DNA of 64,000 nt, taken from assembly GCF_020172685.1 (NCBI RefSeq), contig NZ_CP083986.1, positions 3,873,738 to 3,937,737 on the forward strand, read 5' to 3'. Positions within the stretch are counted from its first letter, which is position 1; each line of letters opens with the position of its first letter. This document shows positions 1-64,000 of the stretch, in pieces. The notes beneath the pieces are model-generated. The model was given only the letters and a program-made list of their open reading frames with translations. It was not told where the DNA came from and did no database searches. Both the position numbers and the translations under genes were made by a program. The DNA comes from [Mycobacterium] nativiensis. Lineage in GTDB: Bacteria; Actinomycetota; Actinomycetes; Mycobacteriales; Mycobacteriaceae.

Positions 1-53
1 GAGATCCGCAACATCCCTCTTCGCCGGCAGCGTCAGATGTGTATAAGAGACAG
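1..53 (+). other. Sequencing adapter remnant (Tn5/Nextera) at contig end
   Basis: Positions 35-53 read AGATGTGTATAAGAGACAG, the 19-base Tn5 mosaic end used in Nextera libraries. Positions 21-34 match the rest of the read-1 adapter with one mismatch (TCGCCGGCAG instead of TCGTCGGCAG). Bases 1-20 resemble a degraded flow-cell primer plus index, which is inference. This stretch is artificial; genomic sequence starts at about 54. Reading through it gives the artefact peptides MYKRQ and MCIRD on the plus strand and LSLIHI on the minus strand. Confidence 0.95.
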
Positions 54-1226
54 GGCCGGGGCGGGCGCCGGAGCCGGCGGGGTCGGCGCCACCGTCAGGC
101 CGGCGAAGGGCGGGGGCGCCGGGATCAGCGGAACCGCCGGAACGGCATGCAGCGCGGCCAGACCCGACAGCCCCGCCAGCCCGGCCAGCGGGACGGCGGC
201 CAGCGGTGCCAGCGCGGTGGTCAGCATCGGCAGCACCATCGGGATCAGCACGATGGCCTGCTCCAGCAGCGTCTTGAGCAGAGCGATGACGTCGGTGATG
301 ATCGTGCCGATCGCCTGGACGGCGGTGAACATCAGGGTCGAGGCGATGGTGCCCGGGTTGCCGGAGGCGAACGCCGCGGTGATGTCGAAGGCGATGTAGG
401 CGAACGTCTGCGACAGGTAGGCGGCGAACGATCCGAAGTCCATCGGGTAGCCGAGTGCGAACGCGATGTTGTAGGGGCTCAGGAAGCTGAGCGGATTGCC
501 GGTCAGGGTCAGCCAGGGGTCGAACCCGGCGAAGATCGACTGGAAATAGGGGTTGGCGGCCAGCTCGTTGATCATCGGCTGCAGCACGTTGTTGTAGAAG
601 TCGGTGTAGCCGCTGTTCTGCAGCCACTCCATGATCTCGTTCTGACGGTCCGGCGGCAGCGGCGGCTGGCCGGCGTCGGCCGAGCCGGCCTTGGCGATCG
701 CCGGCGCGGCGGAGGTCTGCGGGCTCGACGCCACCGCCGACCCGGCGACGGCCTGATAGGTGGCCATCACGGCGGCGGCCTGCAGCCACATCCGCCCGTA
801 GTCGGCCTCGTTGAGCGCGATCGGGATGGTGTTGACGCCGAAGAAGTTGGTGCCCACCAGCACGGCGTGGGTGGCGTGGTTGGCGGCCAACTCGCCCAGC
901 GTCGGCATGGCCGCCAGCGCGGTGCTGTAGGCGGCGGCCGCGGTCTGCTGCTGGGCGGCCATCGCCGCACTGTTGACGCCTGCGTGGATCAGCCAGGCCA
1001 GATACGGCACGTTAGCCGCCACATACGCCTCAGCGCTCGGGCCCTGCCACGCCCCGGCCTGCACCGCACCCAACAGGGCGGTCAGCTCGTCGGCAATCTC
1101 GGCGTATTCGGCGCTCAGCGTGGTCCACGCCGCGGCCGATGCCAGCAGCGGACCGGCGCCGGGGCCGGCCGACAGCAACGTCGAATGGACTTCCGGTGGA
1201 GAGGCGATCCAGATCGGCGTGGTCAC
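54..1226 (-). CDS. PPE family protein, PPE2-like, 3' end missing
   Basis: The first 391 codons are present before the contig end. The N-terminus has the PPE signature (SPPEVHS, residues about 9-15) followed by the roughly 170-residue helical PPE domain with [16 protein letters not shown] Pro/Ala-rich, partly hydrophobic segment follows from about residue 300. As I recall it, the text closely follows M. tuberculosis PPE2 (Rv0256c), for example [25 protein letters not shown] proteins are type VII secretion substrates or surface proteins that usually pair with a PE protein. The start is GTG at 1226 with GAGAGAG about 10 bases upstream. The gene lies behind a cobalamin riboswitch, as PPE2-cobQ-cobU does in M. 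tuberculosis. The last residues encoded at 33-53 are adapter and should be discarded. Confidence 0.85.
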
Positions 1227-1271
1227 GTTCGCCAGCTCTCTCGGGGTACCTCGCCCCGAATCGGAGTTCGC

Positions 1272-1410
1272 GACGACGTGAGTGTCTGGCTCTCGGGGAT
1301 TCGCTCCCCGATAACAGTGGCGGGACCGCGCCGGATTCGCACCGGCTTCCTACATCGTCATCGCCTTACCCGGCGAATTGTCGCACGCCAAGGCTCACCG
1401 GCACCCGCCG
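1272..1410 (-). ncRNA. Cobalamin (B12) riboswitch
   Basis: On the minus strand, 1350-1314 holds the B12-box core: GGAAGCCGGTGCGAATCC followed by CCCGCCACTGT. Downstream, at 1293-1280, is the conserved GAGCCAGACACTC segment; between them is a GGGGAGCGAATCCCC stem. GGGTGCCGGTGAGCC (about 1406-1392) supplies the 5' part. The outer limits are estimates because I could not fold it. A small hairpin with GGGG/CCCC arms (1238-1256) lies just before the ribosome-binding site of the PPE gene and may be the expression platform. Expected behaviour is repression of the PPE gene when adenosylcobalamin is plentiful. Confidence 0.9.
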
Positions 1411-1462
1411 AGTGGGAAATCCACGACGACGCCGTCGGCGTTTCCGTCGTGGATTTCCCACT
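1411..1462 (-). terminator. Long perfect hairpin downstream of icd2
   Basis: An 18-base arm (AGTGGGAAATCCACGACG, 1411-1428) is repeated as its exact reverse complement at 1445-1462, around a 16-base GC-rich loop. It begins 35 bases after the icd2 stop and ends where the B12 riboswitch begins. This suits an intrinsic terminator insulating the PPE leader from icd2 read-through. There is no U tract, which is common in mycobacterial terminators. It could also be a processed small RNA or a repeat-element remnant. Confidence 0.7.
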
Positions 1463-1496
1463 GGGCGGGGCTTGGGCGGCACGGGTCCGCCCGGCC

Positions 1497-3731
1497 TCAG
1501 TCCTTGGCGTCGATCGCCGCGTTCAGCGTCGAGCTGGGCCGCATCACCGCCGAGGTCAGGTCGTGGTCCGGCGCGTAGTAGCCGCCGATGTCCACCGCCT
1601 TGCCCTGCACCACGTTCAGCTCACCCAGGATGACGTCCTCGTTCTTGGCCAACGTGTTCGCCAGCCCCGCGAAGTGCTTGGCCAGCTCGGCGTCCTCGGT
1701 CTGCGCGGCGAGCTCCTCCGCCCAGTGCTTGGCCAGGTAGAACTGGCTGCCGCGGTTGTCGAGCTCGCCGGTCTTGCGCGACGGGCTCTGGTTGGCGTCG
1801 AGCAGCTTGCCGATCGCCGAGTCCAGCGTCTCGCCCAGGATCTTGGCGCGGGCGTTGCCGGTCTTGGCGCCCAGGTCGTCGAAGCTGGCGCCCAGCGCCA
1901 GGAACTCGCCGAGCGAGTCCCAGCGCAGGTGGTTCTCCTCCACCAGTTGCTTGACGTGCTTGGGGGCCGAACCGCCCGCGCCCGTCTCGTACATGCCGCC
2001 CCCGGCCATCAGCGGCACGATCGAGAGCATCTTGGCGCTGGTGCCCAGCTCCAGGATCGGGAACAGGTCGGTGAGGTAGTCGCGCAGGATGTTGCCGGTG
2101 GCGGCGATGGTGTCCTGGCCACGGATCAGCCGCTCCAGCGTGTAGCGCATGGCCCACACCTGCGGCATGATCTGGATCTCCAGGCCCTCGGTGTCGTGGT
2201 CTTTGAGGTAGGTCTTGACCTTCGTGCGCAGTTCGGCCTCGTGCGGACGCTCGGTGTCCAGCCAGAACACCACGGTCATTCCCGATGCCCGCGCCCGCTG
2301 GACGGCCAGCTTCACCCAGTCCCGGATGGCGGCGTCGGTGACCGTGCACAGCCGCCAGATGTCGCCGGCCTCCACCTTCTGGGTCAGCAGCACCTCACCG
2401 GTGGCCAGGTCCACGATGTCAGCGACGCCGGCCTCGGGGACCTCGAAGGTCTTGTCGTGGCTGCCGTACTCCTCGGCCTGCTGGGCCATCAGGCCGACGT
2501 TGGGCACGGTGCCCATGGTGGCCGGATCGAACTGACCGTGGGTCTTGCAGAAGTTGATCATCTCCTGGTAGATCCGCGCGAACGTCGACTCGGGGTTGAC
2601 TGCCTTGGTGTCCCTCGGCCGCCCGTCGGCGCCGTACATCTTGCCGCCGGCCCGGATCATCGCCGGCATCGAGGCGTCGACGATCACATCCGACGGCGAG
2701 TGGAAGTTGGTGATGCCGTTGGCCGAGTCCACCATCGCCAGCTTCGGGCGGTGCTCGTGGCAGGCGTGCATGTCCTCGATGACCTCCTCGCGCTGGGAGG
2801 CCGGCAGGGTCTCGATCTTGTTGTAGAGGTCGACCAAACCGTTGTTGACGTTGACGCCCAGGTCGTCGAAAAGCTTCTGGTGCTTGGCGAATGCGTCCTT
2901 GTAGAACACCTTGATGGCGTGGCCGAACACGATGGGGTGGCTGACCTTCATCATGGTCGCCTTGACGTGCAGGGAGAACATCACGCCGGTCTTGTGGGCG
3001 TCCTCCATCTGCTCCTCGTAGAACTCGCGCAGCGCCTTGACACTCATGAACATCGAGTCGATGACCGTGCCGCTCAGCAGCGACACCTTCTCCTTGAGCA
3101 CAATCGTGTTGCCGCTCTTGGTCGTCAGCTGCATCTTGACGTCGCGGTCGCGGTCCAACGTCATCGACTTCTCACCGTGGTAGAAGTCGCCGTGGCGCAT
3201 CGTCGCCACGTGCGTGCGCGAGGCCTGCGACCACTCGCCCATGCTGTGCGGGTGCTTGCGCGCGTACTCCTTGACCGCCTTGGGCGCCCGACGGTCCGAG
3301 TTACCTTCCCGCAGTACCGGGTTCACCGCACTGCCCAGGCATTTCGCGTAACGGTCGTGAATCTCGCGTTCCTGGTCGGACTTGGGGTCTTCGGGGTAGT
3401 CCGGCAGCTTGAAGCCCTTGCCCTGCAGCTCCTTGATGGCGGAGACCAGCTGCGGCACCGAGGCACTGATGTTGGGCAGCTTGATGATCGTGGTGTCCGA
3501 CAGGTGGGTCATCCGGCCGAGTTCGGCCAGGTTGTCCGGCACCCGCTGCTCGTCGGTCAGGCAGTCGGGGAATGCGGCCAGGATGCGGGCCGCCAGCGAG
3601 ATGTCACTGGGTTTGACGTCGATACCCGCGGGCCCGGTGAAGGCCTGCACGATCGGCAGGAACGAGTACGTCGCCAACAGCGGCGCCTCGTCGGTCAGCG
3701 TGTAGATGATGGTCGGCTGGTCGGCGCACAT
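1497..3731 (-). CDS. icd2: Isocitrate dehydrogenase, NADP-dependent, monomeric type
   Basis: This cytoplasmic TCA enzyme oxidises isocitrate to 2-oxoglutarate with reduction of NADP. The 744-residue product has the normal length of the monomeric family, not the roughly 410 residues of the dimeric form. The start at [15 protein letters not shown] (ATG at 3731) is chosen because family homology begins there; the frame stays open upstream. The family blocks [14 protein letters not shown] and the nucleotide-binding stretch around [15 protein letters not shown] and [12 protein letters not shown] are present near residues 560-610. It is divergent from the methionine operon. In M. tuberculosis this position next to metC holds the dimeric icd1, so the locus carries the other isozyme. 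Confidence 0.95.
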
Positions 3732-3837
3732 GGCTGTTCTCCCGGCGTCAGGTTCGTGGCGAACGATTTGTGCCGCGTGGTACACGGCGCGATCAGTATC
3801 TCGCACCCCAGCGGCGCGTTCGCCGCCGGTGAGCAGG

Positions 3838-3867
3838 TGGCGACACCTCCACGAGATGCGATAGGCT
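3838..3867 (+). promoter_or_regulatory. Predicted promoter of the metY-metX operon
   Basis: TAGGCT at 3862-3867 fits the TANNNT consensus for a mycobacterial -10 hexamer, with a weak -35 (TGGCGA, 3838-3843) 18 bases upstream. The predicted transcription start lies at about 3874, exactly where the SAM-IV aptamer begins. Confidence 0.5.
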
Positions 3868-3874
3868 GCGAAGC

Positions 3875-3995
3875 GGTCATGAGTGCCAGCGCTAAGCCCC
3901 GGCTTGCTGGCCGGCAACCCTCCAACCGCGGTGGGGTGCCCCGGGTGATTGACCGGGTTGAGTAGCCACCGTCGGCTATCCGGCAAGCGCGGGTC
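3875..3995 (+). ncRNA. SAM-IV riboswitch
   Basis: The segment from GGTCATGAGTGCCAGC through the pseudoknot-forming GCAAGCGCGGGTC matches, nearly base for base in my memory, the actinobacterial SAM-IV aptamer known from mycobacteria. Visible elements are CCCCGGCTTGCTGGCCGGCAA, CTCCAACCGCGGTGGGG, GGTGATTGACCGGGTTGAG and the TAGCCACC...GGCTA hairpin. It binds S-adenosylmethionine and lowers expression of methionine genes. The CCCCC at about 4008-4012 could pair with the AGGGGAA ribosome-binding site at 4021, which would place the following short ORF under riboswitch control; that pairing is inference. Confidence 0.95.
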
Positions 3996-4031
3996 CGCCA
4001 CAACGGGCCCCCAAGTAGACAGGGGAACCTG

Positions 4032-4076
4032 ATGCGTGCCTCTATCGGCCTGCTCGTTGGTTGTTGTTGTCACTGA
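4032..4076 (+). CDS. Poly-cysteine leader peptide (uORF)
   Basis: ATG at 4032 opens a 14-codon frame, [14 protein letters not shown], ending in TGA at 4074-4076. It has an AGGGGAA ribosome-binding site immediately upstream and lies between the SAM-IV riboswitch and metY. Three consecutive cysteine codons just before the stop are the hallmark of the cysteine-responsive attenuator uORFs described in mycobacteria. When cysteine is short, ribosomes should stall on the Cys codons and alter expression of the downstream gene. The metY start at 4126 has only a weak ribosome-binding site, which fits coupled control. The regulatory role is inferred from position and content. Confidence 0.75.
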
Positions 4077-4125
4077 AGCTACTCCTGCCACAGCGATCAC
4101 ACCTTCCATCAGAAAGCATTCACAC

Positions 4126-5460
4126 ATGACCGCCGGTAATAACTGGTCGTTCGAGACCAAGCAGATCCACGTCGGCCACGCCGGTGACCCCGAGACCGGG
4201 TCCCGGGCACTGCCGATCTACCAGACCACCTCGTATGTCTTCAGCGACACCGACGAGGCCGCCGCCCGCTTCGCGCTGGCCGAGCCGGGCAATATCTACA
4301 CCCGGCTGACCAACCCGACCAGCGCGGTCATCGAGGAGCGCATCGCCGCGCTGGAGGGCGGTGTGGGGGCGACGCTGCTGTCCTCGGGACAGTCCGCCAG
4401 CACGTTCGCGATCTTCAACCTGGCCGGCGCCGGCGACCACATCGTGGCCAGCCCGCGGCTGTACGGCGGCACCTACAACCTGTTCCGCTACTCGCTGCCC
4501 AAGCTGGGCATCGAGGTCAGCTTCGTCGAGGATCCCGACAATCTGGACTCCTGGCGGGCGGCGGTGCGGCCGAACACCAAGGCGTTCTACGCCGAGAGCA
4601 TCTCCAACCCCAAGATCGACCTGCTGGACACCCCGGGAGTGTCCGCGGTGGCCCACGAGAACGGGGTGCCGCTGATCGTCGACAACACGATCGCGACCCC
4701 GTACCTGATCCAGCCGATCAGCCAGGGCGCCGACATCGTCGTGCACTCGGCCACCAAGTACCTGGGCGGGCACGGCACCGCGATCGCCGGCGTGATCGTC
4801 GACGGCGGCAACTTCGACTGGACCCAGGGCCGCCATCCGAGCTTCACCACTCCCGACCCCAGCTACAACGGCCTGGTCTACGCCGACCTGGGCCCGCCGG
4901 CGTACGCGATCAAGATCCGCGCCCAGCTGATGCGCGACTACGGATCGGTGGCCTCACCGTTCAACGCGTTCCTGATCGCCCAGGGCCTGGAGACGCTGAG
5001 CCTGCGGATCGAGCGGCATGTCGCCAACGCCCAGCGGGTCGCGGAATTCCTGGAGGCGCGCGAGGACGTGCTGAGCGTCAACTACGCCGGGCTGCCCAGC
5101 TCGCCGTGGCACCAGCGCGCACAGCAGCTGGCCCCCAAGGGCGTCGGCGGTGTGCTGTCGTTCGAGGTGGCCGGCAGGGGGCAGGGCGGCGGCCTAGAAG
5201 CAGGGAAGGCCTTCGTCAACGCGCTGAAGCTGCACAGCCACGTCGCCAACATCGGCGATGTGCGCTCGCTGGTCATCCACCCGGCTTCCACCACGCACAG
5301 CCAGCTCTCCGGAGACGAACTGCTGTCCACCGGCGTCACCCCTGGCCTGGTCCGACTGGCGGTCGGCATCGAGGGCATCGACGACATCCTGGCCGATCTC
5401 GAACTCGGATTCGCCGCGGCGGCGCAGCTCGGCGAGGCGTCGGCGCTGGCGGCGCACTGA
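4126..5460 (+). CDS. metY: O-acetylhomoserine sulfhydrylase (annotated metC in M. tuberculosis)
   Basis: This PLP enzyme of the Cys/Met metabolism family makes homocysteine from O-acetyl-L-homoserine and sulfide. The 444-residue product shows the family features: YQTTSYVF near residue 27, the substrate-binding YGGTYN, and the PLP lysine in [10 protein letters not shown]. It matches Rv3340 (metC) almost throughout. An in-frame extension to 4036 exists, but ATG 4126 gives the conserved N-terminus ([11 protein letters not shown]). It is the first gene of an operon with metX (12 bases downstream) and a methyltransferase, behind a SAM-IV riboswitch and a poly-Cys uORF, so both methyl-donor and cysteine status may set its level. 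Confidence 0.96.
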
Positions 5461-5472
5461 GGCGGACCTGAG

Positions 5473-6612
5473 GTGACGATCTCCGACGTGTCGACGCAGA
5501 AGCTGCCAGCCCCGGGTGAGACCGGGGTGGTCGGCATCGGCTCGCTGCGGCTGGAGAACGGCGCGGTGCTCGACGATGTCAGCATCGCCGTGCAGCGCTG
5601 GGGTGAGCTGTCGCCGCAGCGCGACAACGTCGTCATGGTGCTGCACGCACTGACCGGGGACTCGCACGTCACCGGCCCGGCCGGGCCCGGGCACCCCACC
5701 GTGGGCTGGTGGGACGGGATTATCGGCCCGGGCGCCCCGATCGACACGAACCGCTGGTGCGCGGTGGCCACGAACGCACTGGGCGGCTGCCGCGGATCGA
5801 CCGGCCCGGGATCGCTGGCCCGCGATGGAAAACCTTGGGGTTCAAGGTTCCCCGCGATCTCTATTCGCGACCAGGTTCAGGCCGACATCGCCGCGCTGGC
5901 CGCACTGGGCATCACCGAGGTGGCGGCCGTGGTGGGCGGCTCGATGGGCGGCGCCCGCGCGCTGGAGTGGATGGTCGGCAACCCGGACCGGGTGGGCGCC
6001 GGCCTGCTGCTGGCCGTGGGAGCGCGCGCGACCGCCGACCAGATCGGCACCCAGAGCACTCAGATCGCGGCGATCAAGGCCGACCCGGACTGGCAGGGCG
6101 GCGACTACCACGGCAGCGGCCGCAGCCCCGATGCCGGACTGGCGATCGCCCGGCGCATTGCGCACCTGACCTACCGCGGCGAGGCCGAATTGGATCGGCG
6201 GTTCGCCAACACCTCCCAGGACGGCGAGAACCCGGCTGCCGGCGGCCGCTACGCGGTGGAGAGCTACCTGGGTCACCAGGGCGGCAAGTTGGTCGCCCGG
6301 TTCGACGCCGGAAGTTACGTGACCCTGACCGAATCACTGTCGGGCTACGACGTGGGCCGTGGACGGGGCGGGGTGGCAGCGGCGCTGCGGGGCTGTCCGG
6401 TGCCGGCCGTGGTCGCCGGGATCACCTCCGACCGGCTGTATCCGCTTCGGCTGCAGGCTGAGCTGGCCGATCTGCTGCCCGGCTGCGACGGGCTGCAGAC
6501 ACTCGACTCCGACTGCGGCCACGACGGCTTCCTACTGGAGACCGAGCGGGTCGGGGAACTGATCCGCCAGACCCTGGATTTGGCAGGCCCGGCCGGGGAC
6601 CACCGGCGGTGA
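5473..6612 (+). CDS. metX: Homoserine O-acetyltransferase
   Basis: The enzyme transfers acetyl from acetyl-CoA to homoserine, providing the substrate of MetY. The 379 residues equal the length of M. tuberculosis MetA (Rv3341). The alpha/beta-hydrolase nucleophile motif GGSMGG is near residue 157, preceded by [12 protein letters not shown]. The catalytic His lies in DCGHDGF near the C-terminus and the catalytic Asp in TSDRLYP. The start is GTG at 5473, 12 bases after metY. The stop overlaps the start of the next gene (GTGA at 6609-6612), indicating translational coupling. Confidence 0.96.
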
Positions 6613-7358
6613 GCGCGTCGCGGCAGGCTCGGCACGACCGATCGCTGTCGTTCGGTTCGCAGGCTTCCGCCTACGAGCGGGGTCGGCCGTCCTATCCCCC
6701 GGATGCCATCGACTGGCTGCTGCCGCCAGGTGCCCGTGACGTCCTCGACCTGGGTGCCGGTACCGGCAAACTGACGGCGCGGCTGGTGGAGCGCGGCCTG
6801 GACGTGGTGGCGGTGGACCCGATCGCCGAGATGCTCGAGGTGCTGGCCGCGGCGCTGCCGCAGACCCCGGCCCTGCTCGGGACGGCCGAGCAGATCCCGT
6901 TGCCGGACAACAGCGTTGACGCCGTGCTGGTGGCGCAGGCCTGGCATTGGTTCGACGCCTCCCGGGCCATCCCCGAGCTGGTACGGGTGCTGCGGCCCGG
7001 CGGCCGGTTGGGCCTGGTGTGGAACACCCGTGACGAACGGCTGGGCTGGGTGAAGGAGTTGGGCAACATCATCGGCCGCGAGGACGCCCGCGACGTGGTG
7101 GACGCCGGGGTGAGCCTGCCCGAACCGTTCGGCGACATCGAGAACCACCAGGTGGAGTGGACCAACTACCTGACCCCGCAGGCGTTGATCGACCTGGTTG
7201 CCTCGCGCAGCTACTGCATCACCTCACCGGACGCGGTGCGCACCAGGACGCTCGACCAGGTGCGGCAACTGCTGACCACCCATCCGGCGCTGGCCGGCTC
7301 GACCGGGCTGGCGCTGCCCTACATCACGGTGTGCATGCGCGCGACGTTGGCCCAGTAG
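6609..7358 (+). CDS. SAM-dependent methyltransferase (Rv3342-like)
   Basis: This 249-residue class I methyltransferase has motif [14 protein letters not shown] near residue 47, followed by [10 protein letters not shown] and the post-motif [10 protein letters not shown] typical of the Methyltransf_11 group. GTG at 6609 overlaps the metX stop, so it is the third gene of the methionine operon, as Rv3342 is in M. tuberculosis. Its substrate is unknown. Co-expression with SAM-supply genes under a SAM riboswitch suggests a role tied to methyl-group balance, but that is inference. Confidence 0.9.
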
Positions 7359-7372
7359 GCGGCGACAACCGA

Positions 7373-7858
7373 TCAGGCGCCGAAGTCGAACAGGGTGTAC
7401 TCCTGACCGAACAGGCCGACGACGTCCTCCATACCGATGACATTGCCTGAGGAACTCAACGTCTCGGTCAAGGTGTTGGACCACAGCGCGGTCCCGCCAC
7501 CGGCCTCCGAGTTCTCGTAGATATTGATGATGTCGCCGGTATCGGAACCATTGACGTACTCGTGGTAGCTGTCGCTGCTGGTGCCGATAAACAGCCATCC
7601 CAGGTTTTCATCGGTTTGGGTCCAGGTGCCGATCGCACCGGCGTCCCCGGCGGTCGGGTTCGTCATGTCCTTCACGACACCGCTGAACGTGTCGGTTCCC
7701 AGTTGGCTGGGCGGAGGACCGTAACCCAGCAACTCCAGATTCTCCAGCTGGTCGGGATCGGCTGCGGCAAGTGCGCTGGTCATCGTGGCGATCAGCGGGG
7801 AGCCAACTGCGACACCGATCAGGGCTGCGGCGCAACGCCGCTGCAAGGTACTCATCAT
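7373..7858 (-). CDS. Small exported protein of unknown function
   Basis: The product is about 161 residues. An N-terminal signal peptide (MMSTLQRRCAAALIGVAVGS, then a hydrophobic stretch ending SALAAADP) is followed by a mature domain of about 130 residues rich in Gly, Asp, Ser and Thr with no motif I recognise. ATG 7858 is preferred over ATG 7870 because GGGAG lies 5 bases before it. It converges on the methionine operon and sits downstream of a PE-PPE-domain gene on the same strand. The AT-rich leader contains an inverted repeat at 7879-7896. Confidence 0.7.
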   Translation of the reverse strand: MMSTLQRRCAAALIGVAVGSPLIATMTSALAAADPDQLENLELLGYGPPPSQLGTDTFSGVVKDMTNPTAGDAGAIGTWTQTDENLGWLFIGTSSDSYHEYVNGSDTGDIINIYENSEAGGGTALWSNTLTETLSSSGNVIGMEDVVGLFGQEYTLFDFGA

Positions 7859-7878
7859 CGCCACTCCCATCGTTCTGT

Positions 7879-7896
7879 GGATATTCCGCGATATCC
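7879..7896. promoter_or_regulatory. Inverted repeat upstream of the small exported protein
   Basis: GGATAT and ATATCC flank the 6-base spacer TCCGCG, about 21 bases upstream of the predicted start at 7858. It sits in a 133-base AT-rich gap (7859-7991) that is unusual in this GC-rich window. A repressor site is possible; the regulator is unknown. Confidence 0.4.
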
Positions 7897-7991
7897 CTAC
7901 ATATGGGCACAGTATTTCCGGCGCTTTTCACGGTCAATAGATGGAAGATTAATTCAGCCGATCTTCGATTCCCGGGGTCAATTATCCCTAT

Positions 7992-9494
7992 TTAGCAGAA
8001 GCGCCAAAAAAGGTCCGCAAAACTGTCGGCGATCGACTGCAGCCCGCTCATGACGGTCATCAATTCGAACCCGATGGCCGTACCGGCCAGGCCGATGTCG
8101 GCGGCGATCGGCATGCCGATGGCGTTCACCAATGAGGTCAGCAGATCATCGCCGGTCGCGAATGCGTTGAGGAACAGGCTGATGTCGTAGGCGGGCATGG
8201 TGGTCAGCAATGCGTTGATGATGTCCGCCGTCGGCAACAGCATCGAATACAGCGACGAGGCCGCGCCGCTGAAAGCGTTGACGATGTCGGTGAAACTGGG
8301 CAACACGAAATCCGCCCCGGAAGCCGAGCCACCGAGCGCATCCCCCAGCGACAGGTGCCCCAGGTCGTAGAGGAAGTCGTTGAATCCGTGCTGCGCCCCC
8401 TGCGCCAGCGAGTTCAGCAACTGACCGAAGTCGATGTCCTGCGGGAACACTCCGAAGGTGGTGAGCTGATTCGCCGGGCCCATGTCCCAGCCACCATGGG
8501 TCAGCACCCCGTCGACGTAGGTGTCGACGTTGCCGTAACCCAGGTCGACCAGGATCCTGGTGACCGGGTCCAGCAGGTCGTTCAGCGCCTGACCGATCAC
8601 CGGGATGCCCAGCAGCGGCTGTAACAACGGAAGTACGTCGGTGGGGATCATGTAGTAGTCGGTGTTGAGGGCGGCCGAGACGCCCTCGGGCAGCGCCAGG
8701 GGCCCCTCGTAGTTGGTCGATCCCAGCAGCAGCTGTGCGCTGTCGATGGAATCCGGCCGGCTGTAGCCGGGGCCGTGCACGAACGCGATCCCCAGGATGG
8801 CGTTGAGGGTCGACAGCAAGTTCAGCGGATAGCGCGGGAAGTCGGCGAAGCCGTCGTATTCGGCGATGTAGATGTCGGTCGCGTACGGGGTGTCGGGCGT
8901 GGCCCCGTAGAAGTCGATTCCCATGGACGGGATGTACAGCGGGACGTCCGGGATTGCGAAGCGGGACAGTAGGCCCCCGTTGGGGAACATCTCGTTGGCG
9001 ATCAAGACGAACGACAGCTGGTCCGGGTCGGGCGCACCGTTCATGGCGACCAGGTTGTTCATCTCCAGCGAGGAGAGCACGGCGCTCTGCGAGACGCCGT
9101 AGACCACCAGGTTGTCACCGGCCTGGAGGTGGTCGCGGATCGTCGAGTCGAGGATCCGGACGCCCTGGTCCACCGAGGTGTCCAACGGCAGGCTCTTGAC
9201 CCCGGTGCCCGGATACAGGCCCTCCGGGGTGAACACGCCCTTCATGGTGTAGTCGCCGTGTCCGAGATGCCCGAGGTACTTGGCGGCCCCATTGAAGTCC
9301 CATGGCCCGGGAATGGGTGTACCGCTGCCGCCCATGATCAGCGCCACGTTGTCCAGCAAGGCCACGTCGGCGACTACCGCTCGCGCCCCGGACATCAGGG
9401 CCGGCACCGGGATCGGCGACGCGGCCATGACAGCGGCACTGGAAACGGCCACGGCCGCAACACTCAGCGAATGAGACATACGGCTCACCTTCAT
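7992..9494 (-). CDS. PE-PPE domain protein (alpha/beta-hydrolase fold), exported
   Basis: The 500-residue product has an N-terminal signal sequence (MKVSRMSHSLSVAAVAVSSA...) and then a PE-PPE (PF08237-type) serine hydrolase domain. Visible are the oxyanion segment ALIMGGSGTPIPG near residue 50 and the nucleophile motif YGVSQSAVLSS near residue 125. Known PE-PPE-domain proteins act as esterases or as trehalose-lipid acyltransferases, but here the PE or PPE module is replaced by a signal peptide. The start is ATG 9494 with GGAGGT (9500-9505) five bases upstream; an upstream ATG at 9521 lacks such a site. The substrate is unknown. Confidence 0.85.
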   Translation of the reverse strand: MKVSRMSHSLSVAAVAVSSAAVMAASPIPVPALMSGARAVVADVALLDNVALIMGGSGTPIPGPWDFNGAAKYLGHLGHGDYTMKGVFTPEGLYPGTGVKSLPLDTSVDQGVRILDSTIRDHLQAGDNLVVYGVSQSAVLSSLEMNNLVAMNGAPDPDQLSFVLIANEMFPNGGLLSRFAIPDVPLYIPSMGIDFYGATPDTPYATDIYIAEYDGFADFPRYPLNLLSTLNAILGIAFVHGPGYSRPDSIDSAQLLLGSTNYEGPLALPEGVSAALNTDYYMIPTDVLPLLQPLLGIPVIGQALNDLLDPVTRILVDLGYGNVDTYVDGVLTHGGWDMGPANQLTTFGVFPQDIDFGQLLNSLAQGAQHGFNDFLYDLGHLSLGDALGGSASGADFVLPSFTDIVNAFSGAASSLYSMLLPTADIINALLTTMPAYDISLFLNAFATGDDLLTSLVNAIGMPIAADIGLAGTAIGFELMTVMSGLQSIADSFADLFWRFC

Positions 9495-9544
9495 TGGCGA
9501 CCTCCGGCGGCGAAACGGCATTGCTTACTGTCCGCATCACAGTA

Positions 9545-9610
9545 GCGGCTACATGATGAAAACATCAGAATTAGCTAATTAATCCTAAGGTTTACCAGTA
9601 AATATTCCCC
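9545..9610. other. AT-rich intergenic block with short palindromes
   Basis: The gap between the PE-PPE-domain gene and the divergent DUF732 gene contains a strongly AT-rich stretch with the palindromes TTAGCTAA (9571-9578) and TTTACCAGTAAA (9591-9602). It probably holds the divergent promoters. It does not fit the IdeR consensus (central base missing). An AT-rich nucleoid protein such as Lsr2 might bind here, which is inference. Confidence 0.4.
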
Positions 9611-9743
9611 GGCCGACCGCCCAACGACCGCACTGTGCACCAAGCGTGACCTGGCCGTGTCGCCGGTGTGACGGCGCTGCTGCACTGTTGTTACCGACGG
9701 GGGCCATCGAGCTGCCCGCAACCGCTACGGATGGGGGACCGAC

Positions 9744-10241
9744 ATGGGGCGCGACTGGACGAGACAGGCAATGCCGACGGTGACGGCGGTGATGGCGGCC
9801 GGCGCGGTGTGGACGGGCGTGATCGTCTCGGTGGGGTTGGCGGCACCGGCGCACGCCAGTCCGGTGGACACCTCATTCCTGTCCGACCTGGCCGGGGCAG
9901 GGCTCCCCGTCGGCGACCCGGGCGCGACGGCTGCGCTCGGCCAGTCCGTCTGCCCGATGCTGACCGAGCCCGCCGGCACCGCCGCCTCGGTGGCGGCTCC
10001 GGTCGCCGGCGGCCTGGGCGCCGGTCCCGCCATGTCGCCGGAGATGGCGAAGCTGTTCACCGAGATCGCGGTGCAGGTCTACTGCCCGCAGATGCTGTCG
10101 CAGCTGGCCAGCGGCCAGGTGCCCGAGCTGCCACAAATCCCCGGAATGTCGACCGGTGTCCCCGGAATGTCGGCCGGTATCCCCGGCCTGCCCGGCGGGA
10201 TCCCCGCCATCCCGGCCATCCCGGCGATCCCGGTCGCCTAG
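9744..10241 (+). CDS. Exported DUF732 protein (Rv3354-like)
   Basis: The 165-residue product has a signal peptide ending in APAHASPVD at about residue 41. The DUF732 domain follows: FLSDLAGAGLPVGDPGATAA, then GQSVCP and VYCPQM with the two conserved cysteines that probably form a disulfide. The last 35 residues are a low-complexity Pro/Ile/Gly tail (IPGMS, VPGMS, IPAIPAIPAIP) longer than in Rv3354. Start ATG 9744 is supported by GGGGGA six bases upstream. Gene order before folD matches M. tuberculosis. The function of the family is unknown. Confidence 0.88.
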   Translation: MGRDWTRQAMPTVTAVMAAGAVWTGVIVSVGLAAPAHASPVDTSFLSDLAGAGLPVGDPGATAALGQSVCPMLTEPAGTAASVAAPVAGGLGAGPAMSPEMAKLFTEIAVQVYCPQMLSQLASGQVPELPQIPGMSTGVPGMSAGIPGLPGGIPAIPAIPAIPVA

Positions 10242-10242
10242 C

Positions 10243-10265
10243 GCCGACAGATCTCAGCTGTCGGC
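10243..10265 (+). terminator. Intrinsic terminator-like hairpin
   Basis: GCCGACAG and CTGTCGGC form a perfect 8-base stem with a 7-base loop, starting directly after the stop codon of the DUF732 gene. No U tract follows. The rest of the gap up to 10527 shows no feature I can support. Confidence 0.6.
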
Positions 10266-10527
10266 TGCGGCAGTGCCTGGGCTGATACCCGGGCTGACGC
10301 CGACATATCGGCCGGTCCGGCTCGGGCGGACCTGATTTTCGGGCCGAATCACGTTGCGGGACAAGCCCGGCTGTGAGCATTGGTTCACCCGATGTTTACG
10401 CAAGCATCTGTTTGTCCGGGCTGACAGCGGGTATGCCGGTTCGGCCGGCCGGGGAGGGCCGGCCGGGGAGAGCGCGGGCCCATGGGTGGCACCGCCAGGT
10501 CCCCGCCGGACCGAAAGGCTGTCCCCC

Positions 10528-11391
10528 ATGGCTGAACGCCTGACCCCGCATTTTGCCAACGTACAAGCCCACTACGACCTGTCCGACGACTTCTATCGGC
10601 TCTTCCTCGATCCAAGCCAGACCTACAGCTGCGCCTACTTCCGGCGCTACGACATGACGCTGGAAGAAGCCCAGCTCGCCAAGATCGACCTGTCGCTCGG
10701 CAAGCTGGGACTGCAACCGGGGATGACGCTGCTCGACGTCGGCTGCGGCTGGGGCGCCACCATGCGACGGGCCGTCGAAACATACGACGTCAACGTGGTC
10801 GGCTTGACGCTGAGCAAAAACCAGGCCGCCCATGTGCAATCGATGTTCGACGCGATGGACACCCCGCGCACCAAACGAGTGCTGTTGGCCGGTTGGGAGC
10901 AGTTCGACGATCCGGTCGATCGGATCGTGTCCATCGGGGCGTTCGAGCACTTCGGCTACGACCGCTACGACGACTTCTTCGCGATGGCCCACAAGGCGCT
11001 GCCCGACGACGGCGTGATGATGCTGCACACCATCTGTGGCTTGTCGCCGCAGGAGATAGTCGAACACGGCATGGCGCTGACCGCCGAGCTGGCCGACTTT
11101 CAGATATTCCTCATGACTGAGATCTTCCCCGGCGGTGAGCTGCCGTCGATCGGCTTGGTGAAAGAGCATGCCGTGAAGATGGGGTTCACGGTGAGCCGCA
11201 TCCAGTCACTGCAGCAGCACTACGCGATGACCCTCGATCGCTGGGCGGAGGCGTTGGAAACGCACGAGTGCGAGGCCATCGAGCTTCAGTCCGAAGAGGT
11301 CTACGAGCGCTACCTGCGTTACCTGACCGGCTGCGCCGAGGAATTCCGGTCCGGCCGCTTCGACGTCAACCAGTTCACCCTGGTGAAGTAG
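10528..11391 (+). CDS. Mycolic acid methyltransferase / cyclopropane synthase (MmaA2-like)
   Basis: The 287-residue SAM-dependent enzyme modifies meromycolate chains on acyl carrier protein. Family hallmarks are AHYDLSDDFYRLFLDPSQTYSCAYF near residue 10, the SAM-binding LLDVGCGWGATMRRA near residue 68, the GLTLSKNQ block, and EIFPGGELPS. Overall wording is closest in my memory to MmaA2 (TPHFxxVQAHYDLSDDF, LLAGWEQFD, VDRIVSIGAFEHFG), but CmaA- and MmaA1-like traits near the C-terminus (QFTLVK, QSLQQHYA) make the exact reaction uncertain. ATG 10528 has AAAGG about 10 bases upstream. It is isolated here, whereas M. tuberculosis clusters mmaA1-4 elsewhere. Confidence 0.88.
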   Translation: MAERLTPHFANVQAHYDLSDDFYRLFLDPSQTYSCAYFRRYDMTLEEAQLAKIDLSLGKLGLQPGMTLLDVGCGWGATMRRAVETYDVNVVGLTLSKNQAAHVQSMFDAMDTPRTKRVLLAGWEQFDDPVDRIVSIGAFEHFGYDRYDDFFAMAHKALPDDGVMMLHTICGLSPQEIVEHGMALTAELADFQIFLMTEIFPGGELPSIGLVKEHAVKMGFTVSRIQSLQQHYAMTLDRWAEALETHECEAIELQSEEVYERYLRYLTGCAEEFRSGRFDVNQFTLVK

Positions 11392-11413
11392 CGAGGTCGC
11401 CGGAACCGGGCGT

Positions 11414-11707
11414 CTAGCTGGTCCCCAGCGGGTCGATGGTCGCGGCGGTGTAGAGCATCACCGTCGACATCGTCGTCATGGTGGCGAAGTCCAGCCCGCG
11501 GTCGCGCAGCACCAGCAGCCCGGCCCGGTCCTCGGACAACACCAGCCGCAGCGCGGCGGCCACCCCTGTCCCGATCCCGATCAGCAGCGCGCCGCGGCGC
11601 CAGAAGTTGGCCCCGGCCAGCACGAACGCCGCCACGAAGATCAACCCCACCGTCACGATCGGCCATTGCCGAGCGACGGTGTCACGGACCCGGGTCAGCG
11701 GACTCAC
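11414..11707 (-). CDS. DUF3017 membrane protein (Rv3355c-like)
   Basis: This 97-residue protein has two or three predicted membrane segments ([20 protein letters not shown] and [18 protein letters not shown]). GTG at 11707 overlaps the folD stop (GTGA), so the two genes are translationally coupled. Length and position match Rv3355c, next to folD. No function is known. Confidence 0.85.
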
Positions 11708-12552
11708 ACCGTCGCCTCTACCCGTTCCACGACATTGGTCAGCAGGAACGCCCGAGTCAGCGGGCCCACCCCGCCGGGGTTGGGCGACACGTGGCCGGCC
11801 ACCTCCCAGACATCGGGATGCACGTCGCCGACGAGTCCGGCGTCGGTGCGGCTGACGCCGACGTCGACGACGGCCGCCCCCGGGCGCACCATGTCGGCGG
11901 TGAGCATGTGCGGCACCCCGACCGCGGCGATGATGATGTCGGCCTGGCGGGTCAGCGTCGGCAGATCGCGGGTTCCGGTGTGGCACAACGTCACCGTGGA
12001 GTTCTCCGAGCGCCGGGTCAGCAGCAGCCCCAACGGTCGCCCGACCGTCACACCGCGGCCGATCACCACGACGTGGGCACCGGCGAGCGGCACGTCGTAG
12101 CGGCGCAACAGGTGCACGATCCCGCGCGGGGTGCACGGCAGCGCCGCCGCGGTGCCCAGCACCAGCCGGCCCAGGTTGGTCGGGTGCAGCCCGTCGGCGT
12201 CCTTGGCCGGGTCGATGCGCTCCAGGGCGGCGTTCTCGTCCAGGTGCCCCGGCAGCGGCAGCTGCACGATGTAGCCGGTGCACTCCGGGTTGGCGTTGAG
12301 CTCGTCGATGGTGTCGTTGAGCTGCGCGGTGCTGGCATCGGCCGGCAGGTCGCGGCGCAGCGAGGTGATGCCCACCTTGGCGCAGTCGGCGTGCTTGCCG
12401 CGGACGTAGGCGTGCGAACCCGGGTCGTCACCGACCAGGACGGTGCCCAGTCCGGGCGTGTGGCCCGCGGCGGTGAGTTTGTCCACCCGGGCCTTGAGGT
12501 CGACGAAGATCTCGTCGCGCGTTGCCTTGCCGTCCAGTGTGATCGCACCCAC
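11704..12552 (-). CDS. folD: Bifunctional methylenetetrahydrofolate dehydrogenase/cyclohydrolase
   Basis: FolD interconverts 5,10-methylene-THF and 10-formyl-THF in the cytoplasm. The 282 residues match M. tuberculosis FolD (about 281). Motifs seen are the catalytic Tyr/Lys region [15 protein letters not shown] near residue 50, [13 protein letters not shown] near 90, and the NADP site [14 protein letters not shown] near 160. The C-terminal [11 protein letters not shown] loop is intact. The start is taken as GTG 12552 (VGAITLDGK), which aligns with known starts; the frame is open far upstream without homology. It is divergent from the flavin oxidoreductase gene, with 39 bases between starts. 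Confidence 0.96.
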
Positions 12553-12591
12553 GCGGACAGTCTGGCATGCCCGCCCGCGTACTCTCCCGAT

Positions 12592-13788
12592 ATGCCAACG
12601 CCGGATGTTCTCAGCCCCGCCAAGCTCGGCCCCGTCACGCTGCGGAACCGGACCATCAAAGCCGCCACCTTCGAGAACCGCACACCCGACGCGCTGGTCT
12701 CCGACGACCTCATCGAATACCACCGGGTGGTGGCGGCCGGCGGGGTGGGGATGACCACCGTCGCCTACTGTGCGGTCTCCCCCGGCGGCCGCACCTCCGG
12801 CGACGGGCTGTGGATGCGCCCCGAGGCCGTGGCCGGGCTCCGGCGGCTGACCGACGCCATCCATGCCGAGGGCGCCGCGGTGAGCGCGCAGATCGGCCAC
12901 GCCGGCCCGGTCGCCGACGCCCGCTCCAACAAGGCCCGCGCGCTGGCCCCGGTGCGGTTCTTCAACCCGATCGGGATGCGGTTCGCCAAGAAGGCCGACC
13001 GCGACGACATCGACGGCGTCATCGCCCAGCACGCCGACGCCGCCCGATTCGCCGCAGACGCCGGCTTCGACGCCGTGGAGATCCACCTCGGCCACAACTA
13101 CCTGGCCAGCTCGTTCCTGAGCCCGCTGATCAACCGCCGTTCCGACGAGTTCGGCGGATCACTGGCCAACCGCGCCAAGGTCGCCCGCGGGATCGTGCTG
13201 GCCGTCCGACGTGCCGTCGAAAAGCACGGGGGTGGGCAGATCGCGGTGACGGCGAAGCTGAACATGTCCGACGGGGTGCGCGGCGGCATCAGCCTGGACG
13301 AATCGCTGACCACCGCGAAGTGGCTGCAGGACGACGGCGGCCTGGACGCCCTCGAACTGACCGCCGGCAGCTCGCTGGTCAACCCGATGTACCTGTTCCG
13401 CGGGAACGCCCCGGTCAAGGAATTCGCAGGGGCCTTCAAGCCCCCGATGAGCTGGGGCATCCGGATGTCCGGCAACAAGTTCATGCGCAACTACCCCTAC
13501 CGGGAGGCCTACCTGCTGGACGACGCCCGGCTCTTCCGCGCCGAGTTGTCCATGCCGCTGATCCTGCTGGGCGGCATCACCAACCGCGAGACCATGGACC
13601 TGGCGATGTCGGAGGGCTTCGAGTTCGTCGCGATGGCCCGCTCGCTGCTGGCCGAACCCGACCTGGTCAACAAGATCGCCGCCGATTCGGCAACCCGGTC
13701 GGCATGCACCCACTGCAACCAGTGCATGCCGTCGATCTACCAGCGCACCCACTGCGTGGTGACCGGCGCCCCGGATTCGCTTCGCTGA
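12592..13788 (+). CDS. NADH:flavin oxidoreductase, old yellow enzyme family (Rv3359-like)
   Basis: The 398-residue FMN-dependent TIM-barrel enzyme has [17 protein letters not shown] at the N-terminus and the active-site [19 protein letters not shown] segment (residues about 165-185). [17 protein letters not shown] follows near 345 and THCNQCMP near 380. The last cysteine cluster recalls the Fe-S-binding region of 2,4-dienoyl-CoA-reductase-like members, but there is no C-terminal extension. TACTCT (12580-12585) lies 6 bases before the ATG and no ribosome-binding site is seen, so a leaderless mRNA is likely. The substrate is unknown. Confidence 0.9.
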
Positions 13789-13856
13789 CCGCCCGCGCCG
13801 ACTCGCGACGCGGTGACACAGCCGGTGAATAACGCCTTCGCGCTAAAGTTAATCCG

Positions 13857-16502
13857 ATGAGTCACCCAGCCCCGCCGGTGCTGACCGTGCGCTACGACGG
13901 GTCGCAGGGCACGTTCTCCGCAGGCCACGACGTGGTCATCGGACGCGACCTGCGCGCCGACATCCGCATACCTCACCCACTGGTTTCCCGCGCCCACCTG
14001 CTGCTGCGATTCGACCAGGGCCGGTGGCTGGGGATAGACAACGGCTCGTTGAACGGCATCTACGTCAACGGCCAGCGGCTGCCGGTCGTCGACATCCGCG
14101 ACGGCCAGACCATCAACCTTGGCAACCCGGACGGGCCGCGGGTCTCCTTCGAAGTGGGACGGCATCAGGGGCAGGCCGGCAGGCCGCCACAGACCGTCTC
14201 GATCCAAATACCGCCACCGGGCATCGCGCGCCCGAGCCGGCCGCCGCAGCAGCAGCAGGGCTGGCCGCCTCCCGCCCAACCCGCGCAGTACCCGGACCCG
14301 CGTTCGGGCGGGCACCCCGGCGCCGCCCAACCGGCGCCCTACCGGCCCGGTCCCGCGCCGTACCAGCCGCAGCACCCCACCCACCAGCAGCCGGCATACC
14401 CTGCCGCCGACTCCGCACTGCGGCCCGGCTACCAACCCGCCGCCCAGCCGCCGGTCGAGCCCTACCTGCCACGGCAGGAGTCCACCCGGATGGCCCCGGT
14501 GGCCGCCAAACCGCCGGAGGCCGGCAACCTGGCCACCCGAATGATCGACATCCTGCGGCCCGCCTCCAGCTCCGGACCGGACGCACCGGCCGGTGCGCTG
14601 ACCATCGGCCGTGCCACCGACAACGACGTCGTCATCTCCGACGTGCTGGCCTCCCGGCACCACGCGATGCTGATCCCGACCCCGCTGGGCACCGAGATCC
14701 GCGACAGCCGAAGCATCAACGGAACCTTCGTCAACGGTGTCCGGATCGGCTCGGCGATCCTGACCGAAGGCGACCTGGTCACGATCGGCAACGTCGACCT
14801 GGAGTTCACCGGCGGCACCCTGCTGCGCCGCACCGAGGCCGCCAGCCGTACCGGCGGCCTGGAAGTCCGCGACATCTGCTTCGACGTCGAGGGCGGCAAG
14901 CGGCTGCTCAACAACATCTCGCTGACCGCGCGGCCGGGCACGCTGACCGCGATCATCGGCGGCTCGGGTGCCGGCAAGACGACGCTGTCGCGGCTGATCG
15001 CCGGCTACACCAAGCCCACCACCGGCACGGTCACCTTCGAGGGCCACAACATCCACACCGAGTACGCCTCGCTGCGCAGCCGGATCGGGATGGTGCCGCA
15101 GGACGACGTGGTGCACCGACAGCTCACCGTCAACCAGGCGCTGGGCTACGCCGCCGAGCTGCGACTGCCGCCGGACAGCACCAAGGCCGACCGGGACCGG
15201 GCGGTGGCCCAGGTGCTCGAGGAACTCGAGCTGACCAAGCACGCCGACACCCGGGTGGACAAGCTCTCCGGCGGTCAGCGCAAACGCGCCTCGGTGGCCC
15301 TGGAGCTGCTGACCGGGCCGTCGCTGCTGCTGCTGGACGAGCCGACCTCGGGCCTGGACCCGGCACTGGACCGCCAGGTGATGCTGATGCTGCGCGGGCT
15401 GGCCGACGCCGGCCGCGTGGTCATGGTCGTCACCCACTCGGTGTCCTACCTCGACGTGTGTGACCAGATCCTGCTGATCGCCCCCGGCGGCAAGACCGCG
15501 TTCTCCGGCCCTCCCAAAGAGGTGTTCGGGGCGATGGGCGCCGACAACTACGCCGACATCTTCGCCAACGTCGGCGCCGACCCCGACGAAGCCAACCGGC
15601 GTTTCCTGGAGCGCGAGGGCGGCCACCAGCGCGCAGCTTCCTCGATCGCCGAGACCCCGCCCGCCGACCTGGGCAGTCCACCGCCGGAGAGCCTGCGCAA
15701 GCAGCTGTCGACGATCGCGCGCCGGCAGATCCGGCTGATCGTCTCCGACCGCGGCTACTCGGTCTTCTTGGCGGTGCTGCCCTTCATTGTGGGAGCGCTG
15801 TCTTTGACGGTGAAGGGCAATGGCGGACTCGGGATGCCGGGCCCCGATGCACCGACCGAGCCGCAATACATCATGGTGCTGCTGATCATCGGCGCAGTCT
15901 TCATGGGCACCGCCCTGACCATCCGAGATCTCATCGGCGAACGCCCGATCTTCAAACGAGAACAGGCCGTGGGCTTGTCGACGACGGCCTATCTGCTGGC
16001 CAAGGTCACGGTCTTCTGCGCGTTCGCCACGGCGCAGGGCGCGATCGCCACCATGATCGTGATTGTGGGCAAGGGCGGGCCCACGCAGGGCGCCGTCATG
16101 TTCGGCAGCGCCAATTTCGACCTGTTCCTGGCGGTCGCCGGAACCTGTGTGGCCTCAGCGGTCCTCGGGCTGGCGTTGTCGTCGTTCGCGCAGTCCAACG
16201 AGCAGATCATGCCGATGCTGGTGGTCTCGATCATGTCGCAGCTGGTGCTGGCCGGCGGCATGATCCCGGTGACCGGGCGCGTGGGCCTGGCGCAGGCGGC
16301 CTGGGTGACCCCCGGCCGGTGGGGCTACGCCGCGGGTGCGTCCGCGATCGACTTCAACAAGCTGGTCAACGTGCCGCAGATCCCCAAAGACCACATCTGG
16401 GACCACACCAAGGGCATCTACCTGCTCGACATGGGGATGCTGGCGCTGCTGTCGGTGTTCTACACCGTGCTGGTCTGGTGGAAGATCCGGCTCAAGCGCT
16501 GA
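13857..16502 (+). CDS. FHA-domain ABC exporter (Rv1747-like)
   Basis: This 881-residue half-transporter has two forkhead-associated domains (VVIGRDLRADIRIPHPLVSRAH near residue 25; TIGRATDNDVVISDVLASRHH near 245) joined by a Pro/Gln-rich linker. An ABC ATPase follows, with Walker A GGSGAGKTT near 368, signature LSGGQRKR near 470 and Walker B LLLLDEPTSGLD near 490. An ABC2-type membrane domain of about six helices (residues about 620-880) completes it. Rv1747 is controlled by Ser/Thr kinase PknF through phospho-threonine recognition by its FHA domains and has been linked to cell-wall glycolipid export. No kinase gene is adjacent here. TAAAGT (13844-13849) seven bases before ATG suggests leaderless transcription. 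Confidence 0.93.
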   Translation: MSHPAPPVLTVRYDGSQGTFSAGHDVVIGRDLRADIRIPHPLVSRAHLLLRFDQGRWLGIDNGSLNGIYVNGQRLPVVDIRDGQTINLGNPDGPRVSFEVGRHQGQAGRPPQTVSIQIPPPGIARPSRPPQQQQGWPPPAQPAQYPDPRSGGHPGAAQPAPYRPGPAPYQPQHPTHQQPAYPAADSALRPGYQPAAQPPVEPYLPRQESTRMAPVAAKPPEAGNLATRMIDILRPASSSGPDAPAGALTIGRATDNDVVISDVLASRHHAMLIPTPLGTEIRDSRSINGTFVNGVRIGSAILTEGDLVTIGNVDLEFTGGTLLRRTEAASRTGGLEVRDICFDVEGGKRLLNNISLTARPGTLTAIIGGSGAGKTTLSRLIAGYTKPTTGTVTFEGHNIHTEYASLRSRIGMVPQDDVVHRQLTVNQALGYAAELRLPPDSTKADRDRAVAQVLEELELTKHADTRVDKLSGGQRKRASVALELLTGPSLLLLDEPTSGLDPALDRQVMLMLRGLADAGRVVMVVTHSVSYLDVCDQILLIAPGGKTAFSGPPKEVFGAMGADNYADIFANVGADPDEANRRFLEREGGHQRAASSIAETPPADLGSPPPESLRKQLSTIARRQIRLIVSDRGYSVFLAVLPFIVGALSLTVKGNGGLGMPGPDAPTEPQYIMVLLIIGAVFMGTALTIRDLIGERPIFKREQAVGLSTTAYLLAKVTVFCAFATAQGAIATMIVIVGKGGPTQGAVMFGSANFDLFLAVAGTCVASAVLGLALSSFAQSNEQIMPMLVVSIMSQLVLAGGMIPVTGRVGLAQAAWVTPGRWGYAAGASAIDFNKLVNVPQIPKDHIWDHTKGIYLLDMGMLALLSVFYTVLVWWKIRLKR

Positions 16503-17688
16503 CCTCAGGGTCAAAGGCGACCCGCAGCTGCGATGGTCCGCGCAACTCGGGGCCCAGCAGGCCGGCGATCCGCACCGATTCTGGCTCGACCAACCGCAAC
16601 CCCGGCAGCCGGTCCAGCAGTACCCGCACCGCCGTCTCCAGCTGAGCCAGCGCCAGAAACTGCCCCAGGCACACGTGCGGCCCATTGCCGAAACTCACCG
16701 ACGCGACCGCGTGGCGCCCGATGTCGAACCGGTTGGGGTCGGGATAGACCTGCGGATCCCGATTCGCCGCGGCGATGGCCAGCAACACCCAAGTGCCGGC
16801 GGACATCTCGATTCCCCGCCAGGTCAGGTCCGTCGGCGCGATCCGCGGCACGATCGCCGGCCCCGGTTCCCACCGCATCGCCTCCTGCACCGCCCACCGG
16901 ATGTCTTGCGGGTTGGCGCGCAGATGATCGAGCTGCTCGGGATGGGTCAGCAACGCCCACAGCAGATTGCCCAGGCTCGGGTAGGTGGTGTCGACGCCGG
17001 CCGGAAACAGCAGCCGGGTGAAGACGTAGATCTCCTCATCGGTGAGCCGCACTCCGTCGATCTCAGCGGTCACCAGTTTGGACACCAGGTCGTCGGCGGG
17101 ATTGCTGCGCTTCTCGGCCACAAAGGGCTTGAGGTATTCGGTGAACGCCTTCGATGCCCGCAGCGCCGCCTCGGGATCGGTCGGGTAGAAGAACAGGTCG
17201 TGGGCCCATCCCGCGAATTTCGGCCAGTCCGCCATCGGCAGGCCCAGCATCGCACTGGTGACCTGCAGGGGGAACTGCCTGGTGAACTCCGCAGTCAGGT
17301 CAGCTGTCCCGCTGCCGGCGAAATCGTCGACCAGTCGGTGCGCGATCGGTTCGAGCAGTTCGGCGGTGTAGGTCGCCATCAGCGAGCGCCGAAACGCTCC
17401 CGACACCAGCGCTCGGTTCGTGCGGTGCTCCTGGCCGGCCATGCACTGCATCGTCTTGCCCATCACCGGAAGCGTGGTGAGGTTGTACATCGCGGCCGCC
17501 GGGAACGTCTCGTCGTCCTTGAACCCGGCGGCGACGAGTTCGTTGGTCAGCAGGACGACGGCGGGCATGCCCCGATAAGTCGTCCTGGCGTACGGGCCGC
17601 GGCTGCGTAACGCCCGGAGAGTGCCATGCAGATCGGGTAGCTCATCGGTTCCGAAGTCGATGTCCGCACCGTCGATCAGGACTGTCAC
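16492..17688 (-). CDS. Cytochrome P450
   Basis: The 398-residue heme monooxygenase has the I-helix motif LFPAGVDTTYPS near residue 230, the EAMRWE (ExxR) K-helix near 275 and the heme-thiolate loop FGNGPHVCLG near 340. GTG at 17688 follows a strong GAGGAGG site. Its 3' end overlaps the convergent ABC exporter gene by 11 bases. It is divergent from a TetR regulator, and the shared control region contains a 15-base palindrome, so the pair is probably a regulator with its target. The substrate is unknown, and no ferredoxin is adjacent. Confidence 0.93.
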   Translation of the reverse strand: MTVLIDGADIDFGTDELPDLHGTLRALRSRGPYARTTYRGMPAVVLLTNELVAAGFKDDETFPAAAMYNLTTLPVMGKTMQCMAGQEHRTNRALVSGAFRRSLMATYTAELLEPIAHRLVDDFAGSGTADLTAEFTRQFPLQVTSAMLGLPMADWPKFAGWAHDLFFYPTDPEAALRASKAFTEYLKPFVAEKRSNPADDLVSKLVTAEIDGVRLTDEEIYVFTRLLFPAGVDTTYPSLGNLLWALLTHPEQLDHLRANPQDIRWAVQEAMRWEPGPAIVPRIAPTDLTWRGIEMSAGTWVLLAIAAANRDPQVYPDPNRFDIGRHAVASVSFGNGPHVCLGQFLALAQLETAVRVLLDRLPGLRLVEPESVRIAGLLGPELRGPSQLRVAFDPEVSA

Positions 17689-17723
17689 GCCGCCTCCTCA
17701 GCCGTTTGTAGATACGGATTGTA

Positions 17724-17738
17724 ATTACATGATGTAAT
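17724..17738. promoter_or_regulatory. TetR operator between P450 and regulator
   Basis: ATTACAT-G-ATGTAAT is a perfect 7+1+7 inverted repeat in the 120-base divergent control region. It contains the upstream ATG (17737) of the regulator reading frame, which argues that translation starts at 17809 instead. Autoregulation and control of the P450 are inferred from this position. Confidence 0.75.
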
Positions 17739-17808
17739 GACAGTCAAGAGGTCGCGGTTGGTTAGGCTTGGCCCCCGCAGACCCGGGAGCTCGAAGGTGG
17801 GAGAACTC

Positions 17809-18417
17809 ATGACGCGAGGCGACGGTCAGCACCGGCTGGGCCCCTTTCGCGACCCGAAGGTGGACGCCGCGGTGCTGGCCAGTACGCGTCGGCTCCTGAT
17901 CGAACGCGGCTACCGCGACACATCGGTGGACGCCATCGCCGAGGCGGCCGGAGTGAGTCGGCCCACCGTCTACCGCCGGTGGCCCTCGAAGGCCCACGTC
18001 GTCTACGACGCCGCCTTTCCCGCCGACGCCAGCCGGATCGAACCGTCCGGCGATGCGGTGACCGAGCTCAAGACGTTGATTCGCAACGTCATCGGCTGGC
18101 TGGGCGATCCCGCGGCTGCCGCGGCGCTGCCCGGCCTGATCGTCGACATGCGCTCGGACCCGGCACTGCAGACGAGCCTCGGCGAACGGCACAGCGCGGT
18201 GTTCAGCGCCGACCTGCGCGAGCTGTTCGCGCGCAACAGCGACGTGCTGCGGCCCCTTGACCCCGACACCGTGCTGGACATGATCGTCGGCGCGGCCATG
18301 CAGGCGCTGTCGATCCGCAATGTGACCGACCTCGATGCTTACGCCGCCTCCCTGACCGACGTCCTGCTGCGCGGAGTCCTTGCTGGCGACCCCGAGGCGA
18401 CCTTCATGACCGGGTAA
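17809..18417 (+). CDS. TetR family transcriptional regulator
   Basis: The 202-residue protein has an N-terminal helix-turn-helix: VLASTRRLLIERGYRDTSVDAIAEAAGVSRPTVYRRWPSKAHVV, residues about 20-65. The all-alpha ligand domain resembles the TetR_C_11 type seen in many mycobacterial regulators. ATG 17809 is chosen because AAGGTGGGAG precedes it closely and the earlier ATG falls inside the operator. Divergent pairing with the P450 suggests it senses a P450 substrate or product. Confidence 0.92.
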   Translation: MTRGDGQHRLGPFRDPKVDAAVLASTRRLLIERGYRDTSVDAIAEAAGVSRPTVYRRWPSKAHVVYDAAFPADASRIEPSGDAVTELKTLIRNVIGWLGDPAAAAALPGLIVDMRSDPALQTSLGERHSAVFSADLRELFARNSDVLRPLDPDTVLDMIVGAAMQALSIRNVTDLDAYAASLTDVLLRGVLAGDPEATFMTG

Positions 18418-18566
18418 GCCCCGGATTGCCGGCCCGCGTACCCACCTCTCGGTCCGGACCGTACGACAAATCAGACTCTTGACCACCGAAAACGGCGCTG
18501 CTACTTTGTCGTTACAAAATGGCATTACAGACTGCAATGAGTACTGCGTTGCAGGGAGGACGCCCC

Positions 18567-20600
18567 ATGTCACACCCGCAGGCGCTCAGTCAGGTGGCGC
18601 GCACCCGCCGGCGCGGGTTCACTACTCGTCCCGCCATGCGCGCTGCCGGAATCGCTACGACCGTGGTGGCCATGACGCTCGCCACGCCCACGACGGCCGG
18701 CGCGACCTCGCTGCCGGTCCTGCTGACGTCGTCGGACGCAGCATTGCAGCCGCTGATCGACCAAATCCTGGCCGGACAGCAGGCCATGGTGACCGCCGAC
18801 AGCGCGATGCCGTGGGCCACGCCCGGAAACAATGCGCTGCTGCCCGGCCTGTGGCAGAACCTCGAATTGCAACAGCTGTTGCTGGCGCTGCACGCCCAAA
18901 GCCCGGACCAGCTGTTCGCACAGATTCCGGACCTGACGCTCGGCAATGCCACCAATGCGCGGCAATGGGCACTGCTGAATAACCCCGACGTCTTCTACCG
19001 AATCACCCAGGGCCTCAACCCCAATTCGAGCTACGTCATCAGCGGGAAGTTCAGCCCGGGCTCTGCGGAACTCAGCGTGAACACCAACTCGATCGGCCCG
19101 ACGGGAAGTCACACCGTCGACTCGCTGGAGCTCGAGACCGGCTTGAAGATCAATCCCGACGGCACCTACACCATCTACGTCTCGCCGAACCAGCCCGACG
19201 ACGACTCAGTCAACTGGGTCAGCAGTGCCGACGCCAACTACCTGCTGGCCAGGTCCACGATGGGCGATTGGGGCCTGGGCCCCTCGACTATCAACATCGA
19301 GTGCGTCGCGGAATGCTCCTCCGCCACCACGGGCGTGACCACCACCGGGCTGTCCCCCGAGGCCATCGAATCGGCGTTGCGGAGCGTGCTCGACGGGATG
19401 GCAAGGACCAACGGCACGATGCTCGCCCTGGCCCAGCAAGGCGGTATCACCGCACCGGATAACACGATGAGCCCCTTCGCAAATGCGAGCACAGGCGTCA
19501 TCGGGGCCGCGGCCGCCCAGTACAACTCGGCAGGAAGCTTCAGCCTTCAACCCGACCAGGCGCTGATCGTCAAAGTGCCCGATGTCGACGTCGCCAAATA
19601 TGGCGGGATCAACCTCTATACCGCCTGGGGTCAAACGCTGCCCTACCCCTTGTCGATCAACAGCTACAACAACACACAGGCATTTCACTCCGACGACGGC
19701 TACACCTACTACGTGGTCAGCGCGCAGAACCCAGGCGTGGCGAATTGGCTGGACACCGACGGTCTCCAAAACGGCGCCATCTACGCGCGGTACCTGAACC
19801 TTCCCGAAGGCACCGACCTGACGGGTCTGGCCGTGACCACCCAGGTGGTTCCGGTGGCGGACGTGGGCCAGTACCTGCCGGCCGACACGCCTACGGTGAG
19901 CCCGGCCGAGTTCGCCGCCATGATGAACGAACGCGTGCTGACCTACGACTATGCGATGGATGTCGCCCGAGCCGCCAACACCGAATGGGTTACCGAGCAA
20001 TTGTGGGTGCATGACCTCCGGGATGCCATGGGCGCCAGTCAATTCGCCGCGGTGTTCGGCGAGGATCCGTTTACCCCGATGTGGATGCGGCTGACTCCGG
20101 CGCTCAGCCCCGACTGGCTGGCCGTCGGCAAGGACTTCCTGACGAACCCGACCGGCAGCCTCACGGCGTTCATGAACACCTTGCCGCTGGCCGGCAATGA
20201 CATCAACTTACCGGTCCTGTTGACGCAAGAACTGTTGCAGCAGAACTTCACCGAGACCTTTCATGCCGTGCAGGCCGGCGTGACGTCCGGCAACTGGGGA
20301 CAGGTCTTCGCCGACTTGCAAACCGGTGGCCAACAACTGTTTTCGATCCTCAACGACGCACTGTTCGACCCGAATACCAGCATCACCGCCGGCATCCTCA
20401 ATGCCCGCGACGACCTGGCCACCGCGGTCATGACGGCCAACGGTGGCTTCCCCACCGAAGCGGGCCTGTTGGCGACGCTGGAGTGGGCTGTGATGCCACA
20501 GTTGACCCAGCTGGCAACGGCCACGTCATCGGCCGACGTCGCAACCGATTTCAGTGCGCTTATGGCCGCACTCGGTAACGCCTTCGACTCGCTGCACTAG
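18567..20600 (+). CDS. Large exported protein with two DUF1214-like beta regions
   Basis: The 677-residue product begins with a long Arg-rich signal sequence (cleavage near ATPTTAGATS, residue about 45). Two regions, residues about 140-230 (YTIYVSPNQPDDDSVNWVSS...) and about 350-420 (YTYYVVSAQNPGVANWLDT), show the NW-containing pattern of DUF1214-type domains. The C-terminal third is helical without a recognised motif. ATG 18567 is supported by GGGAGGA six bases upstream; an upstream ATG at 18519 is less likely. It follows the TetR gene with its own gap. No enzyme motif is visible; a surface or lipid-associated role is only a guess. Confidence 0.75.
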   Translation: MSHPQALSQVARTRRRGFTTRPAMRAAGIATTVVAMTLATPTTAGATSLPVLLTSSDAALQPLIDQILAGQQAMVTADSAMPWATPGNNALLPGLWQNLELQQLLLALHAQSPDQLFAQIPDLTLGNATNARQWALLNNPDVFYRITQGLNPNSSYVISGKFSPGSAELSVNTNSIGPTGSHTVDSLELETGLKINPDGTYTIYVSPNQPDDDSVNWVSSADANYLLARSTMGDWGLGPSTINIECVAECSSATTGVTTTGLSPEAIESALRSVLDGMARTNGTMLALAQQGGITAPDNTMSPFANASTGVIGAAAAQYNSAGSFSLQPDQALIVKVPDVDVAKYGGINLYTAWGQTLPYPLSINSYNNTQAFHSDDGYTYYVVSAQNPGVANWLDTDGLQNGAIYARYLNLPEGTDLTGLAVTTQVVPVADVGQYLPADTPTVSPAEFAAMMNERVLTYDYAMDVARAANTEWVTEQLWVHDLRDAMGASQFAAVFGEDPFTPMWMRLTPALSPDWLAVGKDFLTNPTGSLTAFMNTLPLAGNDINLPVLLTQELLQQNFTETFHAVQAGVTSGNWGQVFADLQTGGQQLFSILNDALFDPNTSITAGILNARDDLATAVMTANGGFPTEAGLLATLEWAVMPQLTQLATATSSADVATDFSALMAALGNAFDSLH

Positions 20601-20609
20601 TTGTCCAGC

Positions 20610-21173
20610 TCAGGGCTCGGCGTCAAGGCGCAGTCCGTGGGCGGCCGCGTACGCCATCGCCTGGGCGATGTCGATCCGCGCGCCGGTCAGTGCCGCGGTG
20701 GTCCACAACGTCGGGTCGACCCGGGCGCCGCGCAGATCCGCCTCGTCGAGCCTTGTGCCGACGGTGCGGGCACCGGTCAGATCGGCGCCGCGCAGCTTCG
20801 CCTTTCGCAGATCGGCCTCCACCAGATTCGCTTCGGCCAGCCGGAAGTCGCTCAGGTCGACGCCGCGCAGATCGCTGCCGCCCAGCGCGGCCAGCGTGAA
20901 GTCCACCTCTTGCAGGATCAGCGGCCGCATCCGGCACTGGGAGAACAGTGAGCCCAGCATGCTGCACTGGAAGAACTCACTGTGCCACAACGAGGTCCGC
21001 TCGAACCGGCAGTTGCGGAAGGCAGATCCGCGGTGCCGTGATTCGGCGAAGTTGACACCGCTGAAGTCACATTCGTCGAACACCACCCGCTCGGTGCGAA
21101 GCCGTGAGAAGTCTTCATCGCGGAAGTCGTGGCCGACAAATTCCCGGTCGGTCCACTGCGGCGCGTCGCTCAA
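20610..21173 (-). CDS. mfpA: Pentapeptide-repeat protein MfpA
   Basis: The 187-residue protein is built of A(D/N)LxX pentapeptides (for example ADLRKAKLRGADLTGARTVG). It folds as a right-handed beta-helix mimicking B-form DNA. MfpA of M. tuberculosis (Rv3361c) binds DNA gyrase and lowers fluoroquinolone susceptibility. The text follows Rv3361c closely (CDFSGVNFAESRHRGSAFRNC). The start is TTG at 21173, overlapping the mfpB stop as TTGA, so it is the last gene of a coupled mfpEDCBA operon. In mycobacteria MfpB, a small GTPase, modulates MfpA. Confidence 0.95.
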   Translation of the reverse strand: MSDAPQWTDREFVGHDFRDEDFSRLRTERVVFDECDFSGVNFAESRHRGSAFRNCRFERTSLWHSEFFQCSMLGSLFSQCRMRPLILQEVDFTLAALGGSDLRGVDLSDFRLAEANLVEADLRKAKLRGADLTGARTVGTRLDEADLRGARVDPTLWTTAALTGARIDIAQAMAYAAAHGLRLDAEP

Positions 21174-21760
21174 CCGTGTGACGCCAGGCTGGCCAGCGCG
21201 TACTCGCTGATCGCGATCAGCGCGTCCCGGGCCGAGTGGCGGTCGCGCGCGTCGACGGTGATCACCGGGATGTGCTCCGGCAGCGCCAGCGCCTTGCGCA
21301 CCGCAGCGGCGGGATAGCGTGGCGCACCGTCGAACTCGTTGACCGCGATCAGAAACGGCAGGTTGCGGTGTTCGAAGAAGTCGACCGCGGCGAAGCAGTC
21401 CTGCAGCCGGCGGCAGTCCGCCAGGATGATCGCACCGATCGCTCCGCGCACCAGGTCATCCCACATGAACCAGAAGCGCCGCTGGCCCGGCGTACCGAAC
21501 AGGTAGAGCACCAGGTCGTCGGCCAGCGTGATGCGGCCGAAGTCCATCGCCACCGTGGTGGTCCGCTTGTCGGGGGTCCCGTCCAGTGTGTCGACGGCCG
21601 CCGAGGCGTCGGTGACCAACGCCTCGGTGCGCAGCGGCATGATCTCCGAGACCGTGCCGACGAATGTGGTCTTGCCGACCCCGAACCCGCCCGCGATGAC
21701 GATCTTCGTCGACGCTGATTCCCTGGGACGGACCGGCCTATCCGAGCGCTCGTAGGCCAC
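21170..21760 (-). CDS. mfpB: Small Ras-like GTPase MfpB
   Basis: The 196-residue P-loop GTPase of the actinobacterial conservon type shows G1 GGFGVGKTT near residue 24, G3 FGTPGQRRFWFMWDDL near 87 and an NEFDG variant of the NKxD motif near 140. GTG at 21760 is preceded by GGAAGG and overlaps the mfpC 3' end by 23 bases. The family partners a Roadblock protein and a DUF742 protein and responds to the MfpE sensor kinase. It is reported to act with MfpA on gyrase. Confidence 0.95.
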   Translation of the reverse strand: MAYERSDRPVRPRESASTKIVIAGGFGVGKTTFVGTVSEIMPLRTEALVTDASAAVDTLDGTPDKRTTTVAMDFGRITLADDLVLYLFGTPGQRRFWFMWDDLVRGAIGAIILADCRRLQDCFAAVDFFEHRNLPFLIAVNEFDGAPRYPAAAVRKALALPEHIPVITVDARDRHSARDALIAISEYALASLASHG

Positions 21761-22115
21761 GGAGCGTCCTTCCTATCAGTTCACGGCGTTCATCCCCGGT
21801 GGACGACTCGGTCAGCGTGGGGCGCACCCGAAGGTATCCCGAGGCGACCAGATCACCCACCAGGACGCGCGCAACGCCCAACGGCAGGTCCAGCCGGGCG
21901 GAGATCTCGGCGATCGACGGGCCCACCTGACACAGTTCGACGATCAGGCCGCGCGGGTCGCTGACCGGCCACTGATTCGGCTGCGCCCGCCGCTCGGTCT
22001 GCACCGGGGCTTCCAGCGGCAGACTCACATCGGTGTGGGTTCTGCCGGCGGTCAGCGTGTAAGGCCGAACCAGGTTGGCTTCAGTTTCCGGATGTTCGGG
22101 AGTGCCCATCACCAT
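21738..22115 (-). CDS. mfpC: DUF742 protein MfpC
   Basis: The 125-residue DUF742 protein has a C-terminal winged-helix-like region (GLIVELCQVGPSIAEISARLDLPLGVARVLVGDLVASG). It is the third member of the conserved histidine kinase-Roadblock-DUF742-GTPase module and is homologous to Rv3363c. Two start codons are possible (22115 and 22109). A GAGG site suits 22115. It begins 11 bases after mfpD. Confidence 0.92.
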   Translation of the reverse strand: MVMGTPEHPETEANLVRPYTLTAGRTHTDVSLPLEAPVQTERRAQPNQWPVSDPRGLIVELCQVGPSIAEISARLDLPLGVARVLVGDLVASGYLRVRPTLTESSTGDERRELIGRTLRGLRALG

Positions 22116-22126
22116 TCACCGGCGCC

Positions 22127-22570
22127 TCACTGTCGGCCGCCCGGAGCCGACGCCGACCGGCGTGATGACTGCACCACCGAGCCCACCCGTTCCACCAGAA
22201 CCGCCATCTCGTAGCCGATCTGGCCGATATCGCAGGAGGAGCTCGCCAGCGTCGCCAGGTGCGAGCCGTCGCCGACGCGCATGAGCAGCAGGTAGCCGTG
22301 TTCCATCTCCACCACCGACTGCAGCACCCGGCCACCCTCGAACAACTGCGCGGCCCCCGATGCCAGGCTGGCCAATCCGGACGCCACCGCAGCCAGCTGG
22401 TCGGCCCGCTCCCTGGGCAGGTATTCGCTGGCCGCGACCGTCAAACCGTCGACCGACACCAGCACCGCATGCGACACCCCCGGCACCTCGCGGGCGAAGT
22501 TGGACACCAGCCAGTCCAGCGAGCCCTCCGGGGCATGCCGCTGTTCACTGTGATCGGTTGGGAAAGTCAT
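22127..22570 (-). CDS. mfpD: Roadblock/LC7 domain protein MfpD
   Basis: The 147-residue Roadblock/LC7 protein ([31 protein letters not shown] at the N-terminus; [17 protein letters not shown] in the core) probably acts as regulator or GAP-like partner of MfpB. ATG at 22570 overlaps the mfpE stop (ATGA), so the genes are coupled. It is homologous to Rv3364c. Confidence 0.93.
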
Positions 22571-25470
22571 TGCTGATCGGGTCCCTGGTCGGTGTTGAGG
22601 CCGGTCTCGAGGGCGTTCTCCCGGGCGTGTGATCTCGCCGCCCGCACGCCGTCGAAATGGCTACTGATCGAGGCGCGGATAGCCGCGGGATCCCGTTCCG
22701 GTGCCTCGTGGGCCGGCCGGTGGGGTACGCCGTTGGATGCTACCGGTTCTTCGGTGCCGCCATGACGGTGTGGCGGGGTATCGGGATCCTCTCTGTCCGG
22801 TGCGTCGTCGGGTTCGGCCGAGCCCGGAACCAGCCGGGCACCCGGCTCGCGAACCGGCAGGCCGTGCTCGGTGTGGGCGACGACCGGCACGTTCTCCGCC
22901 TCGGCGGCGACCGACCAGCCACGGTCCCACACCGACTGCCAGTCCAGGTCGGAACGCAGTCCCGGCTCGTTGGGGTCGTTGCCCACCGACTCCGAGAGCA
23001 TCCGCTGGTAGATCGAGTCGGTGTCGGTTTCGGGCTCGGTGTCGATGTTGATGTCGGTGTCGGTGTCGTGGGTGGGCTCGCTGCCGAGTCGCGCACGCGC
23101 CGTGAAGAACGCCGAAGTGTCGCCGGGAGAAGTGTTCCCGATGCCCCGCTCCGCGTCGCGATCCGGCTCCGCGACGGGCTCTTCGGCATGGCCCGCGGCA
23201 GACTCCTCGGCCTCCCACCACGGCTGCGGCAGGTCGCGGCGCACCCGTTCGGCGCCGGTGTCGGCCCCAGGGGACGCTGGCTGCATCGGCTGTTCGACGG
23301 GCATACCGGTGATGCCACTGGAACCCGGGGTGCGCCGCGGCAGCAACGAGACGACGGGGCCGGGCTCGGCGGCCTCGGGATACTCGTACGGGTCGTACTC
23401 GACGTATTGCTCGTGCAGGTCGTATTCATCCGACTGCTCGTACCGGCCGTACTCCTCGGCCGGCTCGTACTGGCCGTACTGCTCGGGTTGGCCGTACTGC
23501 TCGGGCTGGGCGTATTGCTCGGGCTGGGCGTAGAGCTGGACCGGCGGTGGCACCGGCGCGTGTTCCTCGGCGGCCCGGTCGGTCAGCAGGTGCGACGGCA
23601 GGTAGATCTCGGCGGTGATGCCACGCGACCCCTGCGACGCCGGGAACAGCCGGACCTCGATCCCGTGCCGGTGCGCCAGCCGAGAGATCACGAACAGGCC
23701 CATGTGTCGGGCGTTCTCCGGGCTGAACTCGCCGCCGGCCGCCAGCCGCATGTTGGCCATCCGAAGATCGGCGTCGGTCATCCCCAACCCGACGTCGACG
23801 ACCTCGACCACCACCCCGCCGTCGTTCTCGAAACCCGCGACCACCCGCACCGACTCCGTCGGCGCCGAATAGCGCAGGGCATTGTCGATCAACTCGGCCA
23901 GCAGATGGATGCAGTCCGCCGCGGCCGAGCCGATCACCATGATGTCGGGCACCAGGACGGTCTGAACCCGGTGATAGCCCTCCACCTCGGATGCGGCCGC
24001 GCTGATCAGCGTCGCCAGCGGAGTCTCCCGGCCCCGCTCGTGCGGCACCCGCGCCCCGGCCAGCACCAGCAGGTTCGCGCCGTTCCGCCGCATCCGAGCG
24101 GCCAGGTGGTCCAGGCGGAACAGGCTCTCCAGCCGGTCCGGGTCGTCCTCGTTGCGCTCGAGGCGGTCGATGAGCGCCAGCTGCTGGTCCACCAGGGACC
24201 GGTTGCGTCGCGACATCGTCTCGAACATCTCGTTGACCAGCCGCCGCAGCCGGGCCTCGTCGCCGGCCAACAGCAGTGCCTGCGCATGCAGCTCGTCGAC
24301 GGCGTGGGCGACCTGACCGACCTCCTCTGTGGTGTACACCGGCAGCGGGTCGGGCTCACGTTCGTCGCCGGCGCGCACCCGGGCGATCTCGTGTTCGAGG
24401 TCGGTGTGGGCGACCTGCAACGCGCTGTCCCGCAGGGTGCGCAGCGGCCGCACCAGCGAGCGCGCCACCAGCCAGACCGCCACCAGCGTGGCGATGAACG
24501 CGGCCAGCACCAGCACGATGTCGCGGGTGGCCGCGGCACGCCGGTCCGCGGCGCGGTCCTCCACCGCCTTCGTCACCGCCCCGGTGTTCTCGCTGATCAC
24601 TCGCGCGGCAATCTGGTCGGTGGTGCGGATCGACTCGCGCAGCACCGGATTGTTGGGCAGCACCTGCTCCGGGTCGGACATGATCGTCATCCGGGTCACC
24701 AGCTGCTGCTGCAGGGTCTTGGCGTCCGGGGAGTCGACGCCGAGCACCTCGCTCATTCCGAACAGCGTCGACGGCTCGGTGCCGGCCAGGGTCATCATCG
24801 AGGTGCGCAGCTCGGGGTCGGGAAGCTCCCCGCCCCGATTGACCAGCAGCTCCTGCATCATCATCTGGCCGCGAGCGCCGACTGCGCGGCTCAAGCCCTG
24901 GGTCTGCGCCCGGATCCGCTCGCTGTCCAGCCGCACCGACCCGACGATGGCGTCCTCGGCGGTCAGCAGGATCGGTGCGTAGCCGGTCACCTCATCGCGC
25001 AGGCCGACGCCGGTGGTCGACACCAGATCCAGCAACCCCTGGCCGCGCTCGATCAGCGTGCCCACCCCGGACCGCACATCGGTCGCCAGGTCGGTGTGCG
25101 TCAGCCGCGACTGCAGCTCGAATTTGCGGTTCTCGAAGTTCTTCCGGGCGCCCTCGGTGTCGCCGTCGGTGGAGACGGCCACCAGCGCGTCGCCCAGGGC
25201 TGACATGTAATTGGTGATCACGGGGACCATCTCGGTCCGGTCGGCGACCAGCCGAAGCTGGTTGGCCTCGGTGAGCGCACCGGAGATCCGCAGCCCGCCG
25301 AAAAGTCCGGCCAGCACCATCGGCAGCAGCGCGATCGCCAGTACCTTCCACCGCACCGGCCAGTTGCGCACCGACCATCGCGACGGGCGTTTGACCGTCG
25401 CCGCGTCCGGCTCTCCGTCACGCTCGTCTGGGGCCGAGTCCACCTCGTCCGGGTGGTCGAAGAGCGTCAC
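22567..25470 (-). CDS. mfpE: Membrane sensor histidine kinase MfpE
   Basis: The 967-residue sensor has a first membrane helix near residues 43-63 and an extracytoplasmic nitrate/nitrite-sensing-type helical domain of about 250 residues. A second helix ([22 protein letters not shown], about 310) leads into HAMP and then a HATPase_c domain near 490-620 ([31 protein letters not shown]). The roughly 340-residue C-terminal tail is disordered, with YGQPEQ repeats, Asp/Thr-rich runs and acidic stretches; it is longer than I recall for Rv3365c. The start is GTG at 25470 without a strong ribosome-binding site. It heads the mfpEDCBA operon. Confidence 0.92.
23477..23530. repeat. 18-base tandem repeat inside mfpE
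   Basis: Three 18-base units (23477-23494, 23495-23512, 23513-23530) differ at a few positions and encode (A/G)QPEQY repeats in the disordered tail of MfpE. The flanking Tyr-rich segment continues in degenerate form to about 23380. Such units can change copy number between strains. Confidence 0.85.
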
Positions 25471-25717
25471 CGGTCGACGGCCGGCTCACCGACCGCTCGG
25501 CTGAATTTCACCGTTCTGCGCCTCATTCATCGGATTTCCGGGACACCGCAACCCGCTTTGCAGGTGGCGTGATTCGGGCCATAGCAATTCGACGAGTATG
25601 CCAGTCCGTCTCAGGCCTGACCAGAATTTTTACTGAACAGAACACATTCCGAGACCTCCGCGTGTCTTGGTGAACTCCGGTCGAGCAAACGGCGCAACGG
25701 GCTGTCATCATCGACAG

Positions 25718-26191
25718 ATGATCAGGGTGCTGTTCTTTTCACCCCGCATTCCACCCAATACCGGCAACGCGATCCGGATGGTTGCGGCCACCGGCGCGGA
25801 ACTGCATCTGGTGGAGCCCATGGGCTTTGATCTGTCCGAGCCGAAGCTGCGGCGAGCCGGATTGGACTATCACGACCTGGCCTGGGTGCGGGTGCACTCG
25901 TCGCTGTCGGCGGCGTGGGAGGCCTTGGACTTATCGAGTGGGGCCCGGGTGTTCGCGTTCACTGCTCACGGGGCCACCCCCTACAACGAGGTGCGCTACT
26001 CCCCCGGCGACGTACTGATGTTCGGCCCCGAACCCACCGGGCTGGATGAGGAGACGCTCGCCGACCCGCACATCACCGCGCAGGTGCGCATCCCGATGCT
26101 TGCCGGGCGACGGTCACTGAACCTGTCGAACGCCGCAGCGGTCGCGGTCTATGAGGCGTGGCGCCAGCACGGATTCGCCGGCGGGGTGTAG
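25718..26191 (+). CDS. trmL: tRNA (cytidine/uridine-2'-O-)-methyltransferase, SPOUT family
   Basis: The 157-residue SpoU/TrmL enzyme is expected to 2'-O-methylate the wobble nucleotide of tRNA-Leu. Motifs are FFSPRIPPNTGNAIRM at the N-terminus, MFGPEPTGLDEE near 105 and IPMLAGRRSLNLSNAAAVAVYEA near 130, the trefoil-knot SAM site. ATG 25718 gives the usual family N-terminus; the upstream frame does not look coding. It corresponds to Rv3366. The 247-base gap to mfpE shows no other gene. Confidence 0.92.
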   Translation: MIRVLFFSPRIPPNTGNAIRMVAATGAELHLVEPMGFDLSEPKLRRAGLDYHDLAWVRVHSSLSAAWEALDLSSGARVFAFTAHGATPYNEVRYSPGDVLMFGPEPTGLDEETLADPHITAQVRIPMLAGRRSLNLSNAAAVAVYEAWRQHGFAGGV

Positions 26192-26222
26192 GCACCGGGC
26201 TAACACCAGGGCGATGTTGGGT

Positions 26223-26699
26223 CTACCGCAACTGCTTACGCAGATGAACCAAGGCGTAGCCGCTCGGCGTCCGCGTTCGGTGCGTCTCCCGGTAGCCAAA
26301 CTTGGTGTAGAGGCGCAGGTTGGCAGGACTGTGCTCGCCCGTGAACAACTGCAACTCAACGACTTCACGAGGGAGTCGCTGTTCGACCAGTCCGAGCAAC
26401 CGGCCACCCAGGCCGCGTCCCTGCATATCAGGCGCCACAACCAGCCTGCCCAGCTCAGCGACCGCCTTCGTAGGAGCGAGGCTCACGCGGACAGCGGCGA
26501 CGAGACGTTGCCCGGCATCGCGTAGTCCAAGCGCCATCACTGACGGGGCCGAGAGTTCCGCCATCAACTCGTCCAGCGACTGCATCAACGGCGGCAGTTG
26601 TAAGTCGCTGTGCGCCTGCGCCTCAGTCACGTAGGCAGCGCGCTGCAGCGTCAGCAACTCGCCGGCATCCGGCACCAACAGGGACACAACGGCTTCCAT
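26223..26699 (-). CDS. GNAT family N-acetyltransferase
   Basis: The 158-residue protein carries the GNAT acetyl-CoA loop VVAPDMQGRGLGGRLLGLVEQ (motif A, residues about 90-110) and a C-terminal FTGEHSPANLRLYTKFGYRE block. The substrate is unknown. ATG 26699 is the likely start. It converges with trmL and is divergent from the metal operon, whose promoter lies in the gap. Confidence 0.88.
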   Translation of the reverse strand: MEAVVSLLVPDAGELLTLQRAAYVTEAQAHSDLQLPPLMQSLDELMAELSAPSVMALGLRDAGQRLVAAVRVSLAPTKAVAELGRLVVAPDMQGRGLGGRLLGLVEQRLPREVVELQLFTGEHSPANLRLYTKFGYRETHRTRTPSGYALVHLRKQLR

Positions 26700-26776
26700 A
26701 CCAACCGATCCTGCCAGGCCCACTCCGCCCGACGCCTCGCAATATCCGGGGGCCGGGCAATCCCCACCCGAAGCAC

Positions 26777-26806
26777 TTGCCGACACCCGGCCACACCATG
26801 TACCGT
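26777..26806 (+). promoter_or_regulatory. Predicted promoter of the metal operon
   Basis: TTGCCG (26777-26782) and TACCGT (26801-26806, fitting TANNNT) are separated by 18 bases. The predicted start at about 26813 falls just before the CsoR-like palindrome, so a bound repressor would block initiation. Confidence 0.5.
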
Positions 26807-26819
26807 CTCCTTCATACCC

Positions 26820-26836
26820 ATACCCCCTACGGGTAT
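26820..26836. promoter_or_regulatory. CsoR/RicR-type operator
   Basis: ATACCC and GGGTAT flank a 5-base centre (CCTAC), and a further ATACCC half-site lies at 26814-26819. A G/C tract bordered by ATA/TAT is the pattern of operators bound by copper-sensing CsoR/RicR repressors. It lies between the predicted promoter and a strong AAGGAGAGG ribosome-binding site (26842-26849). Confidence 0.65.
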
Positions 26837-26855
26837 ATAAGAAGGAGAGGCTCAC

Positions 26856-27581
26856 ATGGCTGAATCGACGACCGTGGAGACGGCAGCGGATTGGCACTTG
26901 CGCGGCGAGTGGTTCGACGTGTGCAGCTGCAAACTGCCCTGCCCGTGCACTTTCGCCCAGGAGCCCACCCACGGGGACTGCCTGTTCACCCTGGTCTGGC
27001 AGGTCCACGAAGGGCACTACGGCGACACCGATCTGGCGGGTCTGGGCGTGATCGCCGTCGGCGAGTTCGCGGGCAACATGTGGGTCGACGATCCCAACGC
27101 CACGATGAAGCTGATGTTCTACATCGACGCCAAGGCCGACGCCGACCAGCGGTATGCCCTCGAGCGCATCTTCACCGGGAAAGAGGGCGGTTGGCCGGGT
27201 GAGTTCGGCAGCCTCATCGGCACGCTGGACAGGATCGAGTACGCGCCGATCACCTTCGAAGTCGCCGATGATCTGGCCTATTGGCGCGCGGAGATTCCGG
27301 GCAAGGTCGACGTGCGCGTCGAGGCACTCACGGGCCCGACGGCGGATCCGAGCCGGCGGGTGACGACCGCCAACGCACCGGGCGCGGAGGTCGGCCCAGG
27401 CCAGGTCGCGACGTGGGGTGTGGTCAAACGCGACCAGGCACAGGGTTTCGACTTCTCCCACGAATACCGCGGCGGCTCAAGCAAACACTTCCCCTTCGAT
27501 TGGCAACCGCACGCTGATCACTCGGAAGCCGGGCAGGACGCGGGCATGGAAAGCCGTTCGCACTGCCAGTGCAACGCCTGA
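26856..27581 (+). CDS. DUF1326 protein with Cys-rich N-terminus
   Basis: The 241-residue DUF1326 protein has no signal peptide. It opens with a dense cysteine motif, DVCSCKLPCPCTF (Cys 23, 25, 29, 31), and ends in HCQCNA, giving six cysteines at the two ends that could hold a soft metal. The middle (GNMWVDDPNATMKLMFYIDAKADADQR) is typical of the family, whose biochemical role is unknown to me. It is the first gene of a three-gene operon under a copper-type operator and has the strongest ribosome-binding site of the region. A cytoplasmic metal-handling role is inferred. Confidence 0.85.
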   Translation: MAESTTVETAADWHLRGEWFDVCSCKLPCPCTFAQEPTHGDCLFTLVWQVHEGHYGDTDLAGLGVIAVGEFAGNMWVDDPNATMKLMFYIDAKADADQRYALERIFTGKEGGWPGEFGSLIGTLDRIEYAPITFEVADDLAYWRAEIPGKVDVRVEALTGPTADPSRRVTTANAPGAEVGPGQVATWGVVKRDQAQGFDFSHEYRGGSSKHFPFDWQPHADHSEAGQDAGMESRSHCQCNA

Positions 27582-27634
27582 TGCGTCACGAGTTGAGCCC
27601 CGAACCGTACGAATCACTCCCCCGAAAGGAACAC

Positions 27635-28021
27635 ATGATGGGAATCTTCCGCAAAGTCGGCACCAAGATCGGCGAGCACAAGCGCCGGGTTGCCGGCACC
27701 TTGGCCTTCACCGGCATCGCGGCGGCGGTCTTCGTCGCCGGAGCCTGGGCAGGGTCCTCCGGAGCGCTCACTCTGGGCCCGACCCCGGCCTTGGCGTCCC
27801 ACGCCACGCATGCGCCCGCGACCAACGGCCATGGGTCCGATGACTCGTGCTGCGACAAGCCCATGTCCCCCGGCAAGATGCCCGCCGGCGAGATGGGCCC
27901 GAACATGAAGAAACACGACGAGATGCGCCACGGCAAGATGGGGCCGAACAAGCCCATGGGCCCCATGGGGCCGGGCGAGCCCATGCACAAGTCGGACAAA
28001 AAGTGCTGCGACAAGCCATGA
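27635..28021 (+). CDS. Membrane-anchored Met/Cys/His-rich putative copper-binding protein
   Basis: The 128-residue product has one N-terminal hydrophobic helix (residues about 20-45) after a basic start (FRKVGTKIGEHKRR), so its tail should face the periplasm. The tail has HATHAPATNGHG, then CCDKP at 72-76, nine methionines in residues 77-117 (KMPAGEMGP, KPMGPMGPGEP) and a second CCDKP at the extreme C-terminus (124-128). Methionine-rich sequence with paired cysteines is typical of Cu(I)-binding proteins. AAGGA at 27626 supports ATG 27635 or the adjacent ATG 27638. I do not recognise a named family. Confidence 0.8.
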   Translation: MMGIFRKVGTKIGEHKRRVAGTLAFTGIAAAVFVAGAWAGSSGALTLGPTPALASHATHAPATNGHGSDDSCCDKPMSPGKMPAGEMGPNMKKHDEMRHGKMGPNKPMGPMGPGEPMHKSDKKCCDKP

Positions 28022-28045
28022 TTCGTGACCGGAAAGAGAGTCCTC

Positions 28046-28531
28046 ATGCTTGACACCATCAGCGGCCTGCCGGCGCATCCACTGCTGGCGCACCTGGTCG
28101 CGATCCTGGTGCCCGCGACCGCCCTGCTGGCCGTACTCGCCGTGCTCTGGCCCGCCGCCCGTCGCCGCATCGGCGGGGCTGCGTTGTTCGTCGCCGCGGG
28201 CACGCTGGTGGCGATCCCGCTGACCACGGCGGCCGGCAGCTGGCTCCAACCCCGGGTGATGATGGGCGGCGAAGTCCTCCAGCATCACGCCACGCTGGGT
28301 GGTCAGCTCCTCGTCTGGTCCGCACTGCTCACCATCGCCATGATCTGCTGGTGGGCACTGCATACCCCACTGTTTGCCGATGACGTGGGGGCGCTGCCGC
28401 CCACGGTTCGTCGCATCGGTATCACCCTCACCGGCGCGGGCACCCTGGTGTTCGCGGCCGTGTCGACCTGGCTGGTCGTCCGCATCGGGCACACCGGCGC
28501 CCAGTCGATGTGGGGCGGAATGGCCTGCTGA
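28046..28531 (+). CDS. DUF2231-like four-helix membrane protein
   Basis: The 161-residue protein has about four membrane segments (residues about 15-36, 44-63, 85-105 and 125-147). It has the GLPAHPLLAHLV opening of DUF2231 proteins (His 11, His 16), a further His pair (80-81), His 106 and His 149. It could bind metal or heme in the membrane. ATG 28046 follows AAAGAGAG; the gene starts 24 bases after the Met-rich gene and completes the operon. A transport or metal-transfer role is inferred from context only. Confidence 0.75.
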   Translation: MLDTISGLPAHPLLAHLVAILVPATALLAVLAVLWPAARRRIGGAALFVAAGTLVAIPLTTAAGSWLQPRVMMGGEVLQHHATLGGQLLVWSALLTIAMICWWALHTPLFADDVGALPPTVRRIGITLTGAGTLVFAAVSTWLVVRIGHTGAQSMWGGMAC

Positions 28532-28552
28532 TGGCGCGTCCGGGCTAGGACC

Positions 28553-29200
28553 TCACCAACTGTCCCAGTGCGCCAACTGCTCGGCCGGCAGCCGCTTAGC
28601 CGGCTTGAAGTCGGTGCCCTTGGTGTAGGCGATCGGGAAGAGCCCGCCCTGGCTGTACTCCTCGTACGGGATGCCGAGCACCTCGGCGGCCTGCTTCTCG
28701 CCGTCCCCGAGCAGGTGCAGCGTCGTCCAGCAGGAACCCAGTCCACGGTTGCGCAATGCCAGGCAGTAGCTCCACGCAGCGGGGAACAGCGACGCCCAGA
28801 ACGATGCGCTGAACCCCAGCGACCCCGTCTCCGGCTTGCCCTTCAGGCACGGGATCATCAGCACCGGCACTTCCTGCAGGTTCTCGGCCAGGTATCGCGC
28901 GGAGCCGCCGACGAGCTCCATTCGCTCGCCGCGCACATCACCCTCGCCGTAGTCGGGCTTCGGCTGGTTCAGGTAGGGCACGGCGTTGACGCGGTAGATG
29001 TCGGCGATCGCCTGCTTCTTGACCGGGTCGGTGATGAACATCCACTGCCAACCTTGGGCGTTGGAGCCGGTGGGCGCCTGCAGGGCGATTTCCAGGCACT
29101 CCATCAGCACCTCGCGCGGCACCGGCTTGTCGAGATCGAGTCGCTTGCGAACCGATCGGGTGGTGGTGAGGACTTCGTCGGCGGACAAGTTGAGGTTCAT
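28553..29200 (-). CDS. Nitroreductase family flavoprotein (Rv3368c-like)
   Basis: The 215-residue NAD(P)H-dependent FMN enzyme carries the RSVRKRLDLDKPVP N-terminus, the QAPTGSNAQGWQW substrate and flavin loop near residue 40, and the C-terminal GLGSCWTTLHLL and FPIAYTKG blocks. It likely reduces quinones or nitro compounds. It matches the length and position of Rv3368c, between trmL and dnaE2. Confidence 0.92.
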   Translation of the reverse strand: MNLNLSADEVLTTTRSVRKRLDLDKPVPREVLMECLEIALQAPTGSNAQGWQWMFITDPVKKQAIADIYRVNAVPYLNQPKPDYGEGDVRGERMELVGGSARYLAENLQEVPVLMIPCLKGKPETGSLGFSASFWASLFPAAWSYCLALRNRGLGSCWTTLHLLGDGEKQAAEVLGIPYEEYSQGGLFPIAYTKGTDFKPAKRLPAEQLAHWDSW

Positions 29201-29287
29201 GGATGGAGATTACCGCCGCGCGCCGAACGTGTACTGACTGCGAGAATTTCGCTGTTCTTTCGCAGCCAGTGCACGTTCGGCACCCTG

Positions 29288-32200
29288 CTACCGGAAGTCC
29301 CGGGAGCGCGACCCCACCGCCAACTCGAGGGCGCCCAACCGCTCGGCAAGCACGGTGACCGCCCCGCTGGCGTTCTGCACCCGCCCGCGGATCAGCATGG
29401 CCGCCGCGGTCTGCGCCAACCGGCGATGCCGCGCCCACACTCCCGGTGTGCACAGCACGTTGACCATCCCGGTCTCGTCCTCGAGATTGATGAACGTCAC
29501 CCCGCGGGCGGTCGACGGCCGCTGCCGGTGTGTCACCGCCCCGGCCACCAGTACCCGGGTGCCGTCGGGGACGGCGGTCAGCCGCCCAGCCGGGATGACC
29601 CCGACCGCGTCGAGGTCGGCGCGCAGGAACTGGGTCGGGAAGCTGTCCGGGGAGACCCCGGTGGCCCACACGTCGGCGGCCGACAATTCGATCTCGCTCA
29701 TCCCGGGCAGGGCCGGAGTGTGCGACGACACCCCCACACCGGGCAACCGGTCAGGCCGCTGGCTCGCCGCCGCCCCGGCCGCCCACAATGCCTCGCGGCG
29801 CGACATGCCGAAGCCGGTGAAAGCCCCGGCGGTCGCCAGCGCCTCAGCCTGTGGGGGCGAAAGCTGAACCCGAGCAGTCAGATCCAGCATCGAGGCGAAC
29901 CGCCCGTGCGCCTCTCGGTCGGCCACCAGTCGGTCGGCGAGGTCGACACCGATACCGCGGACGGCACCCAACCCGATCCGGACCTGCGTGCCGGCTTCGG
30001 CCAGCGTGGCGTGCGCCAGACTGGCATTGACGTCCGGGCCGTGCACCACGACCCCGTGCCGCCGGGCGTCGGCGACCAGCGACTGCGGCGAATAGAAGCC
30101 CATCGGCTGCGCCCGCAGCAGTGCGGCGCAGAACGCCGCCGGATGGTGCAGCTTGAACCAGGCCGAGTAGAACACCAGCGACGCGAAGCTCATCGCATGA
30201 CTCTCCGGAAACCCGTAGTTGGCAAAGGCTTCCAGTTTCTCGTAGATCCGGTCGGCCACCGCCCCGGTGATGCCGTGACACTGCGCCATGCCGTCGTAGA
30301 ACCTGTCCCGCAGCCGGCGCATCCGCTCCGGAGACCGCTTGGAACCCATCGCCCGGCGCAACTGGTCGGCCTCGCCCGCGGTGAACCCGGCGCAGTCCAC
30401 CGCCAGCGTCATCAGCTGCTCCTGAAACAGCGGCACCCCCAGGGTTTTCCGCAGTGCCCGCGCCATACACGGATGCTCGTAGGTCACCGGGTCGATACCA
30501 TTGCGGCGACGGATGTAGGGATGCACCGACCCGCCCTGGATGGGCCCGGGCCGGATCAGCGCCACTTCCACCACCAGGTCGTAGAACACCTGTGGCCGCA
30601 ACCGCGGCAGGGTGGCCATCTGCGCACGCGACTCCACCTGGAAGACCCCGACCGTGTCGGCGCGGCCCAACATCTCGTAGACGGCCGGCTCGGACAGATC
30701 GATCGCCGCCAAGTCCACCTCGATGCCCTTGTGCTGGGCCACCAGGTCGATCGCGTAGTGCAGCGCGGAGAGCATGCCCAGTCCCAGCAGGTCGAACTTC
30801 ACCAACCCGATCGCCGCGCAGTCGTCTTTGTCCCACTGCAGCACACTGCGGCCGGGCATCCGGGCCCACTCCACCGGGCACACGTCGGCGATCGGGCGGT
30901 CGCAGATCACCATGCCACCGGAGTGAATGCCCAGATGCCGGGGCAGGTCGGCGACCTGGGCGGCCAGGTCGATCACCGGCTCGGGGATGTCTTGGGTGTC
31001 AGCGCTTTCGGAGCTGGGCGCACCCCACCGGCTCAGCTGCTTGCTCCAGGCGTCCTGCTGCCCGGGCGAATAGCCCAGTGCGCGCGCCATGTCCCGCACG
31101 GCGCTGCGGCCCCGGTAGGTGATGACGTTGGCGACCTGGGCGGCGTGGTCGCGGCCGTATTTGTCGTAGACGTACTGGATCACCTCTTCCCGCCGATCCG
31201 ACTCGATGTCGATGTCGATGTCGGGCGGACCGTCGCGGGCCGGGGACAGGAACCGCTCGAACAGCAGCTCGTTGACCACTGGGTCGACCGCCGTTATACC
31301 GAGGGCGTAGCAGACCGCGGAGTTGGCCGCCGACCCCCGGCCCTGGCACAGGATGTCACTGCGCCGGCAGAACTGGGTGATGTCGTGCACCACCAGGAAG
31401 TAGCCTGGAAAGCCCAGCTGGGCAATGACTTCCAGCTCGCGTTCGATCTGGGTGTAGGCGGCCGACGCGCGTTCGGGCGGGCCGTAGCGCCGTTCGGCGC
31501 CGGCCAGGGCCAGGCGCCGCAGCCAGCTGTCCTCGGTGTGCCCGTCCGGAACGGCAAACGGCGGCAGTCGCGGGGCGATCAGCGCCAGCGAGAACGCGCA
31601 CTGCTCACCCAGCTCGGCCGCCGCCGGCACCGCCGCCGGGTGCGCCGCGAACAACCGGGCCATCTCCGCGCCGGAACGCAGATGCGAGCCGCCCAGCGGG
31701 GCCAGCCGGCCGGCGGCCGAATCCAGCGACTGGCGTGCCCGTACCGCGCCCAGGGCCATCGCCAACCGGCCCCGGTCGGGCCGGGCGAAATGCGCGCCGG
31801 TGGTGGCGACCAGGCCCACCCCGAACCGGGGTGCCAGGCCGGCCAGCGCCGCGTTGCGCTCGTCGTCGTACGGATCGAAGTGCCGGGTCAGCTCGACGCT
31901 GACCCGCGCAGCCCCGAACCGGTCCACCAGGTCCGCCAGCGCGGCGGCGGCCGCGTCCGGGCCTCCGGTGGCCAGCGCCTGGCGGACGTGGCCCTTGCGG
32001 CATCCGGTCAGGATGTGCCAGTGCCCGCCCGCCGCCTCGGTCAGCGCATCCAGATCGAAACGCGGCCTGCCCTTCTCACCGGCCAGGTGCGCCGCGGCGA
32101 TCTGCCGCGACAACCGCCGGTAACCCTCCGGGCCGCGGGCCAGCACCAATAGGTGCGGGCCGGGCGGGTCCGGGTCGTCGGTACGGGCCCCCAAAGCCTT

Positions 32201-32584
32201 AGAAGAGGAAGGTCCCAAGGACAGCTCGGCACCGAACACGGTGGCCATACCGATCTCGGCGGCGGCCTCGGCAAACCGCACCACCCCGTACAGACCGTTG
32301 TGGTCGGTCAGCGCGATCGCCCGCAGGCCCAGCCGGGCGGCCTCGGCGGCCAGCTCCTGCGGGGTGCTGGCCCCGTCCAGGAAGCTGTACGCCGAGTGCG
32401 CGTGCAATTCGGCATAGGGCGGGAAAGACATCGTGGGCCCGGCCGGCCGATACTGTTCAGGTTTCGGTGGGGCCGACGGGTCGCGATCGGCCGACACACC
32501 GGCCGGTTGACCGGTGTGACGAGGCTTACCATCTAGAACACGTTCCATTTCCGCCCAGCTCGGCGGCCCGCTGCCCCATCCCAC
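29288..32584 (-). CDS. dnaE2: Error-prone DNA polymerase DnaE2
   Basis: DnaE2 is the C-family polymerase of the mycobacterial mutasome; with ImuA' and ImuB it carries out damage-induced translesion synthesis. The 1098-residue product has an N-terminal PHP domain (YAELHAHSAYSFLDGASTPQ), the catalytic palm acidic motif PDIDIDIES near 465, and the C-terminal OB-fold (VTFINLEDETGMVNVL). GTG 32584 is chosen because TAACTT (32597-32592), a TANNNT -10, lies seven bases before it (leaderless), a LexA box sits directly upstream, and known homologues start there. An in-frame ATG at 32605 lies inside the LexA box. Confidence 0.95.
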   Translation of the reverse strand: MGWGSGPPSWAEMERVLDGKPRHTGQPAGVSADRDPSAPPKPEQYRPAGPTMSFPPYAELHAHSAYSFLDGASTPQELAAEAARLGLRAIALTDHNGLYGVVRFAEAAAEIGMATVFGAELSLGPSSSKALGARTDDPDPPGPHLLVLARGPEGYRRLSRQIAAAHLAGEKGRPRFDLDALTEAAGGHWHILTGCRKGHVRQALATGGPDAAAAALADLVDRFGAARVSVELTRHFDPYDDERNAALAGLAPRFGVGLVATTGAHFARPDRGRLAMALGAVRARQSLDSAAGRLAPLGGSHLRSGAEMARLFAAHPAAVPAAAELGEQCAFSLALIAPRLPPFAVPDGHTEDSWLRRLALAGAERRYGPPERASAAYTQIERELEVIAQLGFPGYFLVVHDITQFCRRSDILCQGRGSAANSAVCYALGITAVDPVVNELLFERFLSPARDGPPDIDIDIESDRREEVIQYVYDKYGRDHAAQVANVITYRGRSAVRDMARALGYSPGQQDAWSKQLSRWGAPSSESADTQDIPEPVIDLAAQVADLPRHLGIHSGGMVICDRPIADVCPVEWARMPGRSVLQWDKDDCAAIGLVKFDLLGLGMLSALHYAIDLVAQHKGIEVDLAAIDLSEPAVYEMLGRADTVGVFQVESRAQMATLPRLRPQVFYDLVVEVALIRPGPIQGGSVHPYIRRRNGIDPVTYEHPCMARALRKTLGVPLFQEQLMTLAVDCAGFTAGEADQLRRAMGSKRSPERMRRLRDRFYDGMAQCHGITGAVADRIYEKLEAFANYGFPESHAMSFASLVFYSAWFKLHHPAAFCAALLRAQPMGFYSPQSLVADARRHGVVVHGPDVNASLAHATLAEAGTQVRIGLGAVRGIGVDLADRLVADREAHGRFASMLDLTARVQLSPPQAEALATAGAFTGFGMSRREALWAAGAAASQRPDRLPGVGVSSHTPALPGMSEIELSAADVWATGVSPDSFPTQFLRADLDAVGVIPAGRLTAVPDGTRVLVAGAVTHRQRPSTARGVTFINLEDETGMVNVLCTPGVWARHRRLAQTAAAMLIRGRVQNASGAVTVLAERLGALELAVGSRSRDFR

Positions 32585-32597
32585 GCCTACCAAGTTA

Positions 32598-32613
32598 TCG
32601 AACATGTGTGCGA
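32598..32613. promoter_or_regulatory. LexA (SOS) box of dnaE2
   Basis: TCGAACATGTGTGCGA matches the mycobacterial SOS consensus TCGAAC-N4-GTTCGA at 11 of 12 defined positions. It abuts the predicted -10 hexamer TAACTT at 32592-32597, so LexA would occlude RNA polymerase. The divergent mmpS gene starts 85 bases away on the other side. Confidence 0.88.
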
Positions 32614-32697
32614 TTCGCTTGTGCTGGGATGTGAAAAAGAACTTTGATCCACTAATCTGTGTCAGATTCAGGCACAAGCGAAGGGGCCACTGCTTTC

Positions 32698-33129
32698 ATG
32701 TTCGGCGTTGTCAGACGCGTGTGGCTACCGCTTCTCATCGTGGTTGTCATCGCGGTTGGGGGGTTCGTGGTGCATCGCATCCGCGGCTATTTCGGCGGTG
32801 ATGACAGCGGCAGCAGCGCGGCCCCTTTCGAGGACACCAAGCCCTTCCACCCCAAGGTCGTGGTCTACGAGATCTTCAGTCCGGACGGGACCTACGCCGA
32901 CATCAACTACCTCGACCTGGAAGCTCTGCCGCAGCGGGTCGACGGCGCCGGCCTGCCGTGGTCGCTGACCCTGACGACCACCAACCCGGCGGTGAGCCCC
33001 AACATCGTCGCGCAGGGTGACGGCAGCACCATCGGCTGCCGCGTCTTCGTCGACGACGTGCTCAAAGACGAGCGCATCTCCACCAGCCCCGTGAGCGCCC
33101 AGACCTTCTGCATTGTGAAATCAGGATGA
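32698..33129 (+). CDS. MmpS family accessory protein
   Basis: The 143-residue protein has an N-terminal membrane helix ([23 protein letters not shown]) followed by the MmpS periplasmic beta-domain ([32 protein letters not shown]). Two cysteines (CRVF and TFCIV) match MmpS4/MmpS5. ATG 32698 has AAGGGG about 10 bases upstream; a GTG at 32659 would add 13 residues without a ribosome-binding site. The stop overlaps the MmpL start (ATGA), as in all mmpS-mmpL pairs. Confidence 0.93.
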
Positions 33130-36026
33130 GCAAACACATCAGCGACGACGCCCCGACTGAAACGCTGCCGCCGGTGCAGCCCCCCCATCGCGGCGCCATC
33201 GCGACCTGGATCCGCCGGCTCGCGGTGCCGATCATCCTGATCTGGCTCGGCCTCACCGTCCTGGTGAACGTGATCGTGCCGCAGCTCGACGAGGTCGGGG
33301 CGATGCGCGCGGTGTCGATGGCCCCCAGAGACGCCCCGTCGATGATCTCGATGATGCGTATCGGCAAGACCTTCGACGAGTTCAATTCCGACAGCTCGGC
33401 GATGGTGGTGCTCGAAGGCGACCAACCGCTGGGCGACGACGCGCACAAGTACTACGACGAGCTGGTCACCAAGATGGAGGCCGACACCGAGCACGTCGAG
33501 CACATTCAGGACTTCTGGAGTGACCCGCTGACCGCGGCCGGGTCACAGAGTCCGGACGGCAAGGCCGCCTACGTGCAGGTGTACCTGGCCGGCAACATGG
33601 GCGAGACCCTGGCCAACGAGTCGGTCCAGGCCGTCCAGCAGATCATCGCCGACACCCCGGCCCCGCCCGGCGTGCACGCCTACGTCACCGGCGGGGCCGC
33701 GCTCAACGCCGATCAGCACATCGCCGGCGACAAGAGCCTGAAGATCATCACCTCACTGACGTTCGTGGTGATCATCGCGATGCTGCTGAATTTCTACCGC
33801 TCGATCGGCACGGTGCTGCTGGTGCTGGGCATGGTGGTGTTCGAACTGGCCGCGGCCCGCGGCATCGTGGCCGTGCTCGGCTTCTACAACATCATCGGAC
33901 TGTCGACGTTCGCGGTGAACCTGCTGGTGACACTGGCCATCGCCGCCTCGACGGACTACGCCATCTTCCTGCTCGGCCGCTATCAGGAGGCGCGCTCGCT
34001 CGGCGAGGACAAGGAGTCGGCCTTCCACACCATGTATCACGGCACCGCGCACGTGATCCTGGGGTCGGGGTTGACCATCGCCGGAGCGACCTTCTGCCTG
34101 TACTTCACCCGACTGCCCTACTTCAAGTCGCTGGGCATCCCGCTGGCGATCGGCATGGTGGCCGTGACGTTCGCGGCCCTGACCTTCGGCGCTGCGGTGG
34201 TGGCGGTGGCCAGCCGCTTCGGGATGCTCGAGCCCAAGCGCGGGATGCGGATCCGCGCCTGGCGGCGGCTCGGTGCGATGATCGTGCGCTGGCCGGGACC
34301 GGTGCTGGTGGCCACCACCGGGGTCTGCCTGGTCGGGCTGCTCACCCTGCCCGGGTATGAGACCAACTACAACGACCGGCAGTACCTGCCGGACTACGTG
34401 CCGGCCAACATCGGCTACGCCGCCGCCGACCGGCACTTCTCCCAGGCCCGGATGAGTCCGGAACTGCTGATGATCGAGACCGATCACGACCTGCGCAACC
34501 CGGCCGACTTCCTGGTGATCAACCGGATCGCCAAGCGGGTGTTCGAGGTGCCGGGCATCGGGCGGGTGCAGACCATCACCCGGCCGCTGGGCACGCCGAT
34601 CGAGCACACCACGATCCCGTTCGCGATCAGCATGCAGGGCACCACCCAGCAGCTGAACATGAAGTACCAGCTCGACAGCATGAAGGCCATGCTGAAGATG
34701 GGTGACGACATGCAGGTCTCCGTCGACAGCATGAAGGCGATGCTTGAGGTCACCCGCGAGATGTCGGCGACCACCCACAGCATGGCCACCAAGATGCACA
34801 TCATGCTTGGCGACATCCAGAAGCTGCGCGACGAGATGGCCGACTTCGACGACATGTGGCGCCCGATGCGCAGCTACTTCTATTGGGAGCCACACTGTTT
34901 CGACATCCCGATCTGCTGGTCGATCCGGTCCATCTTCGACATGATGGACGGCATCGACGCGATGACCGAGGACTTCGAACTGGTGCTGCCCGACATCGAC
35001 AACCTCGACCGGCTGATGCCCAAGATGCTCGAGATCATGCCTCCGATGATCGAGACCATGGAAAACATGCGGACCACCCAGCTGAAGATGCAGTCCACCA
35101 TGGAGGGCCTGCAGCTGCAGATGGAGAAGATGATGGAGGGCCAGAACGCCATGGGCAAGGCGTTCGACGACTCCAAGAACGATGACTCGTTCTATCTGCC
35201 GCCCGAGGCGTTCGACAACCCCGACTTCAAGCGCGGGATGAAGATGTTCCTGTCCCCCGACGGGCACGCGGTGCGGTTCATCATCAGCCACGAGGGCGAC
35301 CCGATGTCCCCGGAGGGCGTCAGCCACATCGAGCCGATCAAGCACGCCGTGCACGAGGCGCTCAAGGGCACCCCGCTGGAAGGCTCCAAGGTCTATCTGG
35401 GCGGCACCGCGGCCATGTTCAAGGACATGAAGGACGGCTCCGCGTGGGACCTGATGATCGCGGGCATCGCCTCGCTGTGCCTGATCTTCATCATCATGCT
35501 GCTGATCACCCGGGCCGTGGTGGCCTCGGCGGTGATCGTCGGCACCGTGCTGCTCTCGCTGGGCACCTCATTCGGGATCTCGGTGCTGGTCTGGCAGCAC
35601 ATCATCGGGCTGCATCTGCACTGGATGGTGCTGGCGATGAGCGTGATCATCCTGTTGGCGGTGGGCTCGGACTACAACCTGCTGCTGGTCTCCCGGATGA
35701 AGGAGGAGATGCACGGCGGGCTCAAGACCGGCATCATCCGCGCGATGGGCGGCAGTGGCTCCGTGGTGACCTCGGCGGGTCTGGTGTTCGCCTTCACCAT
35801 GATGTCGATGCTGGTCTCCGACCTGCGGGTGATCGGCCAGGTGGGCTCCACCATCGGCCTGGGCCTGATCATCGACACCCTGGTGATCCGCTCGTTCATG
35901 ACGCCGTCGATCGCCGCGCTGTTGGGCCGCTGGTTCTGGTGGCCGCAGCGGGTGTACTCCCGGAAGCCGCGGGTACCGCGGCTGCCGGAGCCTGCCACGG
36001 TCGGCGCCCCGACTCCCGTCAGCTGA
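33126..36026 (+). CDS. MmpL family RND transporter (MmpL4/5-like)
   Basis: The 966-residue protein has twelve predicted membrane helices in the RND arrangement, with proton-relay motifs ASTDYAIF near 275 and GSDYNLL near 855. A long methionine-rich helical hairpin (residues about 510-700, [25 protein letters not shown] and similar) corresponds to the periplasmic coiled coil of MmpL4 and MmpL5. Those proteins export siderophores, and MmpL5 also exports drugs such as bedaquiline. It is co-translated with mmpS. No regulator is adjacent, so the substrate stays open. Confidence 0.93.
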
Positions 36027-36032
36027 GGTGGC

Positions 36033-36056
36033 CGCCCGCCGTCATGACGGCGGGCG
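36033..36056. terminator. Bidirectional hairpin between mmpL and usp
   Basis: A 24-base perfect palindrome (12-base arm CGCCCGCCGTCA and its complement) sits between the convergent mmpL and universal stress protein genes and includes the stop codon of the latter. With no U tract on either side it is a GC-rich hairpin of the type that ends transcription in mycobacteria. Confidence 0.65.
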
Positions 36057-36905
36057 CACCACCAGCACCGGCGCATGCGCCGACTGCACCACCGCCAGAC
36101 TGACCGAACCCAACAGCATGCCGGTGAAGCCGCCGCGACCGTGGCTGCCCACCACCACCAGCTGAGCCTCCTGCGACTGCTCGATGAGTTGGTCGGCCGG
36201 CCGGTCACCGACCACCACCCGGCGCACCGTCACATCGGGGTACCGCTCCCGCCAGCCGGCCAGCCGCTCGGCCAGCGCCAATTCGCCGTCGGAAGCCATT
36301 GCGGCCACGTCGATTCCGGGGAAGTCGAGCACGCCGGTGTCGTGCCAGGCGTACACCGCCACCAACTCCACTCCGCGCAGCGACGCCTCTTCGAACGCCA
36401 GCGCCGTCGCGGACTCCGACACCGGGGAGCCGTCGATGCCGACCACCACCGGCGCCTCGGCGGGGTGCGGGTGGCCCTCGTGGATGACCACGACCGGGCA
36501 GTGCGCGTGGCGGACCAGCGACGAGCTGACCGAGCCGAGCAGGCTGCGGCGCAACCGGCCGTGCCCGCGGGACCCGACCACCAGCCGGGCGACGTCGCGG
36601 CTGGCGTCCACCAGCATCGGGACCGTTGAGCCGACGACGGTCTGCGCTTCGATCCGCTGTCCGGGGCCGAGGTGGGCCTGCGCGACCTTGACCGCCTCGC
36701 GCAGGTGGCGTTCGCCCTGTTCACGCTGCCACTCGGTGTAGCCGGGCGGCATCGGCGTCTCGGGGAAGGTCATCACCACCTGTGGGGCCAGCACGTGGAC
36801 CAGGCTCAGCTCCATGTTGTGCAGTGCAGCGGTGCGCGCCGCCCAATCGACCGCCGCGACCGACGACGGCGATCCGTCCACACCGACCAGGATTGTGGGC
36901 TTCAT
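36042..36905 (-). CDS. Universal stress protein, two UspA domains
   Basis: The 287-residue tandem USP opens with TILVGVDGSPSSVAAVDWA; the second domain starts at VVVGIDGSPVSESATAL near 155. Both keep the ATP-binding motif: GSRGHGRLRRSLLGSVS near 120 and GSHGRGGFTGMLLGSVS near 255. Tandem ATP-binding USPs in mycobacteria, such as Rv2623, belong largely to the hypoxia regulon and slow growth. No DosR box is seen directly upstream. It is divergent from otsB2, with a palindrome between them. Confidence 0.93.
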   Translation of the reverse strand: MKPTILVGVDGSPSSVAAVDWAARTAALHNMELSLVHVLAPQVVMTFPETPMPPGYTEWQREQGERHLREAVKVAQAHLGPGQRIEAQTVVGSTVPMLVDASRDVARLVVGSRGHGRLRRSLLGSVSSSLVRHAHCPVVVIHEGHPHPAEAPVVVGIDGSPVSESATALAFEEASLRGVELVAVYAWHDTGVLDFPGIDVAAMASDGELALAERLAGWRERYPDVTVRRVVVGDRPADQLIEQSQEAQLVVVGSHGRGGFTGMLLGSVSLAVVQSAHAPVLVVRPPS

Positions 36906-36919
36906 CCCTCCACGCTAAT

Positions 36920-36932
36920 CGGTGTGACACCG
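36920..36932. promoter_or_regulatory. Palindrome between usp and otsB2
   Basis: CGGTGT-G-ACACCG is a perfect 6+1+6 inverted repeat in the 35-base gap between the divergent start codons. It could be an operator for both genes; no matching regulator is nearby. Confidence 0.4.
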
Positions 36933-36940
36933 TGGTGACC

Positions 36941-38029
36941 ATGCCCATCACAATCGACCCGCGCCGCCACGACGCCGTGCTGTTCTGTTTCGACGGCGCC
37001 GTGCCGGCGGCCCTGGCCGAGCGACTGCAGCGGGCCGGCGTGCGCGCAGCCCCGGTGTCCTCGAGTGACGACCTGGTGCCCGCCGCCGGCCGGTTGGCGG
37101 TGCTGCCGGGCCGGTGTGTGGTGGTCATCGACTCCGAGTCGGGCGTAACCGATGCTCGCAGTGCCGGGTTCGCGTTGGTGATCGGCGTGGGCTGCGACGG
37201 GGGCGACGCGGTGGTGGCCGACCTGGACGAGATCGCGGTGCGCACCGGCGATCGGCCGATGTCGGCGCTGCCGGATGCGCTGGCGGTCTTGGCGGAGCTG
37301 TCCCACCCGGCGGTGTTCTTCGACTTCGACGGCACCCTGTCCGACATCGTCGACGATCCCGACGCGGCCCGGCCGGTCGACGGCGCGGTGGATGCGTTGG
37401 CCGCGTTGGCCGCCCGGTGCCCGGTCGCGGTGCTGTCGGGCCGTGATCTGGCCGACGTGCGGGCCCGGGTGGGTCTGGACGGGATCTGGTACGCGGGCAG
37501 CCACGGCTTCGAGCTGACCGGTCCGGACGGCACCCACCACCAGAACGACGCCGCGGCCGGCGCGGCGCTGATGCTGGCCGGCGCGGCCGGGTCGCTGAAC
37601 GAGCAGCTGGGCACGATCCCGGGAATCATGGTGGAGCACAAGCGTTTCGCGGTTGCGGTGCACTACCGCAATGCGGCCCGGGACCGGGTCGGCGAGGTGC
37701 TGGCGGCGGTGCGTGAGACCGGCCGGCGCCGCGGCTTCCGGGTGACCACCGGCCGTGAGGTGATCGAGCTGCGCCCGGAGATCGACTGGGACAAGGGCCG
37801 CACGCTGCACTGGATTCTGGACCGGCTGGGCCCGGTGACCCCGGTGTTTCTCGGCGACGACATCACCGACGAGGACGCGTTCGACGCGGTGAACGACCTG
37901 GCGGGCGTCGGGATCATCGTGCGGCACACCGACGACGGCGATCGTGCCACCGCGGCCCGGTACGCGTTGGACAGCCCGGCCGCCGCGGCCGAGTTCACCG
38001 CGCAGCTGGCTGAGCGGCTCGCGGGGTAA
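36941..38029 (+). CDS. otsB2: Trehalose-6-phosphate phosphatase
   Basis: This HAD-family enzyme dephosphorylates trehalose 6-phosphate in the OtsAB pathway, the main trehalose route in mycobacteria. The 362-residue product has an N-terminal domain of about 120 residues, then HAD motif I FFDFDGTLSDI near 128, motif II AVLSGRDL near 165 and motif IV FLGDDITDEDAF near 305. The C-terminus matches M. tuberculosis OtsB2 (Rv3372). ATG 36941 is used; GTG codons at 36932 and 36935 would add a few residues. Confidence 0.93.
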   Translation: MPITIDPRRHDAVLFCFDGAVPAALAERLQRAGVRAAPVSSSDDLVPAAGRLAVLPGRCVVVIDSESGVTDARSAGFALVIGVGCDGGDAVVADLDEIAVRTGDRPMSALPDALAVLAELSHPAVFFDFDGTLSDIVDDPDAARPVDGAVDALAALAARCPVAVLSGRDLADVRARVGLDGIWYAGSHGFELTGPDGTHHQNDAAAGAALMLAGAAGSLNEQLGTIPGIMVEHKRFAVAVHYRNAARDRVGEVLAAVRETGRRRGFRVTTGREVIELRPEIDWDKGRTLHWILDRLGPVTPVFLGDDITDEDAFDAVNDLAGVGIIVRHTDDGDRATAARYALDSPAAAAEFTAQLAERLAG

Positions 38030-38040
38030 GCGCCCCGCTG

Positions 38041-38054
38041 GGGACTTCAGTCCC
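38041..38054 (+). promoter_or_regulatory. DosR (DevR) box
   Basis: GGGACTTCAGTCCC is a perfect match to the GGGACT-NN-AGTCCC core of the 20-base dormancy regulon motif. Outer bases (CTG...TTT) fit only partly. It ends 35 bases before the ATG of the small gene at 38090, a usual position for DosR activation. Confidence 0.7.
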
Positions 38055-38089
38055 TTTCGTAGCGCTGCCGCGCCTGATCGGATGTGGTC

Positions 38090-38311
38090 ATGGACGCCTA
38101 CACGGCCGCTGAGACCGCACAGATCGGCAGTGAGTACCTGGAGTTCCCGGAACTCGACGACCGAGACTTTCAGAAGCTGGCCCACGCCCGCGTCGGCAAG
38201 CTCACCAAGATGTTCATGCCGTCCAATCACCCGCCGGTGCTGGAGTTGATGGTGTCGATCTGGATCGACGGCCTGGCCACCGGGCTGCGGATGGCCAAAG
38301 AGGACGCCTGA
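38090..38311 (+). CDS. Small conserved-type protein of unknown function, probable DosR target
   Basis: The 73-residue soluble protein has an acidic N-terminus (SEYLEFPELDDRDFQKLAHARVGKLTK) and a hydrophobic C-terminal half (PVLELMVSIWIDGLATGLRMAKEDA). No cysteine or known motif is present. It is preceded by a DosR box at 38041-38054, suggesting induction by hypoxia or nitric oxide. GTG 38084 is an alternative start. I do not recognise the family. Confidence 0.7.
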   Translation: MDAYTAAETAQIGSEYLEFPELDDRDFQKLAHARVGKLTKMFMPSNHPPVLELMVSIWIDGLATGLRMAKEDA

Positions 38312-38327
38312 CAAGACCCGTAACGAG

Positions 38328-39692
38328 TTAGGGCCCGTCGTCGTCTTCGCTTTCCTGGAGCAGTTTTTCGGGGTGGTGGTAGTGGTTGATGCGGGGTTGG
38401 CCATGGTCGAGATGGGCTGGTGGCAGGGTTTCGGTGGTGCCGTCGTGGCGTTTGCGGGTTTTCCAGCCATGTGAGGTGATGAGTTGGTGGTGGGGTCCGC
38501 AGCGCAGGGTGAGTTCGTGGATGTCGGTGCGCCTGGTTTTGGCGTAGTCATGGTCGTGGTGGACTTCGCAGAGGTAGCCGCCGATGGGGCAGCCTGGGTG
38601 ACTGCAGCCACGTTCTTTGGCGTAGAGCACAATCCGCTGCCCGGGTGAGGCCAACCGTTTGGTGTGGAACAGGGCGAGTTCTTTGGCGCCGTGATAGATC
38701 CGCAGGTAATGGTGGGCGTGCGAGGCCATCTGGATGACGTCGCGCATCGGCAGCCAGGTGCCGCCGCCGGTGTGGGCTTTGCCGGTGCAGGCTTCTAGGT
38801 CGGTCAGGGTGGCCGAGACGATGATGGTGGCCGGCAGCCCGTTGTGTTGGCCGAGGTTCCCGCTGGCCAGCAGGGCGCGGCCCATCGCGGTCAGTGCGTC
38901 GTGGTTGCGTTGGCCGGCGCTGCGACGGTCGGCGTCGATTTGGGCTTGGGTGGGTGTGCCGCCCAGGCAGGGATCGGGGTCGTCGGGGTTGCACATGCCG
39001 GGGGCGGCCCAGCGGGCCAGCACGGCGTCGATGGTGGCGCGTGCCTGCGGGTCCAGATGGCCCTTGATCGGGGTCATGCCGTCCCGGTCCTGGGGGCCCA
39101 ACACCACGCCGCGGCGTTTGGCCCGCTCGTCATCGGAGTAGTTGCCGTCGGGGTGCAGGCGATCGCCCATGCGTTGGGCGAGTTTGGCCAGTTGGTCGGG
39201 GCGGAACTGGCTGGCCAGGTCGGAGAGTTCTTTTTCGGCGGCGCACAGGGTTGCGGTGTCGATACCCTCGGGTAGGTAGGTGAAAAACGAGCGGATCACG
39301 GTGATGTGTGCGGTGCTGATCTGGCCGTTGCGTTGGGCGGTGGCCACTGTGGGCAGGATCGGTTGCAGGGGTTCGCCGGTCAGGGTGCGCCGTGGCCCTA
39401 ATTCGGCGGCGTCGTTGATGCGGTGGCCGGCTTCGCTGCGGGGGATGTGTAGTGCGTCGGCCAGCACCGAGCGGGGTTTGCCGCCGACTTCGGTCGGATC
39501 GGCGGCGGCGACCTGGTTGACCATAGGGTGTTCGATTGCCGGCAGCCGGCGGCGCAGTACCTCGCAGCGCTTGAGCAGTGCCAGGCATTCCCTCGGTGTC
39601 AGTGCATCGAAGTCCAGGTCCAGCGCCCGGTCCAGGTCAGCGGACAGTGCGTCGAAGACTTCGACGACCTCTTCCCGGCTACTCGAACGCAT
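38328..39692 (-). CDS. DUF222/HNH endonuclease-like protein, 13E12 repeat family
   Basis: The 454-residue protein has an N-terminal DUF222 region and a C-terminal HNH domain: [22 protein letters not shown], then [12 protein letters not shown] (residues about 370-410) with zinc-binding CxxxC and the His-His pair. This is the REP13E12 family, repeated several times in mycobacterial genomes and used as a prophage attachment target in M. tuberculosis. Codon choice looks different from its neighbours, with more T-rich third positions (an impression, not counted), consistent with a mobile origin. The downstream gap 39693-39798 holds a CCACAG...CTGTGG hairpin. Confidence 0.88.
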
Positions 39693-39798
39693 GTGCTAAT
39701 TCTAGTGCGGCCCGCCGACAAGCCGCAGAATCTATCCACAGGTAAAACCACTGTGGCACACGCGGATACAGTGCCGCTCAAGGCCTGAAATGAACCCC

Positions 39799-40668
39799 TC
39801 AGGCCCGGTACTCCACCGCACCGTCGTCGAGCACCACCCGAGCGTTGGCGCCGTCGGGACCGGAGGCCTCGGTGCGGAACACCGCCCGGCCCGGCTCGGT
39901 GCGCCAGATCGAGGTGGTCAGCGTCTCCCCCGGGAACACCGGATCGGTGAAGCGCGCCGCGATCGCACTGACGCGGCCGGCGTCGCCACCGCCGAGCTCG
40001 GCGACCAGCGCACGGCCGGCGAAGCCGTAGGTGCACAGGCCGTGCAGGATCGGCCGGGGGAACCCGGCCAGCGTGGTGGCGAACCACGGGTCGCTGTGCA
40101 ACGGGTTGCGGTCGCCCGAGAGCCGGTAGAGCAACGCCTGGTCTTCCCGGGTCGCATACGCGGTGCGCGAGTCCGGCGCCGCGTCGGGGATCTGCGGGGC
40201 GATCGGCCGCTGCCCCGGCTCGCCGCCGAATCCACCGGCCTTGCGGATGACCACGGTGACCAGCGTCTCGACCACCGGCTCTGCGGTCTTGGGGTCGGTG
40301 CCGCGCGCCCGCAGCATCACGATGGCGTTCTTGCCCTCCCCCTTGTCCTGGATATCGGCCACCTCGGACACGACCTGCAGGCTCCCGGCGGCGGGCAACG
40401 GCTTGAACAACCGCACCTCCTGGGAGCCGTGCAGCAACAGAGCCGGGTTGAAGGTGCCGATCTTGCCGGCGGCCGCAAACCCCAGGCAGCAGATCACGGC
40501 GTAGGTGGGCAGCACCTGCTGGGCGATGTCGTGGCTGTTCTCGGTGGTGAAGGCCAGATCGTCCGTGCCGGCGCCGACCCCGAGCGCATAGAGCATGGTG
40601 TCGCGATCGGTCCACTCGACCAGCACCGGATCGGTGGTCACGCCGATGGCCGTCGGGTCCAGTGCCAT
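39799..40668 (-). CDS. htdY: (R)-hydroxyacyl thioester dehydratase, MaoC-like double hotdog (HtdY-like)
   Basis: The 289-residue protein has two hotdog halves. The C-terminal half carries the hydratase-2 motif YRLSGDRNPLHSDP near residue 185, with the catalytic Asp/His pair. Length and position match Rv3389c (HtdY), a 3-hydroxyacyl-CoA dehydratase. It may serve beta-oxidation of long or branched acyl-CoAs. ATG 40668 has GAAGGAGA seven bases upstream. It is divergent from lpqD. Confidence 0.9.
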   Translation of the reverse strand: MALDPTAIGVTTDPVLVEWTDRDTMLYALGVGAGTDDLAFTTENSHDIAQQVLPTYAVICCLGFAAAGKIGTFNPALLLHGSQEVRLFKPLPAAGSLQVVSEVADIQDKGEGKNAIVMLRARGTDPKTAEPVVETLVTVVIRKAGGFGGEPGQRPIAPQIPDAAPDSRTAYATREDQALLYRLSGDRNPLHSDPWFATTLAGFPRPILHGLCTYGFAGRALVAELGGGDAGRVSAIAARFTDPVFPGETLTTSIWRTEPGRAVFRTEASGPDGANARVVLDDGAVEYRA

Positions 40669-40752
40669 GGGGTCTCCTTCGGTCGGGGATTCGCCGCCAC
40701 CATTTCAGCAGAACCGGCTGCGTGAGCACCACCGACACGGCAGGCTGTCGCC

Positions 40753-41466
40753 ATGGGGAACATGGGGAAACGCACCGGCACGGTGCTCGCAGTGTTGGCG
40801 GCCGCACTCGCCGCAGTTCTGGTGCTCGGGGGCTGCTCGGGACCGCCGCAGCCCCGCACCATCACCCTGACGCTGATCCGCCACGCGGAGTCCGAGGCCA
40901 ACGCGGCCGGGATCATCGACACCACGGTGCCCGGTCCGGGACTGACCGAGAAGGGCCGCGCCCAGGCGCAGGAGCTCGCGAATCAGCTCTCGCACAACCG
41001 CTACGACGGTGTGTACGCCTCCTCGATGGCGCGCACCCAGGAGTCCGCCGCCCCGCTGGCGCGCGAGTTGGGCCGTCAGGTGCAGATCCTGCCGGGCCTG
41101 CGGGAGATCAATGCCGGCTGGTACAACGACAAGCCCGGATCGGTGGCCAACTCGCCGTATCTGCTCGCGCCGCAGGCCTGGATCCACGGTGACCGGACCG
41201 CCGCCATCCCCGGCTCGATCGACGGCAACCAGTTCAACGACGACTTCACCGCCGCGGTGCGCCGGATCTACGACACCGGCGACACCAAGCCGGTGGTGTT
41301 CGCGCACGGGGCGTCGATCATGACGTGGACGCTGATGAACGTCCAGAATCCTCGCGACGAGCTGATGACCGACCACCCGCTGCCCAACAACGGCCGGGTG
41401 GTGCTGATCGGTAACCCGGCCACCGGCTGGAAGATGGTGGACTGGGACGGGATTCGCGCGTTCTGA
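40753..41466 (+). CDS. lpqD: Lipoprotein LpqD, histidine phosphatase family
   Basis: The 237-residue lipoprotein has a lipobox LVLGGC ending at Cys 32 and then a phosphoglycerate-mutase-type phosphatase domain with the phospho-histidine motif LIRHAESEANAAG near residue 45. The second histidine is in VFAHGASIMTW near 185. It is attached to the outer face of the membrane. It is homologous to Rv3390. The substrate is unknown. Confidence 0.92.
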   Translation: MGNMGKRTGTVLAVLAAALAAVLVLGGCSGPPQPRTITLTLIRHAESEANAAGIIDTTVPGPGLTEKGRAQAQELANQLSHNRYDGVYASSMARTQESAAPLARELGRQVQILPGLREINAGWYNDKPGSVANSPYLLAPQAWIHGDRTAAIPGSIDGNQFNDDFTAAVRRIYDTGDTKPVVFAHGASIMTWTLMNVQNPRDELMTDHPLPNNGRVVLIGNPATGWKMVDWDGIRAF

Positions 41467-41480
41467 TTCGCCAGGCGTCG

Positions 41481-42140
41481 ATGAGCACGGCCGATGACCC
41501 CGATGATCGCCTGAGCGACACGGGCCGGGTGGAGGCGTTCAGCGACGGCGTCTTCGCGATCGCGGTGACCCTGCTGGTGCTCGACCTCAAAGAGCCCGCG
41601 CACGCCCCCGGGGCGCTGCTGGACGGCTTGATCCGGCAATGGCCGGCGTACCTGGGCTACGTCGCGTCATTCGGCTATGTGGCGGTGATCTGGCTCAACC
41701 ACCACCAGGCGTTCGCCGCGATCAAGCATGTCGACAAGGGCGTGCACCTGGCCAACATCGTGCTGCTGTTCACCACGGCGCTCATCCCGTTTCCCACCGC
41801 GGTGCTCTCGCACGCCTTCATCGACGGTGCCGACACCGCCGACGCGCGCACCGCGGTGGCGCTGTACGCCGGTGTCCTGGCGGCGATGTGCGCGAGTTGG
41901 CTGCTGCTGTTCGATCAGGTCAACCGTCGTCACGGCCGGTTGGCCCAGGACGGCGTCGACCGGGGTGTGTTCGGGGCCCAACGGATCCGGTCGGTGGTCG
42001 GGATCATCGCCTACCTGGCGGCGGGTGTGACCGGCGTGGTGTGGTCGCCGATGGTCGCGTTGGCGGTTTTCGTCGTGATGCCGGCCTTCTATGCGGTCAG
42101 TATCCCGGGTATCGGCCGGCGAGACCGAAGTCACAGTTGA
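41481..42140 (+). CDS. TMEM175-like (DUF1211) membrane protein
   Basis: The 219-residue protein has six predicted helices. The first contains the family's FSDGVFAIAVTLLVLDLK signature near residue 19, which in TMEM175 channels lines a potassium pore. WLNHHQAF near 75 is also typical. It starts 15 bases after lpqD and ends 32 bases before acrA1, so the three may be one transcript. It is not in the M. tuberculosis lpqD-acrA1 gap as I recall it, so it may be an insertion. Confidence 0.85.
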   Translation: MSTADDPDDRLSDTGRVEAFSDGVFAIAVTLLVLDLKEPAHAPGALLDGLIRQWPAYLGYVASFGYVAVIWLNHHQAFAAIKHVDKGVHLANIVLLFTTALIPFPTAVLSHAFIDGADTADARTAVALYAGVLAAMCASWLLLFDQVNRRHGRLAQDGVDRGVFGAQRIRSVVGIIAYLAAGVTGVVWSPMVALAVFVVMPAFYAVSIPGIGRRDRSHS

Positions 42141-42171
42141 CGTGGCCAATGCGAGCGACCACCATGACCGC

Positions 42172-44211
42172 ATGCATTATGTCGTTACCGGCGGTACCGG
42201 GTTTATTGGACGGCGGGCGGTGGCCCGAATTCTGGAGCACAGTCCCGATGCACGGGTGTGGGTGCTGGTGCGCCGCGCCTCGCTGGGCCGCTTCGAGGCC
42301 CTGGCCTCGCAGCACGCTCAGACGTGGGGCGAGCGGGTCAATCCGCTGGTCGGCGACCTGACGGAAGACAATCTCGGATTGACTGACTCGGTGCTCGCCG
42401 AGCTGGGCAACGTCGATCACGTGCTGCACTGTGCGGCGATCTACGACATCACCGCCGGTGCGGCCGAGCAGCAGGCGGCCAATGTCGAGGGCACCCGCGC
42501 CGTGATCGGGCTGGCGAAGCGGCTCGACGCCACCTTGTCGCACGTGTCGTCGATCGCGGTGGCCGGCGACTACGCCGGTGAGTTCACCGAAGACGACTTC
42601 GACATCGGCCAGGAGCTGCCGACCCCGTATCACCAGACCAAGTTCGAGGCCGAGCAGCTGGTGCGCTCGACGCCGGGACTTCGGTACCGGGTGTACCGGC
42701 CGGCGGTGGTGGTGGGCGATTCGCGCACCGGCGAGATGGACAAGGTCGACGGGCCGTACTACTTCTTTCCGCTGCTGGCCAAGCTGGCGGCGCTGCCCCG
42801 GCTCACCCCGATGGCGGTGCCCCACACCGGACGCACCAACGTCGTCCCGGTCGACTACGTCGTCGACGCCCTGGTCGAGCTGATGCACGCAGACGGTTAC
42901 GACGGGCGCACCTTCCACCTGACCGCGCCGAAATCGATTGGGCTGCCTGACATCTATCGGGCCGTCGCACGGGAGGCGGAGCTGCCGCGACTGCGCGCCA
43001 AGCTGCCCGGCGCGGTGGCCGCCCCGGTACTCAACGTCGGTGGGCGGGCGCGGGTGTGGCGCAACATGATCGCCACCCAGCTGGGCCTGCCCGCCGAGGT
43101 GCTCGACCTGGTGAACCTGCGGCCGACGTTCATCGCCGACGCCACCCGCGCCGCCCTGAAACAGGCCGGCGCGGCTACCGCCGAAGCCCCCGACTTCGCC
43201 GACTACGCGCCCAGGCTGTGGCGCTACTGGGCGCAGCACCTGGACCCGGACCGCGCCCGCCGTGACGACCCGGCCGGGCCGCTGGTGGGGCGGCACGTCA
43301 TCATCACCGGGGCGTCCAGCGGCATCGGCCGGGCCTCGGCGATCGCCGTCGCGCAGCGCGGCGGCACGGTGTTCGCGCTGGCCCGCAGCGCCGGCGCCCT
43401 CGATGAGCTGGTGGCCGAGATCCGCGCCGAGGGCGGACAGGCCCACGCGTTCAGCTGCGACGTCACCGATTCGGCGTCGGTGGAACACACCGTCAAGGAC
43501 ATCCTGGGCCAGTTCGGCCACGTCGACTACCTGGTCAACAACGCCGGCCGGTCCATCCGCCGATCAGTGGTCAACTCCACCGACCGGCTGCACGACTACG
43601 AGCGCACGATGGCGGTCAACTACTTCGGTGCGGTGCGCATGGTGCTGGCGCTGCTGCCGCACTGGCGCGAGCGCCGGTTCGGGCACGTCGTCAACGTCTC
43701 CAGCGTGGGGGTACAGGCGCACAGCCCCAAGTACAGCGCCTACGTGCCCACCAAGGCAGCGCTGGATGCGTTCGCCAATGTGGTGTCGACCGAAACCCTG
43801 TCGGACCACATCACGTTCACCACTATCCACATGCCGCTGGTGGCCACCCCGATGATCGCGCCGACCGGAAAACTGGTTCCGATGGGGGCGATCAGCGCCG
43901 AACACGCAGCGGCCATGGTGGTGCGCGGCCTGGTCGAGAAGCCGGACCGGATCGACACCCCCTCGGGCACGCTGGGCGAGGCCGGCAACTACTTCACGCC
44001 CCGGCTGTCGCGCCGGATCCTGCACCAGCTCTATCTGGGCTACCCGGACTCGGCCGCCGCGCGCGGCGTGACACCGGCTGAACCCGTTGCGGCACAATCG
44101 ACTCGGCAGGTGTCACGCAAACCGAAGCGGCCGGCCCGGGCGATCACCCGGGTGCGGGTGCCCCGTCCGCTCAAGCGGGCGGTGCGGTTGGTGCCGGGCG
44201 TGCACTGGTGA
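42172..44211 (+). CDS. acrA1: Fatty acyl-CoA reductase AcrA1, two-domain
   Basis: The 679-residue protein fuses an N-terminal extended SDR (MHYVVTGGTGFIGRR; YxxxK in PTPYHQTKFEAE) with a C-terminal classical SDR (HVIITGASSGIGRASAIA near 370; NVSSVG and YVPTKAALDAF near 510-530). This layout matches Rv3391, an acyl-CoA reductase for fatty alcohol or aldehyde production linked to wax and lipid metabolism. A basic C-terminal tail (KRPARAITRVRVPRPLKRAVR) may contact membrane or nucleic acid. ATG 42172 is used because homology starts there; no good ribosome-binding site is seen. Confidence 0.92.
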   Translation: MHYVVTGGTGFIGRRAVARILEHSPDARVWVLVRRASLGRFEALASQHAQTWGERVNPLVGDLTEDNLGLTDSVLAELGNVDHVLHCAAIYDITAGAAEQQAANVEGTRAVIGLAKRLDATLSHVSSIAVAGDYAGEFTEDDFDIGQELPTPYHQTKFEAEQLVRSTPGLRYRVYRPAVVVGDSRTGEMDKVDGPYYFFPLLAKLAALPRLTPMAVPHTGRTNVVPVDYVVDALVELMHADGYDGRTFHLTAPKSIGLPDIYRAVAREAELPRLRAKLPGAVAAPVLNVGGRARVWRNMIATQLGLPAEVLDLVNLRPTFIADATRAALKQAGAATAEAPDFADYAPRLWRYWAQHLDPDRARRDDPAGPLVGRHVIITGASSGIGRASAIAVAQRGGTVFALARSAGALDELVAEIRAEGGQAHAFSCDVTDSASVEHTVKDILGQFGHVDYLVNNAGRSIRRSVVNSTDRLHDYERTMAVNYFGAVRMVLALLPHWRERRFGHVVNVSSVGVQAHSPKYSAYVPTKAALDAFANVVSTETLSDHITFTTIHMPLVATPMIAPTGKLVPMGAISAEHAAAMVVRGLVEKPDRIDTPSGTLGEAGNYFTPRLSRRILHQLYLGYPDSAAARGVTPAEPVAAQSTRQVSRKPKRPARAITRVRVPRPLKRAVRLVPGVHW

Positions 44212-44221
44212 ACCCGCGCTC

Positions 44222-45193
44222 GTGACACTGCCGGTCTTCGCCGACTTCGACACCGGCGTCGACGACGCGGTCGCACTGGTGTACCTGTTGGCCAGTCCGG
44301 ATGCCGAACTTGTCGGGATCGCATCGACCGGCGGAAACGTTGCGGTGCAGCAGGTCTGCCGCAACAACCTGGCGTTGTTGGAGTTATGCGGGGCGGCGGG
44401 TGTCCCGGTGTCCAAGGGCGCCGACGCGCCGCTGAACGGCCCGATGCACACCGCGGAGAACATCCACGGGCCGCAGGGGCTGGGGTACGCCGAGTTGGCG
44501 CCCGGCACCGGCCGGCTCACCGGGCACGACGCCGCGCAGGCGTGGGTCCGGGCCGCGCGGGCCCACCCGGGGCAGCTGATCGGTCTGGTCACCGGCCCGC
44601 TGACCAACCTGGCATTGGCGCTGCGGGCCGAACCCGCACTGCCCACGCTGCTGCGCCGGCTGGTGATCATGGGCGGCGCGTTCTCCGGCGAACGGTCCAG
44701 CCGGGCCGAGTTCAACATCGGGGTCGATCCCGAGGCGGCCGCCGAGGTGCTCACCGCCTGGGCGGCGGTTGCGCCACAACGGCTTCCGCGGGTGTGCGGG
44801 CTGGATCTGACCCGTCACATCGCGATCACACCGGCGATCCTGGCCCAGCTGCCGGCGCCGGCCGACAGCCCGGTGGTCCGGGCGCTGGACGACGTGCTGC
44901 GGTTCTACTTCGAGGCACACGAGGCGCGGGGCCACGGCTACCTGGCGTACCTGCACGATCCGCTCGCCGCGGCGGTCGCACTGGAACCCGAACTGATCAC
45001 GACCCGCCCGGCCGCGATACGGGTCGAGCTCGCACCCACGGCGGCGCGCGGGCGGACGATTCCCGACTGGGATGCCGTGCGGCCCAACGCGCTGATCGGT
45101 GTCGGCGTGGACCCGGCGGAGTTCTTCGACCGGTTCGTGCAGCGGGTCGGCGCATTCGCCCGCCGGCTGAGCGCTACCCCGGATCACTCATAG
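44222..45193 (+). CDS. iunH: Inosine-uridine preferring nucleoside hydrolase
   Basis: The 323-residue enzyme hydrolyses ribonucleosides to base and ribose. It has the calcium-binding DFDTGVDDAVAL motif at residues about 8-19, IMGGAFSGE near 145, EFNIGVDPEAA near 160 and the C-terminal HDPLAA loop near 245. GTG 44222 starts 10 bases after acrA1. The 3' end overlaps the convergent imuB gene by 10 bases. In M. tuberculosis cmaA1 lies between acrA1 and iunH; it is missing here. Confidence 0.93.
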   Translation: MTLPVFADFDTGVDDAVALVYLLASPDAELVGIASTGGNVAVQQVCRNNLALLELCGAAGVPVSKGADAPLNGPMHTAENIHGPQGLGYAELAPGTGRLTGHDAAQAWVRAARAHPGQLIGLVTGPLTNLALALRAEPALPTLLRRLVIMGGAFSGERSSRAEFNIGVDPEAAAEVLTAWAAVAPQRLPRVCGLDLTRHIAITPAILAQLPAPADSPVVRALDDVLRFYFEAHEARGHGYLAYLHDPLAAAVALEPELITTRPAAIRVELAPTAARGRTIPDWDAVRPNALIGVGVDPAEFFDRFVQRVGAFARRLSATPDHS

Positions 45194-46788
45194 CTGCCCT
45201 CCAGGTACCAGCGCCGCAGCCGGTAGCACAGCAACAGGGCCGCGCCGGGCGCATCGCTGTCCGGTGAGCCCTCCAGCAGCGCCTGAACCCGGGCGGTGCG
45301 CCCCGACCCCGGCCCCTCCCGCTGCGGATCCCACCACCGTTCGTCAACCGGCCAGGGCCCGGCCCACCAGCGCAGCCGTTCGTCGCGGCCCCGGGCGACC
45401 AGCCATGCCGGGTCGGCGGTGAACAGTCCCCGACCCGTTACCCGGATCGGGTTTCGTTCGGCGTCAAGCAGTTCCACCGGATCGTCGAGCAACACCGACG
45501 GCGAGGGCTCGGGAAGCCGGCCGGGCCACGGCTGACGTGGGTCGGCCATCGGCACCGGCTCGTCCCCCAGCGGGGTCAGGGTGATGCGCTCGGCCGGGCC
45601 GCGGCCACCGGAGAGCACCGGCACCCGGACCGCCTCGGGGCCGAGCAGGCCCTGCACCCGCACCAGTGCCCGGCGGGCGCGCAGCCGGTCCTCCTCGCCG
45701 AGCCCACCCCACAGCGGCAACTGCAGCGCCTCGGTCGCCGAGAGCACCTCCACCGGCGCCAGCCGCAGCAGTGCCACCGGGCCGGTGGGCCGGTCGGAGG
45801 CGACCCGGCTGTTCAGCCAGCCGTCCAGTTGCCAGCGCACCCGGTCGGCGGTGGCGTCCTCGGTCAGCGGCTCGGCGCACCGCCACACCCGGGTCAGCTC
45901 TTCACCGCTCTCGGTGACGGCGTGAATGGCCAGCCGGGTGCAGCCGACGCCGGCGGCCATCAGGGTTCGGTGCAGCACGCCGGCCAGCGAGCGGCCGGCG
46001 AACGCCGCGGCGTCGACCCGGTCGATCGGCGGATCGCAGCGCAGCACGGCATCGAGATCCGGTGTCGGCTCCCGCCCGGACGGCCCGCGCTCCGGCTCGC
46101 CGCGGGCGAACCGGTGTGCGATCAGCGCGTCGGGGCCGAACCGCGATGTCACGTCCGGGCGCGGCAATGCGGCGAACTGACCGATGGTGCGAATACCCAA
46201 GCGCCACAACAGGTCGATCAGACCGTCGCGCCCCGGACCGGACAGGCTGGGCTCGGCGGCCAGCTGCCGGATCGACAGTCCCGACAGGAACCGGGCGTCG
46301 CCCCCTGGTGCCACCACGGCGCCGGCGCGCGCGGCCAACACCGCGGTGGAGAGCGCGTCGGCGATCCCGACCTGGCATTCGACATCGGCCACAGTACTGA
46401 TAGCCACCGCGTCGACGAGACGTTCGGCAGCCTGCTCCTCGGAACCGAAGGCCCGGACCGCACCGCGCACCGACACCACCAGCAGGCCGGGCCGCAGCAC
46501 CTCGGCGTGCGGCACCAGCTCGTCGATCGCGGCCAGAACCGGCTCGAACAGTCGGGCGTCGCGGTCGGTGTCGGCGGCCGCCACGTGCAGCGCCGGGCAG
46601 CGGGCCGCCGCTTCCCGGCGGCGCAGCCCGCGGCGCACCCCCGCCGCGCGGGCGCCCGCCGAACAGGCGACCACCCGGTTGGCCAGGGTGACCGCGACCG
46701 GCGCGGTGGCCGGCAGACCCGCGGCGGCCGCCGCGGCGACCGCGGGCCAGTCCATGCACCACAGCGCCAGCACCCGGGAGGCGGCCAT
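45184..46788 (-). CDS. imuB: Y-family polymerase-like mutasome protein ImuB
   Basis: ImuB links ImuA' and DnaE2 to the beta clamp but is catalytically inactive, lacking the polymerase acidic residues. The roughly 534-residue product has the Y-family-like N-terminus (VLALWCMDWPAVAA, where active enzymes have DMDxF) and the helix-hairpin region RLGIRTIGQFAALPRPDV near 200. A candidate clamp-binding QLPLW lies near 355. ATG 46788 or GTG 46791 may be the start; both overlap or touch the imuA' stop. It is homologous to Rv3394c. Confidence 0.93.
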   Translation of the reverse strand: MAASRVLALWCMDWPAVAAAAAAGLPATAPVAVTLANRVVACSAGARAAGVRRGLRRREAAARCPALHVAAADTDRDARLFEPVLAAIDELVPHAEVLRPGLLVVSVRGAVRAFGSEEQAAERLVDAVAISTVADVECQVGIADALSTAVLAARAGAVVAPGGDARFLSGLSIRQLAAEPSLSGPGRDGLIDLLWRLGIRTIGQFAALPRPDVTSRFGPDALIAHRFARGEPERGPSGREPTPDLDAVLRCDPPIDRVDAAAFAGRSLAGVLHRTLMAAGVGCTRLAIHAVTESGEELTRVWRCAEPLTEDATADRVRWQLDGWLNSRVASDRPTGPVALLRLAPVEVLSATEALQLPLWGGLGEEDRLRARRALVRVQGLLGPEAVRVPVLSGGRGPAERITLTPLGDEPVPMADPRQPWPGRLPEPSPSVLLDDPVELLDAERNPIRVTGRGLFTADPAWLVARGRDERLRWWAGPWPVDERWWDPQREGPGSGRTARVQALLEGSPDSDAPGAALLLCYRLRRWYLEGSYE

Positions 46789-46790
46789 CA

Positions 46791-47462
46791 CTACCCGGCC
46801 CTGGTTCGCCCGGCCGCGCGTCCGGCGGCCCGCACCTCGAGCCGCACCGTGCCGATCCGCCCGAACCCGGGAACCGACGTGCAGCCGCCCGTCGTCTCAT
46901 AGCCGCTCACCCGGGCGTCCAGCTGCAGCGCCGTGCCCTGCCAGGTGCCGCCGGAGACCAACAGGGCGCAGCCCCGGTGGCGGGCCCGGGCCAGCACCAC
47001 CCGGGTGCGCGCCGGTGGCACCGACCGGCCACCGAGGCCGAGCACCACCAGATCCATGCCGTCCATCAGCACCGTGGCCACCTCCACCGGATCGTTGCCG
47101 GGATCGGGGATCACCGCGAGCCGGCTCAGGTCGGCGCCCATCTCGGCGGCGGCCAAAAGCCCGGTGTCCGGCTGGCCGACGATGGCCGCGTTACCGCCGG
47201 CTGCCGTCACCGCGGCCACCATGCTCAGGCCCAGCGAGCGGGCACCAGACAGCACCGCCACCGTGCCCCGCGGCAATCCGGCGGGCAGCACCTGCGCCAG
47301 CAGCGACGGGACCGGCAGCACGGCCTCGGAGGTGGGGGCGGTATCGAGCCCGCGCCGGCCCGCGCCCACTTTCCCGCTTACCGCCGCCATCTGCCGGCGC
47401 AGCTGTTTCAGCTGGTCAGCCCGATCGTCAGGGCGGTGCCCCAAGCCCACAGCCGCCGTCAT
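46791..47462 (-). CDS. imuA': Mutasome protein ImuA', RecA-like
   Basis: The 223-residue partner of ImuB and DnaE2 has a degenerate RecA/SulA-like core ([22 protein letters not shown], where a P-loop would be; [15 protein letters not shown]). ATG 47462 is chosen because GGAGG (47468-47472) lies five bases upstream. An earlier ATG at 47489 directly adjoins the LexA box. It heads an imuA'-imuB operon under SOS control; dnaE2 is only 14 kb away, so the window holds the full induced-mutagenesis set. It is homologous to Rv3395c. Confidence 0.92.
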
Positions 47463-47489
47463 GATCGCCTCCGGGAAACTCGAATTCAT

Positions 47490-47505
47490 TCGAAACTATG
47501 TTCGA
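47490..47505. promoter_or_regulatory. LexA (SOS) box of imuA'-imuB
   Basis: Read on the minus strand the site is TCGAACATAGTTTCGA, one change from TCGAAC-N4-GTTCGA. A TAGTTT hexamer within it may be the -10. The 230-base gap beyond it (47506-47737) up to lipA shows no gene I can support and marks the loss of synteny with M. tuberculosis. Confidence 0.88.
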
Positions 47506-47737
47506 TAGACCCGAGTGAACACCCACCCCCCGACAAGCGTCAAGCCGGGCCGTCCGAGAACGCATCACCGGCCCCGTGCGTCACATCCGCACCGCGAGAG
47601 ACGGGTATAAACCTTTCCGAAATGGATGGCGCATGCGCTATCGCCGGGCTGCCGGCGGCCATCGCCCGCCCGGGCCGGGTCGGAGGCGTTCCCGCCCACA
47701 CTCGACGATTTCGTTGGTCCCGTCGACCGCGACGACG

Positions 47738-48670
47738 TCAGCTGGAAGTCCCCGATCGCCGCTCCAACGCCTGGGCATACAGCCGCCCCGCTCGGTAGGA
47801 GGACCGGACCAGCGGACCGGCCAGCACGCCAGCGAATCCGAGCGCCTCGGCGAACGTGGTGAACTCGACGAACTCCTCGGGGTGGACCCACCGGTCGACC
47901 GGGTGATGGCGTGGAGAGGGCCGCAGGTACTGAGTGATGGTGACGATGTCGCACCCGGCGTCGTACAGATCGGTCAGCGCGGTGCGGACTTCCTCGGCGG
48001 TTTCACCCATGCCTAGGATCAGGTTCGATTTGGTGATCAGCCCGAAGTCGCGGGCCGCGGTCAACACGTCGAGGCTGCGCTGGTAGCGGAACGCCGGGCG
48101 GATCCGCTTGAAGATGCGGGGAACCGTTTCGACATTGTGTGCCAATACCTCCGGGCGTGATTCAAACACCTCATCGAGCTGAGTAGCCAACCCGTTGAAG
48201 TCCGGGATCAACAGCTCCACACCGGTATTCGGATTGAGCGCCTTGATCTGGCGGACCGTCTCCGCGTACAGCCAGGCCCCACCGTCGGGTAGGTCATCGC
48301 GGGCCACCCCCGTCACCGTCGAATAACGCAGCCCCATCGCGTGGACACTCTCGGCGACCCGGCGCGGTTCGTCACGATCCAGCTGAGCGGGTTTGCCGGT
48401 ATTGATCTGACAGAAGTCACACCGCCGCGTGCACTGCTCACCACCGATGAGGAACGTCGCCTCCCGGTCCTCCCAGCATTCGTAGATATTGGGACACCCG
48501 GCCTCCTCACACACCGTGTGCAGGCCCTCACGGTGTACCAGACCCTTGAGCTCCGCGTACTCCGGACCCATCCGAGCCCGAATCTTGATCCAAGGCGGCT
48601 TGGACTCAATCGGTGTCTGCGCGTTTCGAACCTCCAGTCGCAGCAACTTTCGGCCACCCGGGTCGATCAT
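47738..48670 (-). CDS. lipA: Lipoyl synthase, cluster-encoded copy
   Basis: This radical-SAM enzyme inserts two sulfurs into octanoyl-lysine to make lipoyl cofactor. The 310-residue product has the auxiliary-cluster motif [12 protein letters not shown] near residue 54, the radical-[11 protein letters not shown] near 80 and the C-terminal RSSY motif. ATG 48670 follows an AGGCG site; TTG 48673 is an alternative. It starts seven bases after the gene for a free lipoyl-domain protein and is last in an E1 alpha-E1 beta-lipoyl-LipA operon. The housekeeping lipA of mycobacteria sits with lipB, so this copy is probably dedicated to its neighbour. An octanoyltransferase must come from elsewhere. Confidence 0.95.
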
Positions 48671-48676
48671 CAACGC

Positions 48677-48910
48677 CTAGCTGATCGTGGCGATCGGCAT
48701 ATTTTGCTTAACGCCCTCGTCCTCGGCGACAAGAAGGGAAATCGTCCCCGACTGCGAAGCGACGATTTCCATGTCGGCCTTGTCGACCGCTACCTCCGCG
48801 ATCAGGTCGCCCTCCTCGACGTGGTCACCGTTACCGACAAACCAGGTGGATACGACGCCCTCGGCATCGGGATCATTCTCAGACATTGCGGGGAACAGGA
48901 TTTCTGCCAT
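48677..48910 (-). CDS. Free-standing lipoyl/biotinyl-domain protein
   Basis: The 77-residue protein is a single lipoyl domain (AEILFPAMSEND..., then GDLIAEVAVDKADMEIVAS) with the modified lysine predicted at Lys 44 in the VDKAD hairpin. It has no peripheral-subunit-binding or acyltransferase domain, unlike E2 subunits of 2-oxoacid dehydrogenases. It starts seven bases after E1 beta and is followed directly by lipA, so lipoylation rather than biotinylation is expected. It would accept acyl or reducing equivalents from the E1 pair. A diffusible lipoyl carrier, like glycine-cleavage H protein, is the closest analogy. Confidence 0.9.
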   Translation of the reverse strand: MAEILFPAMSENDPDAEGVVSTWFVGNGDHVEEGDLIAEVAVDKADMEIVASQSGTISLLVAEDEGVKQNMPIATIS

Positions 48911-48917
48911 CTGACTT

Positions 48918-49958
48918 CTACTTCCTCAGCATCTCGATAACGGCTGCGCGAATGCGCTCCGGCGTAGGTAGGACCGCCATTTCCAGTGCGCGTGCATAGG
49001 GCAGCGACACATCAGGGACCGCAACGCGGACTGGCGGAACCTTGAACAATGAAGGGTCTCGCTCGGTCACTCGGGCGATGATTTCGCCGGTGAGGCCGAA
49101 CGACTCGTAGTCTTCGTCGACGACGATCAGCCGACCGGTCTTGGCTACGGATTCCAGGATGGCGTCGGTGTCCAGTGGCACCAGGCTGCGCAGGTCCACT
49201 ACCTCGCAGTCAATACCCTGCTCGGACAGCTCGTCGGCCACATCGAGTGCGTGGTGCACCGACAAGGACAGTGTGACGATCGAAACGTCGGTGCCGGGGC
49301 GAACAACATTCGCCTTGCCCAGTTCGATCTCGTAAGGTTCGCGCGGCACCGAGCCGAGTGACCGGCTGGTTTTCGCCATCCACGAAAGACCCATGATGCC
49401 TTTGTGAAACATGTATACGACGGGGTTGTCGTCACGAATGGCGGCGATCATCATGCCCTTGGCATCTTCGGGCGAGCTGGGAACGACGACCTTCATCCCC
49501 GGCAGATGCGCGAAGGTACCCCACAGGCATTGCGAATGTTGCGCGCCATCGGAATACCCGCCGCCGACGGCAGTCATCAACACGAGCGGAACCTTCACGT
49601 TACCGCCGGACAGGAAGTAGATCTTGGCCATGTGGTTGTAGATCTGGTCCATGCAGACCCCAAAGAAGTCCACAAACATCAGCTCGACGATGGGGCGCAG
49701 GCCTTCGATCGCCGCCCCGACAGCCGCGCCGATGAAGGCGGTTTCCGAGATCGGGGTATCGATGATCCGTTCGGGTCCGTACTTCTCTATGAGTCCCGCG
49801 GTCTGGTCGAAGACTCCGCCAAACTTGCCGATGTCCTCCCCCATCACGAAAACCGAATCATCACGGTCCAGTTCGGAAGATATCCCTTCGACGATCGCCT
49901 TGGCGACGGTCAACTTTCGGGTGCTACGTGCGGCAGCGGTGGGCGTTTCAGTGGTCAT
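48918..49958 (-). CDS. 2-Oxoacid/acetoin dehydrogenase-type E1 component, beta subunit
   Basis: The 346-residue transketolase-like beta subunit has GEDIGKFGGVFDQTAGL near residue 40, the SETAFIGAAVGAAIEGLRPIVE block with the catalytic Glu, FVDFFGVCMDQIYNHMAK, and the C-terminal transketolase domain (VVDLRSLVPLDTDAI). It pairs with the alpha subunit to form the TPP-dependent decarboxylating or C-C-cleaving heterotetramer. ATG 49958 has GGAAG upstream. Substrate specificity (2-oxoacid, acetoin-like or diketone) cannot be decided from the sequence. Confidence 0.93.
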   Translation of the reverse strand: MTTETPTAAARSTRKLTVAKAIVEGISSELDRDDSVFVMGEDIGKFGGVFDQTAGLIEKYGPERIIDTPISETAFIGAAVGAAIEGLRPIVELMFVDFFGVCMDQIYNHMAKIYFLSGGNVKVPLVLMTAVGGGYSDGAQHSQCLWGTFAHLPGMKVVVPSSPEDAKGMMIAAIRDDNPVVYMFHKGIMGLSWMAKTSRSLGSVPREPYEIELGKANVVRPGTDVSIVTLSLSVHHALDVADELSEQGIDCEVVDLRSLVPLDTDAILESVAKTGRLIVVDEDYESFGLTGEIIARVTERDPSLFKVPPVRVAVPDVSLPYARALEMAVLPTPERIRAAVIEMLRK

Positions 49959-49988
49959 TGTCGACTTCCTGTGAGCGGTGCCTGCGGT

Positions 49989-50963
49989 CTAGACGAACTG
50001 GTAGTCCCGGGCTGTCCCGGTATCGGGAACCGGAGACTGCTTGGCGAACGCGATTGAACTTTCCACCCTGTCCACTGCCCAGGCCCTCGTCGCCGCCACC
50101 AGCTCGTCGTCGACTGCGCCGGCTTCGCGAAGGCGACTCTCATAAAGCGGGATAGGATCGAGAGCGGCAGTGCCGTCGGGATTGGGTCGGTAGACCTGTA
50201 CATCACCCTCAAAATGTCCTGACAGACGCAATGTTTCGACTTCGATAAGGGTGGGACCGCCCCCGCTTCGCGCTCGTTCAATGGCTTCACCGGCCACCTC
50301 GTAGACCGCCTCCACATCGTTGTCCTTGACGAGGGCACCCGGAATGCCATAGGCAACCGCGCGATCGGCATTGGAGGCCACACAGGTTGACTGTTCCTTG
50401 GACACCGACACACCCCAACCGTTGTCCTCCACCACGAACACCACCGGTAGATTCCAGAGTGCCGCCAGGTTGAGAGACTCGTGGAACGCGCCCTGGTTCG
50501 CCGCGCCCTCCCCGCACACCCCAAAGGCCACTTGTCCAGCCCCCCTACGTTTGAAGGCCATTCCAATGCCCACAGCGGTGGGCAGTCCCTCGGCGATGAT
50601 CCCGGAACAAGAGAAATGCACATCCTGGTCGAACAGGTGCATGTGACCACCGCGGCCCCTACCAAGTCCGTCGATGCGGCCGAAGATCTCGGCGGTCATC
50701 TTGTTGATATCGACACCCTTGGCCAGCGCCCACCCGTGCGGCCTATGCGGCCCGGTGACCGCGTCATCGCGCCGCAAGTGGGGGTAGAAGCCGGCGGGGA
50801 CTGGTTCTTGACCTGTCGAGACGTGCATCTCCCCGGGGATGAGGCCCTGAGCGATATTGAAACTGGGCTTCTTATCCGCGTGATACTCCCGGAGGATCGC
50901 TTCCTCATAGACCCGGATCAAGTACATCATCCGGTACAACTCGATTCTTACGGCACTGTCCAT
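49989..50963 (-). CDS. 2-Oxoacid/acetoin dehydrogenase-type E1 component, alpha subunit
   Basis: The 324-residue subunit has the TPP-binding motif GDG...N in the form VCGEGAANQGAFHESLNLAALWNLPVVFVVEDN (residues about 145-175). GHMHLFD near 105 and RLSGHFEGD near 250 are also present. Short length without a long N-terminal extension resembles acetoin:DCPIP oxidoreductase alpha and PdhA-like proteins. ATG 50963 has GAGGAGA seven bases upstream. It is the first gene of the E1-lipoyl-LipA operon. No E2 acyltransferase or E3 is encoded in the window. Confidence 0.93.
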   Translation of the reverse strand: MDSAVRIELYRMMYLIRVYEEAILREYHADKKPSFNIAQGLIPGEMHVSTGQEPVPAGFYPHLRRDDAVTGPHRPHGWALAKGVDINKMTAEIFGRIDGLGRGRGGHMHLFDQDVHFSCSGIIAEGLPTAVGIGMAFKRRGAGQVAFGVCGEGAANQGAFHESLNLAALWNLPVVFVVEDNGWGVSVSKEQSTCVASNADRAVAYGIPGALVKDNDVEAVYEVAGEAIERARSGGGPTLIEVETLRLSGHFEGDVQVYRPNPDGTAALDPIPLYESRLREAGAVDDELVAATRAWAVDRVESSIAFAKQSPVPDTGTARDYQFV

Positions 50964-51069
50964 CCCTGGTTCTCCTCAGCGTCGTGGCCTCTTTACACCT
51001 TCTTCGCGGACGGGAGTGCTTGCAACGGTGGATATTTCATATACTCAGGGGCCAACTTGCCCTGTCGTG

Positions 51070-51966
51070 TCAGCTGACCGCAGCAGTGACGAAAACGATG
51101 CGGTGGTAGATGTCGTCATCCGTCGCCGGCAATCCGTACCTGACGAACAGATCCGATGCTGCGAATTGTGTAGCCAGCCAGCCGTGCTCGCCAAGAAGTT
51201 CGGACAACTCCGATCGCGTAGGCGGTGCCGTCCCGCTGCCTACGGCGAGATTCACCGTGCTGCCGGCAGGGCGCGCACTATGCGCCATTGCGGATGCGAT
51301 CAGCTCGGTCAGCCCCTTATCGTCGGCGGTGTCCGCGGCGAACCGGCTACCGGAGACGCTGATCCTCGCGATGTTGTTCAACAACATCCGCTGGGTCGGC
51401 GGAGGCAGATAGGGAAGGAGTCCCTCGGCGATCCAGACCGTGGGCAGGCTTCTGTCGTAGCCGCACCGCAGCAGTGGCGTCACCCACTCCCCGATCAGAT
51501 CGGCGGCCACCGGCCTCCGTAAAGCGCGGGGTTTTGCGGACATCTGAGCCATGACCGCCGTCTTGAAATCTGTGACGCCGGGCTGATCAACCTCGTACAC
51601 AGTAGTGTCGACCGGCCATTCAGTGCGGTATGACCGGGCGTCAAGTCCGGCACCCAGAATCACCACTTGCCGGATGCCGGCGTCGGTAGCCGCCATCAGA
51701 TAGTCGTCGAAGAATTTGGTTCGGGCTGCTATCCAGTCGACTAATCGCGGTATCGCAAAACGGGTTTCGTCGTGGCTGTCGCGCTGCTCGGCGAGTCCGA
51801 TAAAGAACTCGTCACCGACCGCTCTCACCAGAGTGGCCGCGAAGAGGTCTTTGATCAGTGGGGAGGATCTGCACGTAGCCACCGCACGGGCGGCCGCTGT
51901 TTCGGTGGCGGTCAGGCCCACACCGGATGCTGGATCCCAGTCGTTGTGGTCGATGTGCTTCCCCAT
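51070..51966 (-). CDS. SAM-dependent methyltransferase, leucine carboxyl methyltransferase-like (mycobacterial paralog family)
   Basis: The 298-residue protein belongs to the large mycobacterial family of putative O-methyltransferases related to PPM1. It opens with GLTATETAAARAVATCRS and has the SAM motif QVVILGAGLDARSYRTEWP near residue 100, VYEVDQP and WIAEGLLPYLPPP near 180. It lies between the E1 alpha gene and the ferredoxin with gaps of about 105 and 50 bases, so it may belong to either unit. A role in methylating a pathway acid or phenol is possible but unproven. Confidence 0.9.
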   Translation of the reverse strand: MGKHIDHNDWDPASGVGLTATETAAARAVATCRSSPLIKDLFAATLVRAVGDEFFIGLAEQRDSHDETRFAIPRLVDWIAARTKFFDDYLMAATDAGIRQVVILGAGLDARSYRTEWPVDTTVYEVDQPGVTDFKTAVMAQMSAKPRALRRPVAADLIGEWVTPLLRCGYDRSLPTVWIAEGLLPYLPPPTQRMLLNNIARISVSGSRFAADTADDKGLTELIASAMAHSARPAGSTVNLAVGSGTAPPTRSELSELLGEHGWLATQFAASDLFVRYGLPATDDDIYHRIVFVTAAVS

Positions 51967-52018
51967 TCTTCACAGGCTCAGCTGTGTAATGCGCGTCTGT
52001 CGCGCGATCAGGTACCGA

Positions 52019-52348
52019 TCACTGCTGAGCTTTCGGTCGTACTCCAGACTTGCGAACACAGACATCACCTTGGACACGGGCCTGGCAGGCAAGCCGGACG
52101 GAGCGAGTCCTGCGTACCAGAGCGGGCACAAGCTGCAATGTGTCCTGTTCGAGTTCGCCGACCTCTGATAGCTGGTTCCCACCGGTGAGCACCTCTACCC
52201 AGCAGATTGAACAGGTGCCGTCGCCCCCGCAAAGTGACGGCCACCGATATCCGCTTCGCAGGGCCGCGCCCATGATGGTTTCACCGTCGTCGGCCTCAAG
52301 AACGATGTGACGCGGTTCGACGGTGACCCAATGTTTTTCGGCGGGCAT
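52019..52348 (-). CDS. [2Fe-2S] ferredoxin
   Basis: The 109-residue ferredoxin binds its cluster through CGGDGTCSIC (Cys-x5-Cys-x2-Cys, residues about 40-49) and a distal Cys in RLACQ. The x5 spacing is typical of adrenodoxin or oxygenase-type ferredoxins. Its ATG lies three bases after the Rieske oxygenase stop, so the two are coupled and it is the probable electron donor. No ferredoxin reductase gene is visible in the window. Confidence 0.92.
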   Translation of the reverse strand: MPAEKHWVTVEPRHIVLEADDGETIMGAALRSGYRWPSLCGGDGTCSICWVEVLTGGNQLSEVGELEQDTLQLVPALVRRTRSVRLACQARVQGDVCVRKSGVRPKAQQ

Positions 52349-52351
52349 CTC

Positions 52352-53674
52352 CTACTTCGAAAGGTACTCGGACAGCACGCGATGCAGGTTGGCGACGTTG
52401 CCGTCGGGGCGGCCCCAGACCGGACCGCGGTAGCCGATGGAGTGCACACCGCGCTGCCACACGGGCAAGTTTGTCAAGTCCTGCATGAGCACCGCGCCCC
52501 ACGCCTTGGTGTCACGCCAGTCCGGATAGAACTCACTCTCCAACGCCGGACGTTCAGCGCCGTCTGCGAACTGCTTCAGATAGTAGGCATCGAACAGACA
52601 CTCTTCGTGATTCCGCCCGTTCGGACGGAACCTGAAGATCAATGCGTTTCCGGCGTTGCAGGGAATGGTGAAGTTGGGAAACACGTTCCACAGTTCGCCG
52701 GCGAGCAGTTCCGAATCATCAAATTGACTGAGATCGATGCCCTCGGCCGCGGACTGCTGGCGGCGGATATCGGCGAAGAAGGATCCCATCGAGACGTCCT
52801 CGGGGAGCGCTTTGACCGTATCCATCAGCGAGTTCGCCATGTCGACGTCTCCTTCGTTGATGAAGTCGAACCCACCCAGGTCTGAGAGCAAGGCCATCAG
52901 CACATCGGAGCGATCACCACCGTCCTCCAGGCGTGGACTCGATCTGCCCATGTTGCCGGGTTTGATCCGATGCATCCCGTGGTCACCGTGTTGTTCGTAG
53001 ATCATCCCGGTGTCGTCGAAATACCTCAGCGCCTGCGGGTGTGTCCCGATCGCGTGGTAGGTCTCGATAAATGCTTCGTGGCACAGTTTCCAGTTAGCGG
53101 CGATGACGGTGGTCCGTTTGCGGGTGCACGTCATCTTGTCGATGCCATAGTGTTCGACATGGCCCCGCACCGGGCCCAGGAACTCATCCAGCGATACTGC
53201 GTCGGTATTCATGTTGATGAACACGAAGCCGGCCCAGACTTCGGCTTTGCATTCGGGTAGTTGCAGCGCCTCAGGAGAGATGGCATCCTGATCGAAATCC
53301 TGCGGATCGATGACCTCGTTCAACGAGCCGTCGAGATTCCAGCACCAGGAGTGAGAACGGCAACGCAGTTCCGCGCACGACCCACTGCCCTCCTTCAGGC
53401 GCATGCCCCTGTGCTGGCACGCATTGTGGAAGGCCCTGATCTGTCCGTCCTTGCCACGCACGATCAGAACTGACTGATCGGCAATTGTGTACTCGCAGTA
53501 GTCGCCAGGGTTCTGCACCTCTTCAACTCGGCAGGCGACCTGCCAGGTCTGCGGCCAGAGCTTCTCGTTCTCCAGCTGGGCGAACTCCGGCGAAATGTAC
53601 CGGTCACGTATACCGAATTCCGCCCCGGAGCTGCGGTACCCACAGCTGGTCCCGCATTCTGGTCTTGTTGTCAT
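52352..53674 (-). CDS. Rieske non-heme iron oxygenase, alpha subunit
   Basis: The 440-residue ring-hydroxylating-type oxygenase has a Rieske domain with CQHRG near residue 85 and CRSHSWCW near 105 (CxH...CxxH), and a catalytic domain with the iron ligands in NWKLCHEAFIETYHAIGTHPQ near 190. QDLTNLPVWQRG closes the fold near 405. No beta subunit is adjacent, suggesting an alpha-only trimer. Candidate reactions are hydroxylation or dealkylation of a ring or amine substrate. It is coupled to the ferredoxin. Upstream lies AACTAGTT, shared with the amidohydrolase at 53970-55187. Confidence 0.93.
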   Translation of the reverse strand: MTTRPECGTSCGYRSSGAEFGIRDRYISPEFAQLENEKLWPQTWQVACRVEEVQNPGDYCEYTIADQSVLIVRGKDGQIRAFHNACQHRGMRLKEGSGSCAELRCRSHSWCWNLDGSLNEVIDPQDFDQDAISPEALQLPECKAEVWAGFVFINMNTDAVSLDEFLGPVRGHVEHYGIDKMTCTRKRTTVIAANWKLCHEAFIETYHAIGTHPQALRYFDDTGMIYEQHGDHGMHRIKPGNMGRSSPRLEDGGDRSDVLMALLSDLGGFDFINEGDVDMANSLMDTVKALPEDVSMGSFFADIRRQQSAAEGIDLSQFDDSELLAGELWNVFPNFTIPCNAGNALIFRFRPNGRNHEECLFDAYYLKQFADGAERPALESEFYPDWRDTKAWGAVLMQDLTNLPVWQRGVHSIGYRGPVWGRPDGNVANLHRVLSEYLSK

Positions 53675-53750
53675 CGAAACTACCCTTCTGGATTCATCGC
53701 TGATTTTCCGTATCGCGCCGATACCCTTCGATCAGCCATCCGCTATGCCT

Positions 53751-53801
53751 AACTAGTTCAGTTGGTTCGGAGGCGATGTCACCATGCCTCAGTTTTCAGA
53801 T
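53751..53801 (-). promoter_or_regulatory. Candidate operator region of the Rieske operon
   Basis: AACTAGTTC with a following GTTC (53751-53768) recurs with the same spacing at 55242-55259 before another gene of the cluster. TTCAGAT at 53795-53801 also recurs there. AACTAGTT fits the AAC-NN-GTT core of KstR-type operators, though the outer T and A are not both present. The rest of the 295-base gap (53675-53969) contains no gene I can support. Confidence 0.5.
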
Positions 53802-53969
53802 CGTTACAGCTACGCTTTCGAGTACCGGATATGGCTGTCGGGCCACCTATTTCACCTGTCGGGTGCTGCCGCGGCGCCCGGTGTCACCCAGGACCACACA
53901 GACGACCCAGCCTCGGCCCCCGCTCCGTAGATGTGGCTCGAGGGCTGACCGGGTGTTCCGCTTCGGCCG

Positions 53970-55187
53970 TCAGGAGATGCCCAGGAGCTCAGCTGCCGTG
54001 CCACCGTAGAACTTCGACTCCTGTTCCGGGGTGATGCCGCCCAGCACCGCCCCGAATGTCTTCAGCGGGTCGGCGAAGCCCTCGCTGTGTGGCCAGTCAC
54101 TTCCGAACATGACGTTGTTCTCAAGGCCACCCGTTTCGATGTAGGTGGCGATGGGTTCCATCGGGTTCACCGTGCTACGAAAGTGGTCGAGGAGGTACTC
54201 ACTCGGCTGCCGCTTGAGTTGGACCGAGTGCCGGCGCGCGATTGCCTCGTAGCCATAGGAGATATCAAGGCCGGGGCCGTTCACGACGCTACCGGTGCTT
54301 CCCGGGATGCCTTCGCCGCTCATACCGATGAGTCCGTTGATCCAGCCCGCGGTGAGCTCCACGGTCGCGAACTTGAGTGCCGGGAACCTGTCGAAGACAC
54401 CGTTGAGAATCAAGTCCGCCGCAGCTACCTGGACGCCCAGGTGTGAGAACGTCATATCGAGGGCAGTGAACAGCGGGTCACCGGCATCGACGAGCCAGCC
54501 CTCCTCGAGGCCGCTCGCGCGGACGTCGCCGTCCTGGATGTGGAAGATCGGAACGATTCCGTTGTCCAGGAACGCCTTCCATGCGCGGTCGTGGTCGGGG
54601 TGAGACATTCGCCGCCCGTCGACCAGACCGTATGAGACCAATGCGGCCTTGATGCCGTTGCTTCCCAGGTAGGCCAGTTCGTTCTCCAGCCAACCCTGAT
54701 CCCCACCGCGGAGAGTGACGTGGCCCGTCGGCTCCAGACGCCCGCCGCCCTCCTGCCGAACGGCTACGGCCCAACGGTTCCAGGCGGTCAGATTCGCGCG
54801 AATGATATCGACTCGGTCATGCACATAGCGACCCCACACCGCACCGAAGTGTGGATACAGGATCGACTTGTCTACGCCGATCTCATCCAGCTGACCGACC
54901 CGCGCCTTGGCATCAATGCAAGAGGCCGGCATGTCTGCAACGTAGTCGATTTCAGCCGGCTTTCTGTCCTTCCAGTTCTGCCACGGGCTGAAGAAGGACA
55001 CGAACCCGTCCTCCGGGACCGTCTTCGCGTAGATCCACATCTGCTGATTGGACACCCGCGACCACAGCCACGGATAGCCGAGCTCGTCCCGCGTCATCTC
55101 AAGCGCGAGATCCTTCTTGTCGGGGTCGCAATAGTCCAGCCACATGTTCGGGTATTCGAACAGATGCTGGTCGAAGTCGAAGATCAC
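53970..55187 (-). CDS. Amidohydrolase-2 family metal-dependent hydrolase/decarboxylase
   Basis: The 405-residue TIM-barrel protein is of the ACMSD/gamma-resorcylate decarboxylase superfamily. It starts with IFDFDQHLFEYPNMW, where the usual metal motif DxHxxE/P reads DQHLFE. It has FHIQDGD near 205, FATVELTAGWI near 270 and the C-terminal GSDWPHSEG near 350 carrying the conserved Asp. GTG 55187 is chosen because GGAGGG lies five bases upstream. Family members decarboxylate or hydrolyse aromatic and cyclic acids; the actual reaction is unknown. A second paralog lies at 60990-62201. Confidence 0.88.
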   Translation of the reverse strand: MIFDFDQHLFEYPNMWLDYCDPDKKDLALEMTRDELGYPWLWSRVSNQQMWIYAKTVPEDGFVSFFSPWQNWKDRKPAEIDYVADMPASCIDAKARVGQLDEIGVDKSILYPHFGAVWGRYVHDRVDIIRANLTAWNRWAVAVRQEGGGRLEPTGHVTLRGGDQGWLENELAYLGSNGIKAALVSYGLVDGRRMSHPDHDRAWKAFLDNGIVPIFHIQDGDVRASGLEEGWLVDAGDPLFTALDMTFSHLGVQVAAADLILNGVFDRFPALKFATVELTAGWINGLIGMSGEGIPGSTGSVVNGPGLDISYGYEAIARRHSVQLKRQPSEYLLDHFRSTVNPMEPIATYIETGGLENNVMFGSDWPHSEGFADPLKTFGAVLGGITPEQESKFYGGTAAELLGIS

Positions 55188-55241
55188 GATGGCCCTCCGT
55201 TTGTAGTGGCGCAATATGTATGCGCTGATGTGCTAGACCCA

Positions 55242-55288
55242 AACTAGTTCGAGCCGTTCAGTGGGAGAACCGGCCGAAATTCAGATGG
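55242..55288 (-). promoter_or_regulatory. Candidate operator/promoter of the first amidohydrolase gene
   Basis: It contains AACTAGTT (55242-55249; AAC-NN-GTT core) and a 41-base segment (55248-55288) that aligns without gaps to 62260-62300, 31 of 41 bases identical. Both copies end in AAATTCAGATGG and lie at nearly the same distance (61 and 59 bases) from their start codons. A shared cluster regulator is inferred. Confidence 0.55.
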
Positions 55289-55318
55289 CGCGAGTCTGCA
55301 TCGCTCCGGGTGGGGCCG

Positions 55319-56461
55319 TCAGAAGCCCATGCTGCGCCCGATGAGATCCTTCATGATCTCGGTGGTTCCGCCGTAGATCGTCTGAATCCGGGCGTCGACG
55401 AAGTCCTTGGCGACCTTGTACTCGTTCATGTAGCCGTAGCCACCGTGCAGTTGCAGGCAGGAATCCATGACGCGGTTTGCCAGTTCGGTGCACCACCACT
55501 TGGCTTTTGCGGCGTCGACGGCGGTGCACTCATTGTCCAGCACGCCCCGTAGACAGCGATCGACGAACTGCTCGGCGATATCGAGTTCGGTGTCCAACTC
55601 GGCCAACACGAACCTATTGTGCTGAAAGCTCCCGATGCTCTGCCCGAACGCCTTGCGGTCCTTCACGTACTGCAATGTCTGACGAAAGGTCTCACGGGCA
55701 CCCGCGATCGCAGCGATCGCAATGGACAGGCGTTCGGACGGCAGGTTCGCCATCAGGTGATAGAAGCCACGGTTCTGCTCGCCGAGAAGATTCGCCGCGG
55801 GAACCCGAACGTCGGCGAAGTGCAGTTCCGCGGTGTCCTGGGCGGGTTGACCGATCTTGTCGAGTTTGCGACCGCGTTCAAAGCCTGCCATTCCGCGCTC
55901 GACCACTAGGAGCGAGAAGCCCTTGTGGCCGGCCTGGGGATCGGTACGTGCCACCACGATGATGAGGTCGCTGTTTATCCCCGCCGAAATGAATGTCTTG
56001 GAGCCGTTGAGAATCCAGTCGCCGCCGGAGCGCACCGCAGTAGTTCGGATGCCCGCCAGATCGCTACCAGCACCTGGCTCACTCATCGCGATGGCACCGA
56101 TCAGTTCACCGGCTACGAATCCGGGCAGCCAACGTTGTTTCTGTTCGGAAGTGGCTAGTTCCTTGAAGTACGTTCCGACGATATCGTTGTGCACGCCCAA
56201 GGCCGGCGTCAAGAAGCCGAACTTCGCAAGCTCTTCGACCACGACCGCGTTGAACCGGAAGTCATCCGAGCCGCCACCGCCGTATTCCTCGGGCATGTTG
56301 AAGCCAATCAAGCCGTAGCGCGCGGCCGCCACATAGGCGGACCTGTCGACGATCTTGTCGTGCTCCCACTTGGCGGCGTTCGGGGCAACCTCCCGCTCGA
56401 TGAACTGGCGGGCCGTCTGCCGCAGCTGTTCATGCTCAAGGTCGAAGATCAATCGCTTCAT
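55319..56461 (-). CDS. Acyl-CoA dehydrogenase
   Basis: The 380-residue FAD enzyme shows IGAIAMSEPGAGSDLAGI near residue 120, WILNGSKTFISAG near 150 and the C-terminal QLHGGYGYMNEYKVAKDFVDARIQTIYGGTTEIMKDLIGRSMG, where the catalytic-base region is typical of short- or medium-chain ACADs. ATG 56461 has GAGGAAC upstream. It is separated from the CoA ligase gene by about 95 bases and is probably the next step after activation. The acyl substrate is unknown. Confidence 0.94.
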   Translation of the reverse strand: MKRLIFDLEHEQLRQTARQFIEREVAPNAAKWEHDKIVDRSAYVAAARYGLIGFNMPEEYGGGGSDDFRFNAVVVEELAKFGFLTPALGVHNDIVGTYFKELATSEQKQRWLPGFVAGELIGAIAMSEPGAGSDLAGIRTTAVRSGGDWILNGSKTFISAGINSDLIIVVARTDPQAGHKGFSLLVVERGMAGFERGRKLDKIGQPAQDTAELHFADVRVPAANLLGEQNRGFYHLMANLPSERLSIAIAAIAGARETFRQTLQYVKDRKAFGQSIGSFQHNRFVLAELDTELDIAEQFVDRCLRGVLDNECTAVDAAKAKWWCTELANRVMDSCLQLHGGYGYMNEYKVAKDFVDARIQTIYGGTTEIMKDLIGRSMGF

Positions 56462-56555
56462 GGAGTTCCTCTTTCAAATCTCGCCACGACATTCCGCGGC
56501 ACCTGACAGCCCTCGACTTTTCCGCGGGCTACATCGGAGCATGTTTTCTCGTACG

Positions 56556-58223
56556 TCAGCTCGTCTCGGCCACTGGAAACCGGTAGTTCTCGAACTGAGC
56601 ACGGAGGGTCTTCTTGCTGAACTTGCCGACACTCGTCTTGGGTACGACGTCGATGAATTCGACTCCATCGGGTATCCACCACTTGGCCACGCGCGATTCC
56701 AGGTGCTCGACGATCTCCTCGACTGTCAGCGACTCGCCCGCCTTCACGACGACGCAGGCCAACGGCCGTTCCACCCAGCGATCATGTGGTATCGCAATGA
56801 CAGCGGCTTCGGAAACCTTGGGATGCGCCATGATCTCGTTCTCCAGTTGCACCGAGCTAATCCACTCACCACCGGATTTCACGAGATCCTTACTGCGGTC
56901 GACGAGGAGCACAGAGCCGTATCGATCGCACACCGCGACGTCACCGGTGCTGAGCCAGCCGTCCCCGGTGAACGCTGCGTTGTGGTCATCGCTGTGGTAG
57001 TAGGAGCGTGCGATCCATGGACCCGACACTTGGACCTCGCCCGTGGTGTCGTTGTCCCATGGCACTTGCGCACCGGTACCGGGATCGACCACCCGGAGAT
57101 CCACCAACGGAACCGGCGGACCCTGGCGAGCATGCGCGTCGGCGCGCTCTTCCTCGCTACATCCGCTGTGCTGTGTCCGTGGTGTGCATACCGTGGCAAT
57201 GGGGCTGGTCTCGGTCATCCCCCACACCTGTGTCACGGGTATGCCGATCACGTCCAAATACTTCTGCGACAGCGCTTTCGGCACCGCCGATCCACCACTG
57301 AGGACGAGCCGCAGCGCCGAGAGGTCGTAGTCGTCCAGTAGCGGCGCCGCGCTCGTCCAGATCGTGGGGACCGCCGCGGTGACGGTGACCTTGTTCTCGG
57401 CTAGCAGCCCGAGTAGCGCTTCGGGGCTCATGTTCGGACCAGGTAGCACCAGGGCGGTACCGGTGAGCAGTGCTGCGTAGGGGAGTCCCCACGAGTTGGC
57501 GTGGAACATGGGCACGATCGGCATCACGACATCCCGCTCGGCCAGCCCCAGTACATCGGCGGCGAGCGCTGCCAACGAATGCAGCACAGTGGAGCGATGG
57601 GAATAGGCCACGCCCTTCGGATTTCCGGTGGTTCCGGAGGTGTAGCACATGGCCGCCGCCGCATTCTCGTCGGCGATGACGAAATCACCCTCGTACGGTT
57701 CGCTGATAGCGAGGAGTTGGTCGTACTGCACGACCCTCGGGCTGTCGGGGATCTCTTCGGCAGATCCGTCGTCGATGACCACGAAGTACTTCACCGTCGA
57801 TAACTGGTCTGCCAGCGGCCACAACACCGGAAGCAGCGACCGGTCGACGAACATGATCTCGTCCGCTGCGTGGTTCACGATGTAGACGATCTGCTCGGGG
57901 AAGAGCCTGATGTTCACGGTATGCAGAACGCGGCCGGTGCAGGGAGCGGCAAGGTACAGCACGAGGTGCTGTTCGGTGTTCCAGCAGAACGTCCCAATCC
58001 TGGCGTCGCCGCCGATGCCGAGCGTATCGAAGGCCGTCGCCAGCTGCCGGACCTGCCGGCACACGGCCGAGACGGTGGATGTCGACACGGTACCCCCAGC
58101 GGTGGCGGTGACGACATTCTTGTGGCCGAAGTACCGCTCGGCACGATGAAAGATGCACGGCAGCACCAGCGGACGGTCCTGCATTAGTCCAAGCACGGCA
58201 TCCTCTTCAAGCTCTTCCGGCAA
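56556..58223 (-). CDS. Acyl-CoA ligase (AMP-forming)
   Basis: The 555-residue ANL-superfamily enzyme has the P-loop YTSGTTGNPKGVAYSHRS near residue 190, WGMTETSPIA near 340, GWLSTGDVAVCD near 435 and the C-terminal lysine motif in VPKTSVGKFSKKTLR. The GLMQDRPLVLP N-terminus is typical of medium-chain fatty-acyl-CoA ligases (FadD-like). TTG 58223 is proposed as start because GGAGGG lies six bases upstream, 17 bases after the aldehyde dehydrogenase stop; later GTG or ATG codons are possible. The tight spacing suggests aldehyde is oxidised to acid and then activated. Confidence 0.93.
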   Translation of the reverse strand: MPEELEEDAVLGLMQDRPLVLPCIFHRAERYFGHKNVVTATAGGTVSTSTVSAVCRQVRQLATAFDTLGIGGDARIGTFCWNTEQHLVLYLAAPCTGRVLHTVNIRLFPEQIVYIVNHAADEIMFVDRSLLPVLWPLADQLSTVKYFVVIDDGSAEEIPDSPRVVQYDQLLAISEPYEGDFVIADENAAAAMCYTSGTTGNPKGVAYSHRSTVLHSLAALAADVLGLAERDVVMPIVPMFHANSWGLPYAALLTGTALVLPGPNMSPEALLGLLAENKVTVTAAVPTIWTSAAPLLDDYDLSALRLVLSGGSAVPKALSQKYLDVIGIPVTQVWGMTETSPIATVCTPRTQHSGCSEEERADAHARQGPPVPLVDLRVVDPGTGAQVPWDNDTTGEVQVSGPWIARSYYHSDDHNAAFTGDGWLSTGDVAVCDRYGSVLLVDRSKDLVKSGGEWISSVQLENEIMAHPKVSEAAVIAIPHDRWVERPLACVVVKAGESLTVEEIVEHLESRVAKWWIPDGVEFIDVVPKTSVGKFSKKTLRAQFENYRFPVAETS

Positions 58224-58239
58224 AACGAGCCCTCCGGTG

Positions 58240-59685
58240 TCAACCCGGCAGCGCGATCGACTTCGCCTCCAGGAACTCTGCGAAGCCCTCCGCACCGAGA
58301 TCCCGCCCGAGACCACTCTGCTTGTAGCCACCGAACGGCGTATCTACCGCCAGCCAGACCGCACCGTTGATTCCGACCGTGCCGGTGCGCAGACGTCGTG
58401 CGACGCCTACGGCTCGGTGGGTATCGCTGCTGTGCACGGCGGCCGACAGCCCGAAGACACTGTTGTTGGCGATTCTCACTGCGTCGTCATCATTCTCGTA
58501 AGGGATGACCGCGAGGACGGGGCCGAAGATCTCCTCCTGCGCGATCACCGCATCGGGGTCGACGTCACAGAACAGCGTAGGTTCGACGTAGTAACCCACC
58601 GGCATGTAATCGGGCCTGCCCCCACCGACGACCAGGCGGGCTTCCTGCTTGCCCTTGTCGATAAGCCTGAGGATCCGCTCTCGCTGACGCGCATTCATCA
58701 CCGGTCCGACAATCACATCGGGATCGGTGGGATCGCCACAGCGCAGCGCCTCGAACGCGGCTTTTGCGACTGCCACACCCTCGTCGTAGCGGCTGCGCGG
58801 CAACAGCAGCCGCGTGGTCAACGCGCAGCCCTGACCCGCGTGTGCGCAGACGCCAGCGATCTGGGCAGCCAACGACGGCAGGTCCGCGTCATCAAGGATG
58901 ACGTTCGCGGATTTGCCTCCCAGTTCCAGGCAGACTCGCGTCACATTGTCGGCTGCCGACGCCATGATGCGCTTCCCGACGCCGGTGGATCCGGTGAAGT
59001 GGATTAAGTCGACCCTGGGGTCTTGTACCAGCACTTCACCGAGCAGCGGGTCCGCGCCTGTCACAACGTTGACGACGCCGGCGGGGATATCGGTTCGCTC
59101 GACGATAATTCGACCGAGCTCCGTACCGCTCCATGGGGTGTCGGGGGACGGCTTCAGGACGATGGTGCATCCCGCGGCCAGCGCCGCGGACAGTTTGAAC
59201 ACGTTCGACGGCAGTGAATAGTTCCACGGCGTGATCGCCGCAACCACGCCGATCGGCTCCCGAAGCACCGTACGCGCAGATGTCACGCCGGCCAACGTGT
59301 CTCGCGCTGAGATCTGGACCTCGTAGGGATAGTTGGTCGCAAGATCGGCCCAGTAGGAAACCGCATCCAGCATGGTGTCGAGCCAGATCGAATGCGTCAG
59401 CGCGACCGGGACACCGGCCTCCTGGACCAGGATATTGCGCAGCTCTTCCTGTTCGGCGTACAACCCGTCGCGAAACTGCCGGAGGCAGTGAGCACGGAAT
59501 TCGTGATCACGTGACCAAGTCGAGTTGTCGAAGGCTTCCCGCGCCGAAGCGATCGCGATATCGGCGTCGGCGCGGCTGCAATCCGGCGCCTCGCCGATAC
59601 TCGCTTCGGTCGCGGGATTGATATTCTGATAGGTCCGACCGCCCGCCGCCTGACGCAGCACGCCGTTGATCAGCAAGCTCGTCAT
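58240..59685 (-). CDS. Aldehyde dehydrogenase, NAD(P)-dependent
   Basis: The 481-residue enzyme has TPWNYSLPSNVFKLSAALAAG near residue 150, the NAD-loop FTGSTGVGKRI near 230, the catalytic Glu in LELGGKSAN near 255 and the catalytic Cys in HAGQGCALTTR near 285. ATG 59685 follows GGAGG by six bases. It is operonic with the CoA ligase. The 216-base gap upstream (59686-59901) shows no gene and probably holds the promoter. Confidence 0.94.
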   Translation of the reverse strand: MTSLLINGVLRQAAGGRTYQNINPATEASIGEAPDCSRADADIAIASAREAFDNSTWSRDHEFRAHCLRQFRDGLYAEQEELRNILVQEAGVPVALTHSIWLDTMLDAVSYWADLATNYPYEVQISARDTLAGVTSARTVLREPIGVVAAITPWNYSLPSNVFKLSAALAAGCTIVLKPSPDTPWSGTELGRIIVERTDIPAGVVNVVTGADPLLGEVLVQDPRVDLIHFTGSTGVGKRIMASAADNVTRVCLELGGKSANVILDDADLPSLAAQIAGVCAHAGQGCALTTRLLLPRSRYDEGVAVAKAAFEALRCGDPTDPDVIVGPVMNARQRERILRLIDKGKQEARLVVGGGRPDYMPVGYYVEPTLFCDVDPDAVIAQEEIFGPVLAVIPYENDDDAVRIANNSVFGLSAAVHSSDTHRAVGVARRLRTGTVGINGAVWLAVDTPFGGYKQSGLGRDLGAEGFAEFLEAKSIALPG

Positions 59686-59901
59686 CGGAGACCTCCGGCC
59701 TGGCTGGGGGTGGCGGGCATCAGCTCGCCCGACGAATTTCGGACGTGCGGTGTCTCAGTGGACTTGCGACGCTTCATCTTGCATTCCATAACGTGATCGG
59801 CAGCTGACGCTGTACATGGCCGGGATTGCACACGGTCGACGAAGCTGTCACGCAGCCGACAGCGTCGTCGCCCGTGGCTGTCCATTCGATTCCTCGGGGT
59901 C

Positions 59902-60330
59902 CTACTTCTTGCCCGTGAAATAGGCTTCGACGTCGGGCAACTGGGAGAGACCCTCCAGTAGGCCGCGCGGGTCGAAGTAGTCCGTCCACCGGGAAATCTT
60001 GCCGTCGCGGAGCTCAAAAACCCCGACCACCGGGACGCGCAGGATCACCTCACCCGCCTGGGTGCTACCGACGTCAACCCGCTCGGTGAACACCACCCCG
60101 TCAGTACCCTCGGCGATGTGCAGCAGGTCGATGTTCATGTTGTAATCGCCGAACACCTCGCCGCTCATCTCGTGCTTGGACACGATGTCTTCGATGCCCA
60201 CCGAGGGCGGGAATCCCGTGTTCTCCCACACAGCGTCATCGGTCATGGTCGCGCGCAGGTGTGCCGGCACTGCGGACAGCGGCTGCTGCATGCCATCGAT
60301 GAATCTGCGGACGACGGCCTCATTGTTCAT
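59902..60330 (-). CDS. Limonene-1,2-epoxide hydrolase-like (SnoaL/NTF2 fold) protein
   Basis: The 142-residue protein has the LEH pattern ERVDV (Arg 84, Asp 86), PVVGVFELRDGKISRWTDYFD (Asp 117) and WENTGFPP (Asn 37). Arg-Asp-Asp and Asn of the LEH active site are present, but the catalytic Tyr position appears to be Trp 35. It may be an epoxide hydrolase, a related isomerase or a binding protein. ATG 60330 has AGGAG seven bases upstream. In the 219-base gap upstream, AAATTCAGAT (60522-60531) repeats a motif found before both amidohydrolase genes. Confidence 0.82.
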   Translation of the reverse strand: MNNEAVVRRFIDGMQQPLSAVPAHLRATMTDDAVWENTGFPPSVGIEDIVSKHEMSGEVFGDYNMNIDLLHIAEGTDGVVFTERVDVGSTQAGEVILRVPVVGVFELRDGKISRWTDYFDPRGLLEGLSQLPDVEAYFTGKK

Positions 60331-60549
60331 GTCATCTACTCCTGTTCTGTGGTGCTGTGAAAGGGACGAACGGGCTGCAGGCCCGGACTCAACCACGGTG
60401 TGTGCGTCCACATCCCGTGCCGATCGGCGGGAGCCCGCGAGGTACCGGGCCTGTTGGTGTTTCAGCCTCAAGGTGGTTGCCATGAGTCTGCTTCTGCCGG
60501 TGCCACCAACGTAAGAGGCGTAAATTCAGATAGAGCGCTGCGCCACTGT

Positions 60550-60987
60550 CTAACCCAGCGTGTCAAACGATCTCGACTGCGCCTCAACATCTGGAAGCCA
60601 GTTCACAAGAGTCACTTCATTGGGGATCGTGACGAAATCAGGCCTCATCGCCATGCCGACCTTCAGCGCCGGGCGGCCCGGAATGTGGCCGCCCAGGCGT
60701 ACTTCCGGGGCGTCTTCGAGCTCGACGAGGACGAAGGTATACGGAACCGGAAATGCCGCGTGTACCTGATGTTCGGCCACGGTCCACGACACCAGCCACG
60801 CCTTCGGACCAACCACCTTCCACTCTGTCGTCCATGACCGGCAGGTATGGCAGTAGGACCGCGGAAGATGCAGTACCACACCGCAGTTGGCGCAGACGCA
60901 GACGGCGATCTCCCCCCGTTGTGCGGCCAGCCAGAACCCTGCTGTGTCCGGGTCGTTGGTCACCGGTAGCAGCGGCATGTCGCTCAC
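60550..60987 (-). CDS. DUF35 OB-fold protein with zinc ribbon
   Basis: The 145-residue protein has an N-terminal rubredoxin-like zinc ribbon (CANCGVVLHLPRSYCHTC, two CxxC pairs, residues about 32-49) and a C-terminal acyl-CoA-binding OB-fold (YTFVLVELEDAPEVRLGGHI). DUF35 proteins partner thiolase-fold enzymes, as ChsH2 does with the Ltp2 aldolase in steroid side-chain breakdown. GTG 60987 lies two bases after the amidohydrolase stop, so the genes are coupled. Two thiolase-like genes lie just upstream. Confidence 0.92.
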   Translation of the reverse strand: MSDMPLLPVTNDPDTAGFWLAAQRGEIAVCVCANCGVVLHLPRSYCHTCRSWTTEWKVVGPKAWLVSWTVAEHQVHAAFPVPYTFVLVELEDAPEVRLGGHIPGRPALKVGMAMRPDFVTIPNEVTLVNWLPDVEAQSRSFDTLG

Positions 60988-60989
60988 AG

Positions 60990-62201
60990 TCAGGTGAGCT
61001 GTTCGAGCTTGGCAACGTCCATGTTGAACAGCGACGCGGCGTTACGCCACAGAATCTTCTCCTTTGTCGAGTCGCTGACCCCCTTCAGCCCTTCGTTAAT
61101 CGAGTGATCGATCTCGGCCTTGTCCAGGCACGTCTGGTGCGGGTAGTCGGTCTCGAACAGCAGGTTGTCCTCGCCGATGGCCTCGATATGCCACGGCTGA
61201 AGATCCTCGTACCAGTAGTTCGCGTACACCTGCCGACGGCAGTAGTCGCTGGGCAGCATGCCATCCTTGTCGAACTCCGGACGTTCAAGCCACGGCTCGT
61301 ACTTCTTGAAGTGAAAGTCCAGCGCCTCCAGCAGGAACGGAATCCAACCGATTGCGCTTTCAACCGATACGAACCGCAGGTTCGGGTAGCGCGCCAGAAC
61401 GCCCGACATCAACAGATCGGCCAGCGTGATACCGCTCTCCAGGAAGAAGCAGGGCGTGAGGCGGGCGAGCGTGGCGCGCCACCCCTCCACCCTGGTTCGC
61501 TCGTCATTCATGTGGGCGCCCAAATCCCCGCCACCCACGTGGAAGCTGATCGACAGTCCAGTGGCTTCGGCCGCAGCCCACATGCGATCCCAGTGGCGAT
61601 CACCCAACAGCGGCTGCCCATGCTGATGCGGCTTACCTGTCGACACGAGTCCCTTGTGGCCTGCGGCTGCGCAACGCTCGATCTCAGCAACCGCCGCATC
61701 CACATCCCAGTATGGGATCAACGCCAGAGAGAGCAGCCGGTCCGGGGCGATGGAGCTCCATTCCAACAGGAAGTCGTTGTATGCCTGCAACGCGGCAGTT
61801 TGGAACTCCAGGGCATCCGCGCCCGCGGCGGCGAAGATGTTCGGCCCGACGAACCCGAGGTTGGGGAACAACGCGGCAGCCTGTATTCCGTAAGCATCCA
61901 TCACCTCCAACCGCGCCTTGGCGTCGAATGCCGAAGGATGCATCGACGAGAAGCGCTCTGCGTAATCGGGGAATCGCGGCGAGCGAATTGGCTTGCCGTC
62001 CTCATCCGGCACCATGATGCAGGTTCCCACCGTGAACACGGGTTGACCGTTCATGCACCAGAACTCGCCCTGGCGCTCGTCAATCCACTTCACCTCTGGG
62101 ACAAGATTTCCCCAGCGCTTCTTGGACATCCGGCTGGTCCAGAGATCGGGCGGCTCGGTAATGTGTGTGTCAGTGTCGATGATCAATGTAGAAGCGGCCA
62201 T
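60990..62201 (-). CDS. Amidohydrolase-2 family metal-dependent hydrolase/decarboxylase, second copy
   Basis: The 403-residue ACMSD-like TIM-barrel protein has the metal motif DTDTHITEPPDLW at residues 9-21 (DxH), SFHVGGG near 205, FVSVESAIGWIPF near 270 and ETDYPHQTCLD near 340 with the final conserved Asp. It is closer to the canonical family than the copy at 53970-55187. ATG 62201 follows GGAGGAATC. It is coupled to the DUF35 gene. The reaction is unknown. Confidence 0.9.
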   Translation of the reverse strand: MAASTLIIDTDTHITEPPDLWTSRMSKKRWGNLVPEVKWIDERQGEFWCMNGQPVFTVGTCIMVPDEDGKPIRSPRFPDYAERFSSMHPSAFDAKARLEVMDAYGIQAAALFPNLGFVGPNIFAAAGADALEFQTAALQAYNDFLLEWSSIAPDRLLSLALIPYWDVDAAVAEIERCAAAGHKGLVSTGKPHQHGQPLLGDRHWDRMWAAAEATGLSISFHVGGGDLGAHMNDERTRVEGWRATLARLTPCFFLESGITLADLLMSGVLARYPNLRFVSVESAIGWIPFLLEALDFHFKKYEPWLERPEFDKDGMLPSDYCRRQVYANYWYEDLQPWHIEAIGEDNLLFETDYPHQTCLDKAEIDHSINEGLKGVSDSTKEKILWRNAASLFNMDVAKLEQLT

Positions 62202-62259
62202 GATTCCTCCGATTGGGCCATGAAGTTGGCAGGGACGTGGTCGTTAGTCGAAGAATGCC

Positions 62260-62300
62260 TTCGCGACCTTCAGTGCGGCAATGGGACCAAATTCAGATGG
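62260..62300 (-). promoter_or_regulatory. Candidate operator/promoter of the second amidohydrolase gene
   Basis: This 41-base segment is 31/41 identical, ungapped, to 55248-55288 and lies 59 bases before its start codon. Next to it is a CGAAG-n5-CTTCG inverted repeat (62249-62263) where the other copy has AACTAGTT. Together they suggest coordinated control of the two amidohydrolase units. Confidence 0.55.
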
Positions 62301-62326
62301 TGAGCTGTTCCGGCGGCGAGGTGCGG

Positions 62327-63550
62327 TTAAGTACCGACGACAAATGTCGCGACAGTAGTGACAGACCCACCGATGTTCAGCAGCCCCACCTTTCGGGCGT
62401 TGGGCACCTGGTAGTCCCCGGCCCGGTCGGTGACCTGTCGGGCACCGTCGAGCAGCATCCGCACGCCGGTGGCTCCCACGGGGTGCCCAAGTCCGAGCAA
62501 GCCACCGCTGGGGTTGATCGGTAGTTCGCCGCCAGGCTCGATGACGCCGTCTTCGATGGCCTGCCAGGACTTTCCGGGAGGTGTGATCCCGAAATGGTCG
62601 ATGGCAAGGTACTCCGATACCGAGAAGCAGTCGTGCGTCTCGATGAGGTCCAGATCGGCCGGCCCGCTGCAGCCGGCCCGACGATAGGCGTCCAGGATCG
62701 CCTGGCGCAGATGGGGGAATACGTACTCGTCTTCGGCGCTCGAGGTGAGCTTGTCTTCCAACAACATCGTTCCTGTCCGATGCCCCCACCCCAGGATCCG
62801 CGGCACGCTCTCCAGTGGCACCTTGTGATGGCGGGCCCAACTCGATGCGTAACGTTCGGAGGCAAGGACGATCCCCGCCGAACCGTCGGTGATGCGGCTG
62901 CAGTCCTGGCGCCGAAGCTGCCCGGCCACCACGGGATTCTGGATGTCGTCTTCGTAGAACGACTCGCTGGTCAGCTCCCAGTCCCGGGTCTGTGCACGAG
63001 GGTTCCGGCGCGCATTGGTGATGTTGATCTCGGAGATCCGGCCCAGGTGCCGGTGGTCGATACCGTACCGGAGTTCGTACTCCTGCCCGATACGTCCGAA
63101 CATCGCCGGCCAGGGGAACGGTTCGTCGATGACCTCGCGCCCAACCCAGGCGGCGCAATCCAGCCTGCGTCCTGCCTCCTGTCCGCCGATATTACGGAGC
63201 ACTTCCACACCGACGACCAACGCGGCGTCGTACCTTCCACTTTCGAGATCGGCCATCGCGGCCAACGCGGCCATACTGCCCGAGGCGCAAGCTGCTTCAT
63301 GACGTGAACTCGGCTTACCGGCAAGGGCCGGATCGACGGCCGCCACTAGTCCGCCGAGGTGACCCTGCCCGTTGAAGATCTCCCCAGCGAAGTTACCAAC
63401 GTGAGTGACGCCGATATCGCACGCATCGATCCGCGCATCGTCGAGCGCTCCGACAACCGCGCCCTCGACAAGTGGAAAGACGTTGCCGTCAGGCGCCTTC
63501 TGCGCGAAGTCGGATTGCCAGCCGCCCAGTATGTAAGTCGCCTTTGTCAT
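62327..63550 (-). CDS. SCP2-thiolase-like protein (acyl-CoA thiolase or aldolase)
   Basis: The 407-residue thiolase-fold protein has the nucleophile region HEAACASGSMA near residue 87 and the GLGHPVGATG His motif near 355. The second active-site Cys of biosynthetic and degradative thiolases (CxGGG) is absent: the equivalent is LLNIGGSVTTV. That pattern is typical of SCP2/Ltp-type proteins, some of which are retro-aldolases when bound to a DUF35 partner, and one is encoded nearby. Start ATG at 63550. It follows another thiolase-like gene by about 50 bases. Confidence 0.88.
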   Translation of the reverse strand: MTKATYILGGWQSDFAQKAPDGNVFPLVEGAVVGALDDARIDACDIGVTHVGNFAGEIFNGQGHLGGLVAAVDPALAGKPSSRHEAACASGSMAALAAMADLESGRYDAALVVGVEVLRNIGGQEAGRRLDCAAWVGREVIDEPFPWPAMFGRIGQEYELRYGIDHRHLGRISEINITNARRNPRAQTRDWELTSESFYEDDIQNPVVAGQLRRQDCSRITDGSAGIVLASERYASSWARHHKVPLESVPRILGWGHRTGTMLLEDKLTSSAEDEYVFPHLRQAILDAYRRAGCSGPADLDLIETHDCFSVSEYLAIDHFGITPPGKSWQAIEDGVIEPGGELPINPSGGLLGLGHPVGATGVRMLLDGARQVTDRAGDYQVPNARKVGLLNIGGSVTTVATFVVGT

Positions 63551-63601
63551 GGTGTTCTCCTCAGTCCTTTCATCGGAAGTCGGCCATACGGAGCCACGTC
63601 G

Positions 63602-64000
63602 TCACTCGCGGCGCAGGATGAGAGCGCTGCTTCCGGGGCCCGGCATACCGGATGTGACGAGGCAGGTTTGCACGTTGGGCACTGTCGCCGTTGATTCGCC
63701 ACGCAGTTGACGCACGCCCTCGACGATGTGACTGAGTCCGTGGACGTAGCCGTCCGCTAGATTGCCGCCCGAGGTATTAATGGGTAGTGACCCGCCGAGT
63801 TCGAGTGCACCGCTGGCGGCGAAGGGCCCGCCTTCGCCGCGCTTACAGAAGCCGTAGTCTTCGAGCTGCATCAGTACCGTGATCGTGAAGCAGTCATAGA
63901 TCTGCGCGACGTCGATGTCCACCGGCCCGAGGCCTGCGAGCCGGTAAAGTCGGCGGGCGAGTGCGCTGCTGCTGTTGGTGAGCGGGCCGGTCAGCAGGTT
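63602..64000 (-). CDS. SCP2-thiolase-like protein, C-terminal part (runs off the window)
   Basis: The last 132 codons of a second thiolase-like protein are present; the frame stays open to base 64000. Visible are LARRLYRLAGLGPVDIDVAQ, the YDCFT catalytic-loop motif, and NTSGGNLADGYVHGLSH, where the usual GHP is GYVHG. The C-terminal SALILRRE ending and lack of CxGGG match the lipid-transfer/thiolase-like partner of DUF35 proteins. It is the most upstream gene seen in the cluster. Confidence 0.85.
   Translation of the reverse strand, partial: NLLTGPLTNSSSALARRLYRLAGLGPVDIDVAQIYDCFTITVLMQLEDYGFCKRGEGGPFAASGALELGGSLPINTSGGNLADGYVHGLSHIVEGVRQLRGESTATVPNVQTCLVTSGMPGPGSSALILRRE

Follow-up and report, generated by a model that had tools for sequence, protein, structure and literature searches.

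A free lipoyl protein and a lipoyl synthase encoded beside E1 subunits in a mycobacterial catabolic cluster: a possible disassembled 2-oxoacid/acetoin-dehydrogenase-type enzyme

In [Mycobacterium] nativiensis, about 20 genes form a catabolic cluster that is largely conserved in six mycobacterial species and ends with a tight minus-strand operon encoding E1alpha, E1beta, a stand-alone lipoyl protein (LIP) and a lipoyl synthase (LipA), with no gene for E2 or E3 at the locus. The recurrence of this stripped-down set suggests a familiar enzyme complex taken apart. We give an even chance to the reading that it forms a disassembled 2-oxoacid/acetoin-dehydrogenase-type enzyme, with a free LIP and with the housekeeping E2 and E3 acting in trans. 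Coordinates are positions within the window, i.e., the whole stretch of 64,000 nt that was analysed (3.87-3.94 Mb of the genome); the genes were called here by coding score and their start positions are approximate. The operon consists of:

49989..50963, minus strand: E1 alpha subunit, 324 aa, TPP-binding, loop GHFEGDVQVYR (PF00676, 216 bits; motif alignment and tree)
48918..49958, minus strand: E1 beta subunit, 346 aa (PF02779, 134 bits; PF02780, 120 bits)
48677..48910, minus strand: LIP, stand-alone lipoyl domain, 77 aa, Lys44 in DKADME (PF00364, 58 bits, cut-off 22)
47738..48673, minus strand: LipA, cluster copy of lipoyl synthase, 311 aa (TIGR00510, 329.5 bits, cut-off 310)

The order E1alpha-E1beta-LIP-LipA is interrupted by gaps of 30, 7 and 3 bases (6 for the last if the ATG following the TTG is the true LipA start), and the gene set named in a preliminary description of this DNA proved real, all four genes lying where it had placed them. 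The domains of the TPP site of E1 (PF00676, PF02779, PF02780) are matched and the GEGA...EDN motif is present. The nearest solved structures of both subunits are the E1s of PDH and BCKDH, and E1beta scores 337 bits with NF006667, the PDH E1beta subfamily (cut-off 321); as the PDB matches listed include no acetoin dehydrogenase E1 chain, nearness to PDH there says little. The cluster LipA keeps CX4CX5C, CX3CX2C and RSSY and matches PDB 5exi with 587 bits; a second lipA copy is located at 2.11 Mb.

The lipoyl fold and lysine of LIP are predicted to be complete: its AlphaFold2 model (pLDDT 91.6) is a whole barrel, and residue 44, within DKADME, is a lysine which, together with Asp43, is invariant across 28 aligned carriers (the LIP of the window and 27 picked from 90 relatives found). 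The fold search returned both lipoyl and biotinyl carriers. The best sequence matches are the lipoyl parts of E1beta and E2 models, in NCBIfam that of NF008854 (49 bits; whole-protein cut-off 454), and GcvH models gave no match to LIP at E<=0.001. Judged by sequence, LIP is probably a lipoyl-type rather than a biotinyl-type carrier, and Lys44 would be the residue lipoylated. Biotin at this position was considered and is thought unlikely from the DKADME motif and kinship, PF00364 itself spanning both types. It is also thought unlikely that LIP is a truncated E2, given the complete barrel model and the similar length of most of the 90 relatives; the search admitted only proteins of 0.55-1.75 times the query length, so full E2s could not appear in it.

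A search of the whole genome for the E2 catalytic domain, PF00198, found it in three places, at 2.11, 1.69 and 1.48 Mb, and none in or near the window. The sole lipoamide dehydrogenase over the TIGR01350 cut-off is encoded at 0.58 Mb; that search gave 30 matches across the genome, all of them outside the window. Both searches also take in the adjoining 30 kb on the right-hand side; a dedicated E2 or E3 just outside it was therefore rejected, and the earlier claim that the locus has neither is borne out. The subunit-binding domain PF02817 is absent from the 20 cluster proteins scanned, and the AcoC model NF011457 gave no hit in this genome at E<=1e-80, in a search that scored 12 of 85 first-look candidates. 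It is worth mentioning that dlaT is interrupted by N runs in this assembly.

A scan of named genomes with LIP alone as the query yielded 72 loci. E1alpha, E1beta and LIP are all present in 62 of them and lie adjacent on one strand in 61, nearly all actinobacterial. Since LIP alone drew these loci, such adjacency is more than chance, and the pairing of E1 with a free lipoyl carrier, put forward in the preliminary description, can be considered a conserved, self-standing arrangement. In an evenly drawn phylum sample LIP was detected at E<=1e-18 in 7 of 396 genomes, the one under study included, in each case with E1alpha and E1beta matches beside it. Some relatives bear the jgi name acetoin:2,6-dichlorophenolindophenol oxidoreductase, others pyruvate dehydrogenase E1. 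E3-like matches of 39-56 bits occur near the trios of L027, L028, L029 and L074; the proteins of L027, L028 and L074 contain Pyr_redox domains, with Reductase_C in that of L028, and do not match the E3 dimerisation domain. AcoC-type hydrolase matches near trios are limited to L040 (31 bits), an alpha/beta hydrolase without a lipoyl domain, and L042 (47 bits).

Among the relatives there are plasmids on which the E2 catalytic domain is kept as a detached protein (E2cat). Twelve further plasmid loci, out of 60 rows listed, were opened, and seven show the order E1-E1-LIP-E2cat, with the genes annotated in their records; they come from five alphaproteobacteria (Mameliella, Sphingomonas, Roseibium, Paracoccus and Phaeobacter) and two haloarchaea (Natrialba and Halobaculum). 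As here, the stand-alone lipoyl protein follows E1beta, whereas these cousins retain E2cat, followed in four of the five alphaproteobacterial cases by a gene of the LplA/LipB (lipoyl-ligase) fold. On a plasmid of R. opacus 1CP the order is E1-E1-LIP-E2cat-LipA. The E2cat of this plasmid carries only PF00198, without a subunit-binding domain, and is 52% identical to the catalytic domain of DlaT of the genome under study and 31-38% identical to the nine other E2 domains compared. The relatives with a detached E2cat, together with the DlaT-like domain of R. opacus, argue for a split machine with E2 and E3 in trans rather than for new chemistry; a role for DlaT is extrapolated from a single plasmid, since no E2cat is linked to the other actinobacterial trios (L060 has one in a separate operon). 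No description of the plasmid split operons was found in the literature searched, and no title among the open-access matches listed concerns an operon of E1 plus a stand-alone lipoyl protein; 2-oxoacid dehydrogenase operons have reportedly been studied in Haloferax.

A different reading dispenses with E2 altogether: E1-LIP would be a two-component lipoyl enzyme, whose diffusible 77-residue carrier, in the acyl or dihydro form, delivers acyl groups or electrons directly to a thiolase-like, hydrolase or redox partner, in the manner of GcvH or LbpA. The trio loci with at least 1 kb downstream are consistent with it, since an E2 above 50 bits is found in one of 53 (L060) and belongs there to a second, separate E1-E1-E2 operon. 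Free lipoyl carriers with special partners are also described for sulfur oxidation, in a section of PMC6067878. Also in its favour, an upstream gene belonging to the R. opacus IclR cluster is common to 27 of the 72 loci, whose flanks are otherwise varied. The 280 flanking proteins fall into 197 clusters. Besides that of the IclR-cluster regulator, the largest shared cluster spans just 6 loci, five of them in Amycolatopsis, so no dedicated acceptor is seen; with 60 proteins scanned, mostly cluster representatives, and the families seen being the best 25 of 90, a rare partner could be missed. As the seven cousins and R. opacus retain E2cat, the latter resembling a housekeeping E2, we regard this reading as unlikely.

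The E1alpha motif alignment and tree comprise 87 rows, 86 of them different (L060_second_fullE2 duplicates L060); "LIP_only" in the tree was assigned by default to those of L024-L088 that have an E1alpha match. The groupings given below are read from the inner part of the tree. The TPP motif is retained in these E1alphas. The GHFEGD loop is common to all seven actinobacterial AcoC-linked E1alphas examined and occurs in one of three alphaproteobacterial ones, i.e., in 8 of 10 overall; L138 (GHSKSD) and L143 (GHSRSD) are exceptions. The Bkd-type E1 of the genome under study lacks the loop, the seven cousins have GHFMGD or GHFVGD, and Thermus has GHYVGD. Since the cousins differ in this loop, and L138 and L143 lack it, GHFEGD is a correlate rather than a proof of acyloin chemistry. 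The R. opacus E1alpha groups with the mycobacterial ones (support 100/92), and the actinobacterial trios and the seven cousins, their nearest neighbours in the tree, form one clade with moderate support (91/90). Thermus L107 and Glaciibacter L135, both with a stand-alone lipoyl protein, fall outside this clade, so the split may have more than one origin.

For the disassembled enzyme the following course is proposed. E1alpha/E1beta, with their acetoin-dehydrogenase-like loop, would cleave an acyloin (or decarboxylate a 2-oxo acid) arising in the alicyclic/terpenoid-like catabolic pathway of the cluster, with reductive acylation of the lipoyl group of free LIP; an acyloin, diketone or 2-oxo substrate is plausible. 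The acyl-LIP would then reach the catalytic domain of the housekeeping E2 (DlaT type), where the acyl group would pass to CoA, and the housekeeping lipoamide dehydrogenase would reoxidise LIP. On induction of the cluster, its LipA may maintain the lipoylation of LIP together with the octanoyl transferase of the cell. Should the substrate be an acyloin, the released aldehyde would be taken by the cluster aldehyde dehydrogenase, a candidate for this step. The other genes of the cluster in the window are:

51070..51966, minus strand: SAM-dependent methyltransferase, TIGR00027 type
52019..52348, minus strand: 2Fe-2S ferredoxin (PF00111)
52352..53674, minus strand: Rieske oxygenase (PF00355/PF00848; carnitine monooxygenase oxygenase, 101 bits)
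53970..55214, minus strand: amidohydrolase 1 (PF04909; 4dzi, 53 bits; DitZ, 37 bits)
55319..56461, minus strand: acyl-CoA dehydrogenase (PF00441/PF02770/PF02771)
56556..58331, minus strand: acyl-CoA ligase A (PF00501)
58240..59685, minus strand: aldehyde dehydrogenase (PF00171, 464 bits)
59902..60483, minus strand: SnoaL/limonene-epoxide-hydrolase-like protein (PF07858, PF12680)
60550..60987, minus strand: DUF35/ChsH2-like protein (PF01796, PF12172; 9myr_B, 48 bits; 6ok1_B, 44 bits)
60990..62201, minus strand: amidohydrolase 2, DitZ/PtmU3-like (PF04909; 8uyr, 116 bits; 6omp, 111 bits)
62327..63550, minus strand: thiolase-like protein 1 (NF004936, over cut-off)
63602..64000, minus strand: thiolase-like protein 2 (lipid-transfer type), C-terminal part, continuing past the window

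The methyltransferase gene precedes that of E1alpha in five of seven mycobacterial loci and is thus optional. Thiolase-like protein 2, complete as L009:2340-3563, matches 6ok1_A with 281.5 bits, and the DUF35/ChsH2-like protein is a possible partner of this lipid-transfer-type thiolase. The window contains no tRNA that could mark an island end, and the literature matches listed include no account of DitZ.

Alternatively, the pathway could contain a branched or cyclic 2-oxo acid for which this E1 is the dehydrogenase, while LIP, E2 and E3 act as proposed above. The PDH and BCKDH structures nearest to the subunits and the NF006667 score of E1beta point in this direction, the former a weak argument in view of the PDB matches listed, which name no acetoin dehydrogenase E1; the loop is of the AcoC-linked kind, unlike that of the Bkd-type E1, and this assignment appears improbable. 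An ordinary acetoin dehydrogenase (AcoAB) that acts on acetoin and borrows its E2 from elsewhere would explain the loop shared with AcoC-linked E1alphas and the acetoin oxidoreductase names of some relatives, and a section of PMC6595428 places a putative lipoyl synthase gene beside acoA/acoB in an Acinetobacter acetoin cluster. The R. opacus copy, moreover, lies near an annotated tetramethylpyrazine oxygenase gene; for that pathway TpdE and an acetamide intermediate are described in part of PMC4647570, and acetoin as the substrate, inferred from these genes, was not carried further. Against acetoin stand the lack of an AcoC match in this genome at the threshold given above, the acyl-CoA, retro-aldolase-like and Rieske genes of the mycobacterial context, and three genomes (G307, G328 and G338) in which an AcoC-type E2 occurs together with an E1-LIP module, which makes acetoin unlikely as their common substrate; we consider this reading quite improbable. 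That the operon is a decaying relic which has lost its E2 is scarcely credible: L028, L029 and L038 have a short E1beta and L047 a split one, but 61 loci have the adjacent trio, and the TPP motif and the lipoyl lysine of the 28 carriers are kept.

Lipoylation genes, either LipA or of the LplA/LipB fold, accompany such E1-LIP modules in several loci. LipA is present in five of the 72 LIP loci, all mycobacterial, as well as in the R. opacus 1CP module, and lies about 3 kb away from that of Mameliella; LplA/LipB-fold genes are found in L104, L108, L109 and L142. The notion that the module has a LipA of its own is consequently true of the loci in mycobacteria and R. opacus and fails as a general rule. 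A LipA tree of 18 rows did not resolve the branching, and the cluster copies need 3 changes on it.

In textbooks, the 2-oxoacid dehydrogenases exemplify the giant machine whose intermediate is channelled by a lipoyl arm on a tether. A natural form with the arm, E1 and, in the cousins, E2cat as separate small proteins would offer a direct test of whether tethering is needed. The disassembled enzyme, if real, would illustrate a way for catabolic pathways to run several private E1s on a single housekeeping E2/E3; a module working without E2 would be a further lipoate system beside those of 2-oxoacid and acetoin dehydrogenation, glycine cleavage and sulfur oxidation. In either case, a putatively lipoate-using mycobacterial catabolic cluster is flagged for which the literature searched held no description.

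Several known systems share parts of this design. Acetoin dehydrogenase (AcoA, AcoB, AcoC, AcoL) also combines an E1alpha/E1beta TPP enzyme with a lipoyl carrier, and in some cases has a lipoyl synthase neighbour. Its four scanned AcoC-type E2s (L129, L138, L139, L143) are fusions of a lipoyl domain with an alpha/beta-hydrolase, whereas here the lipoyl domain stands alone, without an acyltransferase domain, and neither E2 nor E3 is encoded. The PDH, BCKDH and OGDH complexes have the same E1 families, lipoyl fold and lysine motif, but the present set has no E2 core, subunit-binding domain or local E3. GcvH and LbpA (sHdr) are, like LIP, single lipoyl domains unfused to E2, and LbpA clusters also include lipoylation genes, as stated in part of PMC6067878; LIP, in contrast, matches PF00364 and pairs with E1, and no gcv or hdr protein is among the 20 cluster proteins scanned. 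Finally, in E1beta proteins of the NF008854/PRK11892 type the lipoyl domain is N-terminal and fused, while here it is a separate protein.

Four genes packed head to tail, with intergenic gaps of 30, 7 and 3 bases, form the operon:

49989-50963, minus strand: E1alpha, subunit of a TPP-dependent E1 (PF00676)
48918-49958, minus strand: E1beta, the other E1 subunit (PF02779 and PF02780)
48677-48910, minus strand: LIP, stand-alone lipoyl protein (PF00364)
47738-48673, minus strand: LipA, lipoyl synthase (radical SAM, TIGR00510)

The lysine of the LIP motif DKADME is residue 44, and D43 and K44 are invariant in 28 of 28 aligned sequences, those of the window and of 27 proteins chosen from 90 relatives. 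The AlphaFold2 model of LIP (pLDDT 91.6) matches lipoyl domains, e.g., 1ghj (TM 0.83/0.82); biotin carriers were also found in the fold search, mostly at lower rank. LipA is 79% identical to a second LipA encoded at 2.11 Mb. Within the genome, a single contig of 5.28 Mb, the E2 catalytic domain PF00198 occurs at three places (2.11, 1.69 and 1.48 Mb), and a single lipoamide dehydrogenase (Lpd, the E3) scores above the TIGR01350 cut-off, at 0.58 Mb. Neither genome-wide search revealed an E2 or E3 near the operon (window at 3873738-3937737 of the contig, 3.87-3.94 Mb), which bears out the preliminary description of an E1 pair with a stand-alone lipoyl protein and LipA, lacking E2 and E3.

The region of the housekeeping E2 gene dlaT is broken by runs of N at about 2112500-2117200 of the contig (L119:5530-5629, 6996-7095 and 8338-8496 in the stretch extracted). 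At the edge of one run lies a 19-base sequence corresponding to the Nextera transposase end; the interruption of dlaT is probably an assembly artefact. A perfect match to the same 19 bases at window positions 35-53 may be adapter sequence carried into the assembly.

Searching the genomes of named species with the LIP alignment yielded 72 loci, all actinobacterial by record title except one MAG called Acidobacteria. E1alpha, E1beta and LIP (the trio) are present in 62 of them, E1beta and LIP in six, LIP alone in two, E1alpha and E1beta in one, and none of the three in one. The trio genes are adjacent and on the same strand in 61 of the 62, the exception being L047 with a split E1beta. Among these 61, downstream sequence extends for at least 1 kb in 53 and at least 3 kb in 46; an E2 above 50 bits was found in one of the 53 (L060), where a second operon, E1-E1-E2, encodes a full E2. 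The 72 loci showed no true E3; matches of 39-56 bits occur at four, and the three of these that were scanned lack the E3 dimerisation domain. LipA is present in five of the 72 loci, all mycobacterial. An upstream gene of one protein cluster is common to 28 loci (27 of the 72 and that of Rhodococcus opacus, whose member is an IclR). At L028, L029 and L038, from Pseudonocardia dioxanivorans, Amycolatopsis echigonensis and a Brevibacterium MAG, the E1beta genes next to LIP are short (about 190 aa) and represent decayed or split copies.

When genomes were sampled evenly across the phylum, LIP was detected at E<=1e-18 in 7 of 396, the window's genome counted, and E1alpha and E1beta matches adjoin it in all seven; the module is thus scattered and uncommon. 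Each of 31 genomes holding LIP loci encodes 3 to 8 E2 catalytic domains, so that an E2 is available in trans in 31 of 31. Most of these domains sit in open frames of more than 300 residues; a few are shorter (e.g., in frames of 280 and 292 residues), and a 234-residue one in Glaciibacter (G216) is part of another E1-E1-LIP-E2cat set, the second of that genome and more remote in sequence, E2cat denoting a detached E2 catalytic domain.

E1alpha matches were obtained in 700 plasmid records, and 12 loci among the 60 matches listed were opened, besides that of R. opacus. Seven of the 12 encode E1alpha, E1beta, a lipoyl protein and a separate E2cat: those of Mameliella (E1beta without intact annotation, found in two pieces), Sphingomonas, Natrialba, Roseibium, Paracoccus, Halobaculum and Phaeobacter. 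Directly after E2cat, four alphaproteobacterial plasmid loci carry a gene of LplA/LipB catalytic fold (L104:12994-13692, L108:10977-11687, L109:10974-11678, L142:8989-9687), a candidate private attachment enzyme for the free lipoyl protein. A Thermus thermophilus plasmid encodes E1alpha, E1beta and an 82-residue lipoyl protein (L107:7937-8185) without E2; this set adjoins TRAP transporter genes. In Aminobacter, Chelatococcus and Pseudoroseomonas the E2 is a fused lipoyl and alpha/beta-hydrolase protein called acetoin dehydrogenase, and Sinorhizobium has a full E2 with LpdA and LipA.

The R. opacus plasmid pR1CP1 carries E1alpha-E1beta-LIP-E2cat-LipA; its LIP is 71% identical to that of the window, and its E1alpha clusters with the mycobacterial ones (support 100/92). 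Its E2 protein has 271 residues and PF00198 as sole domain. Among the ten E2 domains compared, it is closest to the DlaT catalytic domain of the window's genome (52% identity), against 38% for BkdC and 31-37% for the remaining eight; it scores 309 bits against the SucB_Actino model, below the whole-protein cut-off of 423. We read it as a copy of a housekeeping E2 domain apparently recruited by a LIP-bearing module, in a single case; the likeness to DlaT in this one case suggests DlaT as the partner of LIP at other loci.

In the E1alpha tree (87 rows, 86 different, read in its inner part) the actinobacterial trios form one clade (99/99), with the Acidobacteria MAG inside, which joins the seven E2cat cousins with support of 91/90; the Thermus set and the second one of Glaciibacter lie outside. 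The loop GHFEGD is found in the trios, in the seven actinobacterial E1alphas encoded with AcoC, the acetoin-dehydrogenase E2, and in Chelatococcus. The seven cousins have GHFMGD or GHFVGD in its place; GHSxSD is the form in Aminobacter, Pseudoroseomonas and Sinorhizobium, and HTTSDD that of the Bkd-type E1. The loop shared with AcoC-linked E1alphas makes acyloin cleavage the likelier chemistry, and cleavage of an acyloin by the trio E1 is at most likely. AcoC and a trio occur together in three genomes (G307, G328, G338), with E1s seen beside AcoC in G307, so in these three acetoin is probably not the substrate of the trio.

In the proposed mechanism, E1 would build the TPP intermediate and pass the acyl group and electrons to LIP, which would serve a housekeeping E2 for CoA acylation and be reoxidised by Lpd; the adjacent LipA would probably cover the added lipoate demand on induction. 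The module would work like acetoin and 2-oxoacid dehydrogenases, whereas these are defined by a dedicated E2; we file it as a putative variant, new in lacking one. Excerpts of PMC6067878 put the number of lipoate-dependent complexes characterised at five, namely three 2-oxoacid dehydrogenases, acetoin dehydrogenase and glycine cleavage, and add LbpA of sulfur oxidation; in those of PMC6595428, acoA and acoB have a putative lipoyl synthase as neighbour. Excerpts of PMC10332631 hold nothing on free E2-type carriers, and no title among the literature matches listed concerned an E1 with a stand-alone lipoyl protein.

The operon is the terminal part of a larger gene cluster. One strand carries isochorismatase-domain, SDR and TetR genes; the other carries two IclR-type genes, an acyl-CoA ligase, two thiolase-like genes, an amidohydrolase, DUF35, SnoaL/LEH and ALDH, then a ligase, ACAD, an amidohydrolase, a Rieske oxygenase, ferredoxin, a methyltransferase in some loci, and the operon. 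The gene set from ligase B to LIP is complete in the window and five relatives (genomes G018, G043, G068, G178 and G184; loci L020 of M. pinniadriaticum, L021 of M. vinylchloridicum, L023 of M. elephantis, L019 of M. vanbaalenii BC8_1 and L018 of M. hippocampi), with one amidohydrolase relocated in G068; the G018 and G043 stretches start inside TetR, so the SDR and isochorismatase positions fall outside them. In a seventh species, M. palauense (L022), the cluster part within 10 kb is present. LipA follows LIP in six of the seven mycobacterial loci, the L020 contig stopping 144 bases past the LIP match, and a TIGR00027 methyltransferase gene (window:51070-51966) lies 5' of E1alpha in five and is missing from two. 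The cluster E1alpha is rare and patchy within the genus (E<=1e-90 in 6 of 198 genomes, our own counted). G+C is 61.7% at 47.7-64.0 kb versus 68.3% at 1-47.5 kb of the window, in line with acquisition.

The two chains of 6ok1, the lipid-transfer protein and ChsH2(DUF35) of a retro-aldolase acting on steroid side chains, are matched by one of the thiolase-like proteins (281 bits) and by the DUF35 protein (44 bits). For amidohydrolase 2 the matches are DitZ (116 bits) and PtmU3 (111 bits). This gene content suggests that the pathway degrades an alicyclic or terpenoid-like acid as the candidate substrate class; our guesses are that the Rieske enzyme could make an alpha-hydroxyketone and that the ALDH could take the aldehyde half of an acyloin. 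About 3 kb past the cluster isochorismatase gene, in the flank beyond the window's right end, begin MlaD/MlaE-type genes of low G+C (PF02470, PF02405; L009:12279-19860), which we would read as mce-like and which may import the cluster substrate.
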